Below are positions 1 to 64,000 of a stretch of DNA of 64,000 nt, piece by piece (position 1 is the first letter of the stretch; each line of letters begins with the position of its first letter). The stretch covers positions 345,001 through 409,000 of the forward strand of contig JAOEUK010000001.1 of assembly GCA_028382965.1 (NCBI GenBank). The letters are read 5' to 3'. The stretch comes from Candidatus Puniceispirillum sp. GTDB lineage: Bacteria > Pseudomonadota > Alphaproteobacteria > Puniceispirillales > Puniceispirillaceae. The notes beneath the pieces were generated by a model, which saw only the letters and a list, made by a program, of their open reading frames with translations, searched no databases and was not told the origin of the DNA. The position numbers and the translations under genes were made by a program.

Positions 1-194
1 TAGTCCTGCTTTCAATAACGTTTGGCGTGCTGGATTTGTCCAGCACTGCCATTGAGCATATGCCCAATTATGATTTCGTCAAAAACTGATGGGTCAATGT
101 CATTGATTAGATCAGAGATCATCCCGCTGCCAAGAGTTCCATTCAACTGACCAATAGGAGTTAGTTTTTCACCACCAATACAAACGTTAGTCAT
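1..194 (-). pseudogene. Thiolase N-terminal part, frameshifted, cut by window edge
   Basis: The minus-strand frame starts at an ATG at 192-194 preceded by a good AGGAGG. It reads MTNVCIGGEKLTPIGQLNG and then a DEIIIGHMLNG segment, matching the acetyl-CoA acetyltransferase N-terminus (RTPIG..NG, D-E-V-I-x-G-x-V). It ends at a stop at 12-14. One frame over, from about 42 to 1, the sequence reads PARQTLLKAGL, the usual thiolase continuation after GQN. Adding one T to the TTT at 35-37 (one A on the coding strand) restores GQNPARQ. This is either a real single-base deletion or a read error. Most of the gene, including the catalytic Cys, lies outside the window, so the state of the rest cannot be judged. 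It diverges from the MaoC operon. Confidence 0.7.
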
Positions 195-510
195 GGGTGA
201 CCTCCTGCTGTATTCAAAGTTGTCACGCCTTAATAGCGCGCGTATCAAACGAAGAATTCTCAGTTGCTAAAGTCTTGAATTGTTTCGAACTGAACTAATG
301 AAATAGCAAGTTATTAAACTAGTTACAACATTCTGAACGAATGTTAAAAAGTACAAGTATAAAAATGGATTTTTACATAAATGTATTGTACTTAATACTT
401 GTATTGTACCGTTTGGTCTGTACAGTGCGCTTAAACCCTTACGTAAAAAGGTTAGTGATCTGGATTCTGTCCATTTTTAAAACAGACTCAAAATACTGGA
501 AGTTATCCAT
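195..510. promoter_or_regulatory. Divergent intergenic region, thiolase/MaoC
   Basis: There is no convincing gene here. The short frame at 341-544 has no homology I recognise and overlaps the MaoC start. The stretch should hold the promoters for both divergent units and contains the 20-bp element described at 405-424. GGAAG at 498-502 is a plausible ribosome binding site for the MaoC gene. Confidence 0.55.
405..424 (+). promoter_or_regulatory. 20-bp operator-like element, copy 1
   Basis: The sequence is TGTACCGTTTGGTCTGTACA, with inverted ends TGTAC/GTACA. It lies 86 nt before the MaoC start codon. An identical 20-mer in the same orientation relative to its gene precedes the TPR gene (7900-7919, minus). 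Both copies are followed by a similar G[TC]G[CT]GCTT stretch. The identity and placement suggest the binding site of one regulator; that regulator is not identified. Confidence 0.6.
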
Positions 511-966
511 ATGTCGAGCACAGAAAAAAAAGATGGTTGGGTAGGAGTTTTAAAAGGTCAGCCAAAAGCTGGGCAATTCAGTGAGCGTTCCCGTACTACT
601 AAGATGGGCGATATACATTCGTTTACTGAGATGACTGGCGATAAAAATCCAATTCACTATGATGAGGAACTTGCGAAAAAAACTCCGTTCGGCAAACTTA
701 TAGTGCAAGGTGGTGTAACAACTGGTCTTCTTAATGCCTGTGTTGCGGAAGACTTGCCCGGACCTGGCACAGTGTTTTTATCAACTGAACTAAAATTTTT
801 AAAAGCAGTAGGGATTGGAGAAGAGTTGATTGCTCGAATTGAAATTGAGTCCGTAAGAGACGATAAACCCATTTGCAAGCTGAAAACTACCATTACCGAC
901 AGTGCTGGTGATCTTTGTGTTGACGGCACCGCAACAACTTACACTATGGCGCTCAAAGGTCTGTAA
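511..966 (+). CDS. MaoC-like (R)-specific hydratase/dehydratase
   Basis: The 151-residue protein has the hotdog-fold MaoC pattern: a central FTEMTGDKNPIHYDEELAKKTPFGKLIVQGG (hydratase motif with Asp near residue 45 and His near 50), then VVxG-like strands and a C-terminal TTYT. Such proteins hydrate trans-2-enoyl-CoA or act as small thioester dehydratases in the cytoplasm. It is the first gene of a unit with the molybdoenzyme and ETF genes downstream (60 nt to the next gene) and is divergent from a thiolase remnant, which fits acyl-CoA chemistry. The substrate is unknown. The start at 511 is supported by GGAAG eight bases upstream. Confidence 0.75.
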   Translation: MSSTEKKDGWVGVLKGQPKAGQFSERSRTTKMGDIHSFTEMTGDKNPIHYDEELAKKTPFGKLIVQGGVTTGLLNACVAEDLPGPGTVFLSTELKFLKAVGIGEELIARIEIESVRDDKPICKLKTTITDSAGDLCVDGTATTYTMALKGL

Positions 967-1025
967 AACGAGGAAGACTTTTCCGAATTACTTTAATAGA
1001 AATACAATTAAGCAGGAGTGATAAT

Positions 1026-2288
1026 ATGTCAGAAGAGATGGAACTTGAAGGTGAATGGGTAATGGGATGGCCTGATCGTAAACGGGCCCGTGTAATGCCA
1101 AGTAAAGATGCGGAAGGACGGACTATATTTGCACGCTCTCCAGTACTCGATCTAGAAGGATTGTTGACACCAACTGACGCCTATTATGTGATCGCTCAGC
1201 TTAACATGCCTGATCCAGTTCATCCAGATGACTTCTCATTTTCAATCGGTGGAATGGTTGACAATCCAATCGAGTACACTCTTGAGGAAATTCGAAAGTT
1301 TCCGGGGCGCACTGTGCGTGCAGTGACCGAATGTGCAGGGAATGATGGTGAATTTTGGGACTACATCGATGAGGGAAAAAACATGCGGAAGCCCTCTTTG
1401 CGTAATGCCCAAGCTCAAGAAGGTGGTTGGCGCCAGTCTGGAGATGGCGAAGAGGCTTTGGACATTGAGAATATCCTTGAGTCTATTCCAACTACGGGTC
1501 TGGTCAGCGGTGGTGAGTGGACTGGAGTACCCTTTAAGACTTTACTTGAACGTGCTGGAATACATGAAGGCGCGGTGTCTGTTGCTCTTCACGGCTGGGA
1601 TGAAGGCAGACCTGACCCAGTGACCCAATACCTTTCAGTCGGCCGCACTGACTTTGATGTGGTTGATCCTGGCATCATCAATTACGCAAAGGCGATGCCG
1701 ATAGAAAAAGCTCTCCATGAAGATACAATCCTAGCATGGGCTCACAATGGTGAGTACTTAACACATGTGCACGGTGCGCCATTGCGATTAGTTGTGCCGG
1801 GTTGGGCTGGAAATTGGTGGGTAAAATGGATTGATAGGATAGAGATACTTGATCACACACCAGATTTTTATTATCAAACCCACTATTTTGTGAGCGGCAA
1901 GTCGCCGGAAGATCCCAACAAGAAGCCTATGAAAGTTCTTGGAGTCAAAGCATTAATTACTTCACCTCGAGACGAAGACGGTCCAATCAAGTGTGGTTCA
2001 CACGCTATAACTGGTCGAACCTGGAGTGGCGAGGGTGCCGTGGTTCGTGTCGAAATCAGCACTAATGGAGGTGAAAGCTGGAACGATGCAACCATCGAGG
2101 AATCGAACGACCGTTGGCTATGGCGGCGCTTCCATTACGTTTGGGATGTCACCGAACCAGGACAGTATAAAGTAATGGCACGCGGAACTGACGAAAACGG
2201 TCGGGTCCAGCCGACTATGGACTGGAACTTCCAGCGTAAGCACTTTGACGGTATTGTGCCAGAAAAGATCATTGTTGAGAAAGGGTGA
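1026..2288 (+). CDS. Sulfite oxidase-family molybdenum enzyme (SorA/SoxC-like), cytoplasmic
   Basis: The 420-residue protein has the sulfite oxidase fold: a molybdopterin domain with the Mo-ligand Cys in TECAGN (Cys103), HGAPLRLVVPGWAGNWWVKW near residues 245-265, and a C-terminal Mo-co dimerisation domain (ITGRTWSGEGAVVRVEISTNGG) from about residue 315. SoxC and SorA relatives oxidise sulfite or hydroxylated sulfur species and are normally exported. This protein starts at MSEEMELEGEW with no Tat or Sec signal, so it is probably cytoplasmic. AGGAG lies just before the ATG. It is followed 7 nt later by etfB, suggesting that electrons may leave through ETF rather than cytochrome c, which is an inference. 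The substrate could be something other than sulfite. Confidence 0.75.
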   Translation: MSEEMELEGEWVMGWPDRKRARVMPSKDAEGRTIFARSPVLDLEGLLTPTDAYYVIAQLNMPDPVHPDDFSFSIGGMVDNPIEYTLEEIRKFPGRTVRAVTECAGNDGEFWDYIDEGKNMRKPSLRNAQAQEGGWRQSGDGEEALDIENILESIPTTGLVSGGEWTGVPFKTLLERAGIHEGAVSVALHGWDEGRPDPVTQYLSVGRTDFDVVDPGIINYAKAMPIEKALHEDTILAWAHNGEYLTHVHGAPLRLVVPGWAGNWWVKWIDRIEILDHTPDFYYQTHYFVSGKSPEDPNKKPMKVLGVKALITSPRDEDGPIKCGSHAITGRTWSGEGAVVRVEISTNGGESWNDATIEESNDRWLWRRFHYVWDVTEPGQYKVMARGTDENGRVQPTMDWNFQRKHFDGIVPEKIIVEKG

Positions 2289-2295
2289 TTGTACT

Positions 2296-3108
2296 GTGAA
2301 GATTGTGGTATGTGTTAAACAAATTCAAAATCCTGAGATCCCACCCGCTCAGTTTCGCATTGACGAAGAAGCGAAAGTGTTGATCCCAGTATCTGGTTTG
2401 TCACCTGTTCTTAGTCCGTTTGATGAACAAGCAGTTGAAGCTGCTCTGAGAATACGTGATAGGGCCGGAGAAGACTCAGACATAGAAATAACTGTTGTGA
2501 CCATTGCGTCAAAGGGCGCACGCGCTGCAATTAAAGCGGCGCTCGCTTTGGGTGCTGACAATGCCATTTTGTTGAGTGAACCAACGTTTGATGGGAGTGG
2601 CGGGTATGTCACCGCTCGTAACCTAGCTGAGACGATTCGCGCCATTGGTGATGTGGACTTGGTCCTGACCGGGCGTCAAGCTGCCGACTGGGATGCTGGT
2701 GTTGTGGGACTTGGAGTAGCTGAAATTCTGGATATTCCGGCCATCACTTTTGCGCGTGACGTGCAAATCACTGATGGTGTCGTCACAGTTCAACGCGTGC
2801 TTCAGGATGGAATTGAGACAGTTGAAGCAGATTTGCCAGCGTTGGTAACTATCGCCAACGAGTTGGGTAAAGTCCGCCACGCATCAATGCGCGAGACTAT
2901 GCGTGCTGCGAAGAAACCGGTTAAGGAATGGATGCCAGAAGATATTGGTCTTGATGAGGCTCAGGTCGGTTCTAGCGCCATGCGTTACAACTTAGAGCGT
3001 CTCTATATCCCAGTAAACGATATAGAGTGTGAATTCATTGGTGGAAGTACACCAGCCGAGATAGCTGCCACTCTTGCTCAGCACATGCGCGAAGAAAATT
3101 TGATATAG
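2296..3108 (+). CDS. etfB: Electron transfer flavoprotein beta subunit
   Basis: The protein has about 270 residues and starts at a GTG (2296), giving MKIVVCVKQIQNPEI, the classic EtfB N-terminus. An upstream in-frame ATG at 2245 would overlap the preceding gene and add an unlikely extension. AGAAAGGG sits 10 nt before the GTG. The motifs ALALGADNAILL, DLVLTGRQAADWDAGVVG and the conserved LPALVTIANELGKVRHASM region (AMP site and recognition loop) are present. With EtfA it carries electrons from flavin dehydrogenases to the quinone pool. It sits between the molybdoenzyme and etfA in one tight operon. The dimethylglycine dehydrogenase-like protein at 56449-58872 is another possible electron donor. 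Confidence 0.9.
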   Translation: MKIVVCVKQIQNPEIPPAQFRIDEEAKVLIPVSGLSPVLSPFDEQAVEAALRIRDRAGEDSDIEITVVTIASKGARAAIKAALALGADNAILLSEPTFDGSGGYVTARNLAETIRAIGDVDLVLTGRQAADWDAGVVGLGVAEILDIPAITFARDVQITDGVVTVQRVLQDGIETVEADLPALVTIANELGKVRHASMRETMRAAKKPVKEWMPEDIGLDEAQVGSSAMRYNLERLYIPVNDIECEFIGGSTPAEIAATLAQHMREENLI

Positions 3109-3117
3109 GATCAAAAA

Positions 3118-4113
3118 ATGACTGAAAATAATAATGGTGTTCTCGTAGTTGTAGAGGTGGTGGGAAGTCAACCAATCGATCTAGGTTTAGAGATGTTAGC
3201 GTTGGCAAGGCGACTCACTGATAGTATGGGTGGGACCGTCACCGCAGTCGCTTTTGGTACTGGCTTGGAAACCACTGGTGGGATACTAACTGCATACGGT
3301 GCGGATCAAGTGTTAATTAATGATAACGCAATATTTGCCAACTTTCATGCTGAAGCCTGGTTGCCAGATCTATCCAAAATAATTGCTGAGGTGGCGCCCG
3401 CTATTGTCCTTATTGGACATTCGGAATCTGGCACTGACCTAGCCCCCCGTCTAGCCTTTCGCCTTGATGTTGATGTAGCTACCGGTTGTGAGTCGATTGA
3501 CATCATCAATGGACGAGCACACATGACACGAGGCTGCTTTGGCGGCCTTGCGCGCGAAGTGGTCACTTTTACCAAGACACCTGCGTTAGCCACTATCCGT
3601 TCAAAAACCCAAGAGGCTCTGTCACCTATGATGGAGCGTGCTGGAGAGGTTAAACAAGTGAGTTCAATTCTTGATGTTAATTCCATACGCACTCGTGTTG
3701 TGGGCCGCGAAAGGGAGAAAGCTGATGGTGGAGTAAAGATGGAGAGTGCAAAAATTGTGATCGGTGGTGGACTGGGTTTAGGCGGTCCAGAAGGATTTAA
3801 AACACTCAATGAAATTGCAGAATTGGTTGATGGAGCTGTTGGTGCCAGTCGCGCCGCCTGTGATTTGGACTGGTGCCCACGGTCTTACCAGATTGGATTG
3901 AGCGGACGCACAGTGGCACCTGAACTATACCTTGCGGTCGGAATTTCTGGTGCTAGTCACCACATGGCGGGCTGCGGTAACTCTAAGACCATTGTTTCGG
4001 TCAATTCTGATCCAAATGCAGAAATTTTTAAATCATCTCGTTTCGGTATAGTTGGAAAATCTCAGGAAATTATGCCTGCGCTGGTCGAAGAGATTAGGAA
4101 GCTAAAGGCTTAA
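3118..4113 (+). CDS. etfA: Electron transfer flavoprotein alpha subunit
   Basis: The 331-residue protein lies 9 nt after etfB, with AGGAT before its ATG. The C-terminal FAD domain is clear: GASRAACDLDWCP, QIGLSGRTVAPELYLAVGISGASHHMAG and IVSVNSDPNAEIF, the signature of EtfA. The N-terminal half has the ETF fold with GHSESGTDLAPRLAFRLDVDVATGC. With EtfB it forms the FAD/AMP heterodimer. No ETF:quinone oxidoreductase gene is in the window, so the acceptor must be encoded elsewhere. It is the last gene of the 511-4113 unit. Confidence 0.92.
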   Translation: MTENNNGVLVVVEVVGSQPIDLGLEMLALARRLTDSMGGTVTAVAFGTGLETTGGILTAYGADQVLINDNAIFANFHAEAWLPDLSKIIAEVAPAIVLIGHSESGTDLAPRLAFRLDVDVATGCESIDIINGRAHMTRGCFGGLAREVVTFTKTPALATIRSKTQEALSPMMERAGEVKQVSSILDVNSIRTRVVGREREKADGGVKMESAKIVIGGGLGLGGPEGFKTLNEIAELVDGAVGASRAACDLDWCPRSYQIGLSGRTVAPELYLAVGISGASHHMAGCGNSKTIVSVNSDPNAEIFKSSRFGIVGKSQEIMPALVEEIRKLKA

Positions 4114-4556
4114 CAGAAAAAAGCTGAGAGTCGACGGAACAAGGTATTTTTATTACTATGGTTCTTTTAAGGTTTTGAAGGCGATGCTTACCCTAACAAG
4201 CCAGTGTGAACTTTCTCAGTGTATCCACTATTGGCGTTTGTAGTGGTGGTATGATTGAGAATTTACTTCGTCGATGTGCCTCTTTTTCTTTCTGAGAGTT
4301 AATCCCTACTGCCAACATGATGGTTACAGTTTTTTTTAATTGAAGAATGGGATTTTATGAAATTACTGTTGTGGTTTAGCTCGCTAAAAAATATTCATTC
4401 CGTGTTAAATAAAAGCGAATCTATCGTGTGATTTCAGTGTTAAAACCCATTGAATTCAAGTAATTACTTATCAAAATACAAACCAGATTAAAGATACTGT
4501 TGGTTTAAGTGGGCAGCTAACCGATAAACTATATCAACTTGTTGGGAATATATTAG
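4114..4556. other. Intergenic region without recognisable gene
   Basis: About 440 bases between etfA and the MFS gene. I see only very short frames with no coding character and no clear hairpin-plus-T terminator. It presumably holds the MFS promoter. Confidence 0.5.
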
Positions 4557-5768
4557 GTGTCAAACGTATTATCAAACCGTTGGTTTGTTCTTGTAGTTAC
4601 TGGTGTGGCACTTGTTCTTTCTTTGACCACATGGTACTCGGCAACAGCTGTTGTACCAGAGTTGACTAAGCTAATGTCGCTAAGCCTGTCCCAAGCAACT
4701 TGGTTTACCAATAGTGTACAGGCAGGTTTTGTCATTAGCGCCCTTATTGTGAGCCTACTATCCCTGTTAGATATTTATAAAAGTTCAACCATTATGGCTA
4801 TATCTGCATTTGTTGCTGGTATCGCAAATGCACTTTTAATTTTGGAACCTGGAGTAGCCTTATCGCTTTTTTCTAGATTTATAACGGGGATGGCTTTAGC
4901 AGGTATATACCCCACGGTAATCAAATTCATTGCTACCTGGTTTAAAAAAGGACGTGGTTTTGCAATGGGAATAATGTTGAGTGCCCTGACGCTCGGATCC
5001 GCTTTGCCTCACCTTATACGTGCTGTTGGAGTCCAATTTGACTGGAAATTGGTAATTCTCTTGAGCTCACTGGCATGTCTTATAGCCGCAATGCTTTTTG
5101 CATTTTTTTTGCACGACGGACCCCATCAATTTTCCAAGACTAAGGCAGATTTAAATCAACTGGGGCGCATCATTAGAGACCGACCAGTAATGCTAGCCAA
5201 TATGGGCTATTTTGGTCATATGTGGGAGCTTTATGCGATGTGGGGTTGGTTTTTTGCATATGCTATCGCAGCAAAGAGCACGGGACTTGGTCTGGAAAAT
5301 GCCGCGTTACTGACATTTTTAGTTATTGCAGCAGGCGCACCGGGTTGCGTTTTGGGTGGATGGTTAGCAGATCGTATAGGTCGTTGTTACGCAACTACTT
5401 TCCTCATGATTATTTCAGGCACAAGCGCGCTCCTCATTGGGCTCTGTTTTAACGGCCCCCCTTGGCTATTTATCACAATTGCATTGATCTGGGGGTTAAC
5501 GGCAGTTGCGGATAGCGCTCAATTTTCAGCCGCGGTCACTGAGCTTTCTGACCAATCGATGGTTGGTTCTGCGTTGGCATTTCAAATGGGTGTTGGGTTT
5601 GCCATAACGATATTTGTTATCTGGTTGTTACCAGTCTTAGCAGAGTACCTAGGTAGTTGGCGCTGGGTTTTCGTGATACTTGTACCTGGCCCCTTTCTTG
5701 GTGCCTTATCAATGCTGTTGCTGCGCCGCGAAGTTCGGTCGCTGTTACTTGCTGATGGCCGGCGCTAA
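4557..5768 (+). CDS. MFS transporter
   Basis: The 403-residue protein begins at GTG 4557. It shows about twelve hydrophobic segments and the MFS signature loops: ITGMALAGIYPTVIKFIATWFKKGRGFAMGI in the first half (motif around residues 110-140) and GGWLADRIGRC in the loop after about residue 260. The first segment (VLVVTGVALVLSLTTWYSATAVVPEL) resembles CynX/NimT-like and organic-anion members. The substrate cannot be read from sequence. It stands alone between the ETF operon and the convergent TPR gene. Confidence 0.85.
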   Translation: MSNVLSNRWFVLVVTGVALVLSLTTWYSATAVVPELTKLMSLSLSQATWFTNSVQAGFVISALIVSLLSLLDIYKSSTIMAISAFVAGIANALLILEPGVALSLFSRFITGMALAGIYPTVIKFIATWFKKGRGFAMGIMLSALTLGSALPHLIRAVGVQFDWKLVILLSSLACLIAAMLFAFFLHDGPHQFSKTKADLNQLGRIIRDRPVMLANMGYFGHMWELYAMWGWFFAYAIAAKSTGLGLENAALLTFLVIAAGAPGCVLGGWLADRIGRCYATTFLMIISGTSALLIGLCFNGPPWLFITIALIWGLTAVADSAQFSAAVTELSDQSMVGSALAFQMGVGFAITIFVIWLLPVLAEYLGSWRWVFVILVPGPFLGALSMLLLRREVRSLLLADGRR

Positions 5769-5844
5769 GAACGTTCAAATTTATTTAACAAGCACTTTCA
5801 AGAGAAAATATAGAATAACTATTACAAGTTTTACATTAACGGTT

Positions 5845-5861
5845 CCTGGGTTAAACCCAGG
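5845..5861. repeat. Perfect 8-bp inverted repeat
   Basis: CCTGGGTT-A-AACCCAGG lies 77 nt after the MFS stop. There is no T-run after it, so it is more operator-like or a simple RNA hairpin than a factor-independent terminator. Confidence 0.4.
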
Positions 5862-5891
5862 TCTAATTAAACATACTCGTCACTCAATCCG

Positions 5892-5993
5892 GCGAATGAT
5901 AAGAAAACCTGTGACATTCTATTGGTGAATACTACAGATCTAGATGCAGCTGTTGCAGCAGTAAAATCAGCATTTGAACCGTGCTCGGTTTGA
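5892..5993 (+). pseudogene. Possible aldehyde dehydrogenase N-terminal remnant
   Basis: In the frame ending at TGA 5991-5993 the sequence reads ANDKKTCDILLVNTTDLDAA and then VAAVKSAFEP. This resembles the NPATGEV...A.DVDAAVAAAKAAFE segment near the N-terminus of aldehyde dehydrogenases. There is no start with an RBS and nothing downstream continues the family, so if real it is a decayed fragment. The rest of 5769-6091 shows no gene. Confidence 0.3.
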
Positions 5994-6091
5994 CCATTAT
6001 CAACCAATTGGATGGACACCAGCACCGGCTTACAGCTACAGAGGGCCGGAATGACCCGCCCTCCTTATGCTATCAAATTAGAACTGGCTTA

Positions 6092-7846
6092 TTAACAGCA
6101 ACTCTTTTCGATGCTGTCTTGAGCACAGAAACAGGTTTTTGCTGGCACGATGTCCGCACGAGAGCTGCGCTCATTGAATAAAGCAGTGACCTCGGCAAGC
6201 TCCCCAGGTGCATCGCCTCGCGCTTCAAGACAGAGTTTAAGACCCAATAAGCCCCACATGTTGTCTTTCCAAAGTTTAATGTCAGCACGGTATACGGCTT
6301 CTGCTTCTTCGACCTCGCCTTGTTCGAAAAGGAGTGCACCAAGGATGTGGCGCACAGGTTGCATCTGTCCCCAAGGCTCGTTATAAGCGAGGTTGAGTGA
6401 GAGGTTGACACCGCGACGTAGATGGTCAAAAGCAGCAGTAAAGTCAGACGCTTTACCTTGAGCCTTGGCTAGGAACTGTTTGCGGTATTCGATTTCACCA
6501 GCTAAAACAGCAGCATTAACCAAATGAATACACGGGCCATCGCTTGGGTCTTGGTACATTAAGTTGTTGTGCAGTACACGGCCAGCAAGAGCTGGGTTTT
6601 TAAGTGCTTCATCGAAGAGAACCTGTTCTGCTTCTGCCTCTGCTACCATGCCCTTGGAGGCATAGGCTACACCACGAGCGTAGTGTTGTGTTACAATAGT
6701 GGAAGCGAAGACTTCCTTATCTGAGAAAGTTGGTTCGGCAATTATTTCATCCCACATACCGAACCGAATCATGACGTGCAAAGGCATGGCGACGTAAGAT
6801 TCAAGGAAGATTTTACCCATTGGTATGATTCCAGCAAGCATGAATTGTACGCCTGAATTCTCGTCACCTGCAGGATTTGCAGCCGCTGCCTTTCGAGCGT
6901 ATTTGATAGCGGTTTCATATCGGCCCTCAAACATTGCACACCAGACAACGAAGTGGTGGTTGTGCATTCTGTAAAATTTGTAAAACTGTGATTCGTTGCC
7001 AGTGAGTTCGACGTATTTATCATCCGCTTTTACAGCGTCGATGTTACATTCCATGGCCTCTTTCCATTGTCCAACCCAAGCATCTATATGAGAAGGCATG
7101 TGTACGAGGTGACCCATACTAGGCATGGCGGTGCGCAGCAAATCCGCTGCAGGTAAAGCGCGTTCTGGGAATGGAGACAGCTCCAAACAATGACAATATA
7201 AGTGGGACAATGCAATGTGTTCCTTTGCGCCGTCGATGTTCTCAAAGGCATCTTCCATAACTTGAACGCAAGTTAGTGTGTTGTCATCCGCCGGAGTGAT
7301 TTCACCAGTCTCAGTGTTCTTGTTCCACAGTTGCCATGCCTTGAGATTCATAAGAGCCTCTACATAAATTGCAGCAACGTCCAAGTTGCCTTTATACTTA
7401 ATGTAAAGAGGAGCCATAGCTGCTGCAAACGCAGCATTGAGTTCTGGAGTGTTGCCCATGTTAAGCACTGAAGGGTCAGCTGCGTCACGTGCGTCTTCAG
7501 AGTGGCGCTCGGCTAATGCATCGATAAGATCTTGTTCTAGTTCTGTACAGCCAGCTTTTAGAGCGATAGCCTGTTGAATTGGATCGAAGCCCGAACCCAA
7601 GCCAGGCGTCCAGTTGTAGTTTGAGGAGACACAATATGCGATACCCCAATATGCCATTGCGCAGGTCGAATCCAGTTCGGTAACCTTCATGTAGCAACCA
7701 ATTGCTTGTTCGTGGTTAAAATTCAGCATATGCCCAAAGGCTTCAACAAACATTTTCCGCGCATCTTCATTTCCGCAAGTAATCGTTGTGGCGAATGAGT
7801 AGTTTGAAGCGTTTCCGAAATCATAATTTATGGGTGCGAGAGACAT
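6092..7846 (-). CDS. TPR-domain protein with GHLVHMPSHI motif, Cys-rich tail
   Basis: The protein has about 584 residues from the ATG at 7846, which has GGGGAAG just upstream (an alternative ATG at 7864 has no RBS). It is made of helical tetratricopeptide-like repeats (EQAIGCYMKVTELDSTCAMAYWGIAYC, ERALPAADLLRTAMPSMGHLVHMPSHID, EEAEAVYRADIKLWKDNMWGLLGL). The H-M-P-S-H-I motif is typical of a family of large bacterial TPR proteins of unknown role. No signal peptide is seen. The C-terminus ends with CFCAQDSIEKSCC, an unusual cluster of four Cys that could bind metal or form disulfides. The promoter carries the same 20-bp element as the MaoC operon, so the two may be co-regulated. Confidence 0.75.
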   Translation of the reverse strand: MSLAPINYDFGNASNYSFATTITCGNEDARKMFVEAFGHMLNFNHEQAIGCYMKVTELDSTCAMAYWGIAYCVSSNYNWTPGLGSGFDPIQQAIALKAGCTELEQDLIDALAERHSEDARDAADPSVLNMGNTPELNAAFAAAMAPLYIKYKGNLDVAAIYVEALMNLKAWQLWNKNTETGEITPADDNTLTCVQVMEDAFENIDGAKEHIALSHLYCHCLELSPFPERALPAADLLRTAMPSMGHLVHMPSHIDAWVGQWKEAMECNIDAVKADDKYVELTGNESQFYKFYRMHNHHFVVWCAMFEGRYETAIKYARKAAAANPAGDENSGVQFMLAGIIPMGKIFLESYVAMPLHVMIRFGMWDEIIAEPTFSDKEVFASTIVTQHYARGVAYASKGMVAEAEAEQVLFDEALKNPALAGRVLHNNLMYQDPSDGPCIHLVNAAVLAGEIEYRKQFLAKAQGKASDFTAAFDHLRRGVNLSLNLAYNEPWGQMQPVRHILGALLFEQGEVEEAEAVYRADIKLWKDNMWGLLGLKLCLEARGDAPGELAEVTALFNERSSRADIVPAKTCFCAQDSIEKSCC

Positions 7847-7899
7847 CTGGACTTCCCCTATCAATTTTGTTTTGCATTTAATTAAGCTTTAAAGCACGC

Positions 7900-7919
7900 T
7901 GTACAGACCAAACGGTACA
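7900..7919 (-). promoter_or_regulatory. 20-bp operator-like element, copy 2
   Basis: This is identical to 405-424 on the opposite strand, 53 nt upstream of the TPR gene start and in the same orientation relative to its gene. It is followed (gene direction) by a GC-GTGCTTTAA stretch similar to that after copy 1. Confidence 0.6.
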
Positions 7920-8082
7920 CATTAATCAGTAAACAGGCTAGAAAAGATTGTCAATGTGCGCTGTATAATACGTGAATTGATCATTAATTTTCTAGCCTCC
8001 ATTTGGGACTTAGAAAATAAAAAAATTATTAAAATATGATCACAATGGATCAAACCACATGCAATGGAAGAATGGTTGTAAA

Positions 8083-8307
8083 ATGAAAAAAGTAAGACGC
8101 AACTTGGCAGGATTGATCTTTGTCGCACTGGGTATCATATTTTTATATCTAGATATGGCGCCAACTATGGATCACATGAATCACGGTGAACATATGAATC
8201 ATGAACCAACTGCTCACAGTGTTACACTACTTGGCATTGGAGAAATGACTGCGGGTGTAAACATTGTAAAGGCACAGAATAGAAGAACCCGACAACACTT
8301 TTTCTAG
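8083..8307 (+). CDS. Small His/Met-rich membrane protein
   Basis: A 74-residue protein from ATG 8083 (an in-frame ATG at 8059 is possible). It has a basic start (MKKVRRN), one hydrophobic segment (LAGLIFVALGIIFLYLDM, about residues 7-25), then a His/Met-rich stretch (MDHMNHGEHMNHEPTAH, about 29-45). Its pattern resembles copper-binding loops, but I do not recognise the family. It probably sits in the membrane with the His/Met segment outside. The RBS is weak. There is no obvious operon partner. Confidence 0.5.
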   Translation: MKKVRRNLAGLIFVALGIIFLYLDMAPTMDHMNHGEHMNHEPTAHSVTLLGIGEMTAGVNIVKAQNRRTRQHFF

Positions 8308-8624
8308 GAAACTGCCTCTGCGCCCAGATTTAGCATGGTCCGACCCGAATGAACTTAGTCAACCCACACAAGCCGTCTCCATAGTGATTGGATCAGCGGC
8401 TTTGGAAATGTAGTTAAATTCTAGCAGGTATATTTTTCAAAAGTCGTGTCGCCAGATAAATAATGTCTGTGATCAGCAAAAAATCATATATTTTCTTTTA
8501 GTAGCTTCGCTACTTAATCAAGGTTATTAATTTATCTAATCCTTTCACATATTCAGCTTTATAACTTAACTAAAATAGAGTGAAATGAAGTTCAGGAAAT
8601 TGTAGCAGAATTGGGAGAAATATT
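8308..8624. other. Intergenic region
   Basis: No gene recognised. A small AGTAGC-TTC-GCTACT hairpin lies at 8500-8514 without a clear T-run on the plus strand. GGGAGAA near 8613-8619 is the ribosome binding site of the next small gene. Confidence 0.4.
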
Positions 8625-8723
8625 TTGTTTAAAAGATTGCTTACATACACAACCTTTTTGGTCTTGATGTACGGACTTGCTGCCTGTGAGACTACCGGAA
8701 CTTCTAGCGGTGGAATGTACTAG
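8625..8723 (+). CDS. Small lipoprotein (32 aa)
   Basis: TTG at 8625 follows GGGAGAA by about six bases and opens a 32-codon frame. It has a basic start (MFKRLL), a hydrophobic segment (TYTTFLVLMYGL) and the lipobox GLAAC with Cys about residue 21, followed by ETTGTSSGGMY. This is the plan of entericidin-like or other tiny bacterial lipoproteins. It would be anchored as a mature peptide of about 12 residues. A terminator follows at 8777-8814, so it looks like its own transcription unit. The function is unknown. Confidence 0.6.
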   Translation: MFKRLLTYTTFLVLMYGLAACETTGTSSGGMY

Positions 8724-8776
8724 AATAGTTAAGAACAAGATTTTATAAAACGTATAATAATAAATCGTCTAATTAG

Positions 8777-8814
8777 GGCGCAATCTTCCGGGGTTGCGTC
8801 TTATTTTTATTTTC
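8777..8814 (+). terminator. Factor-independent terminator after small lipoprotein
   Basis: GGCGCAA (8777-8783) pairs with TTGCGTC (8794-8800, one G-T pair), followed by a T-rich run. A similar stem occurs after the PEP carboxylase gene at 11831. Confidence 0.7.
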
Positions 8815-8966
8815 AGTTCAAGCGGTAGTTTCAACACTTCTAAAAACTGAATAACTCTATGTACATCTACGCCTAAGTTTCTAGTATAAAATAAAGAAAT
8901 GCGAACAAACTTGGTAAACTAATTAATCCCTGAAGTTATGGAGCCATCCTGCTGAAATGAAAAATA

Positions 8967-11735
8967 ATGATTAAACAAAATCTAAAGATCGAGCTTTTGC
9001 AAAAGCTCGAAGCCTTTCGTGAGCAGGGGAACTCCGTGTCTGTCTTGAATCCTATTTTAGCTGTCGCGGACGAGGTTTGTGAGCGTCTTTACAAAAAAGA
9101 GATTAGTCATGACCAAATTAATGAACTGCTTAAACAACTTGGTGGTGAAATTTGGAATAAGCAAACCAGTCAGCTCCGTTTAAAAACCGGCAGTGATCAG
9201 AATTTTGACAACATTTTAAAATCTATTAATTTAGTATCACTTGATATTGGCAAGCCAATTTACCACGCTGTTTTCACAGCACATCCAGTATTTGCGTTGG
9301 CCGCGAGCAGGTCGGCTGATCTATCATTAGCTGCTAGTACTAACACAATTAACGCGGTTCCGGAGAATGCCTATCAATCTAGGCATTCAATAAGCTTAAA
9401 GGATGAACATAGTGAAGCGGTAACGGCGATGTTGTACGCCAGAGCAGCTATTAGATCATTACATCATAAAATTCTGACAGCAAAGCGCCTTGCAAAAACT
9501 TCAGATTGGCGAAATATTTTGCCAAAAATGTGCGCAATATCAACCTGGGTTGGGTATGACTTGGATGGCCGATCAGACATAACCTGGCTCGACAGCTTTG
9601 TAATCAGGCTAACTGAAAAAAAAATGAGTTTGGAGCTCTACTCTTCGGAGCTAGCGCCGTACGCCAGAAATGAATCAAATCTTGCAAAGATGCTATTGGA
9701 ACTAAACAGTGAAAAAGAAAAAACAATTTCTGACATCACACGTTTCACAAAACTTGATGAAACTAGTTTTTCCACCGTAGTTGATTGTTTGAGTGAGCGA
9801 CCAAATAAACTTGTAAGTAGTCAAGATTTTGCTGACCGCCTTCACAAAATAGCCATCAATATTGTTGATGAGGAAATTGCTACAAAATTATTAGTACTTG
9901 CTGGAGACATTGCTTGTCATGGCTTTGGTATGGGTGAAATTCATTTGCGGATTAATGCTGTGCAACTACGTAATGCGATGGGAGTAGTTGAGGGCCAAAG
10001 TGACCCTTCCGCATTTCAGGATATACGTAGTCGCATACTCATGGAAGAATTGACCACACGTATTGCGACCGAACCGTCTTGGGAAATTAATTTTCAGAGC
10101 TTAAGCGAAGAAAATGCTACTGCTCGCCGCCAGTTAATGCTCGCAACTCAAATCTTGAAGCATATTGATTCTGACCAACCTATCCGACTGTTAATTGCTG
10201 AGTGTGAAAAGCCAGTTACCATTTTGACTGCCCTTTACTTGGCACACAAATTTGGAATTACTAATCGACTAGATATTTCTCCTTTGTTTGAGACTACATT
10301 TGCTATGGAACATGGCGTGCAAATTATTGAACAGTTATTGGGTCATGAGGTCTTTTGTGCTTACGTTCGCCAACGTGGGAGGTTAGCGATAGAAACAGGC
10401 TTTTCTGATGCCGGTCGGTTTATAGGTCAAATTTCAGCTAATCTTGCAATTGAAAGACTTCAACTCAAGATTGCTGACTTGATCAAGGACAATTTAAATT
10501 GTGATGTTGATTTTCTTATTTTTAATACGCATGGCGAGTCCCTTGGACGCGGGTGCGCTGGCCCTGGAATTGAGGACCGACAAAACTTTATCTTAACGCC
10601 ATACGTGAGGGCCCATTGTAAAGGAATTGGCGTACAAATTCACCATGAGTCGAGCTTTCAAGGTGGAGACGGTTATCGTATGTTCGGGAACGAACATTTG
10701 GCATTATCAACAATATATAGTTTGTTTGCAGCAGAAATTAACCCGCCAAGTCGAGCATGGAAGGAGGATGGGTTCTATAAAAACCACGATTACCCACTGG
10801 ATATGTTTTTGTCTCTAAAAGCATGGCATGAAAAGCTATTTCATGATCAAAATTATGGAATTTTTTTGGATATCTTTAGTGTTAATCTTCTACCTAAAAC
10901 TGGATCACGCTCTGCTAAACGTCCAACACAGACTGGCACAAGCCGTCAAGATCCATCAAAAATGCGTGCGATTCCTCATAATGCGATACTTCAGCAGTTG
11001 GGTTTTCTAGCGAATGTCATTTCGGGTTTTGGTGGGGCAGCGCAAATAGACACTGAACAATTTACTAAACTCTACAAATCGTCGCCGCGTCTAAAACAAT
11101 TACTTGGGCATGTCTTAGCGGCAAAGGAACTTGGTTCATTAAATACCGTTCTTGCGTATGCTAAATTGCTTGATAATGGGTTTTGGATTGATCGAGCCTA
11201 CCATGGGTATCAACCACATAATCTATCTGCTTATCGTAAGATTGGCCAAATGCTATCCAATGATATACGCACAGAGGCAGTCCAGGACGTCGTTTGGTGG
11301 TTGCGTGATGATCTAATTGATTTATATCGTCTATCCAAATTAGTTGGTATTACAGATGTACGTATAAGTGGCAATGAACGCATAGCTCTCGACCTAATAC
11401 ATGCTGTTAGAGTAGCGTTAATTATAGACTCACTCGCTTTAATTTGTCGTGTGCCACGCTTTGCAGAGTCTAATCGACACAGCAACGATGATGTTTTGCG
11501 TCAAGCGCTAAGCCTTGATTTTGATGGGGTCCAAAAAATTATTAGGCAAGAATTTTCGCTCGATAAAACAAAGTTAACTTACGGTCAACTACGTGAAAAA
11601 CAAAATTATAAAGATGATGGTTCTTCGGACTACCAAGCTATAGAAGAACAAATTTTGAATCCTCTCAATCGCAATCATAAGATGATAAAACTTATTAGCC
11701 AAATGATCAGTGGTCACTACGGGGCGCATGGTTAG
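8967..11735 (+). CDS. Divergent phosphoenolpyruvate carboxylase
   Basis: The 922-residue protein aligns by motif with PEP carboxylase (PEP + bicarbonate to oxaloacetate) along its length: FTAHPVF (usual TAHPTE, catalytic His kept), VGYDLDGRSDI, FSDAGRFIGQ (usual YSDSxKDGG), FNTHGESLGRGC (usual FHGRGGSxGRGG), FQGGDGYRMFGN (usual TEQGExxRFKYG), GSRSAKR and MRAIP. Several normally invariant residues are changed: the Lys of YSDSxKD is Arg and the first Arg of HGRGG is missing, and the C-terminus ends SGHYGAHG instead of the usual NTG. It is either a variant-family PEPC, as annotated in other alphaproteobacteria, or an enzyme with altered activity. An anaplerotic or serine-cycle-like role is possible given the C1 genes. 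Confidence 0.7.
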   Translation: MIKQNLKIELLQKLEAFREQGNSVSVLNPILAVADEVCERLYKKEISHDQINELLKQLGGEIWNKQTSQLRLKTGSDQNFDNILKSINLVSLDIGKPIYHAVFTAHPVFALAASRSADLSLAASTNTINAVPENAYQSRHSISLKDEHSEAVTAMLYARAAIRSLHHKILTAKRLAKTSDWRNILPKMCAISTWVGYDLDGRSDITWLDSFVIRLTEKKMSLELYSSELAPYARNESNLAKMLLELNSEKEKTISDITRFTKLDETSFSTVVDCLSERPNKLVSSQDFADRLHKIAINIVDEEIATKLLVLAGDIACHGFGMGEIHLRINAVQLRNAMGVVEGQSDPSAFQDIRSRILMEELTTRIATEPSWEINFQSLSEENATARRQLMLATQILKHIDSDQPIRLLIAECEKPVTILTALYLAHKFGITNRLDISPLFETTFAMEHGVQIIEQLLGHEVFCAYVRQRGRLAIETGFSDAGRFIGQISANLAIERLQLKIADLIKDNLNCDVDFLIFNTHGESLGRGCAGPGIEDRQNFILTPYVRAHCKGIGVQIHHESSFQGGDGYRMFGNEHLALSTIYSLFAAEINPPSRAWKEDGFYKNHDYPLDMFLSLKAWHEKLFHDQNYGIFLDIFSVNLLPKTGSRSAKRPTQTGTSRQDPSKMRAIPHNAILQQLGFLANVISGFGGAAQIDTEQFTKLYKSSPRLKQLLGHVLAAKELGSLNTVLAYAKLLDNGFWIDRAYHGYQPHNLSAYRKIGQMLSNDIRTEAVQDVVWWLRDDLIDLYRLSKLVGITDVRISGNERIALDLIHAVRVALIIDSLALICRVPRFAESNRHSNDDVLRQALSLDFDGVQKIIRQEFSLDKTKLTYGQLREKQNYKDDGSSDYQAIEEQILNPLNRNHKMIKLISQMISGHYGAHG

Positions 11736-11830
11736 GCAGCCCTTCTGTTTATCATGCTCATAACCTGAGGGCAGTAGATCTAAATGATATGAGGTGATCA
11801 AATAATTAGATAAGGTAAACGTTAATATCA

Positions 11831-11862
11831 GGCGCAGCCTTTTTGGGTTGCACCTTTTTTTC
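11831..11862 (+). terminator. Terminator after PEPC-like gene
   Basis: GGCGCAGCC (11831-11839) pairs imperfectly with GGGTTGCACC (11845-11854), followed by a run of Ts. Confidence 0.65.
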
Positions 11863-12025
11863 GTTTGGTACCTTAATGAAGCTATGATTTACCAATGGTG
11901 GACTCGATTAAATAGCATTTATGGCTGATGGGTGTTGACAACAAATCGTCCCATAAGGGTTCATTGATCAGACAATAAAATTGAGTAATAAGCTAGATAT
12001 TAGACAGAAAAATAGGATATCAACA

Positions 12026-13270
12026 ATGTCACTAACTACTCCAGTAGAAACCAATGGCCGGCGTTATGAGGTCCCTGCAGTTTGCGCAATTGTGATTTGT
12101 CTTGATGGTTGTGAACCGACCTATCTTGATGTAGCCATCGAATGTGGGCTGATGCCAAATTTGAAGCGTATCAGGCAGAATGGGACTAGCCGGATTGCCC
12201 ATTCGGTTATTCCCTCTTTTACCAACCCGAACAATATGTCAATCGCTACAGGGCGACCGCCAGCGGTTCATGGAATTTGCGGCAATTATCTTTTTGAGCC
12301 AGAGACTGGCAAAGAGGTGATGATGAATGATGTACGCTTTCTTCGTGCCCCGACTATCTTTTCATCTTACTATACTGCTGGCGCTCGGGTAGCACTGGTG
12401 ACGGCGAAGGATAAACTTCGTGCTCTCCTGGGAAATGGGTTGTCCTATGATGATAACCGTGCAATTTGTTTTTCCGCCGAACGCGCTGACCAGGCAACGA
12501 AGATGGTTAACGGTATTGATGATGCCAGCGCTTGGCTTGGACGTCCGGTCCCAGAAGTTTATTCTGGCGAGCTGTCTGAATTTGTTTTTGCCGCAGGCGT
12601 CAAGTTACTGACTGAATGGCAGCCGGATGTTATGTATCTGTCGACGACTGATTATATTCAGCATAAATTTTCACCAGAACAACAGGGCGCATTGGATTTT
12701 CACGCCATGGTGGATGGCTACCTTGGCCAGCTTGACGAACTTGGCGCAGCAATTATCCTGACCGCTGATCATGGTATGAAGCCAAAACATGACAACGCGG
12801 GTGAACCAGCCGTGATCTATGTTCAGGATCTTCTTGATAATTGGCTTGGAGCTGCGGCAGCGCGGGTTATCTTGCCAATCACTGACCCTTATGTTGTTCA
12901 TCACGGGGCGCTGGGGTCATTCGCTACAGCTTATCTGCCTGATGGCACAGACATTGTTGAGATCAGTGACAGGCTTGCCGCCATCGACGGAATCATGCTG
13001 GTGATCGACCGCGATGAAGCTGTTCGGCGCTTTGAATTACCGGCTGATAGGATTGGTAATATCGTCATAATTTCGAGTGAGAACATGACAATTGGCACCT
13101 CTGCAGACAGACATGATTTAGCAGCATTGGATGAGCCTCTTCGAAGCCATGGTGGGCTGACTGAGCAGGACGTGCCCTTTATCGTCAACCGGAAGATCGA
13201 CCTTCCAGAGGCACCGCTGCTGCGAAATTTTGATGCTTTCTACTTTGCAGCCATCGCTGCGTCGAAGTAA
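12026..13270 (+). CDS. phnA: Phosphonoacetate hydrolase
   Basis: The protein has about 414 residues from ATG 12026 (the frame could extend to a TTG at 11981, but MSLTTPVETNGRRYEVPA matches the family start). It belongs to the alkaline phosphatase superfamily: CLDGCEP (first metal Asp), VIPSFTNPNNMSIATG (Thr nucleophile in the SFTNPNN motif), STTDYIQHKF, TADHGMKPKH and RSHGG supply the two-zinc site. The SFTNPNN and DYIQHK motifs are specific to PhnA, which cleaves phosphonoacetate to acetate and phosphate in the cytoplasm. The gene is visibly more GC-rich than its neighbours, suggesting transfer. It is linked in theme with the aminoethylphosphonate-type transporter at 61814-64000. Confidence 0.85.
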   Translation: MSLTTPVETNGRRYEVPAVCAIVICLDGCEPTYLDVAIECGLMPNLKRIRQNGTSRIAHSVIPSFTNPNNMSIATGRPPAVHGICGNYLFEPETGKEVMMNDVRFLRAPTIFSSYYTAGARVALVTAKDKLRALLGNGLSYDDNRAICFSAERADQATKMVNGIDDASAWLGRPVPEVYSGELSEFVFAAGVKLLTEWQPDVMYLSTTDYIQHKFSPEQQGALDFHAMVDGYLGQLDELGAAIILTADHGMKPKHDNAGEPAVIYVQDLLDNWLGAAAARVILPITDPYVVHHGALGSFATAYLPDGTDIVEISDRLAAIDGIMLVIDRDEAVRRFELPADRIGNIVIISSENMTIGTSADRHDLAALDEPLRSHGGLTEQDVPFIVNRKIDLPEAPLLRNFDAFYFAAIAASK

Positions 13271-13421
13271 CATTCACATATAAAGGTTAAAAACCTGAAG
13301 GATGTAGATTTTAATCTCTGCACTTCAAAATAACTTATATATTTAACAATTTAACTAAGACGAAATCTCTTGAAATTGGGGTTTTTATGTTTCTGTTTAT
13401 ATGTCTAGTGGTCATACGTCT

Positions 13422-14234
13422 TCACGTTTTCTCTTGTTTGCGTTCAATTTCAACCCCAAAAGGTTGGCAGGTTTCGCAGACAAATGTTCTTCGCCCGCTG
13501 ATCTCAAAGCGCCGTATTGCGCCCTTGCACTTCGGACAAGTACCTTTTGCAAAGATGTTGACACGCTCTTGATAGCGGCTTTTTGACGGGCGTGTGTTAT
13601 TTACAGTAATAATGGCATTGTGCTTTACACCAATCATAAGCAACGCTTTTGCATCATCCCAAATTTTATCAAAGGTTTGCCGGTTGATAGCTTTTCCTGG
13701 TATTTCGGGGTGAACTCCCTGGCGCCATAAGATTTCTGAGCGATAAATGTTTCCGATTCCTGCCATTACAGACTGATCCATGATTAGACGACCAATTGGC
13801 GCCTTACTCTTTACTATTTTATTAAAAGCTAGGTCAGGATCCGCATCCGAGCGCAGCACATCGGGTCCTATCCGCTTAATTAATTTCATCACCTCGTATT
13901 CAGCCAAAATCTGGCAAATAGTTGGGCCATTGATATCTATCACGTGCGTGCTGCTGACGAGGCGGACACGTACAGCGCCCCGCGGTTCAACAAGCGGTAA
14001 TTTACGTTTTCGAATCCGTCCAAAGAGGCCGAGATGAATATGGAGTGTTTTACCATTTTTAAAACGATAAAGAAGGTGTTTTCCTAACGCCTCCACGGCA
14101 AGACAAAACTGCCCTGTAAGAAGAGATGCCTCTTCAGTGAACCTGCCCTGTGGTGACGAAACAGTCAGTAGTTGGCCAGCCAATATCTTTTGGTGGTCAC
14201 GTGCTGCGCGGTGGATGGTATGGCCTTCTGGCAC
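13422..14234 (-). CDS. nei: Fpg/Nei-family DNA glycosylase/AP lyase
   Basis: The 270-residue protein begins MPEGHTIHRAAR: Pro2 is the Schiff-base nucleophile and Glu3 the acid, and PEGHT is the Nei-type version. LGKHLLYRF (Lys near 53), MDQSVMAGIGNIYRSEILW (helix-two-turn-helix) and a C-terminal zinc finger CPKC...CETCQ are present. It removes oxidised bases and nicks the strand. It is convergent with phnA and stands alone. The Fpg versus Nei assignment rests on the N-terminal motif. Confidence 0.85.
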   Translation of the reverse strand: MPEGHTIHRAARDHQKILAGQLLTVSSPQGRFTEEASLLTGQFCLAVEALGKHLLYRFKNGKTLHIHLGLFGRIRKRKLPLVEPRGAVRVRLVSSTHVIDINGPTICQILAEYEVMKLIKRIGPDVLRSDADPDLAFNKIVKSKAPIGRLIMDQSVMAGIGNIYRSEILWRQGVHPEIPGKAINRQTFDKIWDDAKALLMIGVKHNAIITVNNTRPSKSRYQERVNIFAKGTCPKCKGAIRRFEISGRRTFVCETCQPFGVEIERKQEKT

Positions 14235-14602
14235 TGCGTTCTCCCAATCTTACTAAGCTACTGCTCGGGCGTTTTGCTTTTTGGTGACTGTGATTTACTG
14301 TGACGAATGTTTGTTCTTAATTTTGCATTCTGTAGTAATGATTTCTGTATGCTTTTAACTCGCTTCTGGCCTGTTGTCTAATTAGAGAAATTGCGTGGGA
14401 AAAGTCACTTAAGCGCCATATAACATGTCATGTCGTAGGTTATTCAAGAGGGTGCTCAGACTTAATCTTCATCTTTGCTTTTTTGTTCTATAATTTAAGC
14501 TTGTTATGAAGCCTTTATAATTTTGTAATTTGTTAATGCTCATTGCTCAAAATAGTTAAGCAGGCGTATTATTGAAATATTAACAACTTAGAGGTTTGTT
14601 TG
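14235..14602. other. Intergenic region without recognisable gene
   Basis: AT-rich and without a coding frame I can support. It presumably contains the divergent promoters of the glycosylase and the DUF2130 gene. AGAGG at 14590-14594 is the ribosome binding site for the latter. Confidence 0.45.
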
Positions 14603-15790
14603 ATGAATGAAGTTATTTGCCCCCACTGTGATAAAGCATTTCAGGTTGATGAAGCTGGTTACGCAAACATTCTCAAACAAGTTTATACCAGAGAATTTGA
14701 AAGTCAGCTTAACGAACGTCTTACTCAGGCTGAAAAGGAAAAAGTTGGAGCTTTGAAACTCTTGGAAAAAGAATCAGAGAGCACAATTCAAGCAATAAAG
14801 GCTGAGAAAGAAATGAAGATTGAACGCTTAAATTCACAAATCAGAGAGAAAGAAAGTTCAACTCAGCTTGTCGTTGATAAAGCTGTTAGGGCAATGGAAA
14901 AAGAAAGAGACAAACTTAACAATGATTTGAAAAATGCCCTATTAGAGAAACAAAATTCTGAGAATTTACTTAAAGATAAGTATAAAACCCAAATACGAGA
15001 TAGAGATGATCATATCGAACGACTAAAAGATATGAAAGCTAAGTTGTCTACAAAAATGGTTGGTGAAACGTTAGAGCAGCACTGTGAAATTGAATTTAAC
15101 AGATTGCGTTCTACTGCATTTCAAACAGCATTTTTTGAGAAAGACAATGATGGAAGAACAGGGAGCAAAGGTGATTATATTTTCAGAGACCATGATGAAA
15201 ATAAGACTGAAATTGTTTCAATAATGTTTGAAATGAAAAATGAGACTGATACGACTACAGCCAAAAGTAAAAATGAAGATTTTCTTAGAGAGTTAGATAA
15301 AGATCGCCATGAAAAGGGATGTGAGTATGCGGTATTAGTATCTTTATTGGAGCCAGATAACGAATTGTATAACATGGGCATAGTCGATGTCTTTCATAGG
15401 TATCCAAAAATGTATGTTATTAGGCCACAGTTTTTTATTCCAATGATTACGCTATTAAGAAATGCAGCGATGCACTCATTAAAATACAAATCTGAGCTAG
15501 CTCAAATACGAGGGCAAAATATAGATGTCACTAATTTTGAAACAGAGTTGGAGACGTTTAAAACAGCTTTTGGTAAGAACTTTGAATTGGCATCGCGAAA
15601 ATTTGCAACCGCAATAGATGAAATTGACAAGTCAATTAGCCATCTACAAAAGACAAAGGATGCTCTGTTGAGCACTGATAGAAACCTTCGGATAGCCAAT
15701 GATAAAGCGCAAGATGTGACAATAAAAAGATTGACCCGAAACAACCCTACAATGGCAGTAAAGTTTGCAGAGACAAAGGGCGACGGTTAA
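14603..15790 (+). CDS. DUF2130 protein, coiled coil plus nuclease-like domain
   Basis: The 395-residue protein starts at ATG 14603 (a TTG one codon earlier is less likely) after AGAGG. It has an N-terminal zinc-ribbon half (CPHCDKAF), a long charged coiled coil (about residues 30-150), and then the DUF2130 core with TGSKGDYIF...[12 protein letters not shown]. The D...E-x-K spacing looks like a PD-(D/E)xK nuclease fold, as suggested for this family. The tail is again helical. The function is unknown. It opens an AT-rich run of accessory genes (14603-18978). Confidence 0.75.
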
Positions 15791-16023
15791 ATCTAGTTTA
15801 TAATCGGACCACAACTAATTGGAGTTGGTTCAGCATTAGTTTCTGCGGACATTAATGGTTCAGTAGTAAAATAGTTTTTAGTTTACTGATGCTCAAATTT
15901 TTTACGTTTCTGGCTTTATGTCAAATGGCGACTTGTTGTCATGACGTTTTGCTTCACGCTTGCAGTAGAAGCAGTGAGCACTTATCCTTTTATGAACATT
16001 GCTGGAGAAAAAGGTTTAAATGT

Positions 16024-16584
16024 ATGAAAAGTTATTTAATCGAGGACTATGTTGCAGATATAAGGAAAATTGTAGCTAAAAATGAATCAGAAACAGCTAT
16101 AACTTCACGAATAAAACCTCTTTCCAAACGCTTTGCTGCTGAAAAAGCATGGTTCAATAATGTTTATCGCGAAGTGGACGCTCAACAGGGTTTTGGTTTG
16201 CATCTTCTACATGAGGAAGAGAACCATGATCTAGCTATTTTTGTCATTGCATGGGCTCCTGGAAGAGGCCTAAAAGCTCACAACCATAAGACTTGGGCGG
16301 TTGTAGCCGGTATTGAAGGACAAGAACATGAAACAAGTTACTGTAGGATTGATGACAAGAGCCGACCTGGATTTGCAGATCTTGAAGTAACACATGAAGA
16401 AACGTTGTTTCCAGGAAAAGTTGTATGCTGTATGCCTGAAGACATTCACAGTGTTTGGAATAATGGTAAGCAAGTCGCAGTTTCGCTTCATACCTATGGG
16501 CGCCATCTTAACTTTACAGGCCGTTCTATTTTTGACTTAGAGGAAAAAACAGAGCTTCCCTGTGTTGTAAAAGTACAGAGCTGA
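16024..16584 (+). CDS. Cysteine/3-mercaptopropionate dioxygenase-like cupin
   Basis: The 186-residue protein starts at ATG 16024; the longer frame from 15889 has an unlikely Cys-rich leader. It is a double-stranded beta-helix protein: PGRGLKAHNHKTWAVVAGIEGQEHETSY provides the H-x-H iron ligands near residues 83-85, and DIHSVWN near 142-144 the third His. This matches the cysteine dioxygenase / 3-mercaptopropionate dioxygenase superfamily, which converts thiols to sulfinates. 3-Mercaptopropionate arises from DMSP demethylation, which would fit this organism, but the substrate cannot be told. Confidence 0.7.
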   Translation: MKSYLIEDYVADIRKIVAKNESETAITSRIKPLSKRFAAEKAWFNNVYREVDAQQGFGLHLLHEEENHDLAIFVIAWAPGRGLKAHNHKTWAVVAGIEGQEHETSYCRIDDKSRPGFADLEVTHEETLFPGKVVCCMPEDIHSVWNNGKQVAVSLHTYGRHLNFTGRSIFDLEEKTELPCVVKVQS

Positions 16585-16686
16585 TTATAGAGACTATGAA
16601 AAATGTTGCAGGCAAGACAAAATCCGTAAACGGGCTTACAATCTCCAATTTAACTTGATTCAATTAGGCTTGTGTAGGAGGCAACT

Positions 16687-17073
16687 GTGACCACGAACAA
16701 AAAAGCCACTGAGTCGGCTTTGGAGGTAATGAGGTGCCATCTTAAAGCTTTGAACTCATTGCAAGAAGACGATCTTGCTCAAACACTTCATTTCCCTCAC
16801 TATCGATTAGTTGGTACTAGATTAAGTTGCTGGGAGTCTCCTGAAACGTACCTTTCTGACTTTCGCGTGAGAGCTGGTGAGAGGTGGGCTCGAACAGAGT
16901 GGAACTCAATTAATGTTCAGAAAGAAAGTCCTAATAAAGTGCATTTAATAGTAGAAATAAATCGGTTTAACAATAAAAATGAACTGATTAACAATTTTGA
17001 CTCCTTTTGGATTATCACATTCAAGGGTGGCAAATGGGCAGCTCAATTTAGATCAAGTTTTGCTGATGCATAG
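16687..17073 (+). CDS. NTF2/SnoaL-like small protein
   Basis: The 128-residue protein begins at GTG 16687 with TAGGAGG just before it. The pattern is an N-terminal helix pair (ALEVMRCHLKALNSLQEDDLAQTLHFPHYRLVG), then alternating strands ending FWIITFKGGKWAAQFRSSF, the usual outline of the NTF2-like/SnoaL fold. Such proteins are small isomerases, hydratases or ligand-binding proteins. It lies 12 nt before the next gene and is probably co-transcribed with it. The function is unknown. Confidence 0.6.
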   Translation: MTTNKKATESALEVMRCHLKALNSLQEDDLAQTLHFPHYRLVGTRLSCWESPETYLSDFRVRAGERWARTEWNSINVQKESPNKVHLIVEINRFNNKNELINNFDSFWIITFKGGKWAAQFRSSFADA

Positions 17074-17085
17074 GAGGTTCTTCAA

Positions 17086-17619
17086 ATGGTACGTAATTTA
17101 ATCATAGCCATGTTTTTAATAGTATTTTGTCAGACTGCTTGGAGCGCAGAAATTGTTGAGCTTCAGCTGCAAGACAAGCTGGATGAAAAGAGGGGTTTTT
17201 GCATAGACATTAGGGGTCACAAAGAACGCGCAAAGGTTAAAAAAGGGCTTCAAGCACATAGCTGTTATTCCTATCAAGGAACGATTGCTGTTGATCAGGC
17301 TTTTGATAGAGATCTATTAAAGCAGGGCTTATTTTTTATGCCTGCCTTCGATGTCTGTATGGAAGCTGAGGGCTATTTTAAAAATGCTAAACTAATGTTG
17401 AATAAGTGTAGTGACGAAGCGTTTCAAAAATTTGAACTGACAAAAAATGACATGATAAAGATTAAGAGCAAACCTGAGTTTTGTGTCGTAATTAGTTCAA
17501 AAAAATCTAGGCAAGGTGGCGGTGGAACCCCATCGCATTTAATAAGATCTCTAGTGATTGAAGATTGTTTAAAAGTTGATAGGAAATATTCAACTTGGCG
17601 GGTGAATGTAGTTCAATAG
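17086..17619 (+). CDS. Secreted protein, possible ricin-type beta-trefoil
   Basis: The 177-residue protein has a clear signal peptide (MVRNLIIAMFLIVFCQTAWSA, cleavage about residue 21) and a GGAGG 7 nt before the ATG. The mature part shows three similar units, each with an early C-[IMV]-[DE]-like motif and a later Cys: GFCIDIRG...SCYSYQG, DVCMEAEG...KCSDEAFQKF, EFCVVISS...DCLKVDRKYSTWRV. This three-fold Cys pattern with Q-x-F / W ends resembles ricin-B-type beta-trefoil lectin domains. I do not recognise a specific family. Confidence 0.5.
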   Translation: MVRNLIIAMFLIVFCQTAWSAEIVELQLQDKLDEKRGFCIDIRGHKERAKVKKGLQAHSCYSYQGTIAVDQAFDRDLLKQGLFFMPAFDVCMEAEGYFKNAKLMLNKCSDEAFQKFELTKNDMIKIKSKPEFCVVISSKKSRQGGGGTPSHLIRSLVIEDCLKVDRKYSTWRVNVVQ

Positions 17620-17800
17620 AAATATTGACACGGTGTTGAACAATCGCTAATTGGCTAAAGTTGAAATTTAAACTTTATCAAATCCTAATTTGGTTTCCAG
17701 CTATGGAGAATTCTCTGCATTGTAATTTGGCCTCTTGATAAAAAATTTCTTTTATTTTTGACATTAGAATCAATATAAAGAGCATAAGGAACTTCAATTT

Positions 17801-18655
17801 ATGAGTTTACAAACAATTCCGAGACCGTCGTCTGGTGATTTTGCGACAAGGCCAGAAAATGAAGAAAGAAGAGTGCAGGCTGTTGTTAAAACGGGATTGA
17901 TTGATGCTCCGAATTCTGACCTTTTTCAAATATATTGTGATTTAGCAAAAGACCTTACGGGGTATGAGCAGGCAAAATTTAGCCTTTTTGATGGTGAGGC
18001 GCAGTGTTCGATGGGCGCTGCAGGCGTGGATGAGAGTTATGAAGTTGGTGCACGAACAGAGCGCTCCAAGTGGAATGTTTGCTCCTATGTTTTGCTAGAT
18101 ACAGAGCCAATGATTGTTGAAGATTTTTATCTGGATCCTGATTGGATAAAACATCCGTTTATTGAGTCAGGTGACGCGCCCCATTCATACGCCGGTTTTC
18201 CGGTGGTTAACCGTGATAACTATGCTCTTGGAACGCTGTGCTTATTCAATACGGACGTTAAAAAATTGTCTGTAGAACAAGTGGAGCTTATCAAACGTAT
18301 CACCAAAAACATTGCTCACTTATTAGACCTCCAAGTAGAACAACGTAGTTTAACAGCAGAAAAAATTGTGCGCGCTTCAGATGCGCTTTCAAAAGAAGTC
18401 GATGCAGCAACTCTAACGGATTTTAAGGCTTTGTTATTGCTAGAGTCAGACATGAGTGTTGATCAGCCAGATGCAACAAACCTGTTGAAAAATAAATTTT
18501 GTGAGATAGACCTTAAATCAAACGTGGTGTTAACAGCGGACGGCCGTAGGTTGATTGAAAAAATGGGTCTTACGCCAAAGCCAATGAAGCGAGTTAAAAT
18601 TACTGGCAACGATGCTTCTGAGTTGGTTGATAAAATGTTTAGTGAATTGGAATAG
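17801..18655 (+). CDS. GAF-domain protein
   Basis: The 284-residue protein has an N-terminal GAF domain: EERRVQAVVKTGLIDAPNSDLFQIYCDLAKDL (about 20-55) and then SYAGFPVVNRDNYALGTLCLF (about 127-148), the common signal-transduction GAF pattern. After residue 170 there is a helical linker and a C-terminal region with no output domain I recognise. There is no histidine kinase, GGDEF or DNA-binding motif. It probably senses a small ligand or redox state in the cytoplasm. The next reading frame starts 3 nt after its stop. Confidence 0.7.
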   Translation: MSLQTIPRPSSGDFATRPENEERRVQAVVKTGLIDAPNSDLFQIYCDLAKDLTGYEQAKFSLFDGEAQCSMGAAGVDESYEVGARTERSKWNVCSYVLLDTEPMIVEDFYLDPDWIKHPFIESGDAPHSYAGFPVVNRDNYALGTLCLFNTDVKKLSVEQVELIKRITKNIAHLLDLQVEQRSLTAEKIVRASDALSKEVDAATLTDFKALLLLESDMSVDQPDATNLLKNKFCEIDLKSNVVLTADGRRLIEKMGLTPKPMKRVKITGNDASELVDKMFSELE

Positions 18656-18657
18656 AA

Positions 18658-18978
18658 ATGTACGCCAAAGTTTATAATCTAAAGTTTGTTAATCCTACTG
18701 ATGCGAAAATTGCTTCTTCTTTTTTTGCAGAAAATCTTGCGAAATTTATTCGGTCTTGCAACATGCAATCTATAAATGTTTCGTTGGGCCCATGTGGAAG
18801 CCTTGCCATTTCAACAAAATTTGACAGCAGTATGTAATTGAAAAATTTTGAGGCAAAGTCAAAGACGGTTTTTGAGGATATAAAAAAATCTTTCAATTAC
18901 ATACAAACAAATTTCTCTGGCGTATACATTTATACGTATGAGGCTGAAAGTGCTTCTACTGAAATTACTCTGAACTAA
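18658..18978 (+). pseudogene. Small gene interrupted by an in-frame TAA
   Basis: A 107-codon frame starts at ATG 18658 (MYAKVYNLKFVNPTDAKIAS) and runs to TAA 18976-18978, broken by one in-frame TAA at 18835-18837. Both halves look coding: the second reads LKNFEAKSKTVFEDIKKSFN then YIYTYEAESASTEITLN. The simplest reading is a recent nonsense change (one base from GAA or CAA) in a small alpha/beta protein coupled to the GAF gene. Two separate tiny genes (second from TTG 18838) are possible. The family is not recognised. Confidence 0.4.
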
Positions 18979-19300
18979 TAAGCTAGGGAAGAGGTTTTAA
19001 TTGCTTGCAGTAGTATGAAAAATAACGAAGGGTGTTTTTTTGATATTATAAAAACTGGAGGGGATGCGGTTTTATAAACCAGCATTCGGCAACACTTTTC
19101 ACGAACACTGCCCAATAGCACGAGCCCCACCGTGCTGACCTGTTGGCATTCTAATGGCGGATCACATATCTGAGCACGTAGCGTGCCGGTACAAGCACCT
19201 GTATCCAAAGAAGCATCTCTGTAACGATGGAACCATGCATTAGTGAAAGTGGATTTTATCTTAACTTTTGATAATTTGCTTTTGACATTGAGAATTTAAG
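18979..19300. other. Intergenic region without recognisable gene
   Basis: The part at about 19080-19220 is less AT-rich than its surroundings, and the minus strand has a 78-codon frame there with no recognisable family. It could be a remnant. No T-run hairpin is evident. Confidence 0.35.
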
Positions 19301-21883
19301 TTAGCCTTCAATTCTACGAAAATGCCGTACAAACAGAAAAGCAAAGAGCGTAAAAATTGGGCCGGACAAAAAATTAACTAAAGTAATGGTTTTAAATCGA
19401 TCGTTAATTCCTTCGCGCATCGCTAAACGAATCTCACGTAATTCACGCTTTATTGGATAAGCCGCCAACCGTAAATTTTTGATTTTTTGTTTTAATGATG
19501 ATGGTAAATCTTCAATGCCTTTTGCCCCGGTCATCTCAAGTACTTTGGCTATACTTTTGTCCGTATTATTAATACGCGCTGCGTACTCGGTCTCCCGGTT
19601 ATGGTATTGCTTTCTGCTTTCAAAAAGCATTCTCTCAATAGAGCTAAATGTTCTAATTGGACTTTTTCTAGATCTGATTTTTGTGAGGCGAGGATCCCCA
19701 GAGATATATTCAACCATGTTTAGAAATAGTTTATGATTGTCGTTTATCGGTTGTGAAAACACTCGATCACCCATCCGAGCATCAGCTAAGCTAAACCCGT
19801 TATATATCCAGTCGGCGTCAGCAATAGCAAACACTGAAGCTGATGATTGAATCTCAAGATCATTAAGATCCTCAAAAGGAGAGTTCAAATTTCCAGATAA
19901 GTGAGCGGCAATTATGCGTCGTTTTTTTTCTGTAACTTTAAAACTAGTGGCTAATTCTTCTGTTGAGTTCTCATGCACTTCATTTTTGCTGATCAAATTT
20001 GTTTCATCACTTGTTGTAACTAAGGGCTCAATTTTAATGTTATTTTTATTGGCTTTAAAGTAACCGGACTCAACAAATAAAAGTTCATTTAGGGTTTCTG
20101 AGACTAAATGCGCCTGAGAAATATTGGTTTTTTGTATTTGAAGCCAGTAAGGATAGGCAAAATTTTGGCCAGTAGTAGATTCCACTGTTGCGGCATTTTT
20201 AAAGTCGCCAACAACTTTATTGCTAGAGAACTGTAAACCATAGTTTTGTAATAAATCTGTGATTGAATTAATTTGTCCTTCTTTTGATGACTTGATAGTT
20301 AAGTTAGCATTAGCACTATTCATTCGTTGGAAGGGGTCAAGCATTATAATTGTCCCTTTCCCAGCTTGAATGTGGCGATCAATATCCTTTAACGTGGTTT
20401 TTCTTATCACTGGTGCATCCATTACTATCAAGACGTCATACTGATCAGTGAGGCCATCAGAAAAGTAGGGTATAATTGAGACGTCATACTGGCTTTTTAA
20501 TTCGTCTAATATTGATAAACCTGGGTGAGGTATGGTGATGTTGTTTGGCTTTAGCACAGACGAAAGAATGCCTACTTGTGGTGTCTTCTCTCTTGCAAGA
20601 TTACTTAGTTGAAGCGCGAGATCATATTCAAGAGATGAAGCGCGGTTATAATCAAAATAGCTTGTGACTAAACTTTTAGTATTTGTGGTAAAAATGGCCC
20701 CAAAATATAAAGAATCCCCTGAACTCATTGGTATTTTTCTAATGCCTGCGACCTCCGCTATTTCGGCAACCTCAGTATCTGGTTCTAGGGCAATGACTGT
20801 GAAGTCTATTTTGTCGCGACTTTGCTTTGATATGTTGATTATGGCCCTTTCAACACGATTAATATGCTGAACAATTTTTGGCGGTATCGCATTTTTGTCC
20901 TTATTCAAGTAGAGCGTAATTTTGGTTTCCGCCGGACTGGTGGTTGCAATTGACACTGTTTCTGGTCGCAGTGTGTATTCTCTATGTTCGCTTAGATCAA
21001 AATTAATATTTAAATTCTCAATAGTATTAGCAATTATACCGGCTATACAGCTTGCAAAGAATAGTCCAAAGACCCCTGCTACAAACAAAACATATGGCCG
21101 CCTCTTAGTTGAGTAGTAGCCACCCAATTGATAGCAAGATAGCGCTAAACATAGAATGGTGAATGAAATAAAATAAGCGATTGCGGATAAGCCAATGTGG
21201 CCTGTGGCCATTTCGTCCATCCAATGTTTAGGACTAAATGTGTATAGATAATGACTAAAATGCTGAAATGAATTAGGGACTAAAGATGTTTGTAGGGCAT
21301 TCGTATCGACGAATAGAAGGAAGGTAATAAAGGCTGCCCCGAGAAGAAATGAACTAATTTCTTCTTTGCATATTGCTGCTGCTAAAATTGCTATTGCATA
21401 TAACAGTGACATTGCCAGTAAAGCAGCTGCGTATCCTGCAAGGGCAATGCCCCAGTCGGGCTCACCAAGCAGTGCAGCCGTGATTGCAAATGGGAAAGTT
21501 AGGACGAGAAAACAGGCTAATATAATCACACCAGCAAGCCATTTTCCAACAATTGTTGAATGCGTAGGGATAGGATAGGATAGAATTAATCCAACATCCC
21601 CTAAACCCCTTCCTTGAAATGCTCGCATAGCTAAGGCGGGCACAAAAATTATAGATATCCAAGGCAAAAACTGCCATTGCAATGTGAGGGTGGCTAAATT
21701 AGTGTCTAAGAAATCGCCAACAAGAAAGATGCATGCAGTGAGAAAAAGCAACATCCCTGATAAAAAAATTGCGGTGGATACGTTATACACTCGCTGACGT
21801 AATTCATGCTTAAAGATAGTTTTTGTGCAAGCCCAAGGTGACAAAGTTGTTGTCAAAGGGTGTGTTGCTGAACTGTTGCTCAT
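19301..21883 (-). CDS. GldF-GldG-like fused ABC-2 permease and auxiliary protein
   Basis: The protein has about 860 residues from ATG 21883 (a TTG at 21916 overlapping the ATPase gene is the alternative start). The N-terminal ~290 residues hold six or more membrane segments of an ABC-2 permease (CTKTIFKHELRQRVYNVSTAIFLSGMLLFLT, GLGDVGLILSYPIPTHSTIVGKWL). The central and C-terminal part is the GldG-type ABC auxiliary domain (ISKQSRDKIDFTVIALEP, YDVLIVMDAPVI, IMLDPFQ) with a final membrane anchor (VNFLSGPIFTLFAFLFVRHFRRIEG). It would pair with the ATPase immediately upstream. In Bacteroidetes such a complex serves gliding; in Proteobacteria the cargo is unknown. Confidence 0.8.
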   Translation of the reverse strand: MSNSSATHPLTTTLSPWACTKTIFKHELRQRVYNVSTAIFLSGMLLFLTACIFLVGDFLDTNLATLTLQWQFLPWISIIFVPALAMRAFQGRGLGDVGLILSYPIPTHSTIVGKWLAGVIILACFLVLTFPFAITAALLGEPDWGIALAGYAAALLAMSLLYAIAILAAAICKEEISSFLLGAAFITFLLFVDTNALQTSLVPNSFQHFSHYLYTFSPKHWMDEMATGHIGLSAIAYFISFTILCLALSCYQLGGYYSTKRRPYVLFVAGVFGLFFASCIAGIIANTIENLNINFDLSEHREYTLRPETVSIATTSPAETKITLYLNKDKNAIPPKIVQHINRVERAIINISKQSRDKIDFTVIALEPDTEVAEIAEVAGIRKIPMSSGDSLYFGAIFTTNTKSLVTSYFDYNRASSLEYDLALQLSNLAREKTPQVGILSSVLKPNNITIPHPGLSILDELKSQYDVSIIPYFSDGLTDQYDVLIVMDAPVIRKTTLKDIDRHIQAGKGTIIMLDPFQRMNSANANLTIKSSKEGQINSITDLLQNYGLQFSSNKVVGDFKNAATVESTTGQNFAYPYWLQIQKTNISQAHLVSETLNELLFVESGYFKANKNNIKIEPLVTTSDETNLISKNEVHENSTEELATSFKVTEKKRRIIAAHLSGNLNSPFEDLNDLEIQSSASVFAIADADWIYNGFSLADARMGDRVFSQPINDNHKLFLNMVEYISGDPRLTKIRSRKSPIRTFSSIERMLFESRKQYHNRETEYAARINNTDKSIAKVLEMTGAKGIEDLPSSLKQKIKNLRLAAYPIKRELREIRLAMREGINDRFKTITLVNFLSGPIFTLFAFLFVRHFRRIEG

Positions 21884-21905
21884 GATAATTTTTATGGCCG
21901 TCCTT

Positions 21906-22616
21906 TTAGGTTGCAAAAGCTATCATTGATTGTTCGAGACGACCGTGTTTATCCAAAAATGAAGAAGTATCTCCATATTCAACTAGCCTACCACTCTTCA
22001 TGATCATTATTTGGTCGCATATCGCTTCAGCTTCTTCAAGTATATGGGTGGACATCAAGATTGTTCGGCCTTTTGCTATAAATTTAATGTGTTGCCGAAT
22101 TGCAATTTTCTGAATTGGGTCGAAGCCATCAGTGGGTTCATCGAGAAATAGTAAGCTAGGGTTATGAACTAGAGCTTGACCAAGCCAAGCACGTTGACGC
22201 CACCCTTTTGAGAGATTGGATAGCTTCATGTATTTCACGTCATCTAAATCCAGTTCCTCGCAAATTTTGGAAATAGCGGGGATTATCTCTCTCCCATAAA
22301 TTCCGTGTGCGTTAGCTGAAAAAGATAGAAATTCATATACTGTTATATCATCGAATCCACTGGGTGATTCAGGTAAATAGCCTATCTGAGCTTGCGCGGT
22401 GCGTCTGTCTTGCCTAATCGAATGTCCATTGAGAATAGCATTACCGCTATCAGGCTCAATTACACCTGCAAGCAACTTTATTAAGGTGGATTTACCAGCC
22501 CCATTAGCGCCTAAGATGCCAATCAACTCACTATCACCAGCCTCAAACGAAAAATCTGCCAATGCACTTTTTCCAGAATAGGATTTCGACAGAGAAATTG
22601 CTTGTATATGGGGCAT
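21906..22616 (-). CDS. ABC transporter ATPase (GldA/CcmA-like)
   Basis: The 236-residue ATPase has Walker A GANGAGKST, the signature LSKGWRQRAWLGQALVHNP (LSKGWRQR form), Walker B LLFLDEPTDGFDP and the H-loop STHILEEAE. The DGFDP variant and the short length match exporter ATPases of the GldA/YhbG type. It pairs with the fused permease just downstream on the same strand. It follows the msm-type transporter genes on the same strand but is likely a separate function. Confidence 0.88.
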   Translation of the reverse strand: MPHIQAISLSKSYSGKSALADFSFEAGDSELIGILGANGAGKSTLIKLLAGVIEPDSGNAILNGHSIRQDRRTAQAQIGYLPESPSGFDDITVYEFLSFSANAHGIYGREIIPAISKICEELDLDDVKYMKLSNLSKGWRQRAWLGQALVHNPSLLFLDEPTDGFDPIQKIAIRQHIKFIAKGRTILMSTHILEEAEAICDQIMIMKSGRLVEYGDTSSFLDKHGRLEQSMIAFAT

Positions 22617-22638
22617 GTGTGCGCCTTCAATGATTATA

Positions 22639-22890
22639 TTATCTTAAGTCAACGATAAAACCTGCAACTATGAATAGTAGAACGCTCAGCCCAACGAAGC
22701 TGTAACCAATCATAACTAAAATTTTTTCAGTCCCGGAATTTTTTTTTACTTTGGCTCCGGTGTTGTTCTCACGCGCAACAGGCCAAAAGCTAAAACCTAA
22801 CTTAGGTGCCAGCATTACCAACAAAGCGCCAATAATAGCGCAAGTAACAACCACGCTTTTTGCTGATACCCAGAACAAAAAATCTAACAT
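22639..22890 (-). CDS. Small membrane protein with two TM segments
   Basis: An 83-residue protein with two hydrophobic stretches (SAKSVVVTCAIIGALLVMLAP and ILVMIGYSFVGLSVLLFIVAGFIV) joined by a polar Asn/Lys-rich loop. It is not a family I recognise. It lies between the last sulfonate-type ATPase and the GldA-like ATPase on the same strand with short gaps, so it could belong to either complex. Confidence 0.5.
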   Translation of the reverse strand: MLDFLFWVSAKSVVVTCAIIGALLVMLAPKLGFSFWPVARENNTGAKVKKNSGTEKILVMIGYSFVGLSVLLFIVAGFIVDLR

Positions 22891-22957
22891 TCAGAACCGC
22901 CCTGCATGAACAGTTGTAAACTGAGAGTGGCCAATCAATTTTCTTGATTGGGCTAGT

Positions 22958-23803
22958 TTACTTAAGAACCGCAAAACTCTTAAGCGCTTCACCGTGAAGC
23001 AACTCCATCGCTTGACGTCTATATTTAAAAGCTTTAGCTGTCGTCAGCATTTTGTAATTCCGAGGTCTAGGTAGATCTATTTTAATAACAGTTTGAACTG
23101 TCGTGGGCTTATTTGAGAGAATAACCAAGTTGTCGGCCAAGAAAATTGCTTCATCAATTTCTGAAGTCACAAATATATTTGTTTTTTGGTTTTCATCAAA
23201 AAGCTCGAGGAAGAACTCCTGCATCAAGCTACGCGACATTGCATCAAGTCCACGAAAAGGCTCATCCATGATCATCACAGTTGGTTCATTTATGAGAGCA
23301 CGGGCTAGTTCAGCTCGGCGTTGCATGCCACCAGATAGCTGAATGGGATACTTGTTCATAAATTCGCCAAGTCCAACTTTAATTAGTAAGTCTTCCGCTT
23401 CTCTTACAAGGCTAGGACCTTTTTTATCACCCCTCATCTTGGGACCAAAAGTGACGTTTTGGAGTGTCGTCTGCCACGGAATCAACGCTGTTTCCTGGAA
23501 AACCACCATCCTATCTTTCGCCGGCCCAGTAATCTCTTTACCATCAATTAAAGCTCTGCCCTCATCAGGTTTTTCAAAACCTGCCAGTAAGTTAACTAAA
23601 GTTGACTTACCACACCCTGATGGGCCAACGATAACAGTCAACTCGCCGGCTGGAAACTCAACAGATATGTTTTTTAAAACATTATCAGAAGCCCATTCTT
23701 CACCATAAGATTTAGAGACATTTTTTAGTTCTACCAATGAGCTGGTTAACTTCTTAGCTTTGGCAGAACTAGATGCCTTAGTTATTGTTTTTGGCGTACT
23801 CAT
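22958..23803 (-). CDS. Sulfonate/nitrate-type ABC transporter ATPase, second copy
   Basis: The 281-residue NitT/TauT-family ATPase has Walker A GPSGCGKST, Q-loop FQETALIPWQT, signature LSGGMQRRAELARAL, Walker B VMIMDEPFRGLD and a late S-E-I-D-E-A where most relatives have T-H-D-x-x-E-A (the switch His is replaced by Glu: FVTSEIDEAIFL). Loss of the switch His suggests a degenerate nucleotide site, so this protein may form an asymmetric pair with the other ATPase. It follows the second permease in the operon. Confidence 0.88.
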   Translation of the reverse strand: MSTPKTITKASSSAKAKKLTSSLVELKNVSKSYGEEWASDNVLKNISVEFPAGELTVIVGPSGCGKSTLVNLLAGFEKPDEGRALIDGKEITGPAKDRMVVFQETALIPWQTTLQNVTFGPKMRGDKKGPSLVREAEDLLIKVGLGEFMNKYPIQLSGGMQRRAELARALINEPTVMIMDEPFRGLDAMSRSLMQEFFLELFDENQKTNIFVTSEIDEAIFLADNLVILSNKPTTVQTVIKIDLPRPRNYKMLTTAKAFKYRRQAMELLHGEALKSFAVLK

Positions 23804-23860
23804 AAAAATTCTCCGGTATCGCGAAATCGATATGTTTGGACCTACTACGGTGGCAAAGGG

Positions 23861-24673
23861 TTAGAACAGGCGCCGCCAGGGCATGAAATGGTAACCAATT
23901 TTCCTAATAGCGCTAGATGATAAATAGCCAGCAATACCAATTGAAATCATTCCAACTACAATTTGTTCAAGTGAACCACCCATGTAAGAGCTCCAGATAA
24001 AGAAGCCAAGACCGCCACCACCCTGGGTGCCACCGCCAGAAATCATCTCTGCAGCAAGAACAACTTCCCAAGTTATGCCCATGCCGACTGCCGCTCCAGT
24101 GAAGATAGAGGGCAATGTTCCAGGCAAAACAATTTTCCAGAATAAATCAAATTGACTGGCGCCCATTGACTGTGCAGCCCTTAAGTAGCTGATATCAATG
24201 TTTCTAGCCCCACCAAGTACGTTGATTACAATTGTAAAAAATGCGCCAAGAAAGGTAACGAATGCAATGGACATCTCGTTTGTTGGCCAAAAAATTAACG
24301 ATGCAGGAACCCAGGCTAAGGGAGGTATCGGCCGTAAAATTTCAAACGGAGGAAAAAACACACCACGGAAGTAACGGTTTACAGCAAGCAACAATCCAAA
24401 AGGTATGCCAATGATCATAGCAACTATGAAACCCGTTATTACCCGACTAAAGCTGGCAACCCAACTCATCCAGTAACCAACTTTGGGAACCACTCCGAGG
24501 AAAGCCACAAAAACATCTGCTGGTGGAGGAACCAAGCCTATTCCAAGCATGTCATAGCCGGTCCACTCATCGAGTTGCGACCCAACATGCCAAATGATTA
24601 CAAAAACAATAATCGCACTAACACCACGACGACCCGTTGTGTTTCCAAATAATTTCTGTAAAAAATTTGTCAT
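23861..24673 (-). CDS. Sulfonate/nitrate-type ABC permease, second copy
   Basis: The protein has about 270 residues from ATG 24673 (a TTG one codon earlier). It has the TauC/SsuC inner-membrane permease pattern: six hydrophobic segments and the EAA-like loop YLRAAQSMGASQFDLFWKIVLPGTLPSIFTG (about 160-190). It pairs with the ATPase genes on either side and with the second permease at 25637-26509. It would form part of the channel for a sulfonate, most likely methanesulfonate in this context. Confidence 0.88.
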   Translation of the reverse strand: MTNFLQKLFGNTTGRRGVSAIIVFVIIWHVGSQLDEWTGYDMLGIGLVPPPADVFVAFLGVVPKVGYWMSWVASFSRVITGFIVAMIIGIPFGLLLAVNRYFRGVFFPPFEILRPIPPLAWVPASLIFWPTNEMSIAFVTFLGAFFTIVINVLGGARNIDISYLRAAQSMGASQFDLFWKIVLPGTLPSIFTGAAVGMGITWEVVLAAEMISGGGTQGGGGLGFFIWSSYMGGSLEQIVVGMISIGIAGYLSSSAIRKIGYHFMPWRRLF

Positions 24674-24737
24674 CAATTTACCTATTTGTATTGTCAGTTA
24701 TTTGTTTATTAAAAATGTTTAAGCGCTTATCAATCTT

Positions 24738-25586
24738 TTAAGCCATCTCCCGTTCACCGGCTTTGAAAGCTTTTACAGCTTCTTCATGAACAGCATCATT
24801 AACTTCTACAAGAAGTTTTCTGAACTCTTCAGACGACTGCGTTTCAAATGAACGAGGGCGGGGAATCTTAACTTCAATTGTCTTTTTTAGCTGGCAAGGA
24901 CGTGTTGTGACAACATGAACTTTATCACCTAGGAAGATTGCTTCCTCGAGGTCATGAGTAATAAAAAATATGGTGACACCAGTGCGATCATATGTTTCGA
25001 GCAGCGATTCATGCATGATCTGCTTGGTTAAAGCATCCATTGCTCGATATGGCTCATCCAATAAAAGTACTTTTGGGTTATTGATTAATGCCCGAACAAT
25101 TTCTGCACGCCGTGCCATACCAGAAGACACCTCACCGGGAAACTTAGTGATAAAGCTGCCTAAGCCTGCGTCAGCAAGCATATGCCCTGCTTTATCCATG
25201 GCTTCTGAGGCTGACATAGCTTTCTGAACTGTTGGACCATAAGCTACGTTTTCTTGCAGGGTCTTCCATGGAAAGAGTGCGCCATGTTGAAAAACAACCA
25301 TACGCTCAGCACTCTGCTCAGCTTTTGGCTTTCCTGGTCCACACAATAATTCACCATCTAGGTGAATACTGCCTTCCGTTATGGAATGAAAACCAGCAAT
25401 GGAGTTTAAAAGAGTGGTTTTGCCGCAGCCAGATGGACCTACTATCATGCATACTTCACCACCAGCTATCTCCATGGAACAATTGTCAACAGCCATCACA
25501 TTCACCCCTGTAGGGTCATAGACCTTTGTGACATTTTTAATGCTTATTTCACCTTTTTTGGCAGTTTTAGAAGTTTTTTTAGCCAT
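24738..25586 (-). CDS. Sulfonate/nitrate-type ABC transporter ATPase, first copy
   Basis: The protein has about 282 residues, start chosen at ATG 25586 (MAKKTSK); an ATG five codons earlier is possible. Walker A GPSGCGKTT, FQHGALFPWKTL, signature VSSGMARRAEIVRAL, Walker B LLLDEPYRAMD and the switch FFITHDLEEAIFLGD are all intact. The signature reads S-S-G-M rather than L-S-G-G/M. Together with the partner ATPase (switch His lost) this suggests one competent and one altered ATP site if they form a heterodimer. Confidence 0.88.
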   Translation of the reverse strand: MAKKTSKTAKKGEISIKNVTKVYDPTGVNVMAVDNCSMEIAGGEVCMIVGPSGCGKTTLLNSIAGFHSITEGSIHLDGELLCGPGKPKAEQSAERMVVFQHGALFPWKTLQENVAYGPTVQKAMSASEAMDKAGHMLADAGLGSFITKFPGEVSSGMARRAEIVRALINNPKVLLLDEPYRAMDALTKQIMHESLLETYDRTGVTIFFITHDLEEAIFLGDKVHVVTTRPCQLKKTIEVKIPRPRSFETQSSEEFRKLLVEVNDAVHEEAVKAFKAGEREMA

Positions 25587-25636
25587 GACTTTTACTTTCA
25601 AATCCGTGATTAATATCTATGTTTAAGTGCGCGTTC

Positions 25637-26509
25637 TTACCGCCCTTGTTGGGCAAGCTCCTTAACATGCCACGCCATAAGCTTATTGCCGAGGGCTCTC
25701 ACGCAACCAGAGCTGAAATATCCAATGAAACCAAGGGTAATCATAGCAATCACCATTGGGACAGTGACATTATTCATATATGCATCAACAATGAGATAGC
25801 CCAAGCCTAAGTCACCAGACACCATCTCGGCTGCCACAAGTGAGAACCAAGCTACACCAATTGATATTTGAAGGCCGGTGAAAATAAATGGCAGGGCGCC
25901 AGGTACTACAACGTTTTTAAAAACGTCCCACTTTGAAGATCCAAGACATCCAGCAGCTCTAAAATACTCTTCATCAATCGAATCAACACCAAGCATAGCG
26001 TTCAGGGCTGTTACAAAAAAGGATGCTAAGGTAGCAAGAAAGATCACTGGACCTTCAAATCCTGGGAGTAATAAGATAGATAAAGGAACCCAAGCTAGAA
26101 TTGGAATTGGCCTTAGAGTTTCAATAATTGGGAACACGTAGTCTCGGACTTTTCTTGACCACCCCATAAAAAGACCAAGCGGAACGCCCAAACCAGTGGC
26201 GAGGCCAAAGGCAATTAAAATACGTTGGCAACTAACTCTTATATGCTCGTAATATTCTTGAGTAAAAATAGAGATTCCCTGAAACGGTTCGAAAGCAAAC
26301 CAGTCTTTTGAGATAGCAACAGGACCTGGTAATTTACTAAAACGCCAAATCTGCAATCCTTCACAAAGCACCCAATAAGCGAATAACCAAAGAAATATAC
26401 CAAAAACGGTCAAATATGGGTCAACACTCGTAAAATTCTTTTTGATACGATAAAAAACCATATCAATGCCTTGAGGTTCACTTATTCTTGTGTTTGCTGC
26501 ATTACTCAT
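25637..26509 (-). CDS. Sulfonate/nitrate-type ABC permease, first copy
   Basis: A 290-residue TauC/SsuC-family permease. It has six membrane segments and the loop YFRAAGCLGSSKWDVFKNVVVPGALPFIFTG. It lies downstream of the binding protein gene, separated by a strong hairpin. With the second permease it likely forms a heteromeric channel. In the known methanesulfonate import system (MsmEFGH) the layout is binding protein, ATPase and two permeases; here an extra ATPase is present. Confidence 0.88.
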   Translation of the reverse strand: MSNAANTRISEPQGIDMVFYRIKKNFTSVDPYLTVFGIFLWLFAYWVLCEGLQIWRFSKLPGPVAISKDWFAFEPFQGISIFTQEYYEHIRVSCQRILIAFGLATGLGVPLGLFMGWSRKVRDYVFPIIETLRPIPILAWVPLSILLLPGFEGPVIFLATLASFFVTALNAMLGVDSIDEEYFRAAGCLGSSKWDVFKNVVVPGALPFIFTGLQISIGVAWFSLVAAEMVSGDLGLGYLIVDAYMNNVTVPMVIAMITLGFIGYFSSGCVRALGNKLMAWHVKELAQQGR

Positions 26510-26633
26510 AGTTTGAACTCCGGTGCTTTGTTGGCCCCTCTGGTACAGTAAGTCTGACTCACGGCTTCGTAAAAATTATAGACAGTGTAATTACTGCGCT
26601 TAATTTATAATTAATAAATAAATGGAGGTAAAT

Positions 26634-26663
26634 AAGTAAGGGCTAATTTCTTAGCCCTTACTT
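26634..26663 (-). terminator. 13-bp stem with GAAA loop after binding protein gene
   Basis: AAGTAAGGGCTAA (26634-26646) and TTAGCCCTTACTT (26651-26663) are perfect inverted repeats. In the transcribed (minus) direction the loop is GAAA. There is no strong T-run after it, so it is more likely an mRNA-stabilising hairpin or a partial attenuator that gives more binding protein than permease. Confidence 0.7.
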
Positions 26664-26677
26664 TCTATAGGTTGTTT

Positions 26678-27784
26678 CTATTTAGCTATAATACGACCAA
26701 CAGGGGTTTTGAGGCCACGCTTTTCGAGCACGCGCTCGGCAAACTGACCCATCACACCTTCTGGACGAATTTGTGCAGCAGCAGCTGGCTTTTTCTTGAG
26801 GCTATAAAGAAAAGCAGTTGCGTCGCGAAGTAGTGTTTTCGCATCGTCGCTGATTACAAAATCAAGTTGTAGCTTGGTTGTGCCTGACATTGGCGAGTCG
26901 TAAAGACTTGCCTTGAGAACAGATGCATCAATCTGCTCTGTCTGTGCTTCTGCCATCGCTGCGATTGCGTCAGCATTACCTGGGTTAGCAACAAATTCCT
27001 GAGCGTCAAGCTCAGCTTCTAACCAACCCATTACTGCGTCTGGACGCTGAGAAATCAAGTCGTTTAACATGACCATGAAAGCACCGTCCTGCAAACCAAA
27101 GTCTTCACCTGATGCGGCGCGGCGAGCAATGCCGGCCTTAACCATTTTAGTAGCTGTTGGCTCCCAAATGGCTGCTGCGTCTAGTTTTCCAGCCCGAAAA
27201 TTAGTTGTGATAACTTCAATGTTCTGGTTCAGGTATTTTTTTGGTTTAATGCCAGCAGATTTAAATGCGGCTTGTGCAAATCTGTCAGTACAAGCACCGT
27301 GTGGAGCAGATGTAATTTTTCCATCCATCCATTTAACGGCAGCAACACCATTAGCAAATTTAGGTGCATCATTTCTTACTAGGAAAATGTTGCACTGCTG
27401 CTTAGATGTTCCCAAAGCGGCAACAATTCGAATGTCCGTGCCGCCACGCTCGGGCAAATATTTAAAAGTAGAAGCAATTGCGGGCATGTCACCCATGTAA
27501 CCAATGTGCTGCTTTTCACCTGCCATCGCGTTCACGATAACTGATCCTTGGAGTCCAACTTGGAACTCAGCAGTAGAACCTGCTGGAAGGTGTTTCTTCC
27601 AAAAGCTCTTGCCATTATTTACCACACCAGTCCATGATTCGGTGTAATACGGCTGATAGCCGATCACCAAATTTACTGACTCGCCAGGTTTGCCAAAATC
27701 TGTGGCTGCTGAGGCAAACGTCGGCAATGCCGCGATGGACCCTGCGACCACAAGACTGGTAAGGTTTTTCATAGATATCTTCAT
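26678..27784 (-). CDS. Sulfonate-type ABC substrate-binding protein (MsmE-like)
   Basis: The 368-residue protein has a Sec signal (MKISMKNLTSLVVAGSIAAL...FASA, cleavage about residue 26) and a SsuA/TauA/NrtA-type two-lobed domain: SVNLVIGYQPYYTESWTGVV, GYMGDMPAIAS (about 90-105), APHGACTDRFAQAAFKSAGI, FRAGKLDAAAIWEPTATKMV. GGGAGA precedes the ATG. It is divergent from the Rieske oxygenase genes and is the first gene of its transporter operon, so methanesulfonate is the most likely ligand; taurine or another sulfonate is the alternative. Confidence 0.85.
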   Translation of the reverse strand: MKISMKNLTSLVVAGSIAALPTFASAATDFGKPGESVNLVIGYQPYYTESWTGVVNNGKSFWKKHLPAGSTAEFQVGLQGSVIVNAMAGEKQHIGYMGDMPAIASTFKYLPERGGTDIRIVAALGTSKQQCNIFLVRNDAPKFANGVAAVKWMDGKITSAPHGACTDRFAQAAFKSAGIKPKKYLNQNIEVITTNFRAGKLDAAAIWEPTATKMVKAGIARRAASGEDFGLQDGAFMVMLNDLISQRPDAVMGWLEAELDAQEFVANPGNADAIAAMAEAQTEQIDASVLKASLYDSPMSGTTKLQLDFVISDDAKTLLRDATAFLYSLKKKPAAAAQIRPEGVMGQFAERVLEKRGLKTPVGRIIAK

Positions 27785-28070
27785 TAGTTATGTCTCCCAT
27801 TGTTAACATATTTTGTTGAAATTTTGAGCTTTAACGAAACAGATATTTTAAGAGTGTATCGCTTAGCCAAACTTCCCAACAATATCGTAGTATGATACTT
27901 TGTCACACATATCTTTAGGAAACACTAAGAGTTATTCAATAAAACTATCAAGATTTTTATTTATTCACACACTCAATCAAGTGATAGTATGGCGCAATAG
28001 TAACAATGGTTGTCTTACGCGAAGGTAAGCATAAAATCAGATATGCGTCGCATTTATGAGGATACGAAAC
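27785..28070. promoter_or_regulatory. Divergent promoter region, transporter and oxygenase
   Basis: This is the only non-coding space between the two divergent units, so both promoters must lie here. An AGTATGATACT dyad occurs at 27889-27899. GAGGAT before 28071 is the ribosome binding site of the fusion gene. Regulation by the LysR gene at 34026-34961 is possible but not shown. Confidence 0.5.
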
Positions 28071-30503
28071 ATGCCTAATGAAACACAAATGGATGAAGCT
28101 TTGACCGCCAACACGCTGAAACCTGTGTCTGATAAGCAGGTGATGGCAGCTGTTGATGAACAATTCCTAGAAGAACAAGTTAGGATCTTTCAAAACGTCT
28201 GGGTTCCTGTTTGTCACGAATCAGAGTTGCCTGAGCCTTACGACTTCAGGACATCTAGCATTGGCAATGAAAATATAATAATTTGCCGAGCCCCAGACGG
28301 TAAAATCAACGCACTACTCAATGTATGTCCTCATCGTGGAATGCTTATTGAGCGTCGACCGCAAGGCAGTTTTATGGAGGGTCAAGCATCAGGAAACCCT
28401 AAACGCATAACTTGTATGTTTCATGCATGGCAATTCGATATGCGTGGAAACTGCGTTTACGTGGCGAGAGAGAAAGAGGGTTATCAGGATCGTTTCTGCA
28501 AAGATGACGCTGGTTTGAGGCGACTGCGCTGCCAAGTTAAGTTTGGTGGTTTTGTTTGGGTCAATTTAAGCGATCAGCCGGTGGCTTCACTTGATGAGTG
28601 GGCTGGAGAATCATTTGCAAAAATTAATGGTGCCATCGACAGCGAGCCGCTAGAAGTTTTTCACTATCATAAAAAAATAATCCAAACGAATTACAAATCA
28701 AATAACGACGAAATTTTGAGCTCAAATGAACAGTTTGCCAACACAATATTTCACGAATATGGACATATAACTTGCGATTCGCATGATAATAGCGAGATAA
28801 ACACAGGCCATCAGAACAAAAAATTGAGCGGAGAAAAATCCAAAACGGTGATTGGGCAAGAGTTTCCAGATGTTGATGCTAATCATTCATACTCTATTAA
28901 TATGTTCCCTGGTTTCTCATTCAGTTTAGATGGATCCGTGTTAAACCTCACTACAATTACGCCCTTAAGTGAAAATGAGGTTTTGTTGGAGCAAAGAGGT
29001 CTCGCTCCAAAAAGTGATGCGACTGAAGTTCGCGGACAAAGGACTAAATTATACAATGCGAATCTGGGACCTTTTCGGCTTGGCCGCCCAGCGGCTAACA
29101 ATGAGAGGTCTGAGACTTCTTCAGATAGCCATGCAAAGTTAAACCATTACCATAATGAATGGGCTCGATGGATGGACCAACACCCAAACAAAGAGAGTCG
29201 TTTGGCTGTTGTAGGCGCGCCTTCCAAAAAATTGGAACAGATTGATGATTCTGCTAGCTTGACCGGCCCTCATGTCATCATCGTGGGCGCAAGCCACGCA
29301 GGTATAGCTTTTGGAGACAAGCTGCGTAAAAATGGTTTTGAAGGGCGTATCACTATGTTTGATCGGCAGGTCGGTGGGCCAATGGAGAGGCCTCCACTGT
29401 CGAAGGGCTTTTTGCTAGGCGGCGGTGAAAAAGTAGAGTCAAAGTCTCTTTTAAGGCAAAAGAAATGGTATAAAACTCAAAAAATAAAACTTAAAACTCA
29501 ATCAAATGTAGAAAAAATAGACCTTAATGAAAAAACTGTGACTGTTAACCAAGGTGATAAAATACATTTTGACAAATTAGTGATAGCGAGTGGCGCCATT
29601 CCGCGTGAGTTGCCATCAACAAAAGGTATGGGTAATACGTTTACACTCAGACAACCATCGGATGCTAATGCCATTCGTCAAACAGCTAATAATTCAGACA
29701 GTGTTGTGATAATTGGCGGTGGCTACATAGGCCTTGAAGTCGCTGCATCGCTTAATCAAAAAGGAATGACCGTCACAGTAATTGAGGCAGCTGATAGAAT
29801 TCTTGCCAGGGTTGCGAGCAAACCTCTTGCTGATCACCTGTCACAACTTCACGATGATAACGGCGTTTCCATAATAACTGGTGTGGGTGTTCAAGACATA
29901 AATCAGGATGATGGAATCTTTGAGAGTGTAACTTTAGCCAATGGCAAAACCATAAAGGGAGATATGCTGATTACGGGCATAGGTGTACTTCCAGACAGTA
30001 AGCTTGCATCTGACGCGGGTTTAGAGACTCTGCGGGAAGATGGTGGGCCCATTCTTGTCGATGATTTGATGCAAACAAGTCATAAAGATGTTTTGGCCAT
30101 TGGTGATGTTGCGTTGCGGCGTAGCCAGACCATGGCTGTAGAATCTGTCCACAACGCTCAGGAAACAGCGGCGGTGGCGGCATCAACTTTTACAGGCGTA
30201 GCTCCACCAGTTATTCAAACTCCATGGTTCTGGTCGGATCAGTATGATGCAAAGCTGCAATCAGTTGGCATTGTTCCCGTGCTTGATGAGGAGGCTTATC
30301 AAGTGACGCGTCCGGGAAGACGGGGCAAAGGAGTTTCTTTTTGGACTTACAAGGGAGCAGAACTTATTGCGGTCGAAGTTGTTAATGATCCTGCAACTTA
30401 TATGGAGGCTCGCCAATGTCTTGATACGAATCAGTCTCCTGACCCTAAACAGATTTCTAACCCTTTATTTTCACCAGTCGACAGCGGTGGCGCGCGGTCA
30501 TGA
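28071..30503 (+). CDS. MsmA-like Rieske subunit fused to ferredoxin reductase
   Basis: An 810-residue protein (start at ATG 28071 after GAGGAT). Residues 1-390 are a Rieske oxygenase alpha-type part with Cys86-x-His88-x26-Cys115-x-x-His118, the 26-residue spacer reported for methanesulfonate monooxygenase MsmA. The catalytic half is related to the protein at 32814-33908 (shared EVFHYHK, TNYK, FPGF, TPL). The mononuclear iron site is incomplete: an HEYGH pair (His228/His232) may remain, but the bridging acid is absent and about 20 residues carrying the C-terminal E-D ligand are deleted. Residues from about 400 form a BphA4-like ferredoxin reductase: VGASHAG FAD motif, IGGGYIGLE NADH motif near 545, and a PWFWSDQYD C-terminal domain. 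It is probably the electron-supplying partner of the split oxygenase. Confidence 0.85.
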   Translation: MPNETQMDEALTANTLKPVSDKQVMAAVDEQFLEEQVRIFQNVWVPVCHESELPEPYDFRTSSIGNENIIICRAPDGKINALLNVCPHRGMLIERRPQGSFMEGQASGNPKRITCMFHAWQFDMRGNCVYVAREKEGYQDRFCKDDAGLRRLRCQVKFGGFVWVNLSDQPVASLDEWAGESFAKINGAIDSEPLEVFHYHKKIIQTNYKSNNDEILSSNEQFANTIFHEYGHITCDSHDNSEINTGHQNKKLSGEKSKTVIGQEFPDVDANHSYSINMFPGFSFSLDGSVLNLTTITPLSENEVLLEQRGLAPKSDATEVRGQRTKLYNANLGPFRLGRPAANNERSETSSDSHAKLNHYHNEWARWMDQHPNKESRLAVVGAPSKKLEQIDDSASLTGPHVIIVGASHAGIAFGDKLRKNGFEGRITMFDRQVGGPMERPPLSKGFLLGGGEKVESKSLLRQKKWYKTQKIKLKTQSNVEKIDLNEKTVTVNQGDKIHFDKLVIASGAIPRELPSTKGMGNTFTLRQPSDANAIRQTANNSDSVVIIGGGYIGLEVAASLNQKGMTVTVIEAADRILARVASKPLADHLSQLHDDNGVSIITGVGVQDINQDDGIFESVTLANGKTIKGDMLITGIGVLPDSKLASDAGLETLREDGGPILVDDLMQTSHKDVLAIGDVALRRSQTMAVESVHNAQETAAVAASTFTGVAPPVIQTPWFWSDQYDAKLQSVGIVPVLDEEAYQVTRPGRRGKGVSFWTYKGAELIAVEVVNDPATYMEARQCLDTNQSPDPKQISNPLFSPVDSGGARS

Positions 30504-30640
30504 CATGGCTTAAAGGTACTGAGTAGCCATTGGAGGAGATGACTCCTCTTAAATCGCACCAACAGAGTTTTGAAATCTAAAAATTGATTTTACTAAAAAT
30601 TTAAAGTTTACACTTAAGAAGTAAAGAAACGGGGAATATT

Positions 30641-31129
30641 ATGGCAGCAGATCTGGAAAGAAAAATTGAAAAGACAATCTATAAAGCCGCGCTTGCACTG
30701 GATGAACACAACTGGGCAGATTGGTTTGAGCTTTGCGACGATTCGTTTTTTTATTCCATTACCTCATTCAGCCCAGAAATAAACAAAGATATGACTTATT
30801 TTGAAGGAAATAAAAAAGAGTTAAAGGGTTTGATGGATATGCTGCCAAAGCATAATACTGATCATTCGCCCCTTCATAGACACACCTCTGTCTATACGGT
30901 TGACGTTTCAGATGACGGTAAGTCTGCGGAAGCGATAAGTTCAGTGACAGTTTATCAAAACATGCTAGATGGTATCAACTCTCACCTTGATTCTGGGGAG
31001 AGCAGACTTTTTGTTATTGGTAAGTATATTGACAAGTTCGCTATAAAAGATGGTGTTCCAAAGTTTATCAATCGTGAAGCAAAGCTTGATAATCGGCGTC
31101 TGGATAAAGGTTCGCATTGGCCAATATAA
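30641..31129 (+). CDS. msmB: Methanesulfonate monooxygenase beta subunit-like (MsmB)
   Basis: The 162-residue protein has the small-subunit fold of ring-hydroxylating and related Rieske oxygenases (NTF2-like): KAALALDEHNWADWFELCDDSFFYSITSF at the start, HRHTSVYTVDVSDDGKSAEAISSVTVYQN in the middle and a final FINREAKLDNRRLDKGSHWPI. Beta subunits stabilise the alpha3 ring and carry no cofactor. It lies between the Rieske/reductase fusion and the ferredoxin gene, as in msmABCD. The ATG follows AACGGGGAATATT. Confidence 0.8.
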   Translation: MAADLERKIEKTIYKAALALDEHNWADWFELCDDSFFYSITSFSPEINKDMTYFEGNKKELKGLMDMLPKHNTDHSPLHRHTSVYTVDVSDDGKSAEAISSVTVYQNMLDGINSHLDSGESRLFVIGKYIDKFAIKDGVPKFINREAKLDNRRLDKGSHWPI

Positions 31130-31198
31130 GACGGTGGCTTGTGCGCAATATAGTTGAATGGTGGCCAGTATATTTATTGAATTCAGAAAGTTAGCCGT

Positions 31199-31600
31199 AT
31201 GACTTGGACAAAAGTCTGTGAGAAAAGTGAAATACCAGAGGGCTCAATAAAGAAGGTTTGGGCCAGGGTGGGTAGTGGGATACCAATAGCGGTTGCCCAT
31301 CATAGATCTGGTTTTGTTGCTATACCACCAGTGTGCCCGCACCTCGAAGAGCCACTTGATGAGTCTGGACTATTGTTAGGGTGCAAACTCACTTGTACAA
31401 AACATTTGTGGTCTTGGGACTTAGAGACCTTTGAGCTTCAGGATGAAGCTGAACTCCCTTTAAAAACTTATGACCTGAAAATCGATGGAAACGATATAAT
31501 GGTCTATGTTGCTGAGCAGCTAGAATATACCTTTGATGAAGATGATGATATCGATGAAAACACCTTTTTTGATGAGGATGAGGATGACGACGTTTGGTAA
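31199..31600 (+). CDS. msmC: Rieske ferredoxin with acidic tail (MsmC-like)
   Basis: The 133-residue protein has a Rieske [2Fe-2S] domain with C-P-H (residues about 47-49), a 17-residue spacer and C-T-K-H, and a single-domain ferredoxin length. The last ~25 residues are almost all Asp/Glu (DEDDDIDENTFFDEDEDDDVW). Acidic tails are unusual for ferredoxins of this group and could steer docking to basic surfaces on its two partners. It would pass electrons from the reductase part of the fusion to the oxygenase. The ferredoxin is a separate Rieske centre, additional to the one in the fusion protein. Confidence 0.85.
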   Translation: MTWTKVCEKSEIPEGSIKKVWARVGSGIPIAVAHHRSGFVAIPPVCPHLEEPLDESGLLLGCKLTCTKHLWSWDLETFELQDEAELPLKTYDLKIDGNDIMVYVAEQLEYTFDEDDDIDENTFFDEDEDDDVW

Positions 31601-31733
31601 GCTCAGTTTGTTCACAGTCGTTTAATTCTAAAACCTAATTTTGTAAAATTTATATATTGCTTTAGCTGAGAACAGTTAACAATCAGCTTCTTCAAAATCT
31701 CCATCATTCCAATTTATTTGAAAGCGCATTTTT

Positions 31734-32558
31734 TTGACTCTTAACTGGCCTGAACCAAAAATTTTTGAGACAAGTGAGTATAAAAAGGCTCGATTTGAAG
31801 CGCATAACGCGCTCTTTTGGATGGCTCGCTGTACGCATAGCTTCTTAAAGGCTAGGGACGATCAAAAGCATATGGATTTACTTTGGCAAAGTGAATCTAA
31901 AAGCTTTAGGACAAAAATTTTTGATGGTGATTTGCAAATTGGTTTACATCTGCCTGACCTAGAACTGTATTTTTGTGAGAACGGGATCAAGGTTCCACAC
32001 AGCTTTTGGCTTGATGATAGAACACCAGCTTATGTTGAGGCTTGGTATCTTGTTGAACTTGTACACCGTGATCGTGACAGAAGTAGATTTTCAACTGATC
32101 TACCGTTTGAGTCTGCTAATATGCTTATGGGAGATACAAAAGACCATAATGCATCAGAGGTTGCTTTAGAGCTTGATGCGTTACAAAAATGCTTTGAAAG
32201 AGCTGCTGGATTGTTTGTTAATGTTTCTCAGTCGTTATTAAAAAATGGGTACATTGCTGAGAGCGCAAATCTAATAACCCTTAAGCCTGAATCTTTTGCA
32301 CTTACTTTGAGCTTTGAATCCTCTAAAATTAAAGAAAGTGTGATATCAATTGGCCTAAGTGCTGGTGATGAATTGCGGCCATCTCCATTTTTCTTCACCA
32401 CCACTGAGTCTGTTGTTTCAAAGAAAAACACACATGTACTCGACTTTGAAGCTGAGACTTTAATAGGATTGAATTCGGTATGTGCTAATAATGTTTCTGA
32501 CGAATCGTTAACAGAAAGATTATGTGAGAACGTTAAAGCTTTAATTAATAAGCAATAA
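31734..32558 (+). CDS. Unrecognised protein within the monooxygenase cluster
   Basis: The 274-residue protein begins at TTG 31734 with only a weak GAAAG upstream. It has no signal peptide or membrane segment. Seen features: an Arg/Asp/His-rich segment (ELVHRDRDRSRF, about 112-123), ESANMLMGDTKDHNASEV, and a C-terminal run of strands (SFALTLSFESSKIKESVISIGLS). I do not recognise the family. Its place between the ferredoxin and the iron-site subunit suggests an assembly, maturation or regulatory role for the split oxygenase. Confidence 0.55.
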   Translation: MTLNWPEPKIFETSEYKKARFEAHNALFWMARCTHSFLKARDDQKHMDLLWQSESKSFRTKIFDGDLQIGLHLPDLELYFCENGIKVPHSFWLDDRTPAYVEAWYLVELVHRDRDRSRFSTDLPFESANMLMGDTKDHNASEVALELDALQKCFERAAGLFVNVSQSLLKNGYIAESANLITLKPESFALTLSFESSKIKESVISIGLSAGDELRPSPFFFTTTESVVSKKNTHVLDFEAETLIGLNSVCANNVSDESLTERLCENVKALINKQ

Positions 32559-32813
32559 ATACTGTTTAGTTTGTTTAGCAAGGCTTTGTTAATTTTAACT
32601 CTGAGGATACAATCGTTTTTTTCCGGGCATTATGCCAAGAAACTCTAAAATTATGAGGGTTTTTGTCGTTTTATATTAGACACAGCCTATTACGCGATTT
32701 GCGGTCAATGTGAAGATGTTGTTGACATAAATGAGGTATCGCACCACATTTAATGACAGAAGTTAGAAAATTGTGAAAAAAATTGCAGAATGATTTAGAC
32801 GAGGAGTGCAAAA

Positions 32814-33908
32814 ATGCCACCAAGAAATCATAAAAATTGGTCAGCGGTTCCCAAAATTGAGCATATTTCAAGTGAATGCTACAACAATTACAGTATCTAT
32901 GAGCAAGAGCTGGAGCATATTTTTGCGAAAGTTTGGATCCCGATGTGCCATTTCAGTGAAATGGCAAATGATGGCGATTTTCGTTCTACTCAGATCGCAT
33001 TTCAGAATGTTGTGGCGGTTAACGTAAAGGGAAATGTTAAGGTTTTTTTATGCCCGTCGATTGATAGGCCTGCTGGTAACGGACTTAATGTGGACGGTCT
33101 CAAAGAACTCCACAGCGGAGTAAAGCATGGTGGTATGGTTTGGACTACTCTAGATCCTAACCCAACTCAGAGTATTGAAGAGTGGACCTGTGGTGCCTTT
33201 GATTGTATCGCAGACGCAATTGATACTGAGGATATGGAAGTTTTCCATTATCATAAAGCTATTATAGACACTAATTATAAGCTTTGGCACGACACTAATA
33301 GTGAGTTTTATCACGATTTTATGCATTATTTTAACCGTGTATCTGGCTTCAACGATGAATACTTCGCCCGTAAAAACATCCCATTTGATAATGGTCATGT
33401 AAACGTTAGCAGCTTTACAGTAAATTATGAGGAGTATGACGGGTTTGAAGATCGAGGGGAATTGTCTTTCCCGAATCTTCCACCCAACCAATGGTACATG
33501 GTAGATTTATTCCCAGGATTTAATTTCAACTTGCGCGGTAGTGCTTACAGAAGTGATAGTGTTACCCCGTTGGGCCCAAACAAAGTTCTTATTGAGTTTC
33601 GCGGTTATGGGTTGAAAAAGGATACCCCAGAAGAGCGCGCTACTCGGATTAAACATCATAATTCTATTTGGGGGCCATTTGGCCGTAATCTTCACGAAGA
33701 TTTGATTGGAGTTTCTGGTCAAGGGACAACCATGCGGGAAGGCACTGAAGCAAGAAGAATTTTGCATGGTCGCCATGAAAACTCGACTATTCACGACGAG
33801 GTTGGAATGCGTCATTATTATGAAGCTTGGGGACATCATCTTGGTGTTTCGCCAACCAATCCATTGGCATTGATAGGCAATACCCAGGATGTTATTGCTG
33901 CTGAATAA
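32814..33908 (+). CDS. MsmA-like catalytic subunit lacking the Rieske cluster
   Basis: A 364-residue alpha-subunit relative. In the region where the Rieske motif should lie it reads FLCPSIDRPAGNG: one Cys (Cys80) remains, the partner His is Ser, and the second C-x-x-H pair with its loop is deleted. The mononuclear iron site is kept: Asn154, Glu164-x-x-His167-x3-His171 and Asp296 (HEDLIGVSGQG). It therefore cannot hold its own Rieske cluster but can bind iron and oxygen. A terminator follows at 33930. Electrons would have to arrive from another subunit, most simply the fusion protein at 28071-30503. Known NdmC/NdmD split oxygenases offer a precedent. Confidence 0.85.
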   Translation: MPPRNHKNWSAVPKIEHISSECYNNYSIYEQELEHIFAKVWIPMCHFSEMANDGDFRSTQIAFQNVVAVNVKGNVKVFLCPSIDRPAGNGLNVDGLKELHSGVKHGGMVWTTLDPNPTQSIEEWTCGAFDCIADAIDTEDMEVFHYHKAIIDTNYKLWHDTNSEFYHDFMHYFNRVSGFNDEYFARKNIPFDNGHVNVSSFTVNYEEYDGFEDRGELSFPNLPPNQWYMVDLFPGFNFNLRGSAYRSDSVTPLGPNKVLIEFRGYGLKKDTPEERATRIKHHNSIWGPFGRNLHEDLIGVSGQGTTMREGTEARRILHGRHENSTIHDEVGMRHYYEAWGHHLGVSPTNPLALIGNTQDVIAAE

Positions 33909-33929
33909 GTAGAAAATTTTATTGAACTT

Positions 33930-33963
33930 AAATTAAGCGCCTTTTTGGCGTTTAATTTTTTTG
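33930..33963 (+). terminator. Terminator after the msm-type operon
   Basis: AAATTAAGCGCC (33930-33941) and GGCGTTTAATTT (33947-33958) form a 12-bp stem with one G-T pair and a TTTTT loop, followed by Ts. The stem could also serve the convergent LysR gene. Confidence 0.8.
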
Positions 33964-34025
33964 AAACTTTAATGAAGATTAGATTGTGAAAAACAACAAA
34001 AATCAGTCTGATTAAGTTAAAAATT

Positions 34026-34961
34026 CTACGTAGTTTTTTTCAAATATAAAAAGTTTTGTAATTCATTGTTCTCGGCCAATGATTTTCCAACTTGTTCTGT
34101 GATTTTAGTTATTGGAATTGTAGTCTCAGTTTTGACCCAGAATAGCCCTATACCTTTTTTGACGACTGGATCCTTCAACAGAATGGCCTTAGTTCCGCTG
34201 TGCAGCCCCGGCATGCGCGTGTAATGGGATGGTATAATTGTACAGAGCTCGGTGAATTGTGTTTGAAACATCAAATGTAAAATAGATTCAGACTCTATTT
34301 TTGGTATCACTGATTTCCCCGTTTGCTCAAATATTCCATCAATAATCGAACGCTCGTACATAGATGGGCGTAATAATGCGAGTGGGAGGTTGGCTGCGTC
34401 ACTCCATGTAATTTCATTTACGTTCTCAAATTCAAAGGAATCGGGCACTAATAAACTCCAGGTTTCTTCAAAAATTGGCAGAGCTTCGCACCAAGGCATT
34501 TCCTTTTTTTGATCCATGTATGTTATGGCGCAGTCCATAGAATAGTTGTCGAGACCAGTTCGCAACTCTTCATTTCCAACAAATCTGACATCGACAGACA
34601 CTAGTGGATATGCCTTCCGAATTCGTTGCAAAATAATCGGTAACACTGGAGACATTGAGGGTATTGCGCCGAGTCTTATGGTTCCATCAAGTCGGTTTTG
34701 CATTTCAGAAATGGTGTCTTGCATTGCCGTGCAATTTGCGAGAATTATTCTTGCCCAGTGCGCAACTTGTTCACCTTCGTCAGTTATACCAAAGAGTCTT
34801 TGACCGCGACCTCTCTTAAATAAAGTCACCCCAAGCTCAAGCTCAAGTTGCTTAATGCCATTGGACAGGCTCGGTTGTTTTACGTTGCAACGAGACGCAG
34901 CACGACCGAAGTGATCTTCTTCAATAACAGCGATTAGATATTCGAGCTGCTTCAAAACCAT
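34026..34961 (-). CDS. LysR-type transcriptional regulator
   Basis: A 311-residue LysR regulator. N-terminal helix-turn-helix LKQLEYLIAVIEEDHFGRAASRCNVKQPSLSNGIKQLELELGVTLFKR, then the substrate-binding domain with SMSPVLPIILQRIRKAYPLVSVDVRF and DCAITYMDQ. The ligand may be a sulfonate or a C1/sulfur intermediate. It is divergent from the TauE gene at 35178 and convergent with the monooxygenase operon, so either or both could be its target. A 7-bp inverted repeat lies in the shared upstream region. Confidence 0.9.
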   Translation of the reverse strand: MVLKQLEYLIAVIEEDHFGRAASRCNVKQPSLSNGIKQLELELGVTLFKRGRGQRLFGITDEGEQVAHWARIILANCTAMQDTISEMQNRLDGTIRLGAIPSMSPVLPIILQRIRKAYPLVSVDVRFVGNEELRTGLDNYSMDCAITYMDQKKEMPWCEALPIFEETWSLLVPDSFEFENVNEITWSDAANLPLALLRPSMYERSIIDGIFEQTGKSVIPKIESESILHLMFQTQFTELCTIIPSHYTRMPGLHSGTKAILLKDPVVKKGIGLFWVKTETTIPITKITEQVGKSLAENNELQNFLYLKKTT

Positions 34962-34998
34962 TAGGGATTTCGCCTTGAAAATTTTTATTTCTATTATG

Positions 34999-35025
34999 TA
35001 AATCTAATTAATCTATATAGGTTTA
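34999..35025. promoter_or_regulatory. Candidate LysR operator
   Basis: TAAATCT (34999-35005) and AGGTTTA (35019-35025) are inverted with one mismatch, in the divergent space between the LysR gene and the TauE gene. The spacing is compatible with a LysR-family dyad. Confidence 0.35.
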
Positions 35026-35177
35026 GTTATTGCAGTTATAGCGGCATTGGTCAATCAGGAGTGCTTAATGTAGTGATCAGATTTTTTGTGATCATATAAA
35101 ATCGGTCATATAATCCTAATTGCCCTTCATGATTTTACCGCTATAGTACAATTTGCTAAATTAGGACATTCTTTTAC

Positions 35178-35921
35178 ATGGAGCTAATTTTCCTTTATAT
35201 TTTTTGTGGATTGATAGCTGGAATGCTCATAGGCATCGCAGGTATAGGTGGTGTTGTGCTCGTTCCATTGTTGATCTATCTTGCTGGCGCGGATATTCAT
35301 ACTAGCGTTGCAGCGGCCATTTTTTCTTTTTTAATTTCAGGCACTATTGGCACTATAATTTATTCTAGAAGAGGAGTAATTGATTGGCCTGTTTTGAGAA
35401 GGCTTTCTCTGGGCGCGGTTCCTGGCACTTTGTCAGGTTCTATGATTTTATTTTATATTGAAGCTGAATTATTACGTATCTTTATTGCTGTGATGATTGT
35501 TGTTTCTGCATTGCGGGAAATTATACTCCACAAGCAGATTGATAGCCCTCGCAGCTCAACGATTTCTGATAATAAATATGCTATTATTGGCTTTGTGACA
35601 GGACTCTTATCAGCCCTAAGTGGCACAGGGGGGCCTTTAATTTTGATTCCAATTTTATCGTTTTTGGCAGTGCCAACGTTGACTATTATTGGTTTGGCAC
35701 AGGTGATTCAGGTGCCCGTGGCATTGTTTGCGACCTTTGGCAACACTTGGAATAATTTGGTTGACTGGGAGATGGCAGGATTCATATCAATTGGTGTGGC
35801 TTTTGGAAGCTTTTTTGGCGGCCAGATCTCAAAAGGTATTCCAGTTAGGGGAATTAGAAGGTTTGTGGCGCTATTATTGTTTGCCTCTGGTGTAATGATG
35901 GTGTTTTCGATTATTTTTTAA
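35178..35921 (+). CDS. TauE/SafE-family anion permease
   Basis: The 247-residue protein has about eight membrane segments. The family repeats are visible: FCGLIAGMLIGIAGIGGVVLVPLL near the start and GLLSALSGTGGPLILIPIL in the second half. TauE/SafE proteins move sulfite, sulfoacetate or other sulfur anions across the inner membrane. Placed after the monooxygenase genes, it fits export of sulfite made from a sulfonate. It is shorter than the paralogue at 40817-41821. Confidence 0.82.
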   Translation: MELIFLYIFCGLIAGMLIGIAGIGGVVLVPLLIYLAGADIHTSVAAAIFSFLISGTIGTIIYSRRGVIDWPVLRRLSLGAVPGTLSGSMILFYIEAELLRIFIAVMIVVSALREIILHKQIDSPRSSTISDNKYAIIGFVTGLLSALSGTGGPLILIPILSFLAVPTLTIIGLAQVIQVPVALFATFGNTWNNLVDWEMAGFISIGVAFGSFFGGQISKGIPVRGIRRFVALLLFASGVMMVFSIIF

Positions 35922-36106
35922 TTTGCAGGAAGAGTATGAAGATTAAGCCTATATAGGCTCTGCCATAGACCTAATAGTCTGAAGAGATTTTATTTACTTT
36001 GAATAATGCTCATAACTATAAGAAATAATTTCTTAGTAACGAATAATGCAGATGCAAAGTAACGATGATAATTTGAATAGTAACGCTGAAATATTGGGAG
36101 GAAAAC

Positions 36107-36994
36107 ATGAGCGAAGAGAAACCAAGACGTAAGGTCACCTTTAAAACACTACAAAAGAAAATGGCAGCTGGCGAGCCAATAACCCAACTCGCTGCTTACG
36201 ATTACAGAACAGCTGTTGTTGCTGACAGAATGGGAATGGATATTCTGTGTGTTTCAGACACTGGTGGCATGATTCTTTTTGGTCATCAAAACACCACTTC
36301 GGTAAGCTTTGACGAATGCATGATGATGGCAAAGGCTATTGACCGGGGATCAAAATATGGCATGCGCATGGTTGACATGCCATATTGGAGTTTTCACGTC
36401 TCCAAAGAGCAAGCTGTAGAAAATGCTGGGCGCTTTGTCCATGAAGCTAACGCTGAGGTGATGAAATGTGAAGGTAATCGCCATCATGTTCCAGCCATCG
36501 AAGCAATCGTAAGCGCGGGCATACCTGTTCAGGGCCATATTGGGATTACTCCAATGCGGATGCCACAGCTTGGCGGCTTTATTGCCCAGGGCAAAACCGC
36601 TGATCGCGCCAAAGAGCTGATTGATGACGCTAAAGCCATGTATGATGCTGGTTGTTTTTCAATTCTCTGCGAAGTTACCACCTCTGAGGTTGCAGAGTAT
36701 TTGGCAGAAATTCTTCCTGTTCCGGTAATTAGTCTGGGTGCGGGTAACTGTGCAGATGGTGTCCATATAATCTCGTCAGATCTTTTTCACCTATGGGAAG
36801 AGCACGTGCCAAAGCATTCACGTATTTACACTGATCTCATTCCGATCATGGAAGATGTGATTACACGCTACATGGATGATGTAAAAACAAGAAATTATCC
36901 AGGGCCTGAAAACACCATTAAAATGCCAGAAGATGAGCTCAGAAAGTTTGCAAAAGACATGAAGTGGGAGCGCAAGCTAGATGAATTGGGTTAA
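36107..36994 (+). CDS. PanB-like methylene-THF hydroxymethyltransferase family protein
   Basis: The 295-residue protein is a ketopantoate hydroxymethyltransferase relative. Matches: AYDYRTAVVADRMGMDILCVSDTGG (Asp-Thr for the usual Asp-Ser metal site), VDMPYWSF (usual DLPF.SY), MKCEGN (Lys kept), GHIGITPMRMPQLGGF, ILCEVTTSE (general-base Glu kept) and VISLGAGNCADG. The substrate-contact regions differ (usual P after the Glu is missing). Normal PanB moves a hydroxymethyl group from methylene-THF to 2-oxoisovalerate. Its place before fhs and folD suggests a C1-linked role rather than only pantothenate synthesis. GGGAGG precedes the ATG. Confidence 0.75.
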   Translation: MSEEKPRRKVTFKTLQKKMAAGEPITQLAAYDYRTAVVADRMGMDILCVSDTGGMILFGHQNTTSVSFDECMMMAKAIDRGSKYGMRMVDMPYWSFHVSKEQAVENAGRFVHEANAEVMKCEGNRHHVPAIEAIVSAGIPVQGHIGITPMRMPQLGGFIAQGKTADRAKELIDDAKAMYDAGCFSILCEVTTSEVAEYLAEILPVPVISLGAGNCADGVHIISSDLFHLWEEHVPKHSRIYTDLIPIMEDVITRYMDDVKTRNYPGPENTIKMPEDELRKFAKDMKWERKLDELG

Positions 36995-37280
36995 GGGTAT
37001 TGGCTCCAATTAGAATTTGTGTTGGGCTCTTTACAGGCTTTTAGATATTGCCGCCTTGTTAATGAGCCCGACACGCACTTTTAGGCTTTTAAATATTTTT
37101 TGGAATTTTTCTGGCCAACAGCACCTGAAGTATTTGGATCCCACTACTAATATTTGATCGACAAAACGTCTCTGTGTTTTCAAAAGAAGAACGCAAATCA
37201 GCAGTCTGATGTGCTGGTCGTATTGAGAAGTCAAGCCTTCGTAAAAGAATAATCACCGACGCCAATTTGGGGAAAAACTG

Positions 37281-38948
37281 ATGAGTGATATTGAAATTGC
37301 ACGCGCAGCAAAAAAGAAACCGATTTTTGAAATTGGAAAATCTATAAATATACCAGAGTCTGATTTGTTGCCATTTGGCCATGACAAGGCAAAGGTAAGT
37401 CAAAGTTTTATAAATTCAGTCCAAGACCGGAAAAATGGTAAATTGATTCTAGTTACTGCCATTAACCCAACCCCTGCTGGTGAGGGGAAGACAACAACAA
37501 CAGTCGGCCTTGGTGATGGTTTAAATCGCATAGGCAAAAAAGCAATGATTTGTATTCGTGAAGCTTCTCTTGGCCCAAACTTTGGGATGAAAGGTGGAGC
37601 TGCTGGGGGTGGTTACGCGCAAATTGTGCCGATGGAAGATATGAACCTCCATTTTACAGGTGATTTCCATGCTATTACCTCAGCTCACTCACTTCTATCA
37701 GCAATGATTGACAACCACATTTACTGGGGCAATGAGCTTTCTATCGATTTACGCCGGGTTGTTTGGCGCCGAGTTGTTGATATGAACGATCGGGCCTTAC
37801 GCCAAATCACCGCATCGTTGGGTGGCGTTTCGAACGGTTTTCCGCGCGAAGCTGGATTTGACATTACCGTGGCTTCTGAAGTAATGGCAATTTTATGTCT
37901 TGCAAAAGATCTGACAGATCTTCAAAAGCGTCTTGGCGATATGATCGTAGCTTATCGTCGTGACAGATCGCCAGTGTTTTGCAGGGATATCAAAGCTGAT
38001 GGAGCAATGACAGTTCTTTTGAAAGATGCAATGCAGCCAAATTTAGTTCAAACACTGGAAAATAACCCGGCTTTTGTCCATGGTGGTCCATTTGCTAACA
38101 TCGCGCATGGTTGCAATTCTGTTATTGCCACAACAACAGCACTGAAATTATCTGACTACGTTGTGACTGAGGCAGGATTTGGCGCAGACCTTGGTGCTGA
38201 AAAATTCTTGAACATAAAATGTAGAAAAGCTGGCTTGTCACCCTCGGCTGTGGTGCTTGTTGCGACAGTTCGGGCTATGAAGATGAATGGCGGAGTTTCT
38301 AAAAACGACCTTAATGACGAAAATGTTGATGCGGTAAAGGCAGGCTGTCCAAATCTTGGCCGTCACATAGAAAATCTTAGATCATTCGGTGTCCCCGTGA
38401 TTGTAGCAGTTAATCATTTTGTTAAAGACACCGACGCTGAAATTGACGCTGTTATTGAATATTGTTCGGGAATGGGTGCTGAGGCCATTGTATCTAAACA
38501 CTGGGCAGATGGGTCCGCGGGTTCTGAGGCATTGGCTAAACGCGTTGCTGAAATCGCTGATAATGATGCTGGAAATTTTGCACCTATCTATCCAGACGAT
38601 ATGTCCCTGGCTGATAAAATTCAGACCATCTGCAAGAATATTTATAGGGCTGATGAAGCAGTTATGGATAAGAAAATCCTTGATCAATTGAAAGAGTGGG
38701 AAGACCAGGGCTACGGTAATCTGCCTGTCTGCATGGCAAAAACTCAATATAGTTTTTCAACTGATCCAAGCTTGCGTGGCGCTCCAACGGGTCATGTGGT
38801 TCCAGTGCGTGAGGTTCGTATCAGCGCTGGAGCTGGTTTTGTTGTCGCTGTATGTGGTGAAATAATGACGATGCCTGGTTTACCCCGTCATCCAGCTGCA
38901 GAGAGTATCTGTATCAATGCAAGTGGTGAGATTGACGGTTTGTTCTAA
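37281..38948 (+). CDS. fhs: Formate-tetrahydrofolate ligase
   Basis: The 555-residue protein has the expected family length and motifs: [19 protein letters not shown] (ATP P-loop), [26 protein letters not shown] (folate/nucleotide site), [30 protein letters not shown] and [15 protein letters not shown] at the end. It interconverts formate plus THF and ATP with 10-formyl-THF. With FolD and its paralogue downstream it forms a THF route for C1 at the formaldehyde/formate level, as expected for a methanesulfonate user that releases formaldehyde. Confidence 0.95.
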
Positions 38949-39028
38949 TAAAAAATATGTTGCGGACATCACAATGTTTCTTTAGTGCCAGTGATTTTTA
39001 TTCAACCCAAGTTTAAGTGAGATACTCG

Positions 39029-39922
39029 ATGGCAGCCAATATTATTGATGGGAAAGCATTTGCGGCAAAGGTTAGAGCTAAAATAGCAACGAATGTCAGT
39101 ACTTTAAAAATGGAGCACGGTGTGGTTCCAGGTCTTGCAGTTGTACTTGTAGGAGAGGATCCAGCATCCCAGGTTTATGTTCGCTCAAAAGGAAAACAGA
39201 CCATCGAAGTTGGTATGAACTCAGTAGAGCATAAGCTACATGAAAATACATCTGAAGACATATTGTTAGCTCTGATCGACGATCTGAATAAAGATGATGC
39301 TGTTCACGGTATCCTTGTCCAACTGCCGTTGCCAAAACAGCTTAACGAGGCTTTGGTCATTAATAGGATTGCCCCAGAAAAAGATGTTGATGGGTTCCAC
39401 ATAGCTAATGTGGGGCTTTTGGGTACGGGACAAAAATCGATGGTTCCATGTACTCCTCTGGGCTGCCTGCTAATGCTGCGTGATTATCATGGCACATTGT
39501 CTGGAAAGAGCGCTGTCGTTGTAGGGCGCTCCAACATTGTGGGCAAACCCATGGCGCAACTGCTTTTGAATGATAGCTGTACAGTCACCATAGCCCACTC
39601 CCGCACTAAGGAATTGCAGGAAGTTGTAAAACAGGCCGATATAGTAGTAGCTGCAGTTGGCCGTCCTGAAATGCTTACTGGTGAATGGATCAAGCCTGGA
39701 GCCACCGTGATAGACGTGGGTATTAACCGCGTTGACGCGGCGGATGGTAAGACAAAACTTGTTGGCGATGTGGATTATGAGAGTTGTGCAAAAGTTGCTG
39801 GGGCTATAACCCCAGTGCCTGGTGGTGTTGGCCCTATGACAATTGCGTGCCTTTTGGCCAATACCGTCACGGCATGTTGTCGGATTAATAATATTCCAGA
39901 ATTTGAAGGGTTTTCATCTTGA
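39029..39922 (+). CDS. folD: Methylene-THF dehydrogenase/cyclohydrolase
   Basis: The protein has about 297 residues from ATG 39029 (a GTG four codons earlier is possible). Active-site motifs are normal: [10 protein letters not shown] (Tyr and Lys), ILVQLPLP (Gln), PEKDVDGF (Asp), [18 protein letters not shown] (NADP site) and [11 protein letters not shown]. It converts 5,10-methylene-THF to 10-formyl-THF via methenyl-THF. It is probably co-transcribed with fhs upstream. The paralogue begins on its stop codon (TTGA overlap). Confidence 0.95.
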
Positions 39923-40800
39923 GCGTAACCCAACTGGATCGTAGGCACCTCTTTGGGGCCCCGGTCCGGAAAAAGATTCTTGATGAAGTTCGTGCCTATT
40001 TGCAAACGGCTGGACCTATAGGCAAACTTGTTTCCATTTCTATTGGTGGTAGTGCAGAGGTAAGTGTCTACATTCGTAATCAGGCACGGCTAGCTGCTGA
40101 ATTGGGAATTAAATTTGACCAACAATGTTGGGACAGCAATATTTCCCAAGATACCTGTAAGGCTCGCATTCAAGATATGAATGATAGTTCTGGAGTTTTA
40201 GGCGTAATTTTACAGCGCCCGTTGCCAGAGCACATCAATGTAAGGTCATTGCAATCAGCGATCCACCCTTTGAAAGATGTTGAAGGTATGAATCCAGCAT
40301 CAATTGGTAATATTGTTTATTCAGACATAGCTCTGGTGCCATGCACGGCTGCGGCCTCTATTGAAATGATCAAGGCTACAAAGCTTAACCTTGAAGGCCT
40401 TGAAGTGGTGATGATTGGCCATTCTGAAATTGTTGGTCGACCTGTGGCAATGATGTTGATGGCTGAAGGTGCAACCGTAACTGTTTGCCACCATATGACA
40501 AGATCTGTTGCCATGCATTCTCGGCGTGCTGATGTTGTTCTTGTCGCCGTAGGCTCGCCTCATTTGGTTGGGGCAGAAATGATTAAGCCTGGTGCAGCGG
40601 TGATAGATATTGGTATCAATCAAATTCGGAATGACGATGGTACAACTAAAGTTGTTGGTGATGTGGATACAGCTGCTGTGACTGAAGTTGCTGGGTGGGT
40701 AACGCCTGTACCTGGCGGTGTTGGCCCTGTAACAGTGGCTATTCTAATGCGTAACGCTGTTGTTGCCCATCAACGACAGCAAAAAAATGGTTGGCTATAG
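39919..40800 (+). CDS. FolD paralogue with altered active site
   Basis: A 293-residue FolD-family protein starting at TTG 39919, overlapping the folD stop. The NADP domain ([18 protein letters not shown]) and end motif ([11 protein letters not shown]) are intact, but the Tyr-x-x-x-Lys pair is VYIRNQ (Lys to Gln) and KDVDG is KDVEG (Asp to Glu). The Gln of the I-L-x-Q-x-P motif is kept. In studied FolD enzymes this Lys is important for the cyclohydrolase step, so this paralogue may be dehydrogenase-only, or form a heterodimer with FolD. It is about as long as FolD, so it is not a truncated remnant. Confidence 0.85.
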
Positions 40801-40816
40801 AAGTGGTGTAGAAACA

Positions 40817-41821
40817 ATGAGTTGGACCAAACGGTTACCTGAGCTGCAGTTTTTGATACTATGCACTTTATGTTGTTATGCTTTTTTAGAATTGTTTATT
40901 ACACCAAATCAGCTTAGTGGTTTTTCAGGAATATCGGGAATAGACCTTATACTGACTTCTTTTCTGCTAAGCGTATTGGTAGCAATTGTGTCAGTAATTG
41001 CTGGTGTTGGTGGGGGTGTGATTTTCACACCATTAATGTTGGCTTTTACCTCTATTGATACGCTAATTATACGCTCGACTGGTTTAGTTGTGGCTATGTT
41101 TAGTGGACTTGTTGCAACGGGTCCATTTATGAGAAAAGGGCTCGCAGATATAAAATTAGTTTTTCTTGGTGCACTGCCTATACTTATAGGCGGGTTTGGA
41201 GGGTCTCTTGCTGCGATCTATTTGTCGCAGCACCTTGGTGAAACAGGTGACTCTCTGGTTCGCCTTATGCTTGGTGTCTTGCTGATGGGGATTGCAGTTG
41301 TCTTTGTGCTTGGAGGGGCTGCAACGGAATACCCTAAGCACAGTGAACGGAGTAAACTGGCGATAATGTTAAAATTACGTCATATGTACTGGGAAGACTC
41401 CCTACAGAAGCCAGTAAAATACAAGGTGCATAACGTTCGCACTGCTATTTTTTTGCTCTTTATTGTTGGATTTACTGGAGGTTTTTTTGGCTTGGGTGGT
41501 GGTTGGGCTGTTGTACCAGTTCTCAATTTAGTAATGAGTGTGCCTTTAAAGGTCTCAGCAGCAACTAGTGGGGTTTTACTTGCGATGGGCAATTCCGCTG
41601 CGATTTGGCCATACATTAATGTTGGGGCGTTGATTGGCGTGGTGGCCGCACCATGGATGCTAGGCCAAATTATTGGAGGAATAATGGGGGCGCACATATT
41701 AGCCTCTATAAAAGCCGCCTTTGTAAGGAAAGTGCTAATTGTCATGCTTTTTGCAACTAGCATAAAATTAACAGCACGCGGTATTGAGGGTCTTTTTGGA
41801 ATCTCCATACCCATTATTTAG
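40817..41821 (+). CDS. TauE/SafE-family permease, second copy
   Basis: The protein has about 334 residues from ATG 40817 (a longer frame overlaps the FolD paralogue). It has about eight to nine membrane segments, with the family repeats VIAGVGGGVIFTPLMLAF and GFTGGFFGLGGGWAVVPVLNLV. It is probably an exporter or importer of sulfite or another sulfur anion. It is followed 9 nt later by a DUF1634-like small membrane protein, a frequent partner of TauE-type permeases. It links the C1 genes to the sulfite-oxidising genes downstream. Confidence 0.85.
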   Translation: MSWTKRLPELQFLILCTLCCYAFLELFITPNQLSGFSGISGIDLILTSFLLSVLVAIVSVIAGVGGGVIFTPLMLAFTSIDTLIIRSTGLVVAMFSGLVATGPFMRKGLADIKLVFLGALPILIGGFGGSLAAIYLSQHLGETGDSLVRLMLGVLLMGIAVVFVLGGAATEYPKHSERSKLAIMLKLRHMYWEDSLQKPVKYKVHNVRTAIFLLFIVGFTGGFFGLGGGWAVVPVLNLVMSVPLKVSAATSGVLLAMGNSAAIWPYINVGALIGVVAAPWMLGQIIGGIMGAHILASIKAAFVRKVLIVMLFATSIKLTARGIEGLFGISIPII

Positions 41822-41830
41822 GAACTTTAC

Positions 41831-42256
41831 ATGCCTAGCACTAGAAAACCACCCGTTCCAGTTTCTGGAATTGTCTATGGAGAAATCATTTATTGGGGAA
41901 CCTGCCTGTCTGCCTTATTGGTCCTCTTTGGAACCATAAAAAGCTTTTTAGAAACCAATTCGGCTGTTTCTGTGAACTATCTTCTTGATGCAGTCCTGTC
42001 TGGAAAAAGTGTCGAAACAATCTGGCTGTCTTCTAAGTTGCAGCAAGTTCCAAATACATCAATATATTTGGCTACTTGGACCTCCGGTGAAAGTTTGACA
42101 GTTATAGGTATTGCCATGGGTGTGTTAACTGTTATTCCTGCTATATTTTTATCGGCTATTTATTTATGGCGTTCTAATAACCATATTTTTGCCATTGTCG
42201 CGCTTATTTCTGGTCTGCTTACAATGGTTGCGCCATCAGGACTGATTTCACCCTAA
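41831..42256 (+). CDS. DUF1634-like membrane protein, TauE partner
   Basis: The 141-residue protein has three likely membrane segments (GEIIYWGTCLSALLVLFGTI, SLTVIGIAMGVLTVIPAIFLSAIYLW, IFAIVALISGLLTMVAPSG) and lies immediately after the permease. DUF1634 proteins are commonly encoded next to TauE/SafE permeases; this assignment is by pattern and position. It is likely an accessory subunit of the sulfite permease. The sequence does not give a mechanism. Confidence 0.6.
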   Translation: MPSTRKPPVPVSGIVYGEIIYWGTCLSALLVLFGTIKSFLETNSAVSVNYLLDAVLSGKSVETIWLSSKLQQVPNTSIYLATWTSGESLTVIGIAMGVLTVIPAIFLSAIYLWRSNNHIFAIVALISGLLTMVAPSGLISP

Positions 42257-42359
42257 CTAGCCCTGCCAATTATTAAAGGTAGGCTATTATTCCTTGTATG
42301 GTGTGCTTGCTTGGTCATCATTGTAAAAATGACTTTATGCATGTAATGGCCGCAGCATA

Positions 42360-42719
42360 TTATCCATCCTGTAGAATGACTATTTTTCCAGCTTCTGAAA
42401 CACCCATTGAACTTTTTTCAGTTATTTCCAGGTTTGGGAATTTCAAATCAAAATATTCTTGAATCAAAGCTGACATTGTGTCGGGTGGAACTTCCTTTGA
42501 AAACCAAATTGTCACTTCCTTTGCATAGCCAACAATTATCTGTGGCAATACAACAGTATATTTGTTCCCAAGGAATAGAGGGTCTTCATATCCATCTGGG
42601 ATGTCTTCACCCATAATAGCAACGACAATATCAGGCTCGTCAGTGATCGCACACTGAGTAAGTGTTAAATTTGTTATTTCATCATAAGGTTGAAAAATAA
42701 ATTTCTTTGTTTTAGCCAT
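42360..42719 (-). CDS. Unrecognised 119-aa protein near apr cluster
   Basis: A 119-residue acidic protein (MAKTKKFIFQPYDEITNLTL) with alternating strands and helices and no signal or membrane segment. I do not recognise it. It is on the same strand as the metallophosphoesterase and apr genes, so it could belong to the same transcript, though 46 nt separate it from its neighbour. The family is unknown to me. Confidence 0.5.
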   Translation of the reverse strand: MAKTKKFIFQPYDEITNLTLTQCAITDEPDIVVAIMGEDIPDGYEDPLFLGNKYTVVLPQIIVGYAKEVTIWFSKEVPPDTMSALIQEYFDLKFPNLEITEKSSMGVSEAGKIVILQDG

Positions 42720-42765
42720 TCTGCAGCTCTCAAGATTTAGGTAAGTTGAAGATATATAGCTTATT

Positions 42766-43533
42766 TCAGTTTACTGAAATGGCCTCAGTTTCAACTAGTC
42801 TGTTGTTGGAAAAACTGTGCAAATAGAAAGCTACTTCGGGTGGTAGGTCTTTGGTTTTTTTTTCACGATTTAAAGTTTTACACAGAGGTGGCATAACTAT
42901 TAATGGTGCTAGGTTTATTGCGCTCTTAAATGAACGGTGAATATGGCCACAAAAGTAGGCTATTACTTGGGGATGCCGGACCATGAGGTCTCGAAAATTC
43001 TTTATCATTCGGCTGTTCTCATACTCATAAAAATGCTGTTCCGTTTGGGAAAGGTTAACTGGAGGATGATGCATAAATATTAAAGTGGGTCTGTTAGGCT
43101 TCTCAGCTAAAATTTTATCAAGGTTAGCGAGCCGGTCAAAATCCAGCATACCTAAATTACTGTCTTTTGATGAAGTGTCCACAGCAACAAGGCGATAATC
43201 AAGAACATCTACGCTATATTGCAAAAAATTCTGCTTCTCTCTTTGAATATTCTTTAAAGAAAATTCTTGAATCAGCGGTTTTATAGAATCACGGTTTCCT
43301 TTTGTTATGAAATATGGGGCCTGCAAAGTGTCCATTATTGCTTTTGTTATTTTGTATTCTTCAACGATGCCATTGTGGGCTAAGTCACCAGTGTGAATTA
43401 TCGCATCTGGCAGGGTGGCGAGTTTGTTTATAGCGGCCACACATTTTTTTAGTGCGTCCAATTTAGTATTACAGTCCCCATCGTGATTTGTGGGAACTGT
43501 AATATGTGTGTCTGTTAATTGCGCTATGAACAT
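42766..43533 (-). CDS. Calcineurin-like metallophosphoesterase (CpdA-like)
   Basis: The 255-residue protein has the full metallophosphoesterase signature: QLTDTHIT (D-x-H), HTGDLAHNG, TKGNRDS (GNRD for GNHD), MHHPP and CGHIHRS. It resembles the CpdA/Icc subgroup acting on cyclic nucleotides or other phosphodiesters. It lies 13 nt after aprA on the same strand, so a sulfur-nucleotide substrate such as APS/AMP-type esters is a possible but unproved alternative. Confidence 0.8.
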   Translation of the reverse strand: MFIAQLTDTHITVPTNHDGDCNTKLDALKKCVAAINKLATLPDAIIHTGDLAHNGIVEEYKITKAIMDTLQAPYFITKGNRDSIKPLIQEFSLKNIQREKQNFLQYSVDVLDYRLVAVDTSSKDSNLGMLDFDRLANLDKILAEKPNRPTLIFMHHPPVNLSQTEQHFYEYENSRMIKNFRDLMVRHPQVIAYFCGHIHRSFKSAINLAPLIVMPPLCKTLNREKKTKDLPPEVAFYLHSFSNNRLVETEAISVN

Positions 43534-43546
43534 TGGTTTACGGATA

Positions 43547-45400
43547 TTACTCCGCTGCTTTCTTATGCTCGTCTACTATGTGATAGACTGGAGCTTTCTC
43601 CATACGGAATTCTCCAGACTGCTCATCATATTGTGAAAGAGTAAAGCAGTGCCAATTTTTGTCATCAAGCTTAGGCTTGTCGCCGCGGTAATAGTAACCT
43701 GGCCACCTTGTTTCTTCTCTAAACATTGTATGGTGAGTAACGCAATGCGAAGTTATTACCCTATGATGAAGCTCCCAAGCGCGTAAAAGTTGGTGGAGGC
43801 TATCGGCTCCTAAGTTTTCAAGGTCCTCAGAGAGCATTGTCAGCAATTCAAGGCCCCGAGTTAACATTGGCTCATTGGTCATGTACCTAGTGCCAACACC
43901 TCCAACATATTCATCCATTATCTTTTCAAGGCGCTGAAGGCCCTGAAGCGGAAGTATATAGCTTGGCGAGACAGTACCAGCTGTTATTTCGTTTCTGCCA
44001 ACCCTGTAATTTTCTAAAGGCTGGTATATGATTTTTCTCAATTCAAGGTATTCTTCCTCATCAACCTCGGGTGGGTTTGAACCAAGGTCGTCGACATATT
44101 TAACTGCAGCCTTGCCAGCTAATCGACCTTCCGTAAATGAACCCGATGAGAATTTGTGTGGTGTGCCGCCAAGTGCATCGCCAGCACCAAACAAACCATC
44201 TACGGTCATCATGCGATTATATCCCCATTGATACTCGTCAGGAGCATAATCCTCAGGTCCACTTGCCCATGCACCTGAGCAGGTTGCATGTGATCCCATA
44301 ACATATGGCTCTGACATAACTAGTTCGGGATTAATCTCTTTTGGATCAATGTTGTTTGCAGCCCAAACCACTGCCTGTCCAATTGTCATGCCTAGGAAAT
44401 TTTCCCACCCAATTATCTCTTTGTGAGGGTCTTTAAAAGCCTCTTTGGTTACCATTCTTATCGGACCACGGCCAGCTTCAACCTCTTTTAGGAATGCATG
44501 GTTTCTTAGACAAGTAGGCACAGGCTCATGGTTTACATAATCACCCACCATTTCCTCAATAGAATCACGCCAAGTTGGTTCATACTGGTTGCCGTACCCA
44601 TTCTCAGTATAGGTTTTCAAATGGAGGAAATACGCCCCAACAGGGCCATATCCGTCTTTGAATCTCGTAAGGACGATGCGATTTTCCATTTGTGTCATTT
44701 TGGCGCCTAACCTAATAGGCAGCGCATAAGCGGAAGCGCTAGCCCATGGTGCGTACCAGGTTCGTCCCATTCCTTCGCCAACTGAGTGTGGTTTGAATAT
44801 ATGGGATGCCCCTCCTGCCGCAACTACGACCGCTTTTGCTCGAAATACGTAGAAATCTCCAGTCCGAACGTTAAATCCCACTGCACCTGCTACTCTGTTT
44901 TCTTGCTTTTTATCTTTGAGTAGATGGGTGACCATGATCCTGTTGTATGTCTCAGTGGCTGCTTTCCGTGCAGCTTCAGCAACAATAGGCTTATAGCTTT
45001 CGCCATGAATCATGATTTGCCATTTGCCCTCACGCATATACTGCCCATTTTCGTCGGTCATTATAGGCAGGCCCCACTCTTCAAATTTATGAACAGTGGA
45101 GTCAACATGACGGCCAATATCGTAACCAAGGTCCTCGCGGACGAGACCCATTAGGTCATTTCTCTGGTAACGAACATAGTCTTCTGGTTCATTTTGTCCC
45201 CAGCGCATGCCCATGTAGCAGTTGATTGCATATAGACCTTGAGCAACAGAACCACTTCTTTCAATATTTGCTTTTTCAACAATAACAATTTTCTTGTCTC
45301 TACTCCAATAGCGGGACTCATAAGCGGCACCGCAGCCGCCAAACCCCCCGCCAACAACAAGAATGTCAGAATCAACGTAAACAATTTTCTTCCCAGCCAT
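43547..45400 (-). CDS. aprA: Adenylylsulfate reductase alpha subunit
   Basis: The 617-residue flavoprotein has the normal AprA length. FAD motif ILVVGGGFGGCGAAYE at the start, SVAQGLYAINCYMG, VVVAAGGASHIF, and HATCSGAWASGPEDYAPDEYQWGYN are typical. With AprB it interconverts sulfite plus AMP and APS; next to sat in a TauE/Soe region it most likely works in the oxidative direction. GGGAGAG precedes the ATG. It is preceded by aprB and aprM and followed by a phosphoesterase gene. Confidence 0.95.
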   Translation of the reverse strand: MAGKKIVYVDSDILVVGGGFGGCGAAYESRYWSRDKKIVIVEKANIERSGSVAQGLYAINCYMGMRWGQNEPEDYVRYQRNDLMGLVREDLGYDIGRHVDSTVHKFEEWGLPIMTDENGQYMREGKWQIMIHGESYKPIVAEAARKAATETYNRIMVTHLLKDKKQENRVAGAVGFNVRTGDFYVFRAKAVVVAAGGASHIFKPHSVGEGMGRTWYAPWASASAYALPIRLGAKMTQMENRIVLTRFKDGYGPVGAYFLHLKTYTENGYGNQYEPTWRDSIEEMVGDYVNHEPVPTCLRNHAFLKEVEAGRGPIRMVTKEAFKDPHKEIIGWENFLGMTIGQAVVWAANNIDPKEINPELVMSEPYVMGSHATCSGAWASGPEDYAPDEYQWGYNRMMTVDGLFGAGDALGGTPHKFSSGSFTEGRLAGKAAVKYVDDLGSNPPEVDEEEYLELRKIIYQPLENYRVGRNEITAGTVSPSYILPLQGLQRLEKIMDEYVGGVGTRYMTNEPMLTRGLELLTMLSEDLENLGADSLHQLLRAWELHHRVITSHCVTHHTMFREETRWPGYYYRGDKPKLDDKNWHCFTLSQYDEQSGEFRMEKAPVYHIVDEHKKAAE

Positions 45401-45432
45401 AAAATACTCTCCCTTAAGAACGTCGATGTCTT

Positions 45433-45927
45433 TTATTCAGCAGCCTTCAAAGCATGGCTGTTACTAAACTTATATTTTTTGAATTGTTTTTTTGCGATAG
45501 TGCGTAAACCACCATCTGCTTTTAAATAATCCGGCTCATGCGCCAGTTCCTGAGATTCCATGGATGAGGGATTAGGAGCGTCATAATCAGAAGCACATTT
45601 GATTGAGCCCCATTCAGTTGTGCGAATGGGAGACACAAAGTTTTTCTCTCTGCCATCCCTGAATTTCAGTCGCCAAGAAATGGTGCCTTTTTCTGGCTCT
45701 CTTAAAACACGAACTTTATGACCCATTGGGGCAAAGTCTGCATATCCTCGATCATCAATTGCATTTTGAGGACATGCTTTGATGCATGAGTAACACTCCC
45801 AGCAAAAGTTCGGTTCAATGTTGACTGCACGCCTTGTTACTGGATCAATGTGCATGATGTCTGATGGGCAAATATCGACGCAATGTCCGCAACCATCGCA
45901 AGCTGTCATGTAAACAAATGTTGGCAT
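45433..45927 (-). CDS. aprB: Adenylylsulfate reductase beta subunit
   Basis: A 164-residue iron-sulfur subunit with two [4Fe-4S] binding motifs, CDGCGHCVDICPSDIM and CWECYSCIKACPQNAI, followed by a beta-rich tail that wraps around AprA in known structures. AGGAG precedes the ATG. It is 32 nt upstream of aprA on the same strand. Confidence 0.95.
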   Translation of the reverse strand: MPTFVYMTACDGCGHCVDICPSDIMHIDPVTRRAVNIEPNFCWECYSCIKACPQNAIDDRGYADFAPMGHKVRVLREPEKGTISWRLKFRDGREKNFVSPIRTTEWGSIKCASDYDAPNPSSMESQELAHEPDYLKADGGLRTIAKKQFKKYKFSNSHALKAAE

Positions 45928-45952
45928 TTTTATCTCCTGTGGATTTCAAATA

Positions 45953-46738
45953 TTAATAGTTATGGCCATGTCTTTCGGGTTTTCCTAAAATCGCCGGTTT
46001 ATCAGATGGTGCCGGCAGATGATTTCGGCCACCGTTAAGGTGAGCAAGATTTTTCTGGTATGCCGCGGCGGGTTTGAAAAACATATGTGAAAACTTTGAC
46101 CAGGGCACTGAGCCAAATAATACAGCTGTTGAAATCAAATATAGAGCGAGCGCTATATAAGACAATGTAATGCCAGATGCTTGACCATAGGCCCATATCA
46201 AAGCGAATGTTGTGCTCAGGACTAATGAAACAACGAACAGGTCAGCCCTAACGAGCCTAAATGGTGAATTGCCCTCTGCAGCAACATCAACTCGAATAAA
46301 AAACCAAAACCAGTAACCGCCGACACAAACCATTGCACTACCTAGCCACCATATTTGTGGCCAGTAAGATGGTGTCGCAACATCTATTGTAGGATAAGAA
46401 TACACCATTACGGCTGTTGCCACTGCATATGCAATAAAACCATACATTGTTAGAAGATGTGCAAGGCGCCTTTTGAAATTACAAAATTCACCTGATGCTA
46501 AAATATCGTGAGCGGTCGTTCTTGTTACGGACATAACTTTTTCATCAAAGCCAGGATCTCGTTCTTTTGAACTTTTTTCACGAGACCACCTTTGAAAAAA
46601 GTATTTTGCACTTCCTTTGTGAATAATATCAAAAAGAGTTCCACCTGCAACCAACGCGATCATGACGGTCACAAATCCCTGCATTACTGCCACAGGAACT
46701 ATTGTGGTTAACTCTGCAAACGGGTTTATTTCAAACAT
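45953..46738 (-). CDS. aprM: AprM-type membrane protein
   Basis: The protein has about 261 residues from ATG 46738 after GGAGAAG (an upstream ATG at 46777 adds a poor leader). It has about five to six membrane segments (VAVMQGFVTVMIALVAGGTLFDII, LLTMYGFIAYAVATAVMVYS, WWLGSAMVCVGGYWFWFFI, LFVVSLVLSTTFALIWAYG, YIALALYLISTAVLFG). AprM is the membrane partner found with aprBA in marine alphaproteobacteria that lack QmoABC and is thought to link AprBA to the quinone pool. Confidence 0.85.
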   Translation of the reverse strand: MFEINPFAELTTIVPVAVMQGFVTVMIALVAGGTLFDIIHKGSAKYFFQRWSREKSSKERDPGFDEKVMSVTRTTAHDILASGEFCNFKRRLAHLLTMYGFIAYAVATAVMVYSYPTIDVATPSYWPQIWWLGSAMVCVGGYWFWFFIRVDVAAEGNSPFRLVRADLFVVSLVLSTTFALIWAYGQASGITLSYIALALYLISTAVLFGSVPWSKFSHMFFKPAAAYQKNLAHLNGGRNHLPAPSDKPAILGKPERHGHNY

Positions 46739-46802
46739 TTTCAAACTTCTCCGGATAATGACTGATTTTAAAATCAACTATTTCTATAATTCACCTTAAT
46801 AT

Positions 46803-47963
46803 TCACTGAGTATCATAATAACTGTTCAAAACTTCTAAGACTTCTGGCCTGCTAAATTCGTGGGGAATTTTCTCTTTGTTTGCAAACATTTCTCTGAGCC
46901 TTGTGCCAGAAACTTCAAGCCTGTTACTCTCATCGCATGGACAAGTGCGCCCCGTCGCCATGCCGGCACATTTATAACAATAAAATGTAATGTCGATTTT
47001 TAACGCCTGCGTCTCAAGGCTACCATCGGGTATTTCATCAAAAATTTTGTGGGCATCAAATGGTCCATAATAAGAACCCACACCTGCATGATCTCTGCCA
47101 ACAACAAGATGTGAACATCCAAAATTTTGTCTAAATAAAGCGTGCAAAAGTGCTTCGCGTGGACCGGCGTAGCGCATTTCAATTGGATAACCAGCTTGTA
47201 TCACAGTGCCCGGCACAAAATAATTCTCAACAAGCGCATCAATTGCGGCAACTCTAACTTCAGCTGGGATATCGCCCGGCTTGAGGGCTCCTAAAACCTG
47301 ATGGATCAACAGTCCATCACAAATTTCAATCGCTATTTTTGCTAAATGCTCATGGCTTCTGTGCATAGGATTTCTTGTTTGAAACGCAGCGACTGTTGAC
47401 CAGTTATTTTTTTCAAAAAGCGCTCTGGTTTCCTTTGGTCTTAAATATAGATTTTTATATGTCGAAGGATAAATTCCCTCATTTAAAACTTCAACTGTCC
47501 CTGCCAAGTTAACGGCTCCTTGGGACATTACTTTTTCAACACCGGGATGTTTTGGGTCAAGAGTTTTGTAAATTTCCAAACACTCTAGCTCTTTATCAAT
47601 CTTATACTTCTCAGCAACATGAAGCGTGCCATATATGTCGCCCTCCTGATCAGTTAGAGATACAGTTTCCCCTATTAAAATCCCCGAGGCATTTTCTTCT
47701 GATGTGGAGAATGTTATTGGAATTGGCCAAAAATAACCATCTGCTGTACTATAATCTTTACAGCATTTTCGCCAAGATTCTTCATCCATAAACCCGTCAA
47801 GTGGCGTGTAAGCGCCCATGCCAAGCATGAGAAGATCTGATAACTCTCTTGAGGTCATTGGTAACGTTTTGAATGTTTTTGCTTGAGCCAATTGAACAGC
47901 ACATTTTTCACCCGCAATAAATAAAGGCTTTAATTCTGGATGTGCATGCGGCTTCACTAACAA
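46803..47963 (-). CDS. sat: ATP sulfurylase
   Basis: The 386-residue Sat/MET3-type sulfate adenylyltransferase has the [13 protein letters not shown] motif (usual QxRNPxHRGHE, here with Ser) and [17 protein letters not shown], plus a C-terminal zinc-like Cys cluster [18 protein letters not shown]. It makes ATP and sulfate from APS and pyrophosphate in the oxidative direction. The start is probably TTG 47963 (AGGGGAA upstream) or GTG two codons later. It is the first gene of the sat-aprM-aprB-aprA run. Confidence 0.95.
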
Positions 47964-48083
47964 TTCAAAAGTTCCCCTACCTAGATTTCTGATTCATTAA
48001 GCATATGACCCGATAGATTCTTGCTACGAGAAAATAACCCTATAGTTATATCCTATCGGATCAAATAACGATATCAGCCTCAA

Positions 48084-48142
48084 GTAAAAAAACAATAGAG
48101 AATAACTATCGCGTCATTAATCCAATAACAGTTACTCTCTAT
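48084..48142 (-). terminator. Terminator after LysR gene
   Basis: On the minus strand the 13-bp arms ATAGAGAGTAACT (48142-48130) and AGTTATTCTCTAT (48107-48095) pair with one mismatch across a 22-nt loop. They are followed by TTGTTTTTTTA. This should end LysR transcription before sat. Confidence 0.7.
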
Positions 48143-48166
48143 CGTCTTCTGATGATTGAATAGCGT

Positions 48167-49102
48167 TCAATTAACGAGATATGCAGGCAAAAGGGATCTG
48201 TGTGTTCCTGTTTGGCCAACTGTGTTTTCACATACCATTTGAATTAAAGCTTTTTCTGCATTGCTTGAGGACCGCTGCTTTTGGACTATCATATGGTAGT
48301 TTCTGGGTGGAAAGTTCAGTGTCGCAGCCTTCAGAAGTCCAGTTTGAAGTGACAGGTTGACGACATGGCGTGAAATTAATGTTGCTCCCACTCCAGCAAC
48401 AACTGCTTCCCGTACGGATTCGTTGCTCGGCAGTTCCAAAATTATGTCTAAGTCGTCCCAATTTAAATTGTTCTGGCTAATAAGGTCCTCCAATATTTTT
48501 CTTGTGCCGGATCCTTTTTCACGCACTATCCAGGGTAGGTTCTTTAAGTTAATGTTTTTATTTGATATTTCTAATGATGACCACCTCTTTGTCGAAACCA
48601 CTATCACAGGTTGATCATGATCAACTTTCGTAAGTTTTAATTTTTCCGAAGTGATTTGTCCTTCTACAAACCCAATGTCAGCCACTCCCTTTAACACAGC
48701 TTGCTCCACATCGCGGGTGTTGGACATAGTTACATTTAAGGACACGTCAGGGTTTCTGGTGTGAAATGCCGCTAATCGCTGGGGCAGCCAATAATTGGCA
48801 ATGGTTTGACTGGCTGCAATGTGAAGTTTGCCATGAGTTTTTCCGCTAAGTAGCCGTAAATTGCGTGCTGCAGTTTGAGCGCTTGAAACAGCGCTCTGAG
48901 CTTCTGGAAGAAAACGTCTGCCAGTTTCAGAAAGCTCAATAGAACGCCCAATTCGTTCAAATAGTTTTACTTGGTAAACATTTTCTATGGCCGCTATCGC
49001 AGCTGATGCTGCAGACTGGGTCATACCAAGCAGATCTGCGGCTCTAGTTACGTTTCCAACTTCTGCAACTGCTATGAATATTCTTAACTGAGTTAATGTC
49101 AT
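48167..49102 (-). CDS. LysR-type regulator (CysB/CbbR-like)
   Basis: A 311-residue LysR protein. The N-terminal helix-turn-helix reads LTQLRIFIAVAEVGNVTRAADLLGMTQSAASAAIAAIE. The ligand domain has THGKLHIAASQTIANYWLPQRLAAFHTRNPDVSL and DIGFVEG, the CbbR/CysL subgroup look. It is divergent from soeA (136 nt), with an ATAAG-N8-CTTAT dyad in the gap, and upstream of sat on the same strand. It probably controls soeABC and perhaps sat-apr in response to sulfite or APS. Confidence 0.9.
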   Translation of the reverse strand: MTLTQLRIFIAVAEVGNVTRAADLLGMTQSAASAAIAAIENVYQVKLFERIGRSIELSETGRRFLPEAQSAVSSAQTAARNLRLLSGKTHGKLHIAASQTIANYWLPQRLAAFHTRNPDVSLNVTMSNTRDVEQAVLKGVADIGFVEGQITSEKLKLTKVDHDQPVIVVSTKRWSSLEISNKNINLKNLPWIVREKGSGTRKILEDLISQNNLNWDDLDIILELPSNESVREAVVAGVGATLISRHVVNLSLQTGLLKAATLNFPPRNYHMIVQKQRSSSNAEKALIQMVCENTVGQTGTHRSLLPAYLVN

Positions 49103-49138
49103 ATTTATTCATAAGATAATTCGATCAATTACACAATA

Positions 49139-49156
49139 ATAAGTTATTAGACTTAT
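49139..49156. promoter_or_regulatory. Candidate LysR operator upstream of soeA
   Basis: ATAAG-N8-CTTAT dyad, between the divergent LysR and soeA genes. It fits a LysR-family site by position and form. Confidence 0.5.
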
Positions 49157-49237
49157 CAATAATCTCAGGTGTATCGTAATTTAAATTTCTTGGTAACGAT
49201 TGTTTAAATTAGCTTTATAGGCTTAGGAAGTGAAATC

Positions 49238-52126
49238 ATGGCGCCCGAACCGCAGGTAGAAACTTCCCCTAAAGTTTCTGATGAAGTAAAGCAAACCACA
49301 TGCTACATGTGTGCTTGTCGTTGTGGTATCAATGTACACATTCGCGATGATAAAATCCGGTATATAGAAGGAAATCGAGATCACCCTATTAATAAGGGCG
49401 TTTTGTGTGCCAAAGGCTCTGCCGGCATAATGCAGCATTACTCTCCAGCTCGTTTGAAATCCCCAATGAAGCGAGTTGGTCCGAGGGGATCTGGACAATT
49501 TGAACCGATTAGTTGGGATGAGGCGCTATCAACGGCAACTGACTGGCTTGCTCCGATACGAAAAAGTGACCCTAAAAAGCTAGCTTTTTTTACTGGACGC
49601 GACCAATCACAGGCATTGACAAGCTGGTGGGCACAGCAATTTGGCACGCCAAATTTTGCTGCACATGGTGGATTTTGTTCTGTAAACATGGCTGCTGGCG
49701 GTATTTATACCATTGGCGGTGCTTTCTGGGAGTTTGGAGCACCTGATTGGGATCTTACTGAAATGTTTGTGCTCTTTGGCGTTGCTGAAGACCACGACTC
49801 AAATCCGATTAAGATAGGGTTGGGCAAGGTCAAGGGGCGCGGAAAACGAGTTGTTTCTGTAAATCCTGTGCAGACTGGTTACGGAGCGATATCTGACGAT
49901 TGGTACGGTATAACACCGGGTACTGATGGGTTGTTGATCTTGTCATTAATTCGTGAACTGATGCGCTCTGGGAATATTGATGTAGATTATCTTCGCCGAT
50001 ATACCAATGCACCGTGGCTTGTTATTCGCAACCCTGGTGCTGCCAATGACGGATTATTTCTTCGGGATTCTGATGGTGAACCTCAGGTAATTGACCGTTC
50101 AACTGGAAAAGCGGTTTCACACAAAACTAAGAATATAAGCACAGCGATGAATGGTGAAATTATTGTTGATGGTGGTGGTGTGGCAATGCCTGCATTTGTG
50201 CTCATGAGTGAGACCTATATGGATGACGCTTATGCTCCAGAAGCTGTCGCCAGCACAGTGGGCATTTCGGCAAAACGTGTTCGTCAGTTTGCTGCAGATT
50301 TGGCTGAAGCTGCTTTTGCCAAGGAGGTCGTAATTAATCAGCCTTGGACTGATTGGAAGGGTGAAAAGCATGAAACTATGGTTGGCCGACCAGTTTCCAT
50401 GCACTCCATGCGAGGAATTTCCGCTCACTCAAATGGTTTTCAGACTTGTCGCGCTCTTCACGTCCTTCAATTAATGCTCGGATCAATCGAAGTTCCGGGT
50501 GGCTGGCGGTTTAAACCGCCATATCCAAAACCACCGGAGGCGCACCCAAAGCCTGCTGGTAAACCGGATCAAATACAAGCGGGCAAACCTCTCGCTGGCG
50601 CACCGTTAGGATATGTGTTGGGTCCAGAGGATTTGCTCCTTAATGCGGATGGCGGACCTCAAAGAATTGATAAAGCTTATAGTTGGGACGCTCCAATGTC
50701 AGCTCATGGCCTTATGCATATGGTTATTTCAAATGCAGTCGCAGGTGATCCATATCACGTTGATGTTCTATTTATGTATATGGCAAATATGGCTTGGAAT
50801 TCGTCGATGAATACGCGCGGTGTAATGGAAATGCTTACTGAGCAGGATCCAAAAACTGGTGATTATAAGATTCCCAAAATCATCTATTCTGATGCGTATT
50901 CCTCTGAAATGGTGGCTTACGCAGACCTAATACTTCCAGATACAACCTATTTGGAAAGACATGATGCTATTTCATTATTGGACCGCCCAATATGTGAGGC
51001 TGATGCAGTTGCTGATGCTATTCGGTGGCCAGTATTCGCTCCTGATCGAGACGTAAGAGGTTTTCAGTCAGTGCTTTTGGACTTAGGAGCAAGGCTTCAA
51101 CTGCCAGGCATGGTGAACGAAGATGGAACAGCGAAATACGAAGATTATGGTGACTATATAATTAATCATGAGCGTAAACCGGGCATTGGTCCACTTGCTG
51201 GTTTTAGAGGAAATGGAGAAAAATCAGGTCGGGGTGAGCCAAATCCTGGACAAATTGAAGCCTATAAAGCAAATGGAGCATTTTGGCATAAAGACATTCC
51301 TAAAGAAGCGCGCTATTACAAGATGGCAAATATGGCATATCAGGAATTTGCTGTTGATATGGGTATCTATGACAGCCCCCAACCATATGCCTTTCAGATC
51401 TACAGTGAGGTACTTCAAAAGTTTCATCTTGCCGCCGAAGGGCATGGAAATGTCCAACCACCGGAGCATTTGAGGTCTCAAGTTAAAACTTGTTTTACTC
51501 CCTTGCCAACGTGGTATGCACCGTTTGAAGGAGAGGCCGTTTCTGAAGACGAGTATCCAATTCACGCTTTAACACAACGTCCAATGGCCATGTATCATTC
51601 CTGGGGTTCACAGAACCCTTGGCTTAGGCAAATTCATGGGCACAATCCAATGTTTATACCCCAGGGAATTGCAAAAGAGCATGATCTTTCTGACGGTGAC
51701 TGGATTTGGGTTACATCCCATCATGGCAAAATACGTGTCCCTGTCGTTGTGATGGCAGGCCTCAATGAAAAAACCATTTGGACATGGAATGCTATTGGTA
51801 AAAGGAAGGGTGCCTGGCAACTTGAAGAAGATGCGCCTGAAGCTAAAAAAGGATTTTTATTAAACCATCTAATTAAAGAGCTTTTACCGGCAAAAGGTGA
51901 TGGACAGCGATGGTCAAACTCAGACCCAATAACAGGCCAAGCTGCGTGGTTCGATTTAAAAGTAAAAATAGAAAAGGCAGATCCTGGTGAACCAGAGGAA
52001 GCTTCTCCACAATTCCCATCCCTACCTAGGATGAATGGAGTAGTTCCAGAACCAGAGAAGACACTGAGGTATGGGCTTCAATGGACTAAGGGAAATGATA
52101 ATGTTCCTGGAGGAAGCAAAAAATGA
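49238..52126 (+). CDS. soeA: Cytoplasmic sulfite dehydrogenase, molybdenum subunit
   Basis: The 962-residue bis-MGD molybdoenzyme has an N-terminal CYMCACRCG...CAKG [4Fe-4S] site, the usual catalytic domains and a C-terminal MGD domain (GIAKEHDLSDGDWIWVTSHHGKIRVPV). There is no Tat signal, as expected for the cytoplasmic SoeA, which oxidises sulfite directly to sulfate. Its stop overlaps the soeB start (ATGA). DMSO/thiosulfate reductase-type alternatives are less likely because of the apr/sat/TauE context and missing export signal. Confidence 0.9.
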   Translation: MAPEPQVETSPKVSDEVKQTTCYMCACRCGINVHIRDDKIRYIEGNRDHPINKGVLCAKGSAGIMQHYSPARLKSPMKRVGPRGSGQFEPISWDEALSTATDWLAPIRKSDPKKLAFFTGRDQSQALTSWWAQQFGTPNFAAHGGFCSVNMAAGGIYTIGGAFWEFGAPDWDLTEMFVLFGVAEDHDSNPIKIGLGKVKGRGKRVVSVNPVQTGYGAISDDWYGITPGTDGLLILSLIRELMRSGNIDVDYLRRYTNAPWLVIRNPGAANDGLFLRDSDGEPQVIDRSTGKAVSHKTKNISTAMNGEIIVDGGGVAMPAFVLMSETYMDDAYAPEAVASTVGISAKRVRQFAADLAEAAFAKEVVINQPWTDWKGEKHETMVGRPVSMHSMRGISAHSNGFQTCRALHVLQLMLGSIEVPGGWRFKPPYPKPPEAHPKPAGKPDQIQAGKPLAGAPLGYVLGPEDLLLNADGGPQRIDKAYSWDAPMSAHGLMHMVISNAVAGDPYHVDVLFMYMANMAWNSSMNTRGVMEMLTEQDPKTGDYKIPKIIYSDAYSSEMVAYADLILPDTTYLERHDAISLLDRPICEADAVADAIRWPVFAPDRDVRGFQSVLLDLGARLQLPGMVNEDGTAKYEDYGDYIINHERKPGIGPLAGFRGNGEKSGRGEPNPGQIEAYKANGAFWHKDIPKEARYYKMANMAYQEFAVDMGIYDSPQPYAFQIYSEVLQKFHLAAEGHGNVQPPEHLRSQVKTCFTPLPTWYAPFEGEAVSEDEYPIHALTQRPMAMYHSWGSQNPWLRQIHGHNPMFIPQGIAKEHDLSDGDWIWVTSHHGKIRVPVVVMAGLNEKTIWTWNAIGKRKGAWQLEEDAPEAKKGFLLNHLIKELLPAKGDGQRWSNSDPITGQAAWFDLKVKIEKADPGEPEEASPQFPSLPRMNGVVPEPEKTLRYGLQWTKGNDNVPGGSKK

Positions 52127-52866
52127 CAAGTTTACCAGAACCCTCAGCTATCAAATTAGGATTGGTAATTGATCTTGATATTTGTGTTGGCTGTCAAGCC
52201 TGTGTTGTTAATTGTAAAGAGTGGAATACATCAGGATATGGAGCGCCTTTAAGTGATGAAAATGCTTATGGTGCAAATCCAAATGGAGCCTGGTTAAATC
52301 GCGTTCATGCATTTGAAGCTGGTAACGCAGAAGAAGCAAAAACAGTCCATTTCCCAAAGTCGTGCTTGCATTGTGAAGATGCTCCATGTGTTACAGCGTG
52401 CCCTACAGGAGCTTCGTTTAAACGTGCAGAAGATGGAATAGTGCTGGTCAACGAAGATTGGTGTATTGGCTGCGGGTTGTGTGCGTGGTCTTGCCCATAT
52501 GGGGCGAGAGAAATGGATCCTGCTGAAGGGGTTATGAAAAAGTGCACCCTTTGTGTGGACAGAATTTATAATGATAATCTTAAAGAGGAAGATAGGGTTC
52601 CTGCGTGTGTAAGGACATGCCCAACAGGTGCTCGTCACTTTGGAGACCTTGGTGACCCGGAATCAGAAGTGAGCCTGCTTGTTGCAGCACGTAGTGGTTA
52701 TGATCTGTTGCCTGAACAGAACACCAAACCGGTCAATAAATACCTTCCACCACGACCTCGCCGAAAAGCAGAAGATGCCCCAATGTCATTGGTGGCAATG
52801 GCAGAAGCATCCACTCCAAAAGGTTTTTGGAAGTGGATGGACTCAACTTTAGAAAAATTAGGATAA
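52123..52866 (+). CDS. soeB: Sulfite dehydrogenase iron-sulfur subunit
   Basis: The 247-residue ferredoxin-like subunit has four [4Fe-4S] Cys clusters: CVGCQACVVNCKEWN, CLHCEDAPCVTACP, CIGCGLCAWSCPYG and CTLCVDRI...CVRTCPTGA. It carries electrons from SoeA to SoeC. It overlaps soeA by four bases and is 4 nt before soeC. Confidence 0.92.
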   Translation: MTSLPEPSAIKLGLVIDLDICVGCQACVVNCKEWNTSGYGAPLSDENAYGANPNGAWLNRVHAFEAGNAEEAKTVHFPKSCLHCEDAPCVTACPTGASFKRAEDGIVLVNEDWCIGCGLCAWSCPYGAREMDPAEGVMKKCTLCVDRIYNDNLKEEDRVPACVRTCPTGARHFGDLGDPESEVSLLVAARSGYDLLPEQNTKPVNKYLPPRPRRKAEDAPMSLVAMAEASTPKGFWKWMDSTLEKLG

Positions 52867-52870
52867 TTTT

Positions 52871-53785
52871 ATGCATCCCGCTTGGTCTATCATATTTTTC
52901 ACATCGGCATCTGGATTAGGACTTGGGCTAGCGGCATGGATTGTTTTAGGTTTAATTGACCTTAGTCAATTTTGGCACCTGATTTTTGTAGCTGGGTTTA
53001 CTTTTGGTTTAATTGGTGCGGGCTTGCTTAGTTCAACATTGCACCTTGGTCATCCTGAACGTGCTTGGAGAGCTCTTAGTCAGTGGCGCTCAAGTTGGCT
53101 GTCACGGGAGGGCGTTTTAGCAGTATTGGTGCTAGCGGCGTTAGGGGGCTGGTTTTTATACACCTATATGAGGGGTGCACCACCTCAGTGGGTTGGCTTT
53201 GCACTGGTGATTTTAATAACTGCTACAGTTTATGCGACATCTATGATTTATGCATCCTTAAAGACGGTGACCTGTTGGTACCACCCTCTGACCCCTACAT
53301 GTTACCTGATGTTTGCAGCGAGTGGAGGACTGCTCGCAAATTTATGGCTAGTGGTGATTGCTGAACAATCAGTAACGGCGATTATTCAAAGTCTAGCTGC
53401 TGTTCTTATTGTTCTGGCTTGGTTAGTCAAGTTTGCCTGGTGGTGGATGCTCGACCACAAGGTGATGGACAGCACCCTTGAGACGGCTACTGGGCTTGGA
53501 TCGTTTGGTAAAGTCCGCTCGTTGATGCCGCCTCATACGTCTGAAAATTATTTGCAAAAAGAAATGGGCTTTGTGATTGCTAGGCGCCATGCACTTAAAT
53601 TACGCATTATATCAGTATTACTTGGAGGATTAATTCCACTTGTACTAATCATTTTTGCATCTTCTTCTCCTCTCTTGTTGGGTTTGGCATTACTTTGTCA
53701 CTTAACCGGTGTTTTTGTAGAACGATGGTTATTTTTTGCTGAAGCTAAACATGTGGTTAGCTTGTATTATGGCGATCAGCACTAG
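52871..53785 (+). CDS. soeC: Sulfite dehydrogenase membrane anchor
   Basis: The 304-residue protein is a DmsC/NrfD-type integral membrane anchor with about eight segments, beginning HPAWSIIFFTSASGLGLGLAAWIVLGL and including the conserved STLHLGHPERAWRALSQWRSSWLSREG. It would pass electrons from SoeB to the quinone pool. It completes the SoeABC operon. Confidence 0.9.
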   Translation: MHPAWSIIFFTSASGLGLGLAAWIVLGLIDLSQFWHLIFVAGFTFGLIGAGLLSSTLHLGHPERAWRALSQWRSSWLSREGVLAVLVLAALGGWFLYTYMRGAPPQWVGFALVILITATVYATSMIYASLKTVTCWYHPLTPTCYLMFAASGGLLANLWLVVIAEQSVTAIIQSLAAVLIVLAWLVKFAWWWMLDHKVMDSTLETATGLGSFGKVRSLMPPHTSENYLQKEMGFVIARRHALKLRIISVLLGGLIPLVLIIFASSSPLLLGLALLCHLTGVFVERWLFFAEAKHVVSLYYGDQH

Positions 53786-53965
53786 TAAAAAGTGTTAATA
53801 TGACCACCATTAATTTTAGCTTTATAGAAGTCTATCAGTTTTGCTCAGGATTTGATTAATATCCTGTTTGGCTTTTTTGACATTAATAATGTTGAGGTGT
53901 GCGTTAAAGTCATGCTTCATAAGCATGAATATTTATGTCCAAATTTTGTTTATTAGGTATCGTTA

Positions 53966-54166
53966 ATGACTAAATTGCACCGTTTGCTTTCGATATTATT
54001 GTGGTCCTTTGCGATTGCTCTAGGGATCATCCTTTTTGATGCTGGCTTAGATCATAGGGAACTGGGTGCAGAAAGATGGTGGACCTATCCATTCTTCTTT
54101 TCTTTTATACCAGCTTTCTGTTTGCACCATTGCCTTCGTTATATTTTTCGATCAAAAAGATTTTGA
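53966..54166 (+). CDS. Small two-segment membrane protein
   Basis: A 66-residue protein with two hydrophobic segments (LLSILLWSFAIALGIILFDAGL and WTYPFFFSFIPAFCLHHCLRYIF) and basic ends. No family is recognised. It is 180 nt after soeC with no clear partner. Confidence 0.5.
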   Translation: MTKLHRLLSILLWSFAIALGIILFDAGLDHRELGAERWWTYPFFFSFIPAFCLHHCLRYIFRSKRF

Positions 54167-54314
54167 ATAAATTTTGTAAAATTTCTGAGATTTTATAGGG
54201 GCATCCTGCGCTTTATCCTCGGCTTTTGGGCGGTGCTAATCTATGGCAGCCCTCTCTTTCTTGTCATGATACACTGTATTGTTATAAACTAATCTTCGTA
54301 CAAAGGAGTGTTTA

Positions 54315-54629
54315 GTGATAAAGCAAATGTATTTAGAAATGCCGCTAAAGGCCAAAAATGTCAAAGATTTTGAAGAGCTCTGCAACTCATCTGAAGGCTT
54401 TGCAATAACCAAAAAGCAAAAAGGGTTTGTTTCAGCTGAATGGATGATTTCAACATCTAAAGATGGGAGTGCTTGCTTTCACTTGTGGGAAAAGTGGAAG
54501 GCAGTTCAAGATTTTGAAAACTACATGCAAACTCCTAAGAGAGCTGCTGGAAGTGATTTTTCGAGGGCAGTCGGGCAGTGGGCAGATGGTGACGTTCGTA
54601 TTTTTTGGGGTTCTGTTGCAAAAATATAA
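54315..54629 (+). CDS. ABM-fold small protein
   Basis: A 104-residue protein starting at GTG 54315 after AAAGGAGTG. The pattern (MYLEMPLKAKNVKDFEELC, GFVSAEWMISTSKDGSACFHLWEKWKAVQDFENYMQTP) is that of the antibiotic-biosynthesis-monooxygenase/dimeric alpha-beta barrel fold, a short ferredoxin-like domain. The function is unknown. It is alone between two convergent or unrelated units. Confidence 0.6.
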   Translation: MIKQMYLEMPLKAKNVKDFEELCNSSEGFAITKKQKGFVSAEWMISTSKDGSACFHLWEKWKAVQDFENYMQTPKRAAGSDFSRAVGQWADGDVRIFWGSVAKI

Positions 54630-54764
54630 ATATTTTTTATAGTTATCTGGCAATAAATGATAGCGCAAGGTTAGAGGCTTATTTGTGATTGGATGGTATT
54701 AGTAATCGAGCAAATGGGCTCAGGATATTTGGAATATAAAAAATTCAATAAGAGATATTCTTGT

Positions 54765-56402
54765 TTAATCACTGTTAAAAAGTTGTGAGCGCTTCCAGCT
54801 GTTTTTCATTTTTTGGTGATCTGACTTGAATTGGACGCCACGGCTTTCTTTTCGATCAAAAGCAGCCTGCGTCATCATACATGCAAGTCTAGTCATCTGG
54901 TGGGCTTCGAAAACTTCTTTTCTATCTTTGTTCAATACCCCTATTTTAGACTTTAAGTTTTCTAGTTGGTGTTTTGCAAAATTAAGATCTGTGTCATTTC
55001 TTATGATACCGAGGGATTGCCCAACTAATTGCCGAACTTGTTCAATTAATGGCAAAAGTTTCTTAGGTGGTTTTGAAACATTTAATGGGTTGGCAAGCAT
55101 TATTGCTTTGGCTAGGGCTTCACGCGAAGTTTTGCCTAAAGTGAAGAGACTTTTTGTTTTGCTTGCAAGGTTGCTTGCGGTCGTGCCAGCTGTTAAACCC
55201 ATAACAGTGCACGCTGTTAAACCGTTGCCACTTAGGCGGCCAGCGCCATGAATTCCAGTTGCATTCTCCCCTGCCACAAAAAGGCCTCTTACATTGGTCT
55301 GTGCTTTGCAATCAATGATGAGCCCCGCTAAAGCAGAATGTGCTGCTGGCACAACCTCAATTGGTTCAATTTTTGGATTACAACCTGCTGCAGCTATTTT
55401 GTCCAGAGTAGTGCTACCTTGACTGGATTGGAATTCAGCCCAAGTAGCTTTATTGAAATGACGACAGTCTAACATTACAGGGCCCCGGTTAGCGATTATT
55501 TCACCTTCAACCATTCTGAGTATCTCTGCCCTGCCAACTTGCTCTGCAGGCTCATTAGGAAAGTGTAAGTCAAATAAATCATCACCATTTCGGTTAAAAA
55601 GTTTACCTCCACGACTTAAAAATGGGGCCATACCAGCAATCCTAAGAATTTGTCCATGAACACGGTAAATTAAGGTAAATTCAATAAACTCAAGGTTTCC
55701 TAGTAAAGCTCCACTATCATAGCCGAGCATCAAGCTGCTTCCTATATTAGCGCTGTCTCCGCTAATACTTGGAAACATTCCTGTGGCTCCGCCTGCTGCA
55801 AGTATAACGGCTTTTGTTTCAACTATATATTGTTCAGTTCCGTGAAAGCTCACGCCGTGAACAATTCCGGATTTTATCAGTAAACTCCGTGCTATTGTCT
55901 CATTGATTATTAGCACCCCTCGTTGGCCTGCTTGCTTGATGAGTTTTTCCATTACGGTATTGCCACCGCCAACTGCAGAAACGCCTCTCGGACAGGAATT
56001 ACCGGGCGCATTTAATTGGACATAGCCACCATCATTCGCTTTACTAAATTCAACTCCCATTTTTTCTAACCAATGAACAGCTGATTGCGCATTATTAGTG
56101 ATGTGACGGACGAGCGCACTATCGCCTATGTCAAAACCAATTCGCAGTGTATCTAGAGCATGTTGTTCAGCGCTATCTTCGATTGAGCGGTTTGTTAAAT
56201 CGCCATGCCCAAAAGCTGCTGAAAATATACCAGCTGCTTTTGCGGACGATCCAGATTCTCCAGTAGTGCCTTTGTTGACCAAAAGAACTGAAGCGCCATT
56301 ATCTGCGGCACTGATTGCCGCTGAGAGTGCTGCAAGGCCCCCACCAATCACAACCACATCACAATTGCCTAGCACATTAATTTTGTTTTCTTGTGAGATC
56401 AT
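54765..56402 (-). CDS. FAD flavoprotein of the AprA/FrdA/NadB superfamily
   Basis: The 545-residue protein has a Rossmann FAD motif VVVIGGGLAALSAAISAADNGASVLLVNKG, the FrdA-type loop GSSAKAAGIFS, VILAAGGATGMF, GENATGIHGAGRLSGNGLTACTVMG and a C-terminal ESRGVQFKSDHQ. This is the fumarate reductase/L-aspartate oxidase/AprA group. It lacks a heme or linker and has no AprB partner nearby, so it is not AprA. The substrate is unknown. It is 46 nt downstream of the DMGDH-like gene on the same strand, so likely co-transcribed. Confidence 0.8.
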   Translation of the reverse strand: MISQENKINVLGNCDVVVIGGGLAALSAAISAADNGASVLLVNKGTTGESGSSAKAAGIFSAAFGHGDLTNRSIEDSAEQHALDTLRIGFDIGDSALVRHITNNAQSAVHWLEKMGVEFSKANDGGYVQLNAPGNSCPRGVSAVGGGNTVMEKLIKQAGQRGVLIINETIARSLLIKSGIVHGVSFHGTEQYIVETKAVILAAGGATGMFPSISGDSANIGSSLMLGYDSGALLGNLEFIEFTLIYRVHGQILRIAGMAPFLSRGGKLFNRNGDDLFDLHFPNEPAEQVGRAEILRMVEGEIIANRGPVMLDCRHFNKATWAEFQSSQGSTTLDKIAAAGCNPKIEPIEVVPAAHSALAGLIIDCKAQTNVRGLFVAGENATGIHGAGRLSGNGLTACTVMGLTAGTTASNLASKTKSLFTLGKTSREALAKAIMLANPLNVSKPPKKLLPLIEQVRQLVGQSLGIIRNDTDLNFAKHQLENLKSKIGVLNKDRKEVFEAHQMTRLACMMTQAAFDRKESRGVQFKSDHQKMKNSWKRSQLFNSD

Positions 56403-56448
56403 CGCCGTTCGGTTCCGGTTTGTAAAACTTATTGTACGAATGCCATCT

Positions 56449-58872
56449 CTAAGTTTGAGGTTTTGAAAAAGGTTTTAATCTAAGAGTTGCTGGGATTCTT
56501 TTACCTTCAACCATGACAGCGTGTTCTCCTCTCTCAATTGTGGCCTTGTCGTTGGAGTTGATCAAGCAAATACCAATAGAGGTATTTTGGGCGAAAGAAA
56601 AAGCACCGCTGGTTATATACCCAACCACCTTTCCATTTTTCAGCAAGGGCTCATTGTGGTGCAGTAAAGGTTCTGCATCATGCAATTTAACATGGCAAAG
56701 GAAGGGACCCTTGCCGGCTAATTTTCGTTTGAGATATGCATCGCGCCCTATAAACGAGATGTGCTTATTTGTTTTGCAGATAAAATCTAGTCCAACCTGG
56801 TGTGGAGATTCAGTGTAAGACATGTCGTGTCCCCAATGCAGGAAGCCGTTTTCTATTCTGAGTGCGTTCAAGGCTTCCCCCCCAACAAAACCGGCATTAA
56901 AGTACCTGCCTGCGGATAAAAGAGTCTCCAAAACGTGTTCTGCAAAATCAGGAGTAATGAAAATTTCCCACCCTATCTCACCAGTGTAGGAAAGCCTTTG
57001 AGCAAAGACAGGCGCATGTCCAATGTAAAAATGTTGAATAGTGTTGAATGGAAAGGCATCATTAGACACGTCTATATTACTCACTGTAGCAATCAGGTCT
57101 CGGGCTTTTGGCCCAGCTATGGAAAGAACTGCGTAAGCTGTTGATACATTTCGTAAGCATACATCTTCCCCACTTGCAACCTGGCTCTGCAGATAACTCT
57201 GATTGCGTTGAGTTTGGGAGATTGAGGACATGATCATAAAACTCTCTTCACAGTGTCTGGCCACTGTTATATCCCCCTCAATGCCCCCCCGGTTGTTTAG
57301 CATTAGTGTGTAATTAACCTGGTTCACATTAAGTGCCATGTTATTAGTGCACACTCTTTGCAGAAATGATTCTGCGTCAGAGCCATCTATCATTAGCTTT
57401 CCCAGCATCGAGTAGTCTATTATTGCAACATTTTCTCGAACGATTTTTTGCTCAGCTTGAGCATGATGAAACCAACTGGGCCGTTGGAAAGAATAATCAT
57501 AAATCTTTTTGGTGCCCTCAGGTGCAAACCAACCAGGCCTTTCCCAACCTTGTGTCTCGGTAAAGACTGCACCTTTAACTTTCATCAAATGGAAGAATGG
57601 CGTGCGGCGAAGGTTGCGAGCCGACTCGCGCTGACGGCCTGGCCAATGCATCGCATAGGTTAGAACCAAAGTTTCGGCGCAACGTTCGCGCAGGTATGGA
57701 TCCTGAGCTTGCCAGCCCTCAATTCGTGCTGGATCCATTTCAGATAAGTCCATTTGTGGATGGCCGGCCATAATCCACTCAGCCAAGGCCTTGCCAGCGC
57801 CAGGACCAGATTGAATGCCCGTAGAATTAACGCCAGCAAGAATGAAGTAGCCTTTAAGGCTGGGTGCCTCGCCAAGAGTAAATTTCCCATCAAAAGAATA
57901 GCTTTCAGGACCATTAAAGAATGTTCGAATACCTACTTCTTGCAGTATGGGGACTCTATTCATAGCCATCTCAAGTACTTCAAAAACATCCTCTTCAATA
58001 AAAGGTAGACTATCAAATTCAAAGTTCTCAGGAATGCCATCATGAGCCCATGCTTTGGCATGTAAATGCGCAAACCCAAAGAGTAATTTGCCAGCATCTT
58101 CCTTCCAGTAGGTACCATCGCAATAGGAACGTAATACTGGTAAATTTTTGGGCAGGCTTTTGATAGGCTCCGTAACAAGGTAGTAGTGTTCACAAGCATG
58201 GAGAGGGACACCCACATTATTTTGTTGACCTATTTCTCGTGCCCACATACCTCCACAATTCACAACAATATTAGTTTTGATGTTTCCTTCATTGGTACGA
58301 ATACCAGTGACTTTACCGTTCTCGGTTAACACGTCTTCAACCTTGGTATTTTCATAGATTGCTGTTCCATTCATCCTAGCTCCTTTGGCTAGAGCTTGGG
58401 TCAGATCAATTGGGTTGGCGGAGCCATCTGAAGGCATGTAAATACCACCTAGAATTCCATTGGTGTTTATTAATGGCCAGCGTTCTGCTATTTCGTCTGT
58501 CTCGATGTAGTGCGCTTTAATGTCAAAGAGAGAGGCAAAATCAGCTTTACGCTTTAACTCTGCCAAGCGATCGCAACCCAAGGCTATTGAGATCGAGCCT
58601 GGCTGACGCAAGCCAGGATTTTGGCCTGTTTCAGACTCAATTTCTTGTAAAAGCTCGATACCGTAACTAGCAAAAACTGTGGTGCTGTGGCTTCCTTGCA
58701 ATTGTCCAACAAGCCCTGCTGCATGCCAGGTGGTGCCACTAGTAAGCGTCTTGCGTTCTAACAAAACGACATCTTTCCAACCACTTTTGGCAAGATGGTA
58801 TGCTACTGAACACCCATGAATGCCGCCGCCAATGATGACAGCTTGCGCATGGGTAGGCAAAGGTTTTGTCAT
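56449..58872 (-). CDS. DMGDH/sarcosine dehydrogenase-like FAD-GcvT fusion
   Basis: An 807-residue protein. Residues 1-390: D-amino-acid-oxidase-type FAD domain, GGGIHGCSVAYHLAKSG, and SGTTWHAAGL, where the His is the covalent FAD site in this family. The C-terminal half (from about 440) is a GcvT-type folate domain (PSWFHHAQAEQKIVRENVAIIDYSMLGKLMIDGSDAESFLQRVCTNN). Such enzymes oxidatively demethylate N-methyl compounds and load formaldehyde on THF as methylene-THF; electrons normally go to ETF, encoded at 2296-4113. Dimethylglycine or sarcosine is likely. Confidence 0.85.
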   Translation of the reverse strand: MTKPLPTHAQAVIIGGGIHGCSVAYHLAKSGWKDVVLLERKTLTSGTTWHAAGLVGQLQGSHSTTVFASYGIELLQEIESETGQNPGLRQPGSISIALGCDRLAELKRKADFASLFDIKAHYIETDEIAERWPLINTNGILGGIYMPSDGSANPIDLTQALAKGARMNGTAIYENTKVEDVLTENGKVTGIRTNEGNIKTNIVVNCGGMWAREIGQQNNVGVPLHACEHYYLVTEPIKSLPKNLPVLRSYCDGTYWKEDAGKLLFGFAHLHAKAWAHDGIPENFEFDSLPFIEEDVFEVLEMAMNRVPILQEVGIRTFFNGPESYSFDGKFTLGEAPSLKGYFILAGVNSTGIQSGPGAGKALAEWIMAGHPQMDLSEMDPARIEGWQAQDPYLRERCAETLVLTYAMHWPGRQRESARNLRRTPFFHLMKVKGAVFTETQGWERPGWFAPEGTKKIYDYSFQRPSWFHHAQAEQKIVRENVAIIDYSMLGKLMIDGSDAESFLQRVCTNNMALNVNQVNYTLMLNNRGGIEGDITVARHCEESFMIMSSISQTQRNQSYLQSQVASGEDVCLRNVSTAYAVLSIAGPKARDLIATVSNIDVSNDAFPFNTIQHFYIGHAPVFAQRLSYTGEIGWEIFITPDFAEHVLETLLSAGRYFNAGFVGGEALNALRIENGFLHWGHDMSYTESPHQVGLDFICKTNKHISFIGRDAYLKRKLAGKGPFLCHVKLHDAEPLLHHNEPLLKNGKVVGYITSGAFSFAQNTSIGICLINSNDKATIERGEHAVMVEGKRIPATLRLKPFSKPQT

Positions 58873-59342
58873 GAAAAAGTCCCAATGTATTGATTGTCTA
58901 ATATAAGAAATTTGTTAGCGTTCAAGAGAGTGTAAAACATTTTTATCCTAACCCAGTTTCTTCTAAAATTAGCACCCCATTCTTTCAGAAAGAATAATTG
59001 TGTTTGCTGGTTAGTTATTTAATGAAAATCTTTTCCCAAGAAAACTTGTATGTACTCGGATTATTTATGATAAATTAAAAATAAGAGATTGCTGGGTGCC
59101 AACATTAAAGAAATGTCCGAATTTCCTTTTCATGCTGCATTCGAAAAAAATATATAAGATGAGTTTTGATGCAGGTTGATTACGTTATAGAGGGATTTTT
59201 ATGCGGGCCTAAACCGGTAACAAAAGGCGTCGTGCAAAACATTCATTTCATCTAGGTGTTGCTATGGTAATGAGTGATTGCCCTGAAAAAATACGCCTAT
59301 CATGATTAATAAAATAATTAAAATTTTACGAAAGACCATGTC
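58873..59342. other. Long intergenic region with a perfect dyad
   Basis: Nothing coding is supported. A perfect inverted repeat ATTCTTTC-A-GAAAGAAT lies at 58979-58995, 107 nt upstream of the DMGDH-like gene start; it may be an operator for that gene. Confidence 0.45.
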
Positions 59343-59693
59343 ATGAAATCACATATTAAGAGATTGCATACCAGTAGCCGAATGAGCAAAATTGTTATCC
59401 ATAATGACACAGTTTATCTGTGTGGTCAGGTTGGCAATCGGGGAGAGTCTATTGAGAAGCAGTGTATTGAGGCTCTTTCAAGAGTGGAAGCATTATTGAT
59501 TGAGGCTGGCACGTCGAAGGATCAAATACTACAAACGATTGTATGGCTGAAAAACATGGGTGACTTTGATGTGATGAATAAGGTTTGGGAAACATGGGTT
59601 CCTGAAGGCTGCGCTCCTGCCCGTGCTTGCGGTCGCTCAGAGTTGGCATCAGAAGAATTGCTTGTGGAGTTTACTGTCACCGCTGCAAAGTAG
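59343..59693 (+). CDS. RidA/YjgF-family protein
   Basis: A 116-residue RidA-family protein: HNDTVYLCGQVG, LIEAGTSKDQILQTIVWLKNMGDFDVMNKVWETWVP and CAPARACGRSEL, in which the Arg is the substrate-contact Arg of enamine/imine deaminases. It is followed 66 nt later by a ureohydrolase gene, so the pair may handle an amine-bearing compound. Confidence 0.8.
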   Translation: MKSHIKRLHTSSRMSKIVIHNDTVYLCGQVGNRGESIEKQCIEALSRVEALLIEAGTSKDQILQTIVWLKNMGDFDVMNKVWETWVPEGCAPARACGRSELASEELLVEFTVTAAK

Positions 59694-59759
59694 AACTGCG
59701 TTTTTAAATTCTTTTGTTATTGGCTATAGATGTTTTGAGTGAAACAGAAGGAGTGTAGG

Positions 59760-60743
59760 ATGGCTGAGCATCATGACACAAGCATGATGGATAATCTCTA
59801 TTGGTGGGGGATCCCGACGCTGTTCAGGTGCTCTCAAGATGATTTAATAACGGCTGATATTGCGCTTGTTGGGGTTCCTCATTCAACAGGTAATGGAACC
59901 ACAGAAAGAGATCAGCACCTAGGTCCTCGTGCTGTCAGGAATGTCTCTGCATTACAGCGTCGGTCGCATGCTGGTTTTGAAATTGATCCCTGGAGTCTGG
60001 CAAAGGTTGTGGACGCGGGAGATGTGCCTTTTCCAAGAGCTAATGATAATGAACATTGTATTCAGCAGATCACTGATTTTTATAAAAACATTGAATCTTC
60101 TAATACGCGCCCGGTATCAATTGGTGGTGATCACTCAATTACTGGTGGGATTGTTCAGGGGCTAGCAAACGGAACACTGACAAAAGGGGAAAAAGTTTGT
60201 TTTCTGCACCTTGATGCTCACACAGATGTTTTTACTACTGTTGATCATTTCCTTGGCGCGAAGAAGTCTGCAGCCCATTGGGGGGCTTATCTGCCTGATC
60301 AGGGCATGGTTGATCCGAAGCACTCAATGCAAATTGGCTTACGAGGGCATCCTCGAACGCTTGACTGGTTACAGCCATCATATGATTACGGCTATAACAT
60401 AGTTACTATGAAGGAATATCGACAGCGTGGAGCTGCTGAAATTGTCGAACAAATTAAGACTGTTTTAGGAAGTCGCCCTATATATATTACTTTTGACTTA
60501 GATTGCCTTGACCCTTCTGTAGCTCCAGCTGTTTCTAACCTTGAACCAGGCGTAAATGGGTTTTCTATGGATGAGGCCGTGGAGCTAATGCACGCTGTTC
60601 GCGGAATGAATATTATTGGTGGTGATGTCGTTTGCCTGATGCCAACAAAGGATAGCCCAAATCAGATTACTTCTATGGTTGCAACGGCAGTAATGTTTGA
60701 GATGATTTCGATGATTGCTGAGATAATACCACAGCCAAGTTAA
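59760..60743 (+). CDS. Agmatinase/guanidinobutyrase-type ureohydrolase
   Basis: The protein has about 327 residues from ATG 59760 (AAGGAG upstream; the frame extends to 59739). It carries the binuclear Mn site of the ureohydrolase family: GGDHSIT, HLDAHTDVF and ITFDLDCLDPSVAP, plus GVPHSTGNGTTERDQHLGPRAVR near the start. It would release urea from a guanidino compound. Agmatine, guanidinobutyrate and guanidine itself are candidates; the sequence alone does not decide. Confidence 0.82.
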   Translation: MAEHHDTSMMDNLYWWGIPTLFRCSQDDLITADIALVGVPHSTGNGTTERDQHLGPRAVRNVSALQRRSHAGFEIDPWSLAKVVDAGDVPFPRANDNEHCIQQITDFYKNIESSNTRPVSIGGDHSITGGIVQGLANGTLTKGEKVCFLHLDAHTDVFTTVDHFLGAKKSAAHWGAYLPDQGMVDPKHSMQIGLRGHPRTLDWLQPSYDYGYNIVTMKEYRQRGAAEIVEQIKTVLGSRPIYITFDLDCLDPSVAPAVSNLEPGVNGFSMDEAVELMHAVRGMNIIGGDVVCLMPTKDSPNQITSMVATAVMFEMISMIAEIIPQPS

Positions 60744-60911
60744 GTGGATAATTTTCTGAGAAGAATTAAAGTGTGCAAAACTTATCTTAACATAGTACAG
60801 ATAAAAAACTGCTAGCAGGCAATTGATTGACCTAAAGTGTGACTTCTTTAGCCTTTAAATGGTGGGTAAAATTGTGACATCTTTTTGCTTTTTAAGATTA
60901 AGGGATTCGCA

Positions 60912-61754
60912 CTGGAACCATACATTTTATTTTTAGTTCTTTTTGCAGCAGCACTTCATGCTGGTTGGAATTTGATTTTAAAGACGGCTCCTGACAAAGC
61001 GGTCGCTATTATGATCATATTGTTTGCAAGTCTTCCACTAGCTATCATGGGTCTTGTTATTGGGGGAGTGCCGACTGTTGCAGCTGCGCCTGTGATTGTG
61101 ATAAGTGCCTTGCTTCAAACAGGCTATAATATATCACTTTTCAAGGCATATAATGTTGGACAGTTGAGCAGCGTATATCCGGTTGCTCGGGGCTCTGCGC
61201 CGCTATTCATCTTTATCATTAGCTATAGCTTTTTTGAACTTAAAATTTCAGAGGTCATGCTATTTGGAATTGCAGTTATCTGTTTTGGACTAATTACTTA
61301 TGGTCTTGTGCAACTGTGGCGGAACAGATCTAGTAAGAGGCAGTTTCTGCTCGCGCTTTTAAATGGATTCTTTATTGCGCTATATTCACTTACTGATGCC
61401 TACGGAACCAAGCTAACGGGTAGCGCGCTATCCTTTTTATGCGCAATGGCATTACTTAGCAGGTTGTTTTTGTTTTTGTATCTTTTTATTTTTGAGAAAG
61501 ATTTTTTGCCAAGATTAAAATCAGGGTTTGAATTACGTTTTATTTTTGGCGGGATAACATCTTTTATCTGTTACTTGATTATTCTCCAGGCGTATCAGCA
61601 TTTGCCCGTAGCTCTAGTGTCTTCGCTGCGCGAGACGTCTATTTTATTTGCTGTTGTGTTAGGCATTATAGTACTTAAAGAAAAACTCACATGGGAAAAA
61701 ATTTATTTAGTTATAATACTTTTTCTTGGTATCGCAGTGCTGTCCACCGCTTAA
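60912..61754 (+). CDS. DMT/EamA-family permease
   Basis: The protein has about 280 residues and ten hydrophobic segments, with two EamA repeats (ILFLVLFAAALHAGWNLILKTAP at the N-terminus, FGGITSFICYLIILQAYQHLPVALVSSLRETSILFAVVLGIIVLKEKLTWEKI at the C-terminus). The open frame reaches a TTG at 60885 without an RBS. A CTG at 60912 (giving MEPYILFLV) has AAGGGA six bases upstream and may be the true start. It probably exports a metabolite. It is downstream of the ureohydrolase gene and convergent with the binding-protein gene. Confidence 0.75.
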   Translation: MEPYILFLVLFAAALHAGWNLILKTAPDKAVAIMIILFASLPLAIMGLVIGGVPTVAAAPVIVISALLQTGYNISLFKAYNVGQLSSVYPVARGSAPLFIFIISYSFFELKISEVMLFGIAVICFGLITYGLVQLWRNRSSKRQFLLALLNGFFIALYSLTDAYGTKLTGSALSFLCAMALLSRLFLFLYLFIFEKDFLPRLKSGFELRFIFGGITSFICYLIILQAYQHLPVALVSSLRETSILFAVVLGIIVLKEKLTWEKIYLVIILFLGIAVLSTA

Positions 61755-61772
61755 AATCATAAGAAGAAAAGA

Positions 61773-61797
61773 GCGCCCAAAATTGGGCGCACTTCTT
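61773..61797. terminator. Bidirectional terminator
   Basis: GCGCCCAA-AA-TTGGGCGC at 61773-61790, followed by CTTCTTAATTTTT on the plus strand, between convergent genes. The flanking AAGAAG/CTTCTT extend the stem. Confidence 0.8.
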
Positions 61798-61813
61798 AAT
61801 TTTTGAACGGGAT

Positions 61814-62842
61814 CTATTTTTTAGGTTCTGTTTTTCCATCGTAGCGTTTTTTCCACTCAGCAACGATACGACCCTTGTTTTCTGCTGCCCAAGCAAATTT
61901 ATTATCGATAAGCTTATCATTAACTTCTTTGAAGAAATCAGGAAGCACAGGGTCAGGAGTAATTTTTGATGTATCCGCGATAATCGACTGACGCTCGCCA
62001 AAAAGTTTCATTCCTTTGCCCAGTGTCCAATCTATTAAACGCTTGGAGTCTTCAAGGTTTTTTGTTCCCTTCATGATAGCCACAACTTGCATCTCCCAGC
62101 CAATACCTTCTTCAGGGATTATCATTTCCATTGGCGCCCCAGCTTTGATAATTTTTATGGCGCGTCCAGGCCACGAAATGCCTATTGGAAACTCTCCAGA
62201 GCCAGATTGCTTACAAGGTTTCGAGCCTGAGTGGGTGTAAACTCCTACATTTTTGTGTAACTCATCCATGTATTTCCAGGCTGCATCCTCTCCCATGAGT
62301 TGAATCCAGCTTGAAACATCAAGGAAACCAGTTCCTGATGAGTTTGGATTTGGCATGGAAATGTAACCTTTATAAATTGGGTTTGTTAAATCTGCCCAAC
62401 TTTTCGGTTTAGGTAGGCCAAGTTTTTTTGCTTCAATGGTGTTCCAGCATATGCAGCCAGCCCATCCATAGTTGCCTACCCAATTAACGGTACCTTCTTT
62501 ATCAACATACCGCTGGTCAATTTTATCCATCCCCTTTGGAGTGTATGGATGGAACATGCCTTGCGTTTCCATATTGAGGGCCACGGTAGCTGCCATCTCA
62601 AAAAGTACGTCAGCTCGTGGGTTGTTTTTCTCGGCCATCATCTTGGCCGCCATCGTGCCAGTGGACTCACGAACCACGTTGACCTTGATGTCTGGATTAT
62701 CCTTTTGAAAGTTGTCCATATAATACTTGAGATTGTCAGCATCTGTGCTTGAATAAACTAAAAGTTCACCAGCACTTACAGACCCGAAACCAAGCAAACT
62801 CAGCGCGACAACAGCCGCAATACTTTTAATATCTAATCGCAT
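61814..62842 (-). CDS. ABC substrate-binding protein, iron/aminoethylphosphonate type
   Basis: A 342-residue protein with a signal peptide (MRLDIKSIAAVVALSLLGFGSVSAG, cleavage about 24). It has the type of domain seen in Fe3+ (FbpA), putrescine and 2-aminoethylphosphonate binding proteins: LLVYSSTDADNLKYYMDNFQKDNPDIKVNVV, MPNPNSSGTGFLDVSSWIQLMGEDAAWKYMDELHKNVGVYTHSGSKPC and WPGRAIKIIKAGAPMEMIIPEEGIGWEMQ. Its ATPase partner is divergent at 62966. Phosphonate is favoured because phnA is also present; Fe3+ is the main alternative. Confidence 0.8.
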   Translation of the reverse strand: MRLDIKSIAAVVALSLLGFGSVSAGELLVYSSTDADNLKYYMDNFQKDNPDIKVNVVRESTGTMAAKMMAEKNNPRADVLFEMAATVALNMETQGMFHPYTPKGMDKIDQRYVDKEGTVNWVGNYGWAGCICWNTIEAKKLGLPKPKSWADLTNPIYKGYISMPNPNSSGTGFLDVSSWIQLMGEDAAWKYMDELHKNVGVYTHSGSKPCKQSGSGEFPIGISWPGRAIKIIKAGAPMEMIIPEEGIGWEMQVVAIMKGTKNLEDSKRLIDWTLGKGMKLFGERQSIIADTSKITPDPVLPDFFKEVNDKLIDNKFAWAAENKGRIVAEWKKRYDGKTEPKK

Positions 62843-62965
62843 CTATTCACTCCCTACTTTTTAGCTTTATAACGCTATCACAATAAACGAATTTCCTTTA
62901 CAGTTTTGTCAAGAAAAAAGAAAAGCTGTTTTAACTATCGAACATTACTTTTGGTTTTTAAAAAA

Positions 62966-64000
62966 ATGGATATCCAATCACAATACTTAATTATTGAAAA
63001 TCTCAATAAAAATTTTGGGTCTTTTCAGGCTTTGGCAAATATTTCCATTGAGATTAATGAAGGAGAGTTTGTTTGTTTTCTTGGGCCCTCTGGATGTGGT
63101 AAAACAACATTGCTACGCTGTATTGCTGGCCTTGAGGTGCAGACTAGTGGCAGCATCATACAGAACAGAGAATTGATATCAGACCTTCCAACTTCACAGC
63201 GTGATTTTGGCATCGTTTTTCAGTCATACGCTCTGTTTCCTAATCTCTCTTGTTTTGAAAATATTGCATATGGACTGCAAAGCCTTCGCTGGGCAAGAAA
63301 AGATATAAATCAGCGAGTAGAGGAGTTGCTGTCGCTTATTGGTTTGTCAGAACATACTGCAAAATATCCAAGCCAATTGTCTGGAGGAGAACAGCAACGA
63401 ATTGCGTTAGCCCGCGCAATAGCCACGTCGCCTAACCTATTATTATTGGATGAACCACTTTCTGCCTTAGACGCAAAAGTTCGTGTCCATCTTCGTCAGG
63501 AGTTGAAAAATTTTCATCGCCGATTAGGTTTGACCACGATCATGGTAACACATGACCAAGAGGAGGCGCTAAGTATCGCGGATCGCATATTTGTAATGGA
63601 TGGCGGTAGGGTTATGCAATCAGGGACGCCTGAGGAAATTTATTTGAATCCTAAAAATCCATTTGTTGCCAATTTTATTGGAATGACCAACTTTATAGAC
63701 GGCAAAGTTTCTAGCTCAGACAGTATAAAGATAAGTGAAAAACACATAACAATAGATGGTCATGGCTTTCAAAAAGGAGAAAAGGTTCGGCTGGCTGCTC
63801 GACCAGAGGGCATCCAATTTACAACAAAAAAAAATAAGAAGACCTTCCAAGGAAAGGTTAAGGATATTGAGTTTCTTGGTTCATTTTTGAGAATTTATTT
63901 GGAAACACCAATCATCCCAAACCGGCTAATGATAGCGGACAAACCAATGTTTGGTAATGCTGATACATCTTTTGAGATTGGTGACTCTGTGAATTTTACA
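62966..64000 (+). CDS. ABC transporter ATPase (FbpC/PotA/PhnT type), cut by window end
   Basis: 345 codons from ATG 62966 run to the end of the window without a stop. Walker A LGPSGCGKTTLLR, signature LSGGEQQRIALARAI, Walker B LLLDEPLSALDAKVR, H-loop VTHDQEEAL and the TOBE-domain start (RLAARPEGIQF) are all present, typical of FbpC/PotA/2-aminoethylphosphonate importers. It diverges from the binding protein at 61814-62842, and the permease is probably just beyond the window. Confidence 0.9.
   Translation, partial: MDIQSQYLIIENLNKNFGSFQALANISIEINEGEFVCFLGPSGCGKTTLLRCIAGLEVQTSGSIIQNRELISDLPTSQRDFGIVFQSYALFPNLSCFENIAYGLQSLRWARKDINQRVEELLSLIGLSEHTAKYPSQLSGGEQQRIALARAIATSPNLLLLDEPLSALDAKVRVHLRQELKNFHRRLGLTTIMVTHDQEEALSIADRIFVMDGGRVMQSGTPEEIYLNPKNPFVANFIGMTNFIDGKVSSSDSIKISEKHITIDGHGFQKGEKVRLAARPEGIQFTTKKNKKTFQGKVKDIEFLGSFLRIYLETPIIPNRLMIADKPMFGNADTSFEIGDSVNFT

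Follow-up and report, generated by a model that had tools for sequence, protein, structure and literature searches.

Two genes in the 64,000-nucleotide stretch of Candidatus Puniceispirillum sp. DNA analysed here (the window) probably encode between them a single Rieske oxygenase of the methanesulfonate-monooxygenase type, split into two halves, a reading to which we give a probability of about 0.8. ORF1 (O1) would supply the Rieske cluster and a fused reductase, and ORF5 (O5) the catalytic iron. In an abundant marine lineage, a textbook one-chain enzyme would thereby have parted into a pair of obligate partners; the same order also contains a relative that is still single-chain and a partly eroded intermediate.

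Complementary losses and selection

Twelve split gene sets were aligned, all of them from relatives within SAR116; Ca. Puniceispirillum marinum IMCC1322 is very probably one of these. In the 12 O1-type proteins the four Rieske ligands and the 26-residue spacer are all in place and every iron ligand is gone, whereas all 12 O5-type proteins have kept the complete set of iron ligands and only one of four Rieske ligands. Both metal sites are kept in 81/81 single-chain MsmA proteins compared (one ambiguous residue X apart), and the consistency of the losses in 12/12 O1 and 12/12 O5 against this intact set excludes chance or sequencing error. A preliminary description of this DNA had noted the same pattern in the two proteins of the window, whose given coordinates are correct. 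In ORF1 (residue numbering from 28071; a possible earlier opening lies at 28056), the Rieske ligands reported as intact are those found in 12/12 O1, and the bridging acid, both histidines and the Asp ligand are deleted from an iron domain that retains its beta core. The roughly 20 residues said to be missing with the C-terminal ligand correspond to a deletion of 21 alignment columns. In ORF5, C80-P-S82 replaces C-P-H and the second Rieske pair is deleted while the bridging acid and iron ligands persist, as described. One earlier suggestion has to be abandoned: the HEYGH pair of O1 (residues 228-232) is not a remnant of the iron site, since it aligns with an FD(N/H)GH motif past the iron helix (D192-N-G-H195 in ORF5) and O1 has lost the segment that bore the true ligands.

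Modelled as a monomer, the alpha part of O1 gives a structure of only moderate quality (pLDDT 60.6, pTM 0.65), with residues 210-262 disordered. In the O1 of genome G078 a degenerate iron helix is still present, NHDRTIKFHQDFMK, and this protein is a natural, partly eroded intermediate.

The first protein had been taken for an alpha-type subunit, which holds for its alpha part and overlooks a C-terminal FAD ferredoxin reductase. ORF1 matches the Pfam families Rieske (2.3e-17), Pyr_redox_2 (1.1e-62) and Reductase_C (2.9e-18), and O1 proteins measure 810-815 aa as alpha-reductase fusions. MsmD (346-347 aa) is absent from the split loci and from the source genome, where its best match reaches E 1.6e-4 over 81 residues; the reductase fused to O1 stands in for it. 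Stand-alone homologues of this reductase (55-57% identity) adjoin MsmD-less intact MsmA at two other loci (L113 and L127).

Purifying selection is very strong on both functional domains and relaxed on the dead iron domain of O1: dN/dS is 0.009-0.018 in the O1 Rieske domain and 0.005-0.009 in the O5 iron domain, against 0.067-0.205 in the dead domain. Mean identity within O1 is 91% for the Rieske domain versus 45% for the dead iron domain. The ferredoxin gene (dN/dS 0.009-0.015) and the O1 reductase domain are under selection as well. Moreover, O1 or contig-end fragments of it were present in 12/12 genomes carrying O5, a co-occurrence that the preliminary description had proposed to look for, and none of these 12 genomes showed an intact MsmA-type alpha. 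An intact single-chain MsmA that could do the job elsewhere in the source genome was also searched for and not found; the one other alpha-type oxygenase there is frameshifted and unrelated. In genomes G088 and G091, O5 lies about 10 kb away from O1, and co-expression of the two genes is therefore not assured. Because the losses are fixed and complementary, the halves always co-occur in SAR116 and the retained sites are under strong selection, the proposal that two alpha-type paralogues would divide the two metal centres between them is strongly supported.

A member of the same order, the SAR116 genome MED-G04, has an intact single-chain MsmA with the same genes around it; its identity is 52% with O1 and 55% with O5. 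In the tree, the O1 Rieske domain groups with MED-G04 with only moderate support (0.83).

Gene neighbourhood and known systems

Table 1. Features of the split locus and its surroundings (window coordinates).
Feature	Position	Strand	Basis or remarks
Divergent ABC sulfonate importer (msmEFGH-like): binding protein, permeases, ATPases	22958..27784	-	
Importer binding protein	26678-27784	-	SsuA family 4.4e-23
ORF1 (O1), putative Rieske-bearing alpha half + FAD ferredoxin-NAD reductase	28071..30503	+	Pfam; 12 split sets
Rieske cluster segment of ORF1, C86-P-H88 / 26 residues / C115-M-F-H118	28326..28424	+	
Eroded iron-binding (catalytic) domain of O1	28638..29225	+	Alignment, dN/dS, model
Fused FAD reductase domain, MsmD replacement	29271..30500	+	Pfam; MsmD absence
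Beta subunit (MsmB-like)	30641..31129	+	Weak Ring_hydroxyl_B/SnoaL matches; 69% identical to MED-G04 beta
Rieske ferredoxin (MsmC-like)	31199..31600	+	PF00355 8.9e-10; 60% identical to MED-G04 MsmC
U274, uncharacterised accessory protein of some msm clusters	31734..32558	+	Homologue search, model
ORF5 (O5), putative iron-bearing, Rieske-less alpha half	32814..33908	+	PF00848 1.3e-6
Bridging acid and iron ligands E164, H167, H171 (E-x2-H-x3-H) of ORF5	33303..33326	+	
Iron ligand D296 of ORF5	33699..33701	+	Alignment
LysR regulator	34026..34961	-	Kept in split loci
TauE/SafE sulfite exporter	35178..35921	+	
C1/tetrahydrofolate genes: PanB-like, formate-THF ligase, two FolD	36107..40800	+	
Second TauE/SafE sulfite exporter	40760-41821		
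Sulfite oxidation genes	43547..53785	-/+	AprBA + ATP sulfurylase (-); SoeABC-like molybdopterin/Fe-S/DmsC set (+)

The context of sulfonate import, TauE, AprBA/Sat, SoeABC and tetrahydrofolate enzymes (Table 1) fits methanesulfonate oxidation. The importer genes also match ABC_tran and BPD_transp_1. As in the MsmABCD systems of Methylosulfonomonas, Filomicrobium and MED-G04, homologous alpha, beta and ferredoxin components are present, MsmB and MsmC lie in the operon, and a divergent sulfonate importer is common to both. The Rieske motif CXH-X26-CXXH, the published signature of the MSAMO alpha subunit (PMC4433239), is found in O1 (12/12) and absent from O5. Two differences stand out. First, the MsmABCD alpha subunit is one chain with both sites, whereas here two chains bear one metal centre each. 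Second, MsmD is replaced by an FAD reductase of the glutathione-reductase type carried on the Rieske half.

In the caffeine N7-demethylase NdmC/NdmD/NdmE, the Rieske domain is located on the reductase protein instead of the oxygenase (PMC4408171). This system had been named as a precedent, and the resemblance is much closer than first noted because of the reductase fused to O1: O5, without its Rieske lobe, would parallel NdmC, and O1, a Rieske alpha part plus reductase, would parallel NdmD. The reductase domains differ, being FMN and [2Fe-2S] in NdmD and Pyr_redox_2 and Reductase_C in O1. Unlike its counterpart, the Rieske half here is an alpha paralogue of almost full length whose iron domain has eroded; the system also includes a beta subunit, and a GST-like NdmE was not found. 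The accessory protein U274 was considered as an NdmE counterpart and provisionally set aside on present evidence: its AF2 model is confident (pLDDT 86) and has no fold match in the PDB, GST included. None of 15 U274 members has a Pfam match, and homologues (E<1e-15) occur at 14 of 80 intact msm loci.

Split Rieske oxygenases are thus already known, from NdmC/NdmD and from the CAO of Micromonas. In the latter two-chain enzyme (MpCAO), each chain keeps a different metal centre, as Kunugi et al. reportedly found in 2013. The likeness is one of architecture only, two Rieske-oxygenase chains with one metal centre each; MpCAO serves eukaryotic chlorophyll synthesis, belongs to another subfamily, and has neither a fused reductase nor a phage-borne half.

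Proposed electron path, assembly and alternatives

Electrons from NADH would enter at the FAD domain fused to ORF1, pass to the small Rieske ferredoxin and from there to the ORF1 Rieske cluster, and then cross the protein interface, bridged by the acid E164 on the ORF5 side, to the iron that H167, H171 and D296 of ORF5 bind. At this iron, O2 would hydroxylate the methyl group of what is presumably methanesulfonate, yielding formaldehyde and sulfite. A point against this reading is that none of the sources consulted describes an IMCC1322-type SAR116 strain growing on methanesulfonate. The simple mixed ring first envisaged now seems less likely, since in a mixed three-member ring at most one Rieske-to-iron junction could be expected to work; this favours an even ring, or a trimer of heterodimers, over a mixed alpha3. 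Most likely, O1 and O5 would form a hetero-oligomer with MsmB as a trimer of heterodimers. As donor and acceptor halves would be separate proteins, this natural system would allow direct tests of Rieske-to-iron electron transfer across subunits.

The split complex could be real and act on a different substrate, either some other small sulfonate or a methylated sulfur compound. The binding protein of the importer is SsuA-like and no more specific than that, and O5 groups with its viral copies in a clade separate from every single-chain MsmA. Nevertheless, we consider another substrate improbable: identity to single-chain MsmA reaches 77-80% in the catalytic domain, the spacer of 26 residues is the MSAMO signature (PMC4433239), the importer of MED-G04, a genome with the standard msmABCD set, has a binding protein 91% identical to the one here, and C1 and sulfite genes adjoin.

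It is more doubtful still that O5 works independently of O1, with the small Rieske ferredoxin docking in the space of the deleted lobe to feed the iron and O1 reduced to a reductase with a vestigial alpha part. The strong conservation of the ferredoxin encoded in the cluster and the selection acting on the O1 reductase domain would suit such a scheme; against it, no other part of O1 is as constrained as the Rieske domain (dN/dS about 0.01), and the MsmA-specific spacer would be needless in a mere reductase.

Finally, although the O1 iron domain is eroding and the O1 of G091 reads as two overlapping ORFs, a duplicated MsmA with both copies dying, or an assembly artefact, has a negligible chance of being correct, pseudogenes and assembly errors being ruled out by identical losses in 12 gene sets and by strong selection on the retained Rieske and iron domains (dN/dS <0.02), which belong to the best-conserved regions of the locus.

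Phage copies of the iron half

At least 530 viral stretches in IMG/VR encode a relative of O5. In the 80 copies fetched, the Rieske site is absent, whereas the bridging acid and each of the three iron ligands are invariant (80/80), and most lie in neighbourhoods like that of phage HMO-2011. The 'MsmA' of HMO-2011 itself (GU557055, phage1322_61), 72% identical to ORF5, is of the O5 type, with the Rieske lobe deleted and the iron ligands kept, and differs from ORF5 in being phage-encoded without any partner subunit. Matches to O1 in viral contigs numbered 55, none with a Rieske motif; they show 28-32% identity or are short contig-end pieces, the two shortest of which read as truncated O5.

During infection, the phage-encoded O5 half would plug into the ORF1 half of the host, a role comparable to that of the photosystem subunits which cyanophages provide. 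The chances appear evenly balanced that the very common HMO-2011-type marine phages carry an oxygen-activating half-enzyme working only with the host half. If so, the viral 'methanesulfonate monooxygenase' auxiliary metabolic gene would act only in hosts carrying the other half. The split would also explain a published oddity, the 'MsmA' proteins of SAR116, ocean metagenomes and HMO-2011 that lack a Rieske motif, as functional half-enzymes and not misannotations.

In the tree, O5 and the viral copies form their own clade, and the chromosomal iron half of SAR116 may be phage-derived because it is nested inside viral diversity. This origin is only suggestive, since viral monophyly appears in 0/200 bootstrap trees, yet the AU test does not reject it (p 0.158).

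Alternatively, the phage O5 could have another role, for instance a structural one, or that of a decoy subunit which poisons the enzyme of the host. We judge this unlikely, even though the HMO-2011 gene sits among virion and lysis genes and none of the 80 fetched viral loci holds any other msm gene: neither a decoy nor a structural protein would need the bridging acid and iron ligands that all 80 viral copies keep.

Genes and metal ligands of the cluster

Five plus-strand genes occupy positions 28071-33908 of the window. The preliminary description correctly recognized an alpha-type part in the first product, O1, the Rieske-bearing half of the oxygenase, but drew the protein too short: these approximately 395 residues are followed by a complete FAD ferredoxin-NAD reductase (Pyr_redox_2, 1.1e-62; Reductase_C, 2.9e-18), closest to the rubredoxin, putidaredoxin and biphenyl-dioxygenase ferredoxin reductases. 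In O5, the iron-bearing half, the domain search returned only Ring_hydroxyl_A and no Rieske match. U274, an uncharacterized accessory protein, has a confident predicted structure (pLDDT 86) with neither a Pfam match nor a PDB fold match; of 80 intact msm loci, 14 have a homologue (E<1e-15), and some of these homologues directly follow msmD.

Genes of the split cluster, in window coordinates
Gene	Position	Strand	Feature
O1	28071-30503 (ORF open from 28056)	+	alpha-type part and FAD ferredoxin-NAD reductase
beta subunit	30641-31129	+	
Rieske ferredoxin	31199-31600	+	
U274, uncharacterized protein	31734-32558	+	
O5	32814-33908	+	Ring_hydroxyl_A match, 1.3e-6

Residue numbering from 28071 confirms the four Rieske ligands earlier attributed to O1 (C86, H88, C115, H118). 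Alignment with single-chain MsmA, the alpha subunit bearing both metal sites, bears out the reported loss of the bridging acid and of about 20 residues with the C-terminal E-D ligand: the bridging-acid and two-histidine helix is deleted, as are 21 columns around the E-D ligand. The HEYGH sequence once proposed as a leftover iron-ligand pair is ruled out, as it aligns with the FD(N/H)GH motif downstream of the iron helix. O5 also proved to be as first described, with C80-P-S82, a deletion that takes in the second half of the Rieske motif, and E164, H167, H171 and D296 in place. All 12 aligned O1 proteins retain the four Rieske ligands and the 26-residue spacer and have lost every iron ligand; the 12 aligned O5 proteins show the reverse. 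Both ligand sets are complete, except for one ambiguous residue, in single-chain MsmA (81 rows, counting the SAR116 relative MED-G04 twice, as L074 and L082). The O1 of genome G078 retains a degenerate iron helix, NHDRTIKFHQDFMK, and is a natural intermediate.

Occurrence and selection among SAR116 relatives

The window's genome belongs to SAR116 by kinship, since G128, another member of its order, exactly matches the record 'SAR116 cluster bacterium MED-G04'. An order-wide search of 136 genomes located O5 in twelve (13 gene copies, two of them in G088), all twelve of which also carry O1, or O1 fragments at contig ends, and in none of which was an intact MsmA-type alpha detected; the G078 assembly, from this set, comprises a single 2,753,527-base contig. 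Complementary losses so distributed are not chance. G088 holds two complete split-cluster copies (L071 on C45, L072 on C16), each with O5 about 10 kb from O1. In G091, the alpha part and the reductase of O1 (L073, 15189-17575) are read as separate ORFs that meet in a TCATGA stop/start overlap, which is either a frameshift error or a true re-separation.

According to the preliminary description, an intact single-chain MsmA elsewhere in the genome would refute the split; none was found in the 2.38-Mb assembly (99.6% complete). The Rieske profile recovered O1, the ferredoxin, a cytochrome bc1 Rieske protein adjoining cytochrome b (C12) and a frameshifted oxygenase (C23); the catalytic-domain profile returned nothing beyond O5 and the broken C23 gene, and a single-chain MsmA query nothing beyond these two and O1. 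The C23 gene (G000:C23:122851-123875) resembles the GbcA/CntA type. The reductase MsmD is absent from this genome and from all split loci searched, unlike MED-G04, which carries it. Because two intact-MsmA loci without detected MsmD (L113 and L127) encode a stand-alone reductase with 55-57% identity to the C-terminal half of O1, the O1-type reductase plausibly took the place of MsmD before fusion.

Pairwise dN/dS (Nei-Gojobori, own script), usable only for pairs with unsaturated dS, was 0.009-0.018 for the O1 Rieske domain, 0.067-0.205 for its dead iron domain, 0.029-0.059 for its reductase, 0.005-0.009 for the O5 iron domain and 0.009-0.015 for the Rieske ferredoxin. The O1 Rieske half and the O5 iron half therefore rank with the most constrained parts of the locus, whereas the O1 iron domain is clearly relaxed. 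Selection on a Rieske center without its own iron, and on an iron site without its own Rieske center, is best explained by mutual use.

Phage-borne copies of the iron half

Henriques and De Marco (PMC4433239) noted the Rieske motif in only one of two proteins annotated as MsmA in IMCC1322 (Ca. Puniceispirillum marinum), and its absence from numerous 'MsmA' of marine and viral origin, phage HMO-2011 included; the available parts of that paper do not present the two IMCC1322 proteins as a complementary pair. Phage HMO-2011 encodes an O5-type protein (72% identity to the window's O5), and an IMG/VR scan revealed at least 530 viral stretches encoding a relative. All 80 copies fetched, the most similar of these, found with search peptides devoid of the scored ligands, have the full set of bridging Glu, two His and Asp, with the Rieske ligands missing. 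At least one neighbor is homologous to an HMO-2011 neighbor gene in 69 of the 80 loci; none of the 80 contains other genes of the split cluster, and no copy of O1 type was recovered when viral sequences were scanned with the O1 alignment. On the simplest reading, the phage would provide the iron half only and rely on its host for the Rieske half. Catalytic-domain trees unite O5 and the viral copies in one group separate from single-chain MsmA, with chromosomal O5 nested in viral diversity, although viral monophyly is not rejected (AU p 0.158).

Assembly, substrate and related systems

Ordinary alpha3 rings pass electrons from the Rieske cluster of each subunit to the iron of its neighbor. An assembly of two chain types would have just one kind of working junction, O1-to-O5, and a mixed three-member ring would therefore contain no more than a single working site. 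The sites would be better used in an even ring or in a trimer of heterodimers, the arrangement suggested for the two-chain Micromonas CAO (PMC9615114). Structure prediction for the alpha part of O1 gave a model of moderate quality (pLDDT 60.6), with low confidence at the lost iron helix; its fold matches are alpha subunits of Rieske oxygenases (best E 1e-17).

The binding protein of the divergent importer belongs to the SsuA family (about 91% identical to its MED-G04 counterpart), and downstream of the cluster lie TauE exporters, formate-THF ligase, two FolD, a PanB-like gene, AprBA with ATP sulfurylase, and a SoeABC-like set. This context fits the conversion of methanesulfonate, the putative substrate, to formaldehyde and sulfite. 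The FolD-type methylene-THF dehydrogenase/cyclohydrolase genes form a tandem pair (39017-40800) with a four-base overlap. The PanB-like ketopantoate hydroxymethyltransferase (36107-36994) is the genome's second, the other being on C36; it is 93-97% identical among SAR116 relatives, versus 38-51% for neighbors such as TauE, and is perhaps a dedicated C1 carrier enzyme.

The system likely works like MsmABCD, the methanesulfonate monooxygenase, yet is not a standard member, since it lacks two defining features, a single alpha with both sites and MsmD. Split Rieske oxygenases are already known: in NdmC/NdmD the Rieske domain was relocated to a reductase (PMC4408171), and Micromonas CAO consists of two chains. 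The SAR116 system unites both traits in a bacterial catabolic enzyme, as a complementary alpha pair whose Rieske half is joined to a reductase, with a phage-borne half in addition; no description of the SAR116 split system was found in the searchable literature.

A second case of a Rieske-less alpha occurs in another alphaproteobacterial family (L077 8100-10330 in G294, L078 8317-10652 in G468, L079 8325-10720 in G164, and L289, partial, in G516). There, a complete alpha is directly followed by an alpha paralogue that lacks the Rieske lobe and retains the iron ligands, then by beta, an MsmD-type reductase, ferredoxin and Dpp-type transporter genes. Rieske decay is partial in the G164 paralogue, which has C-P-Q-C and retains C-x2-H.
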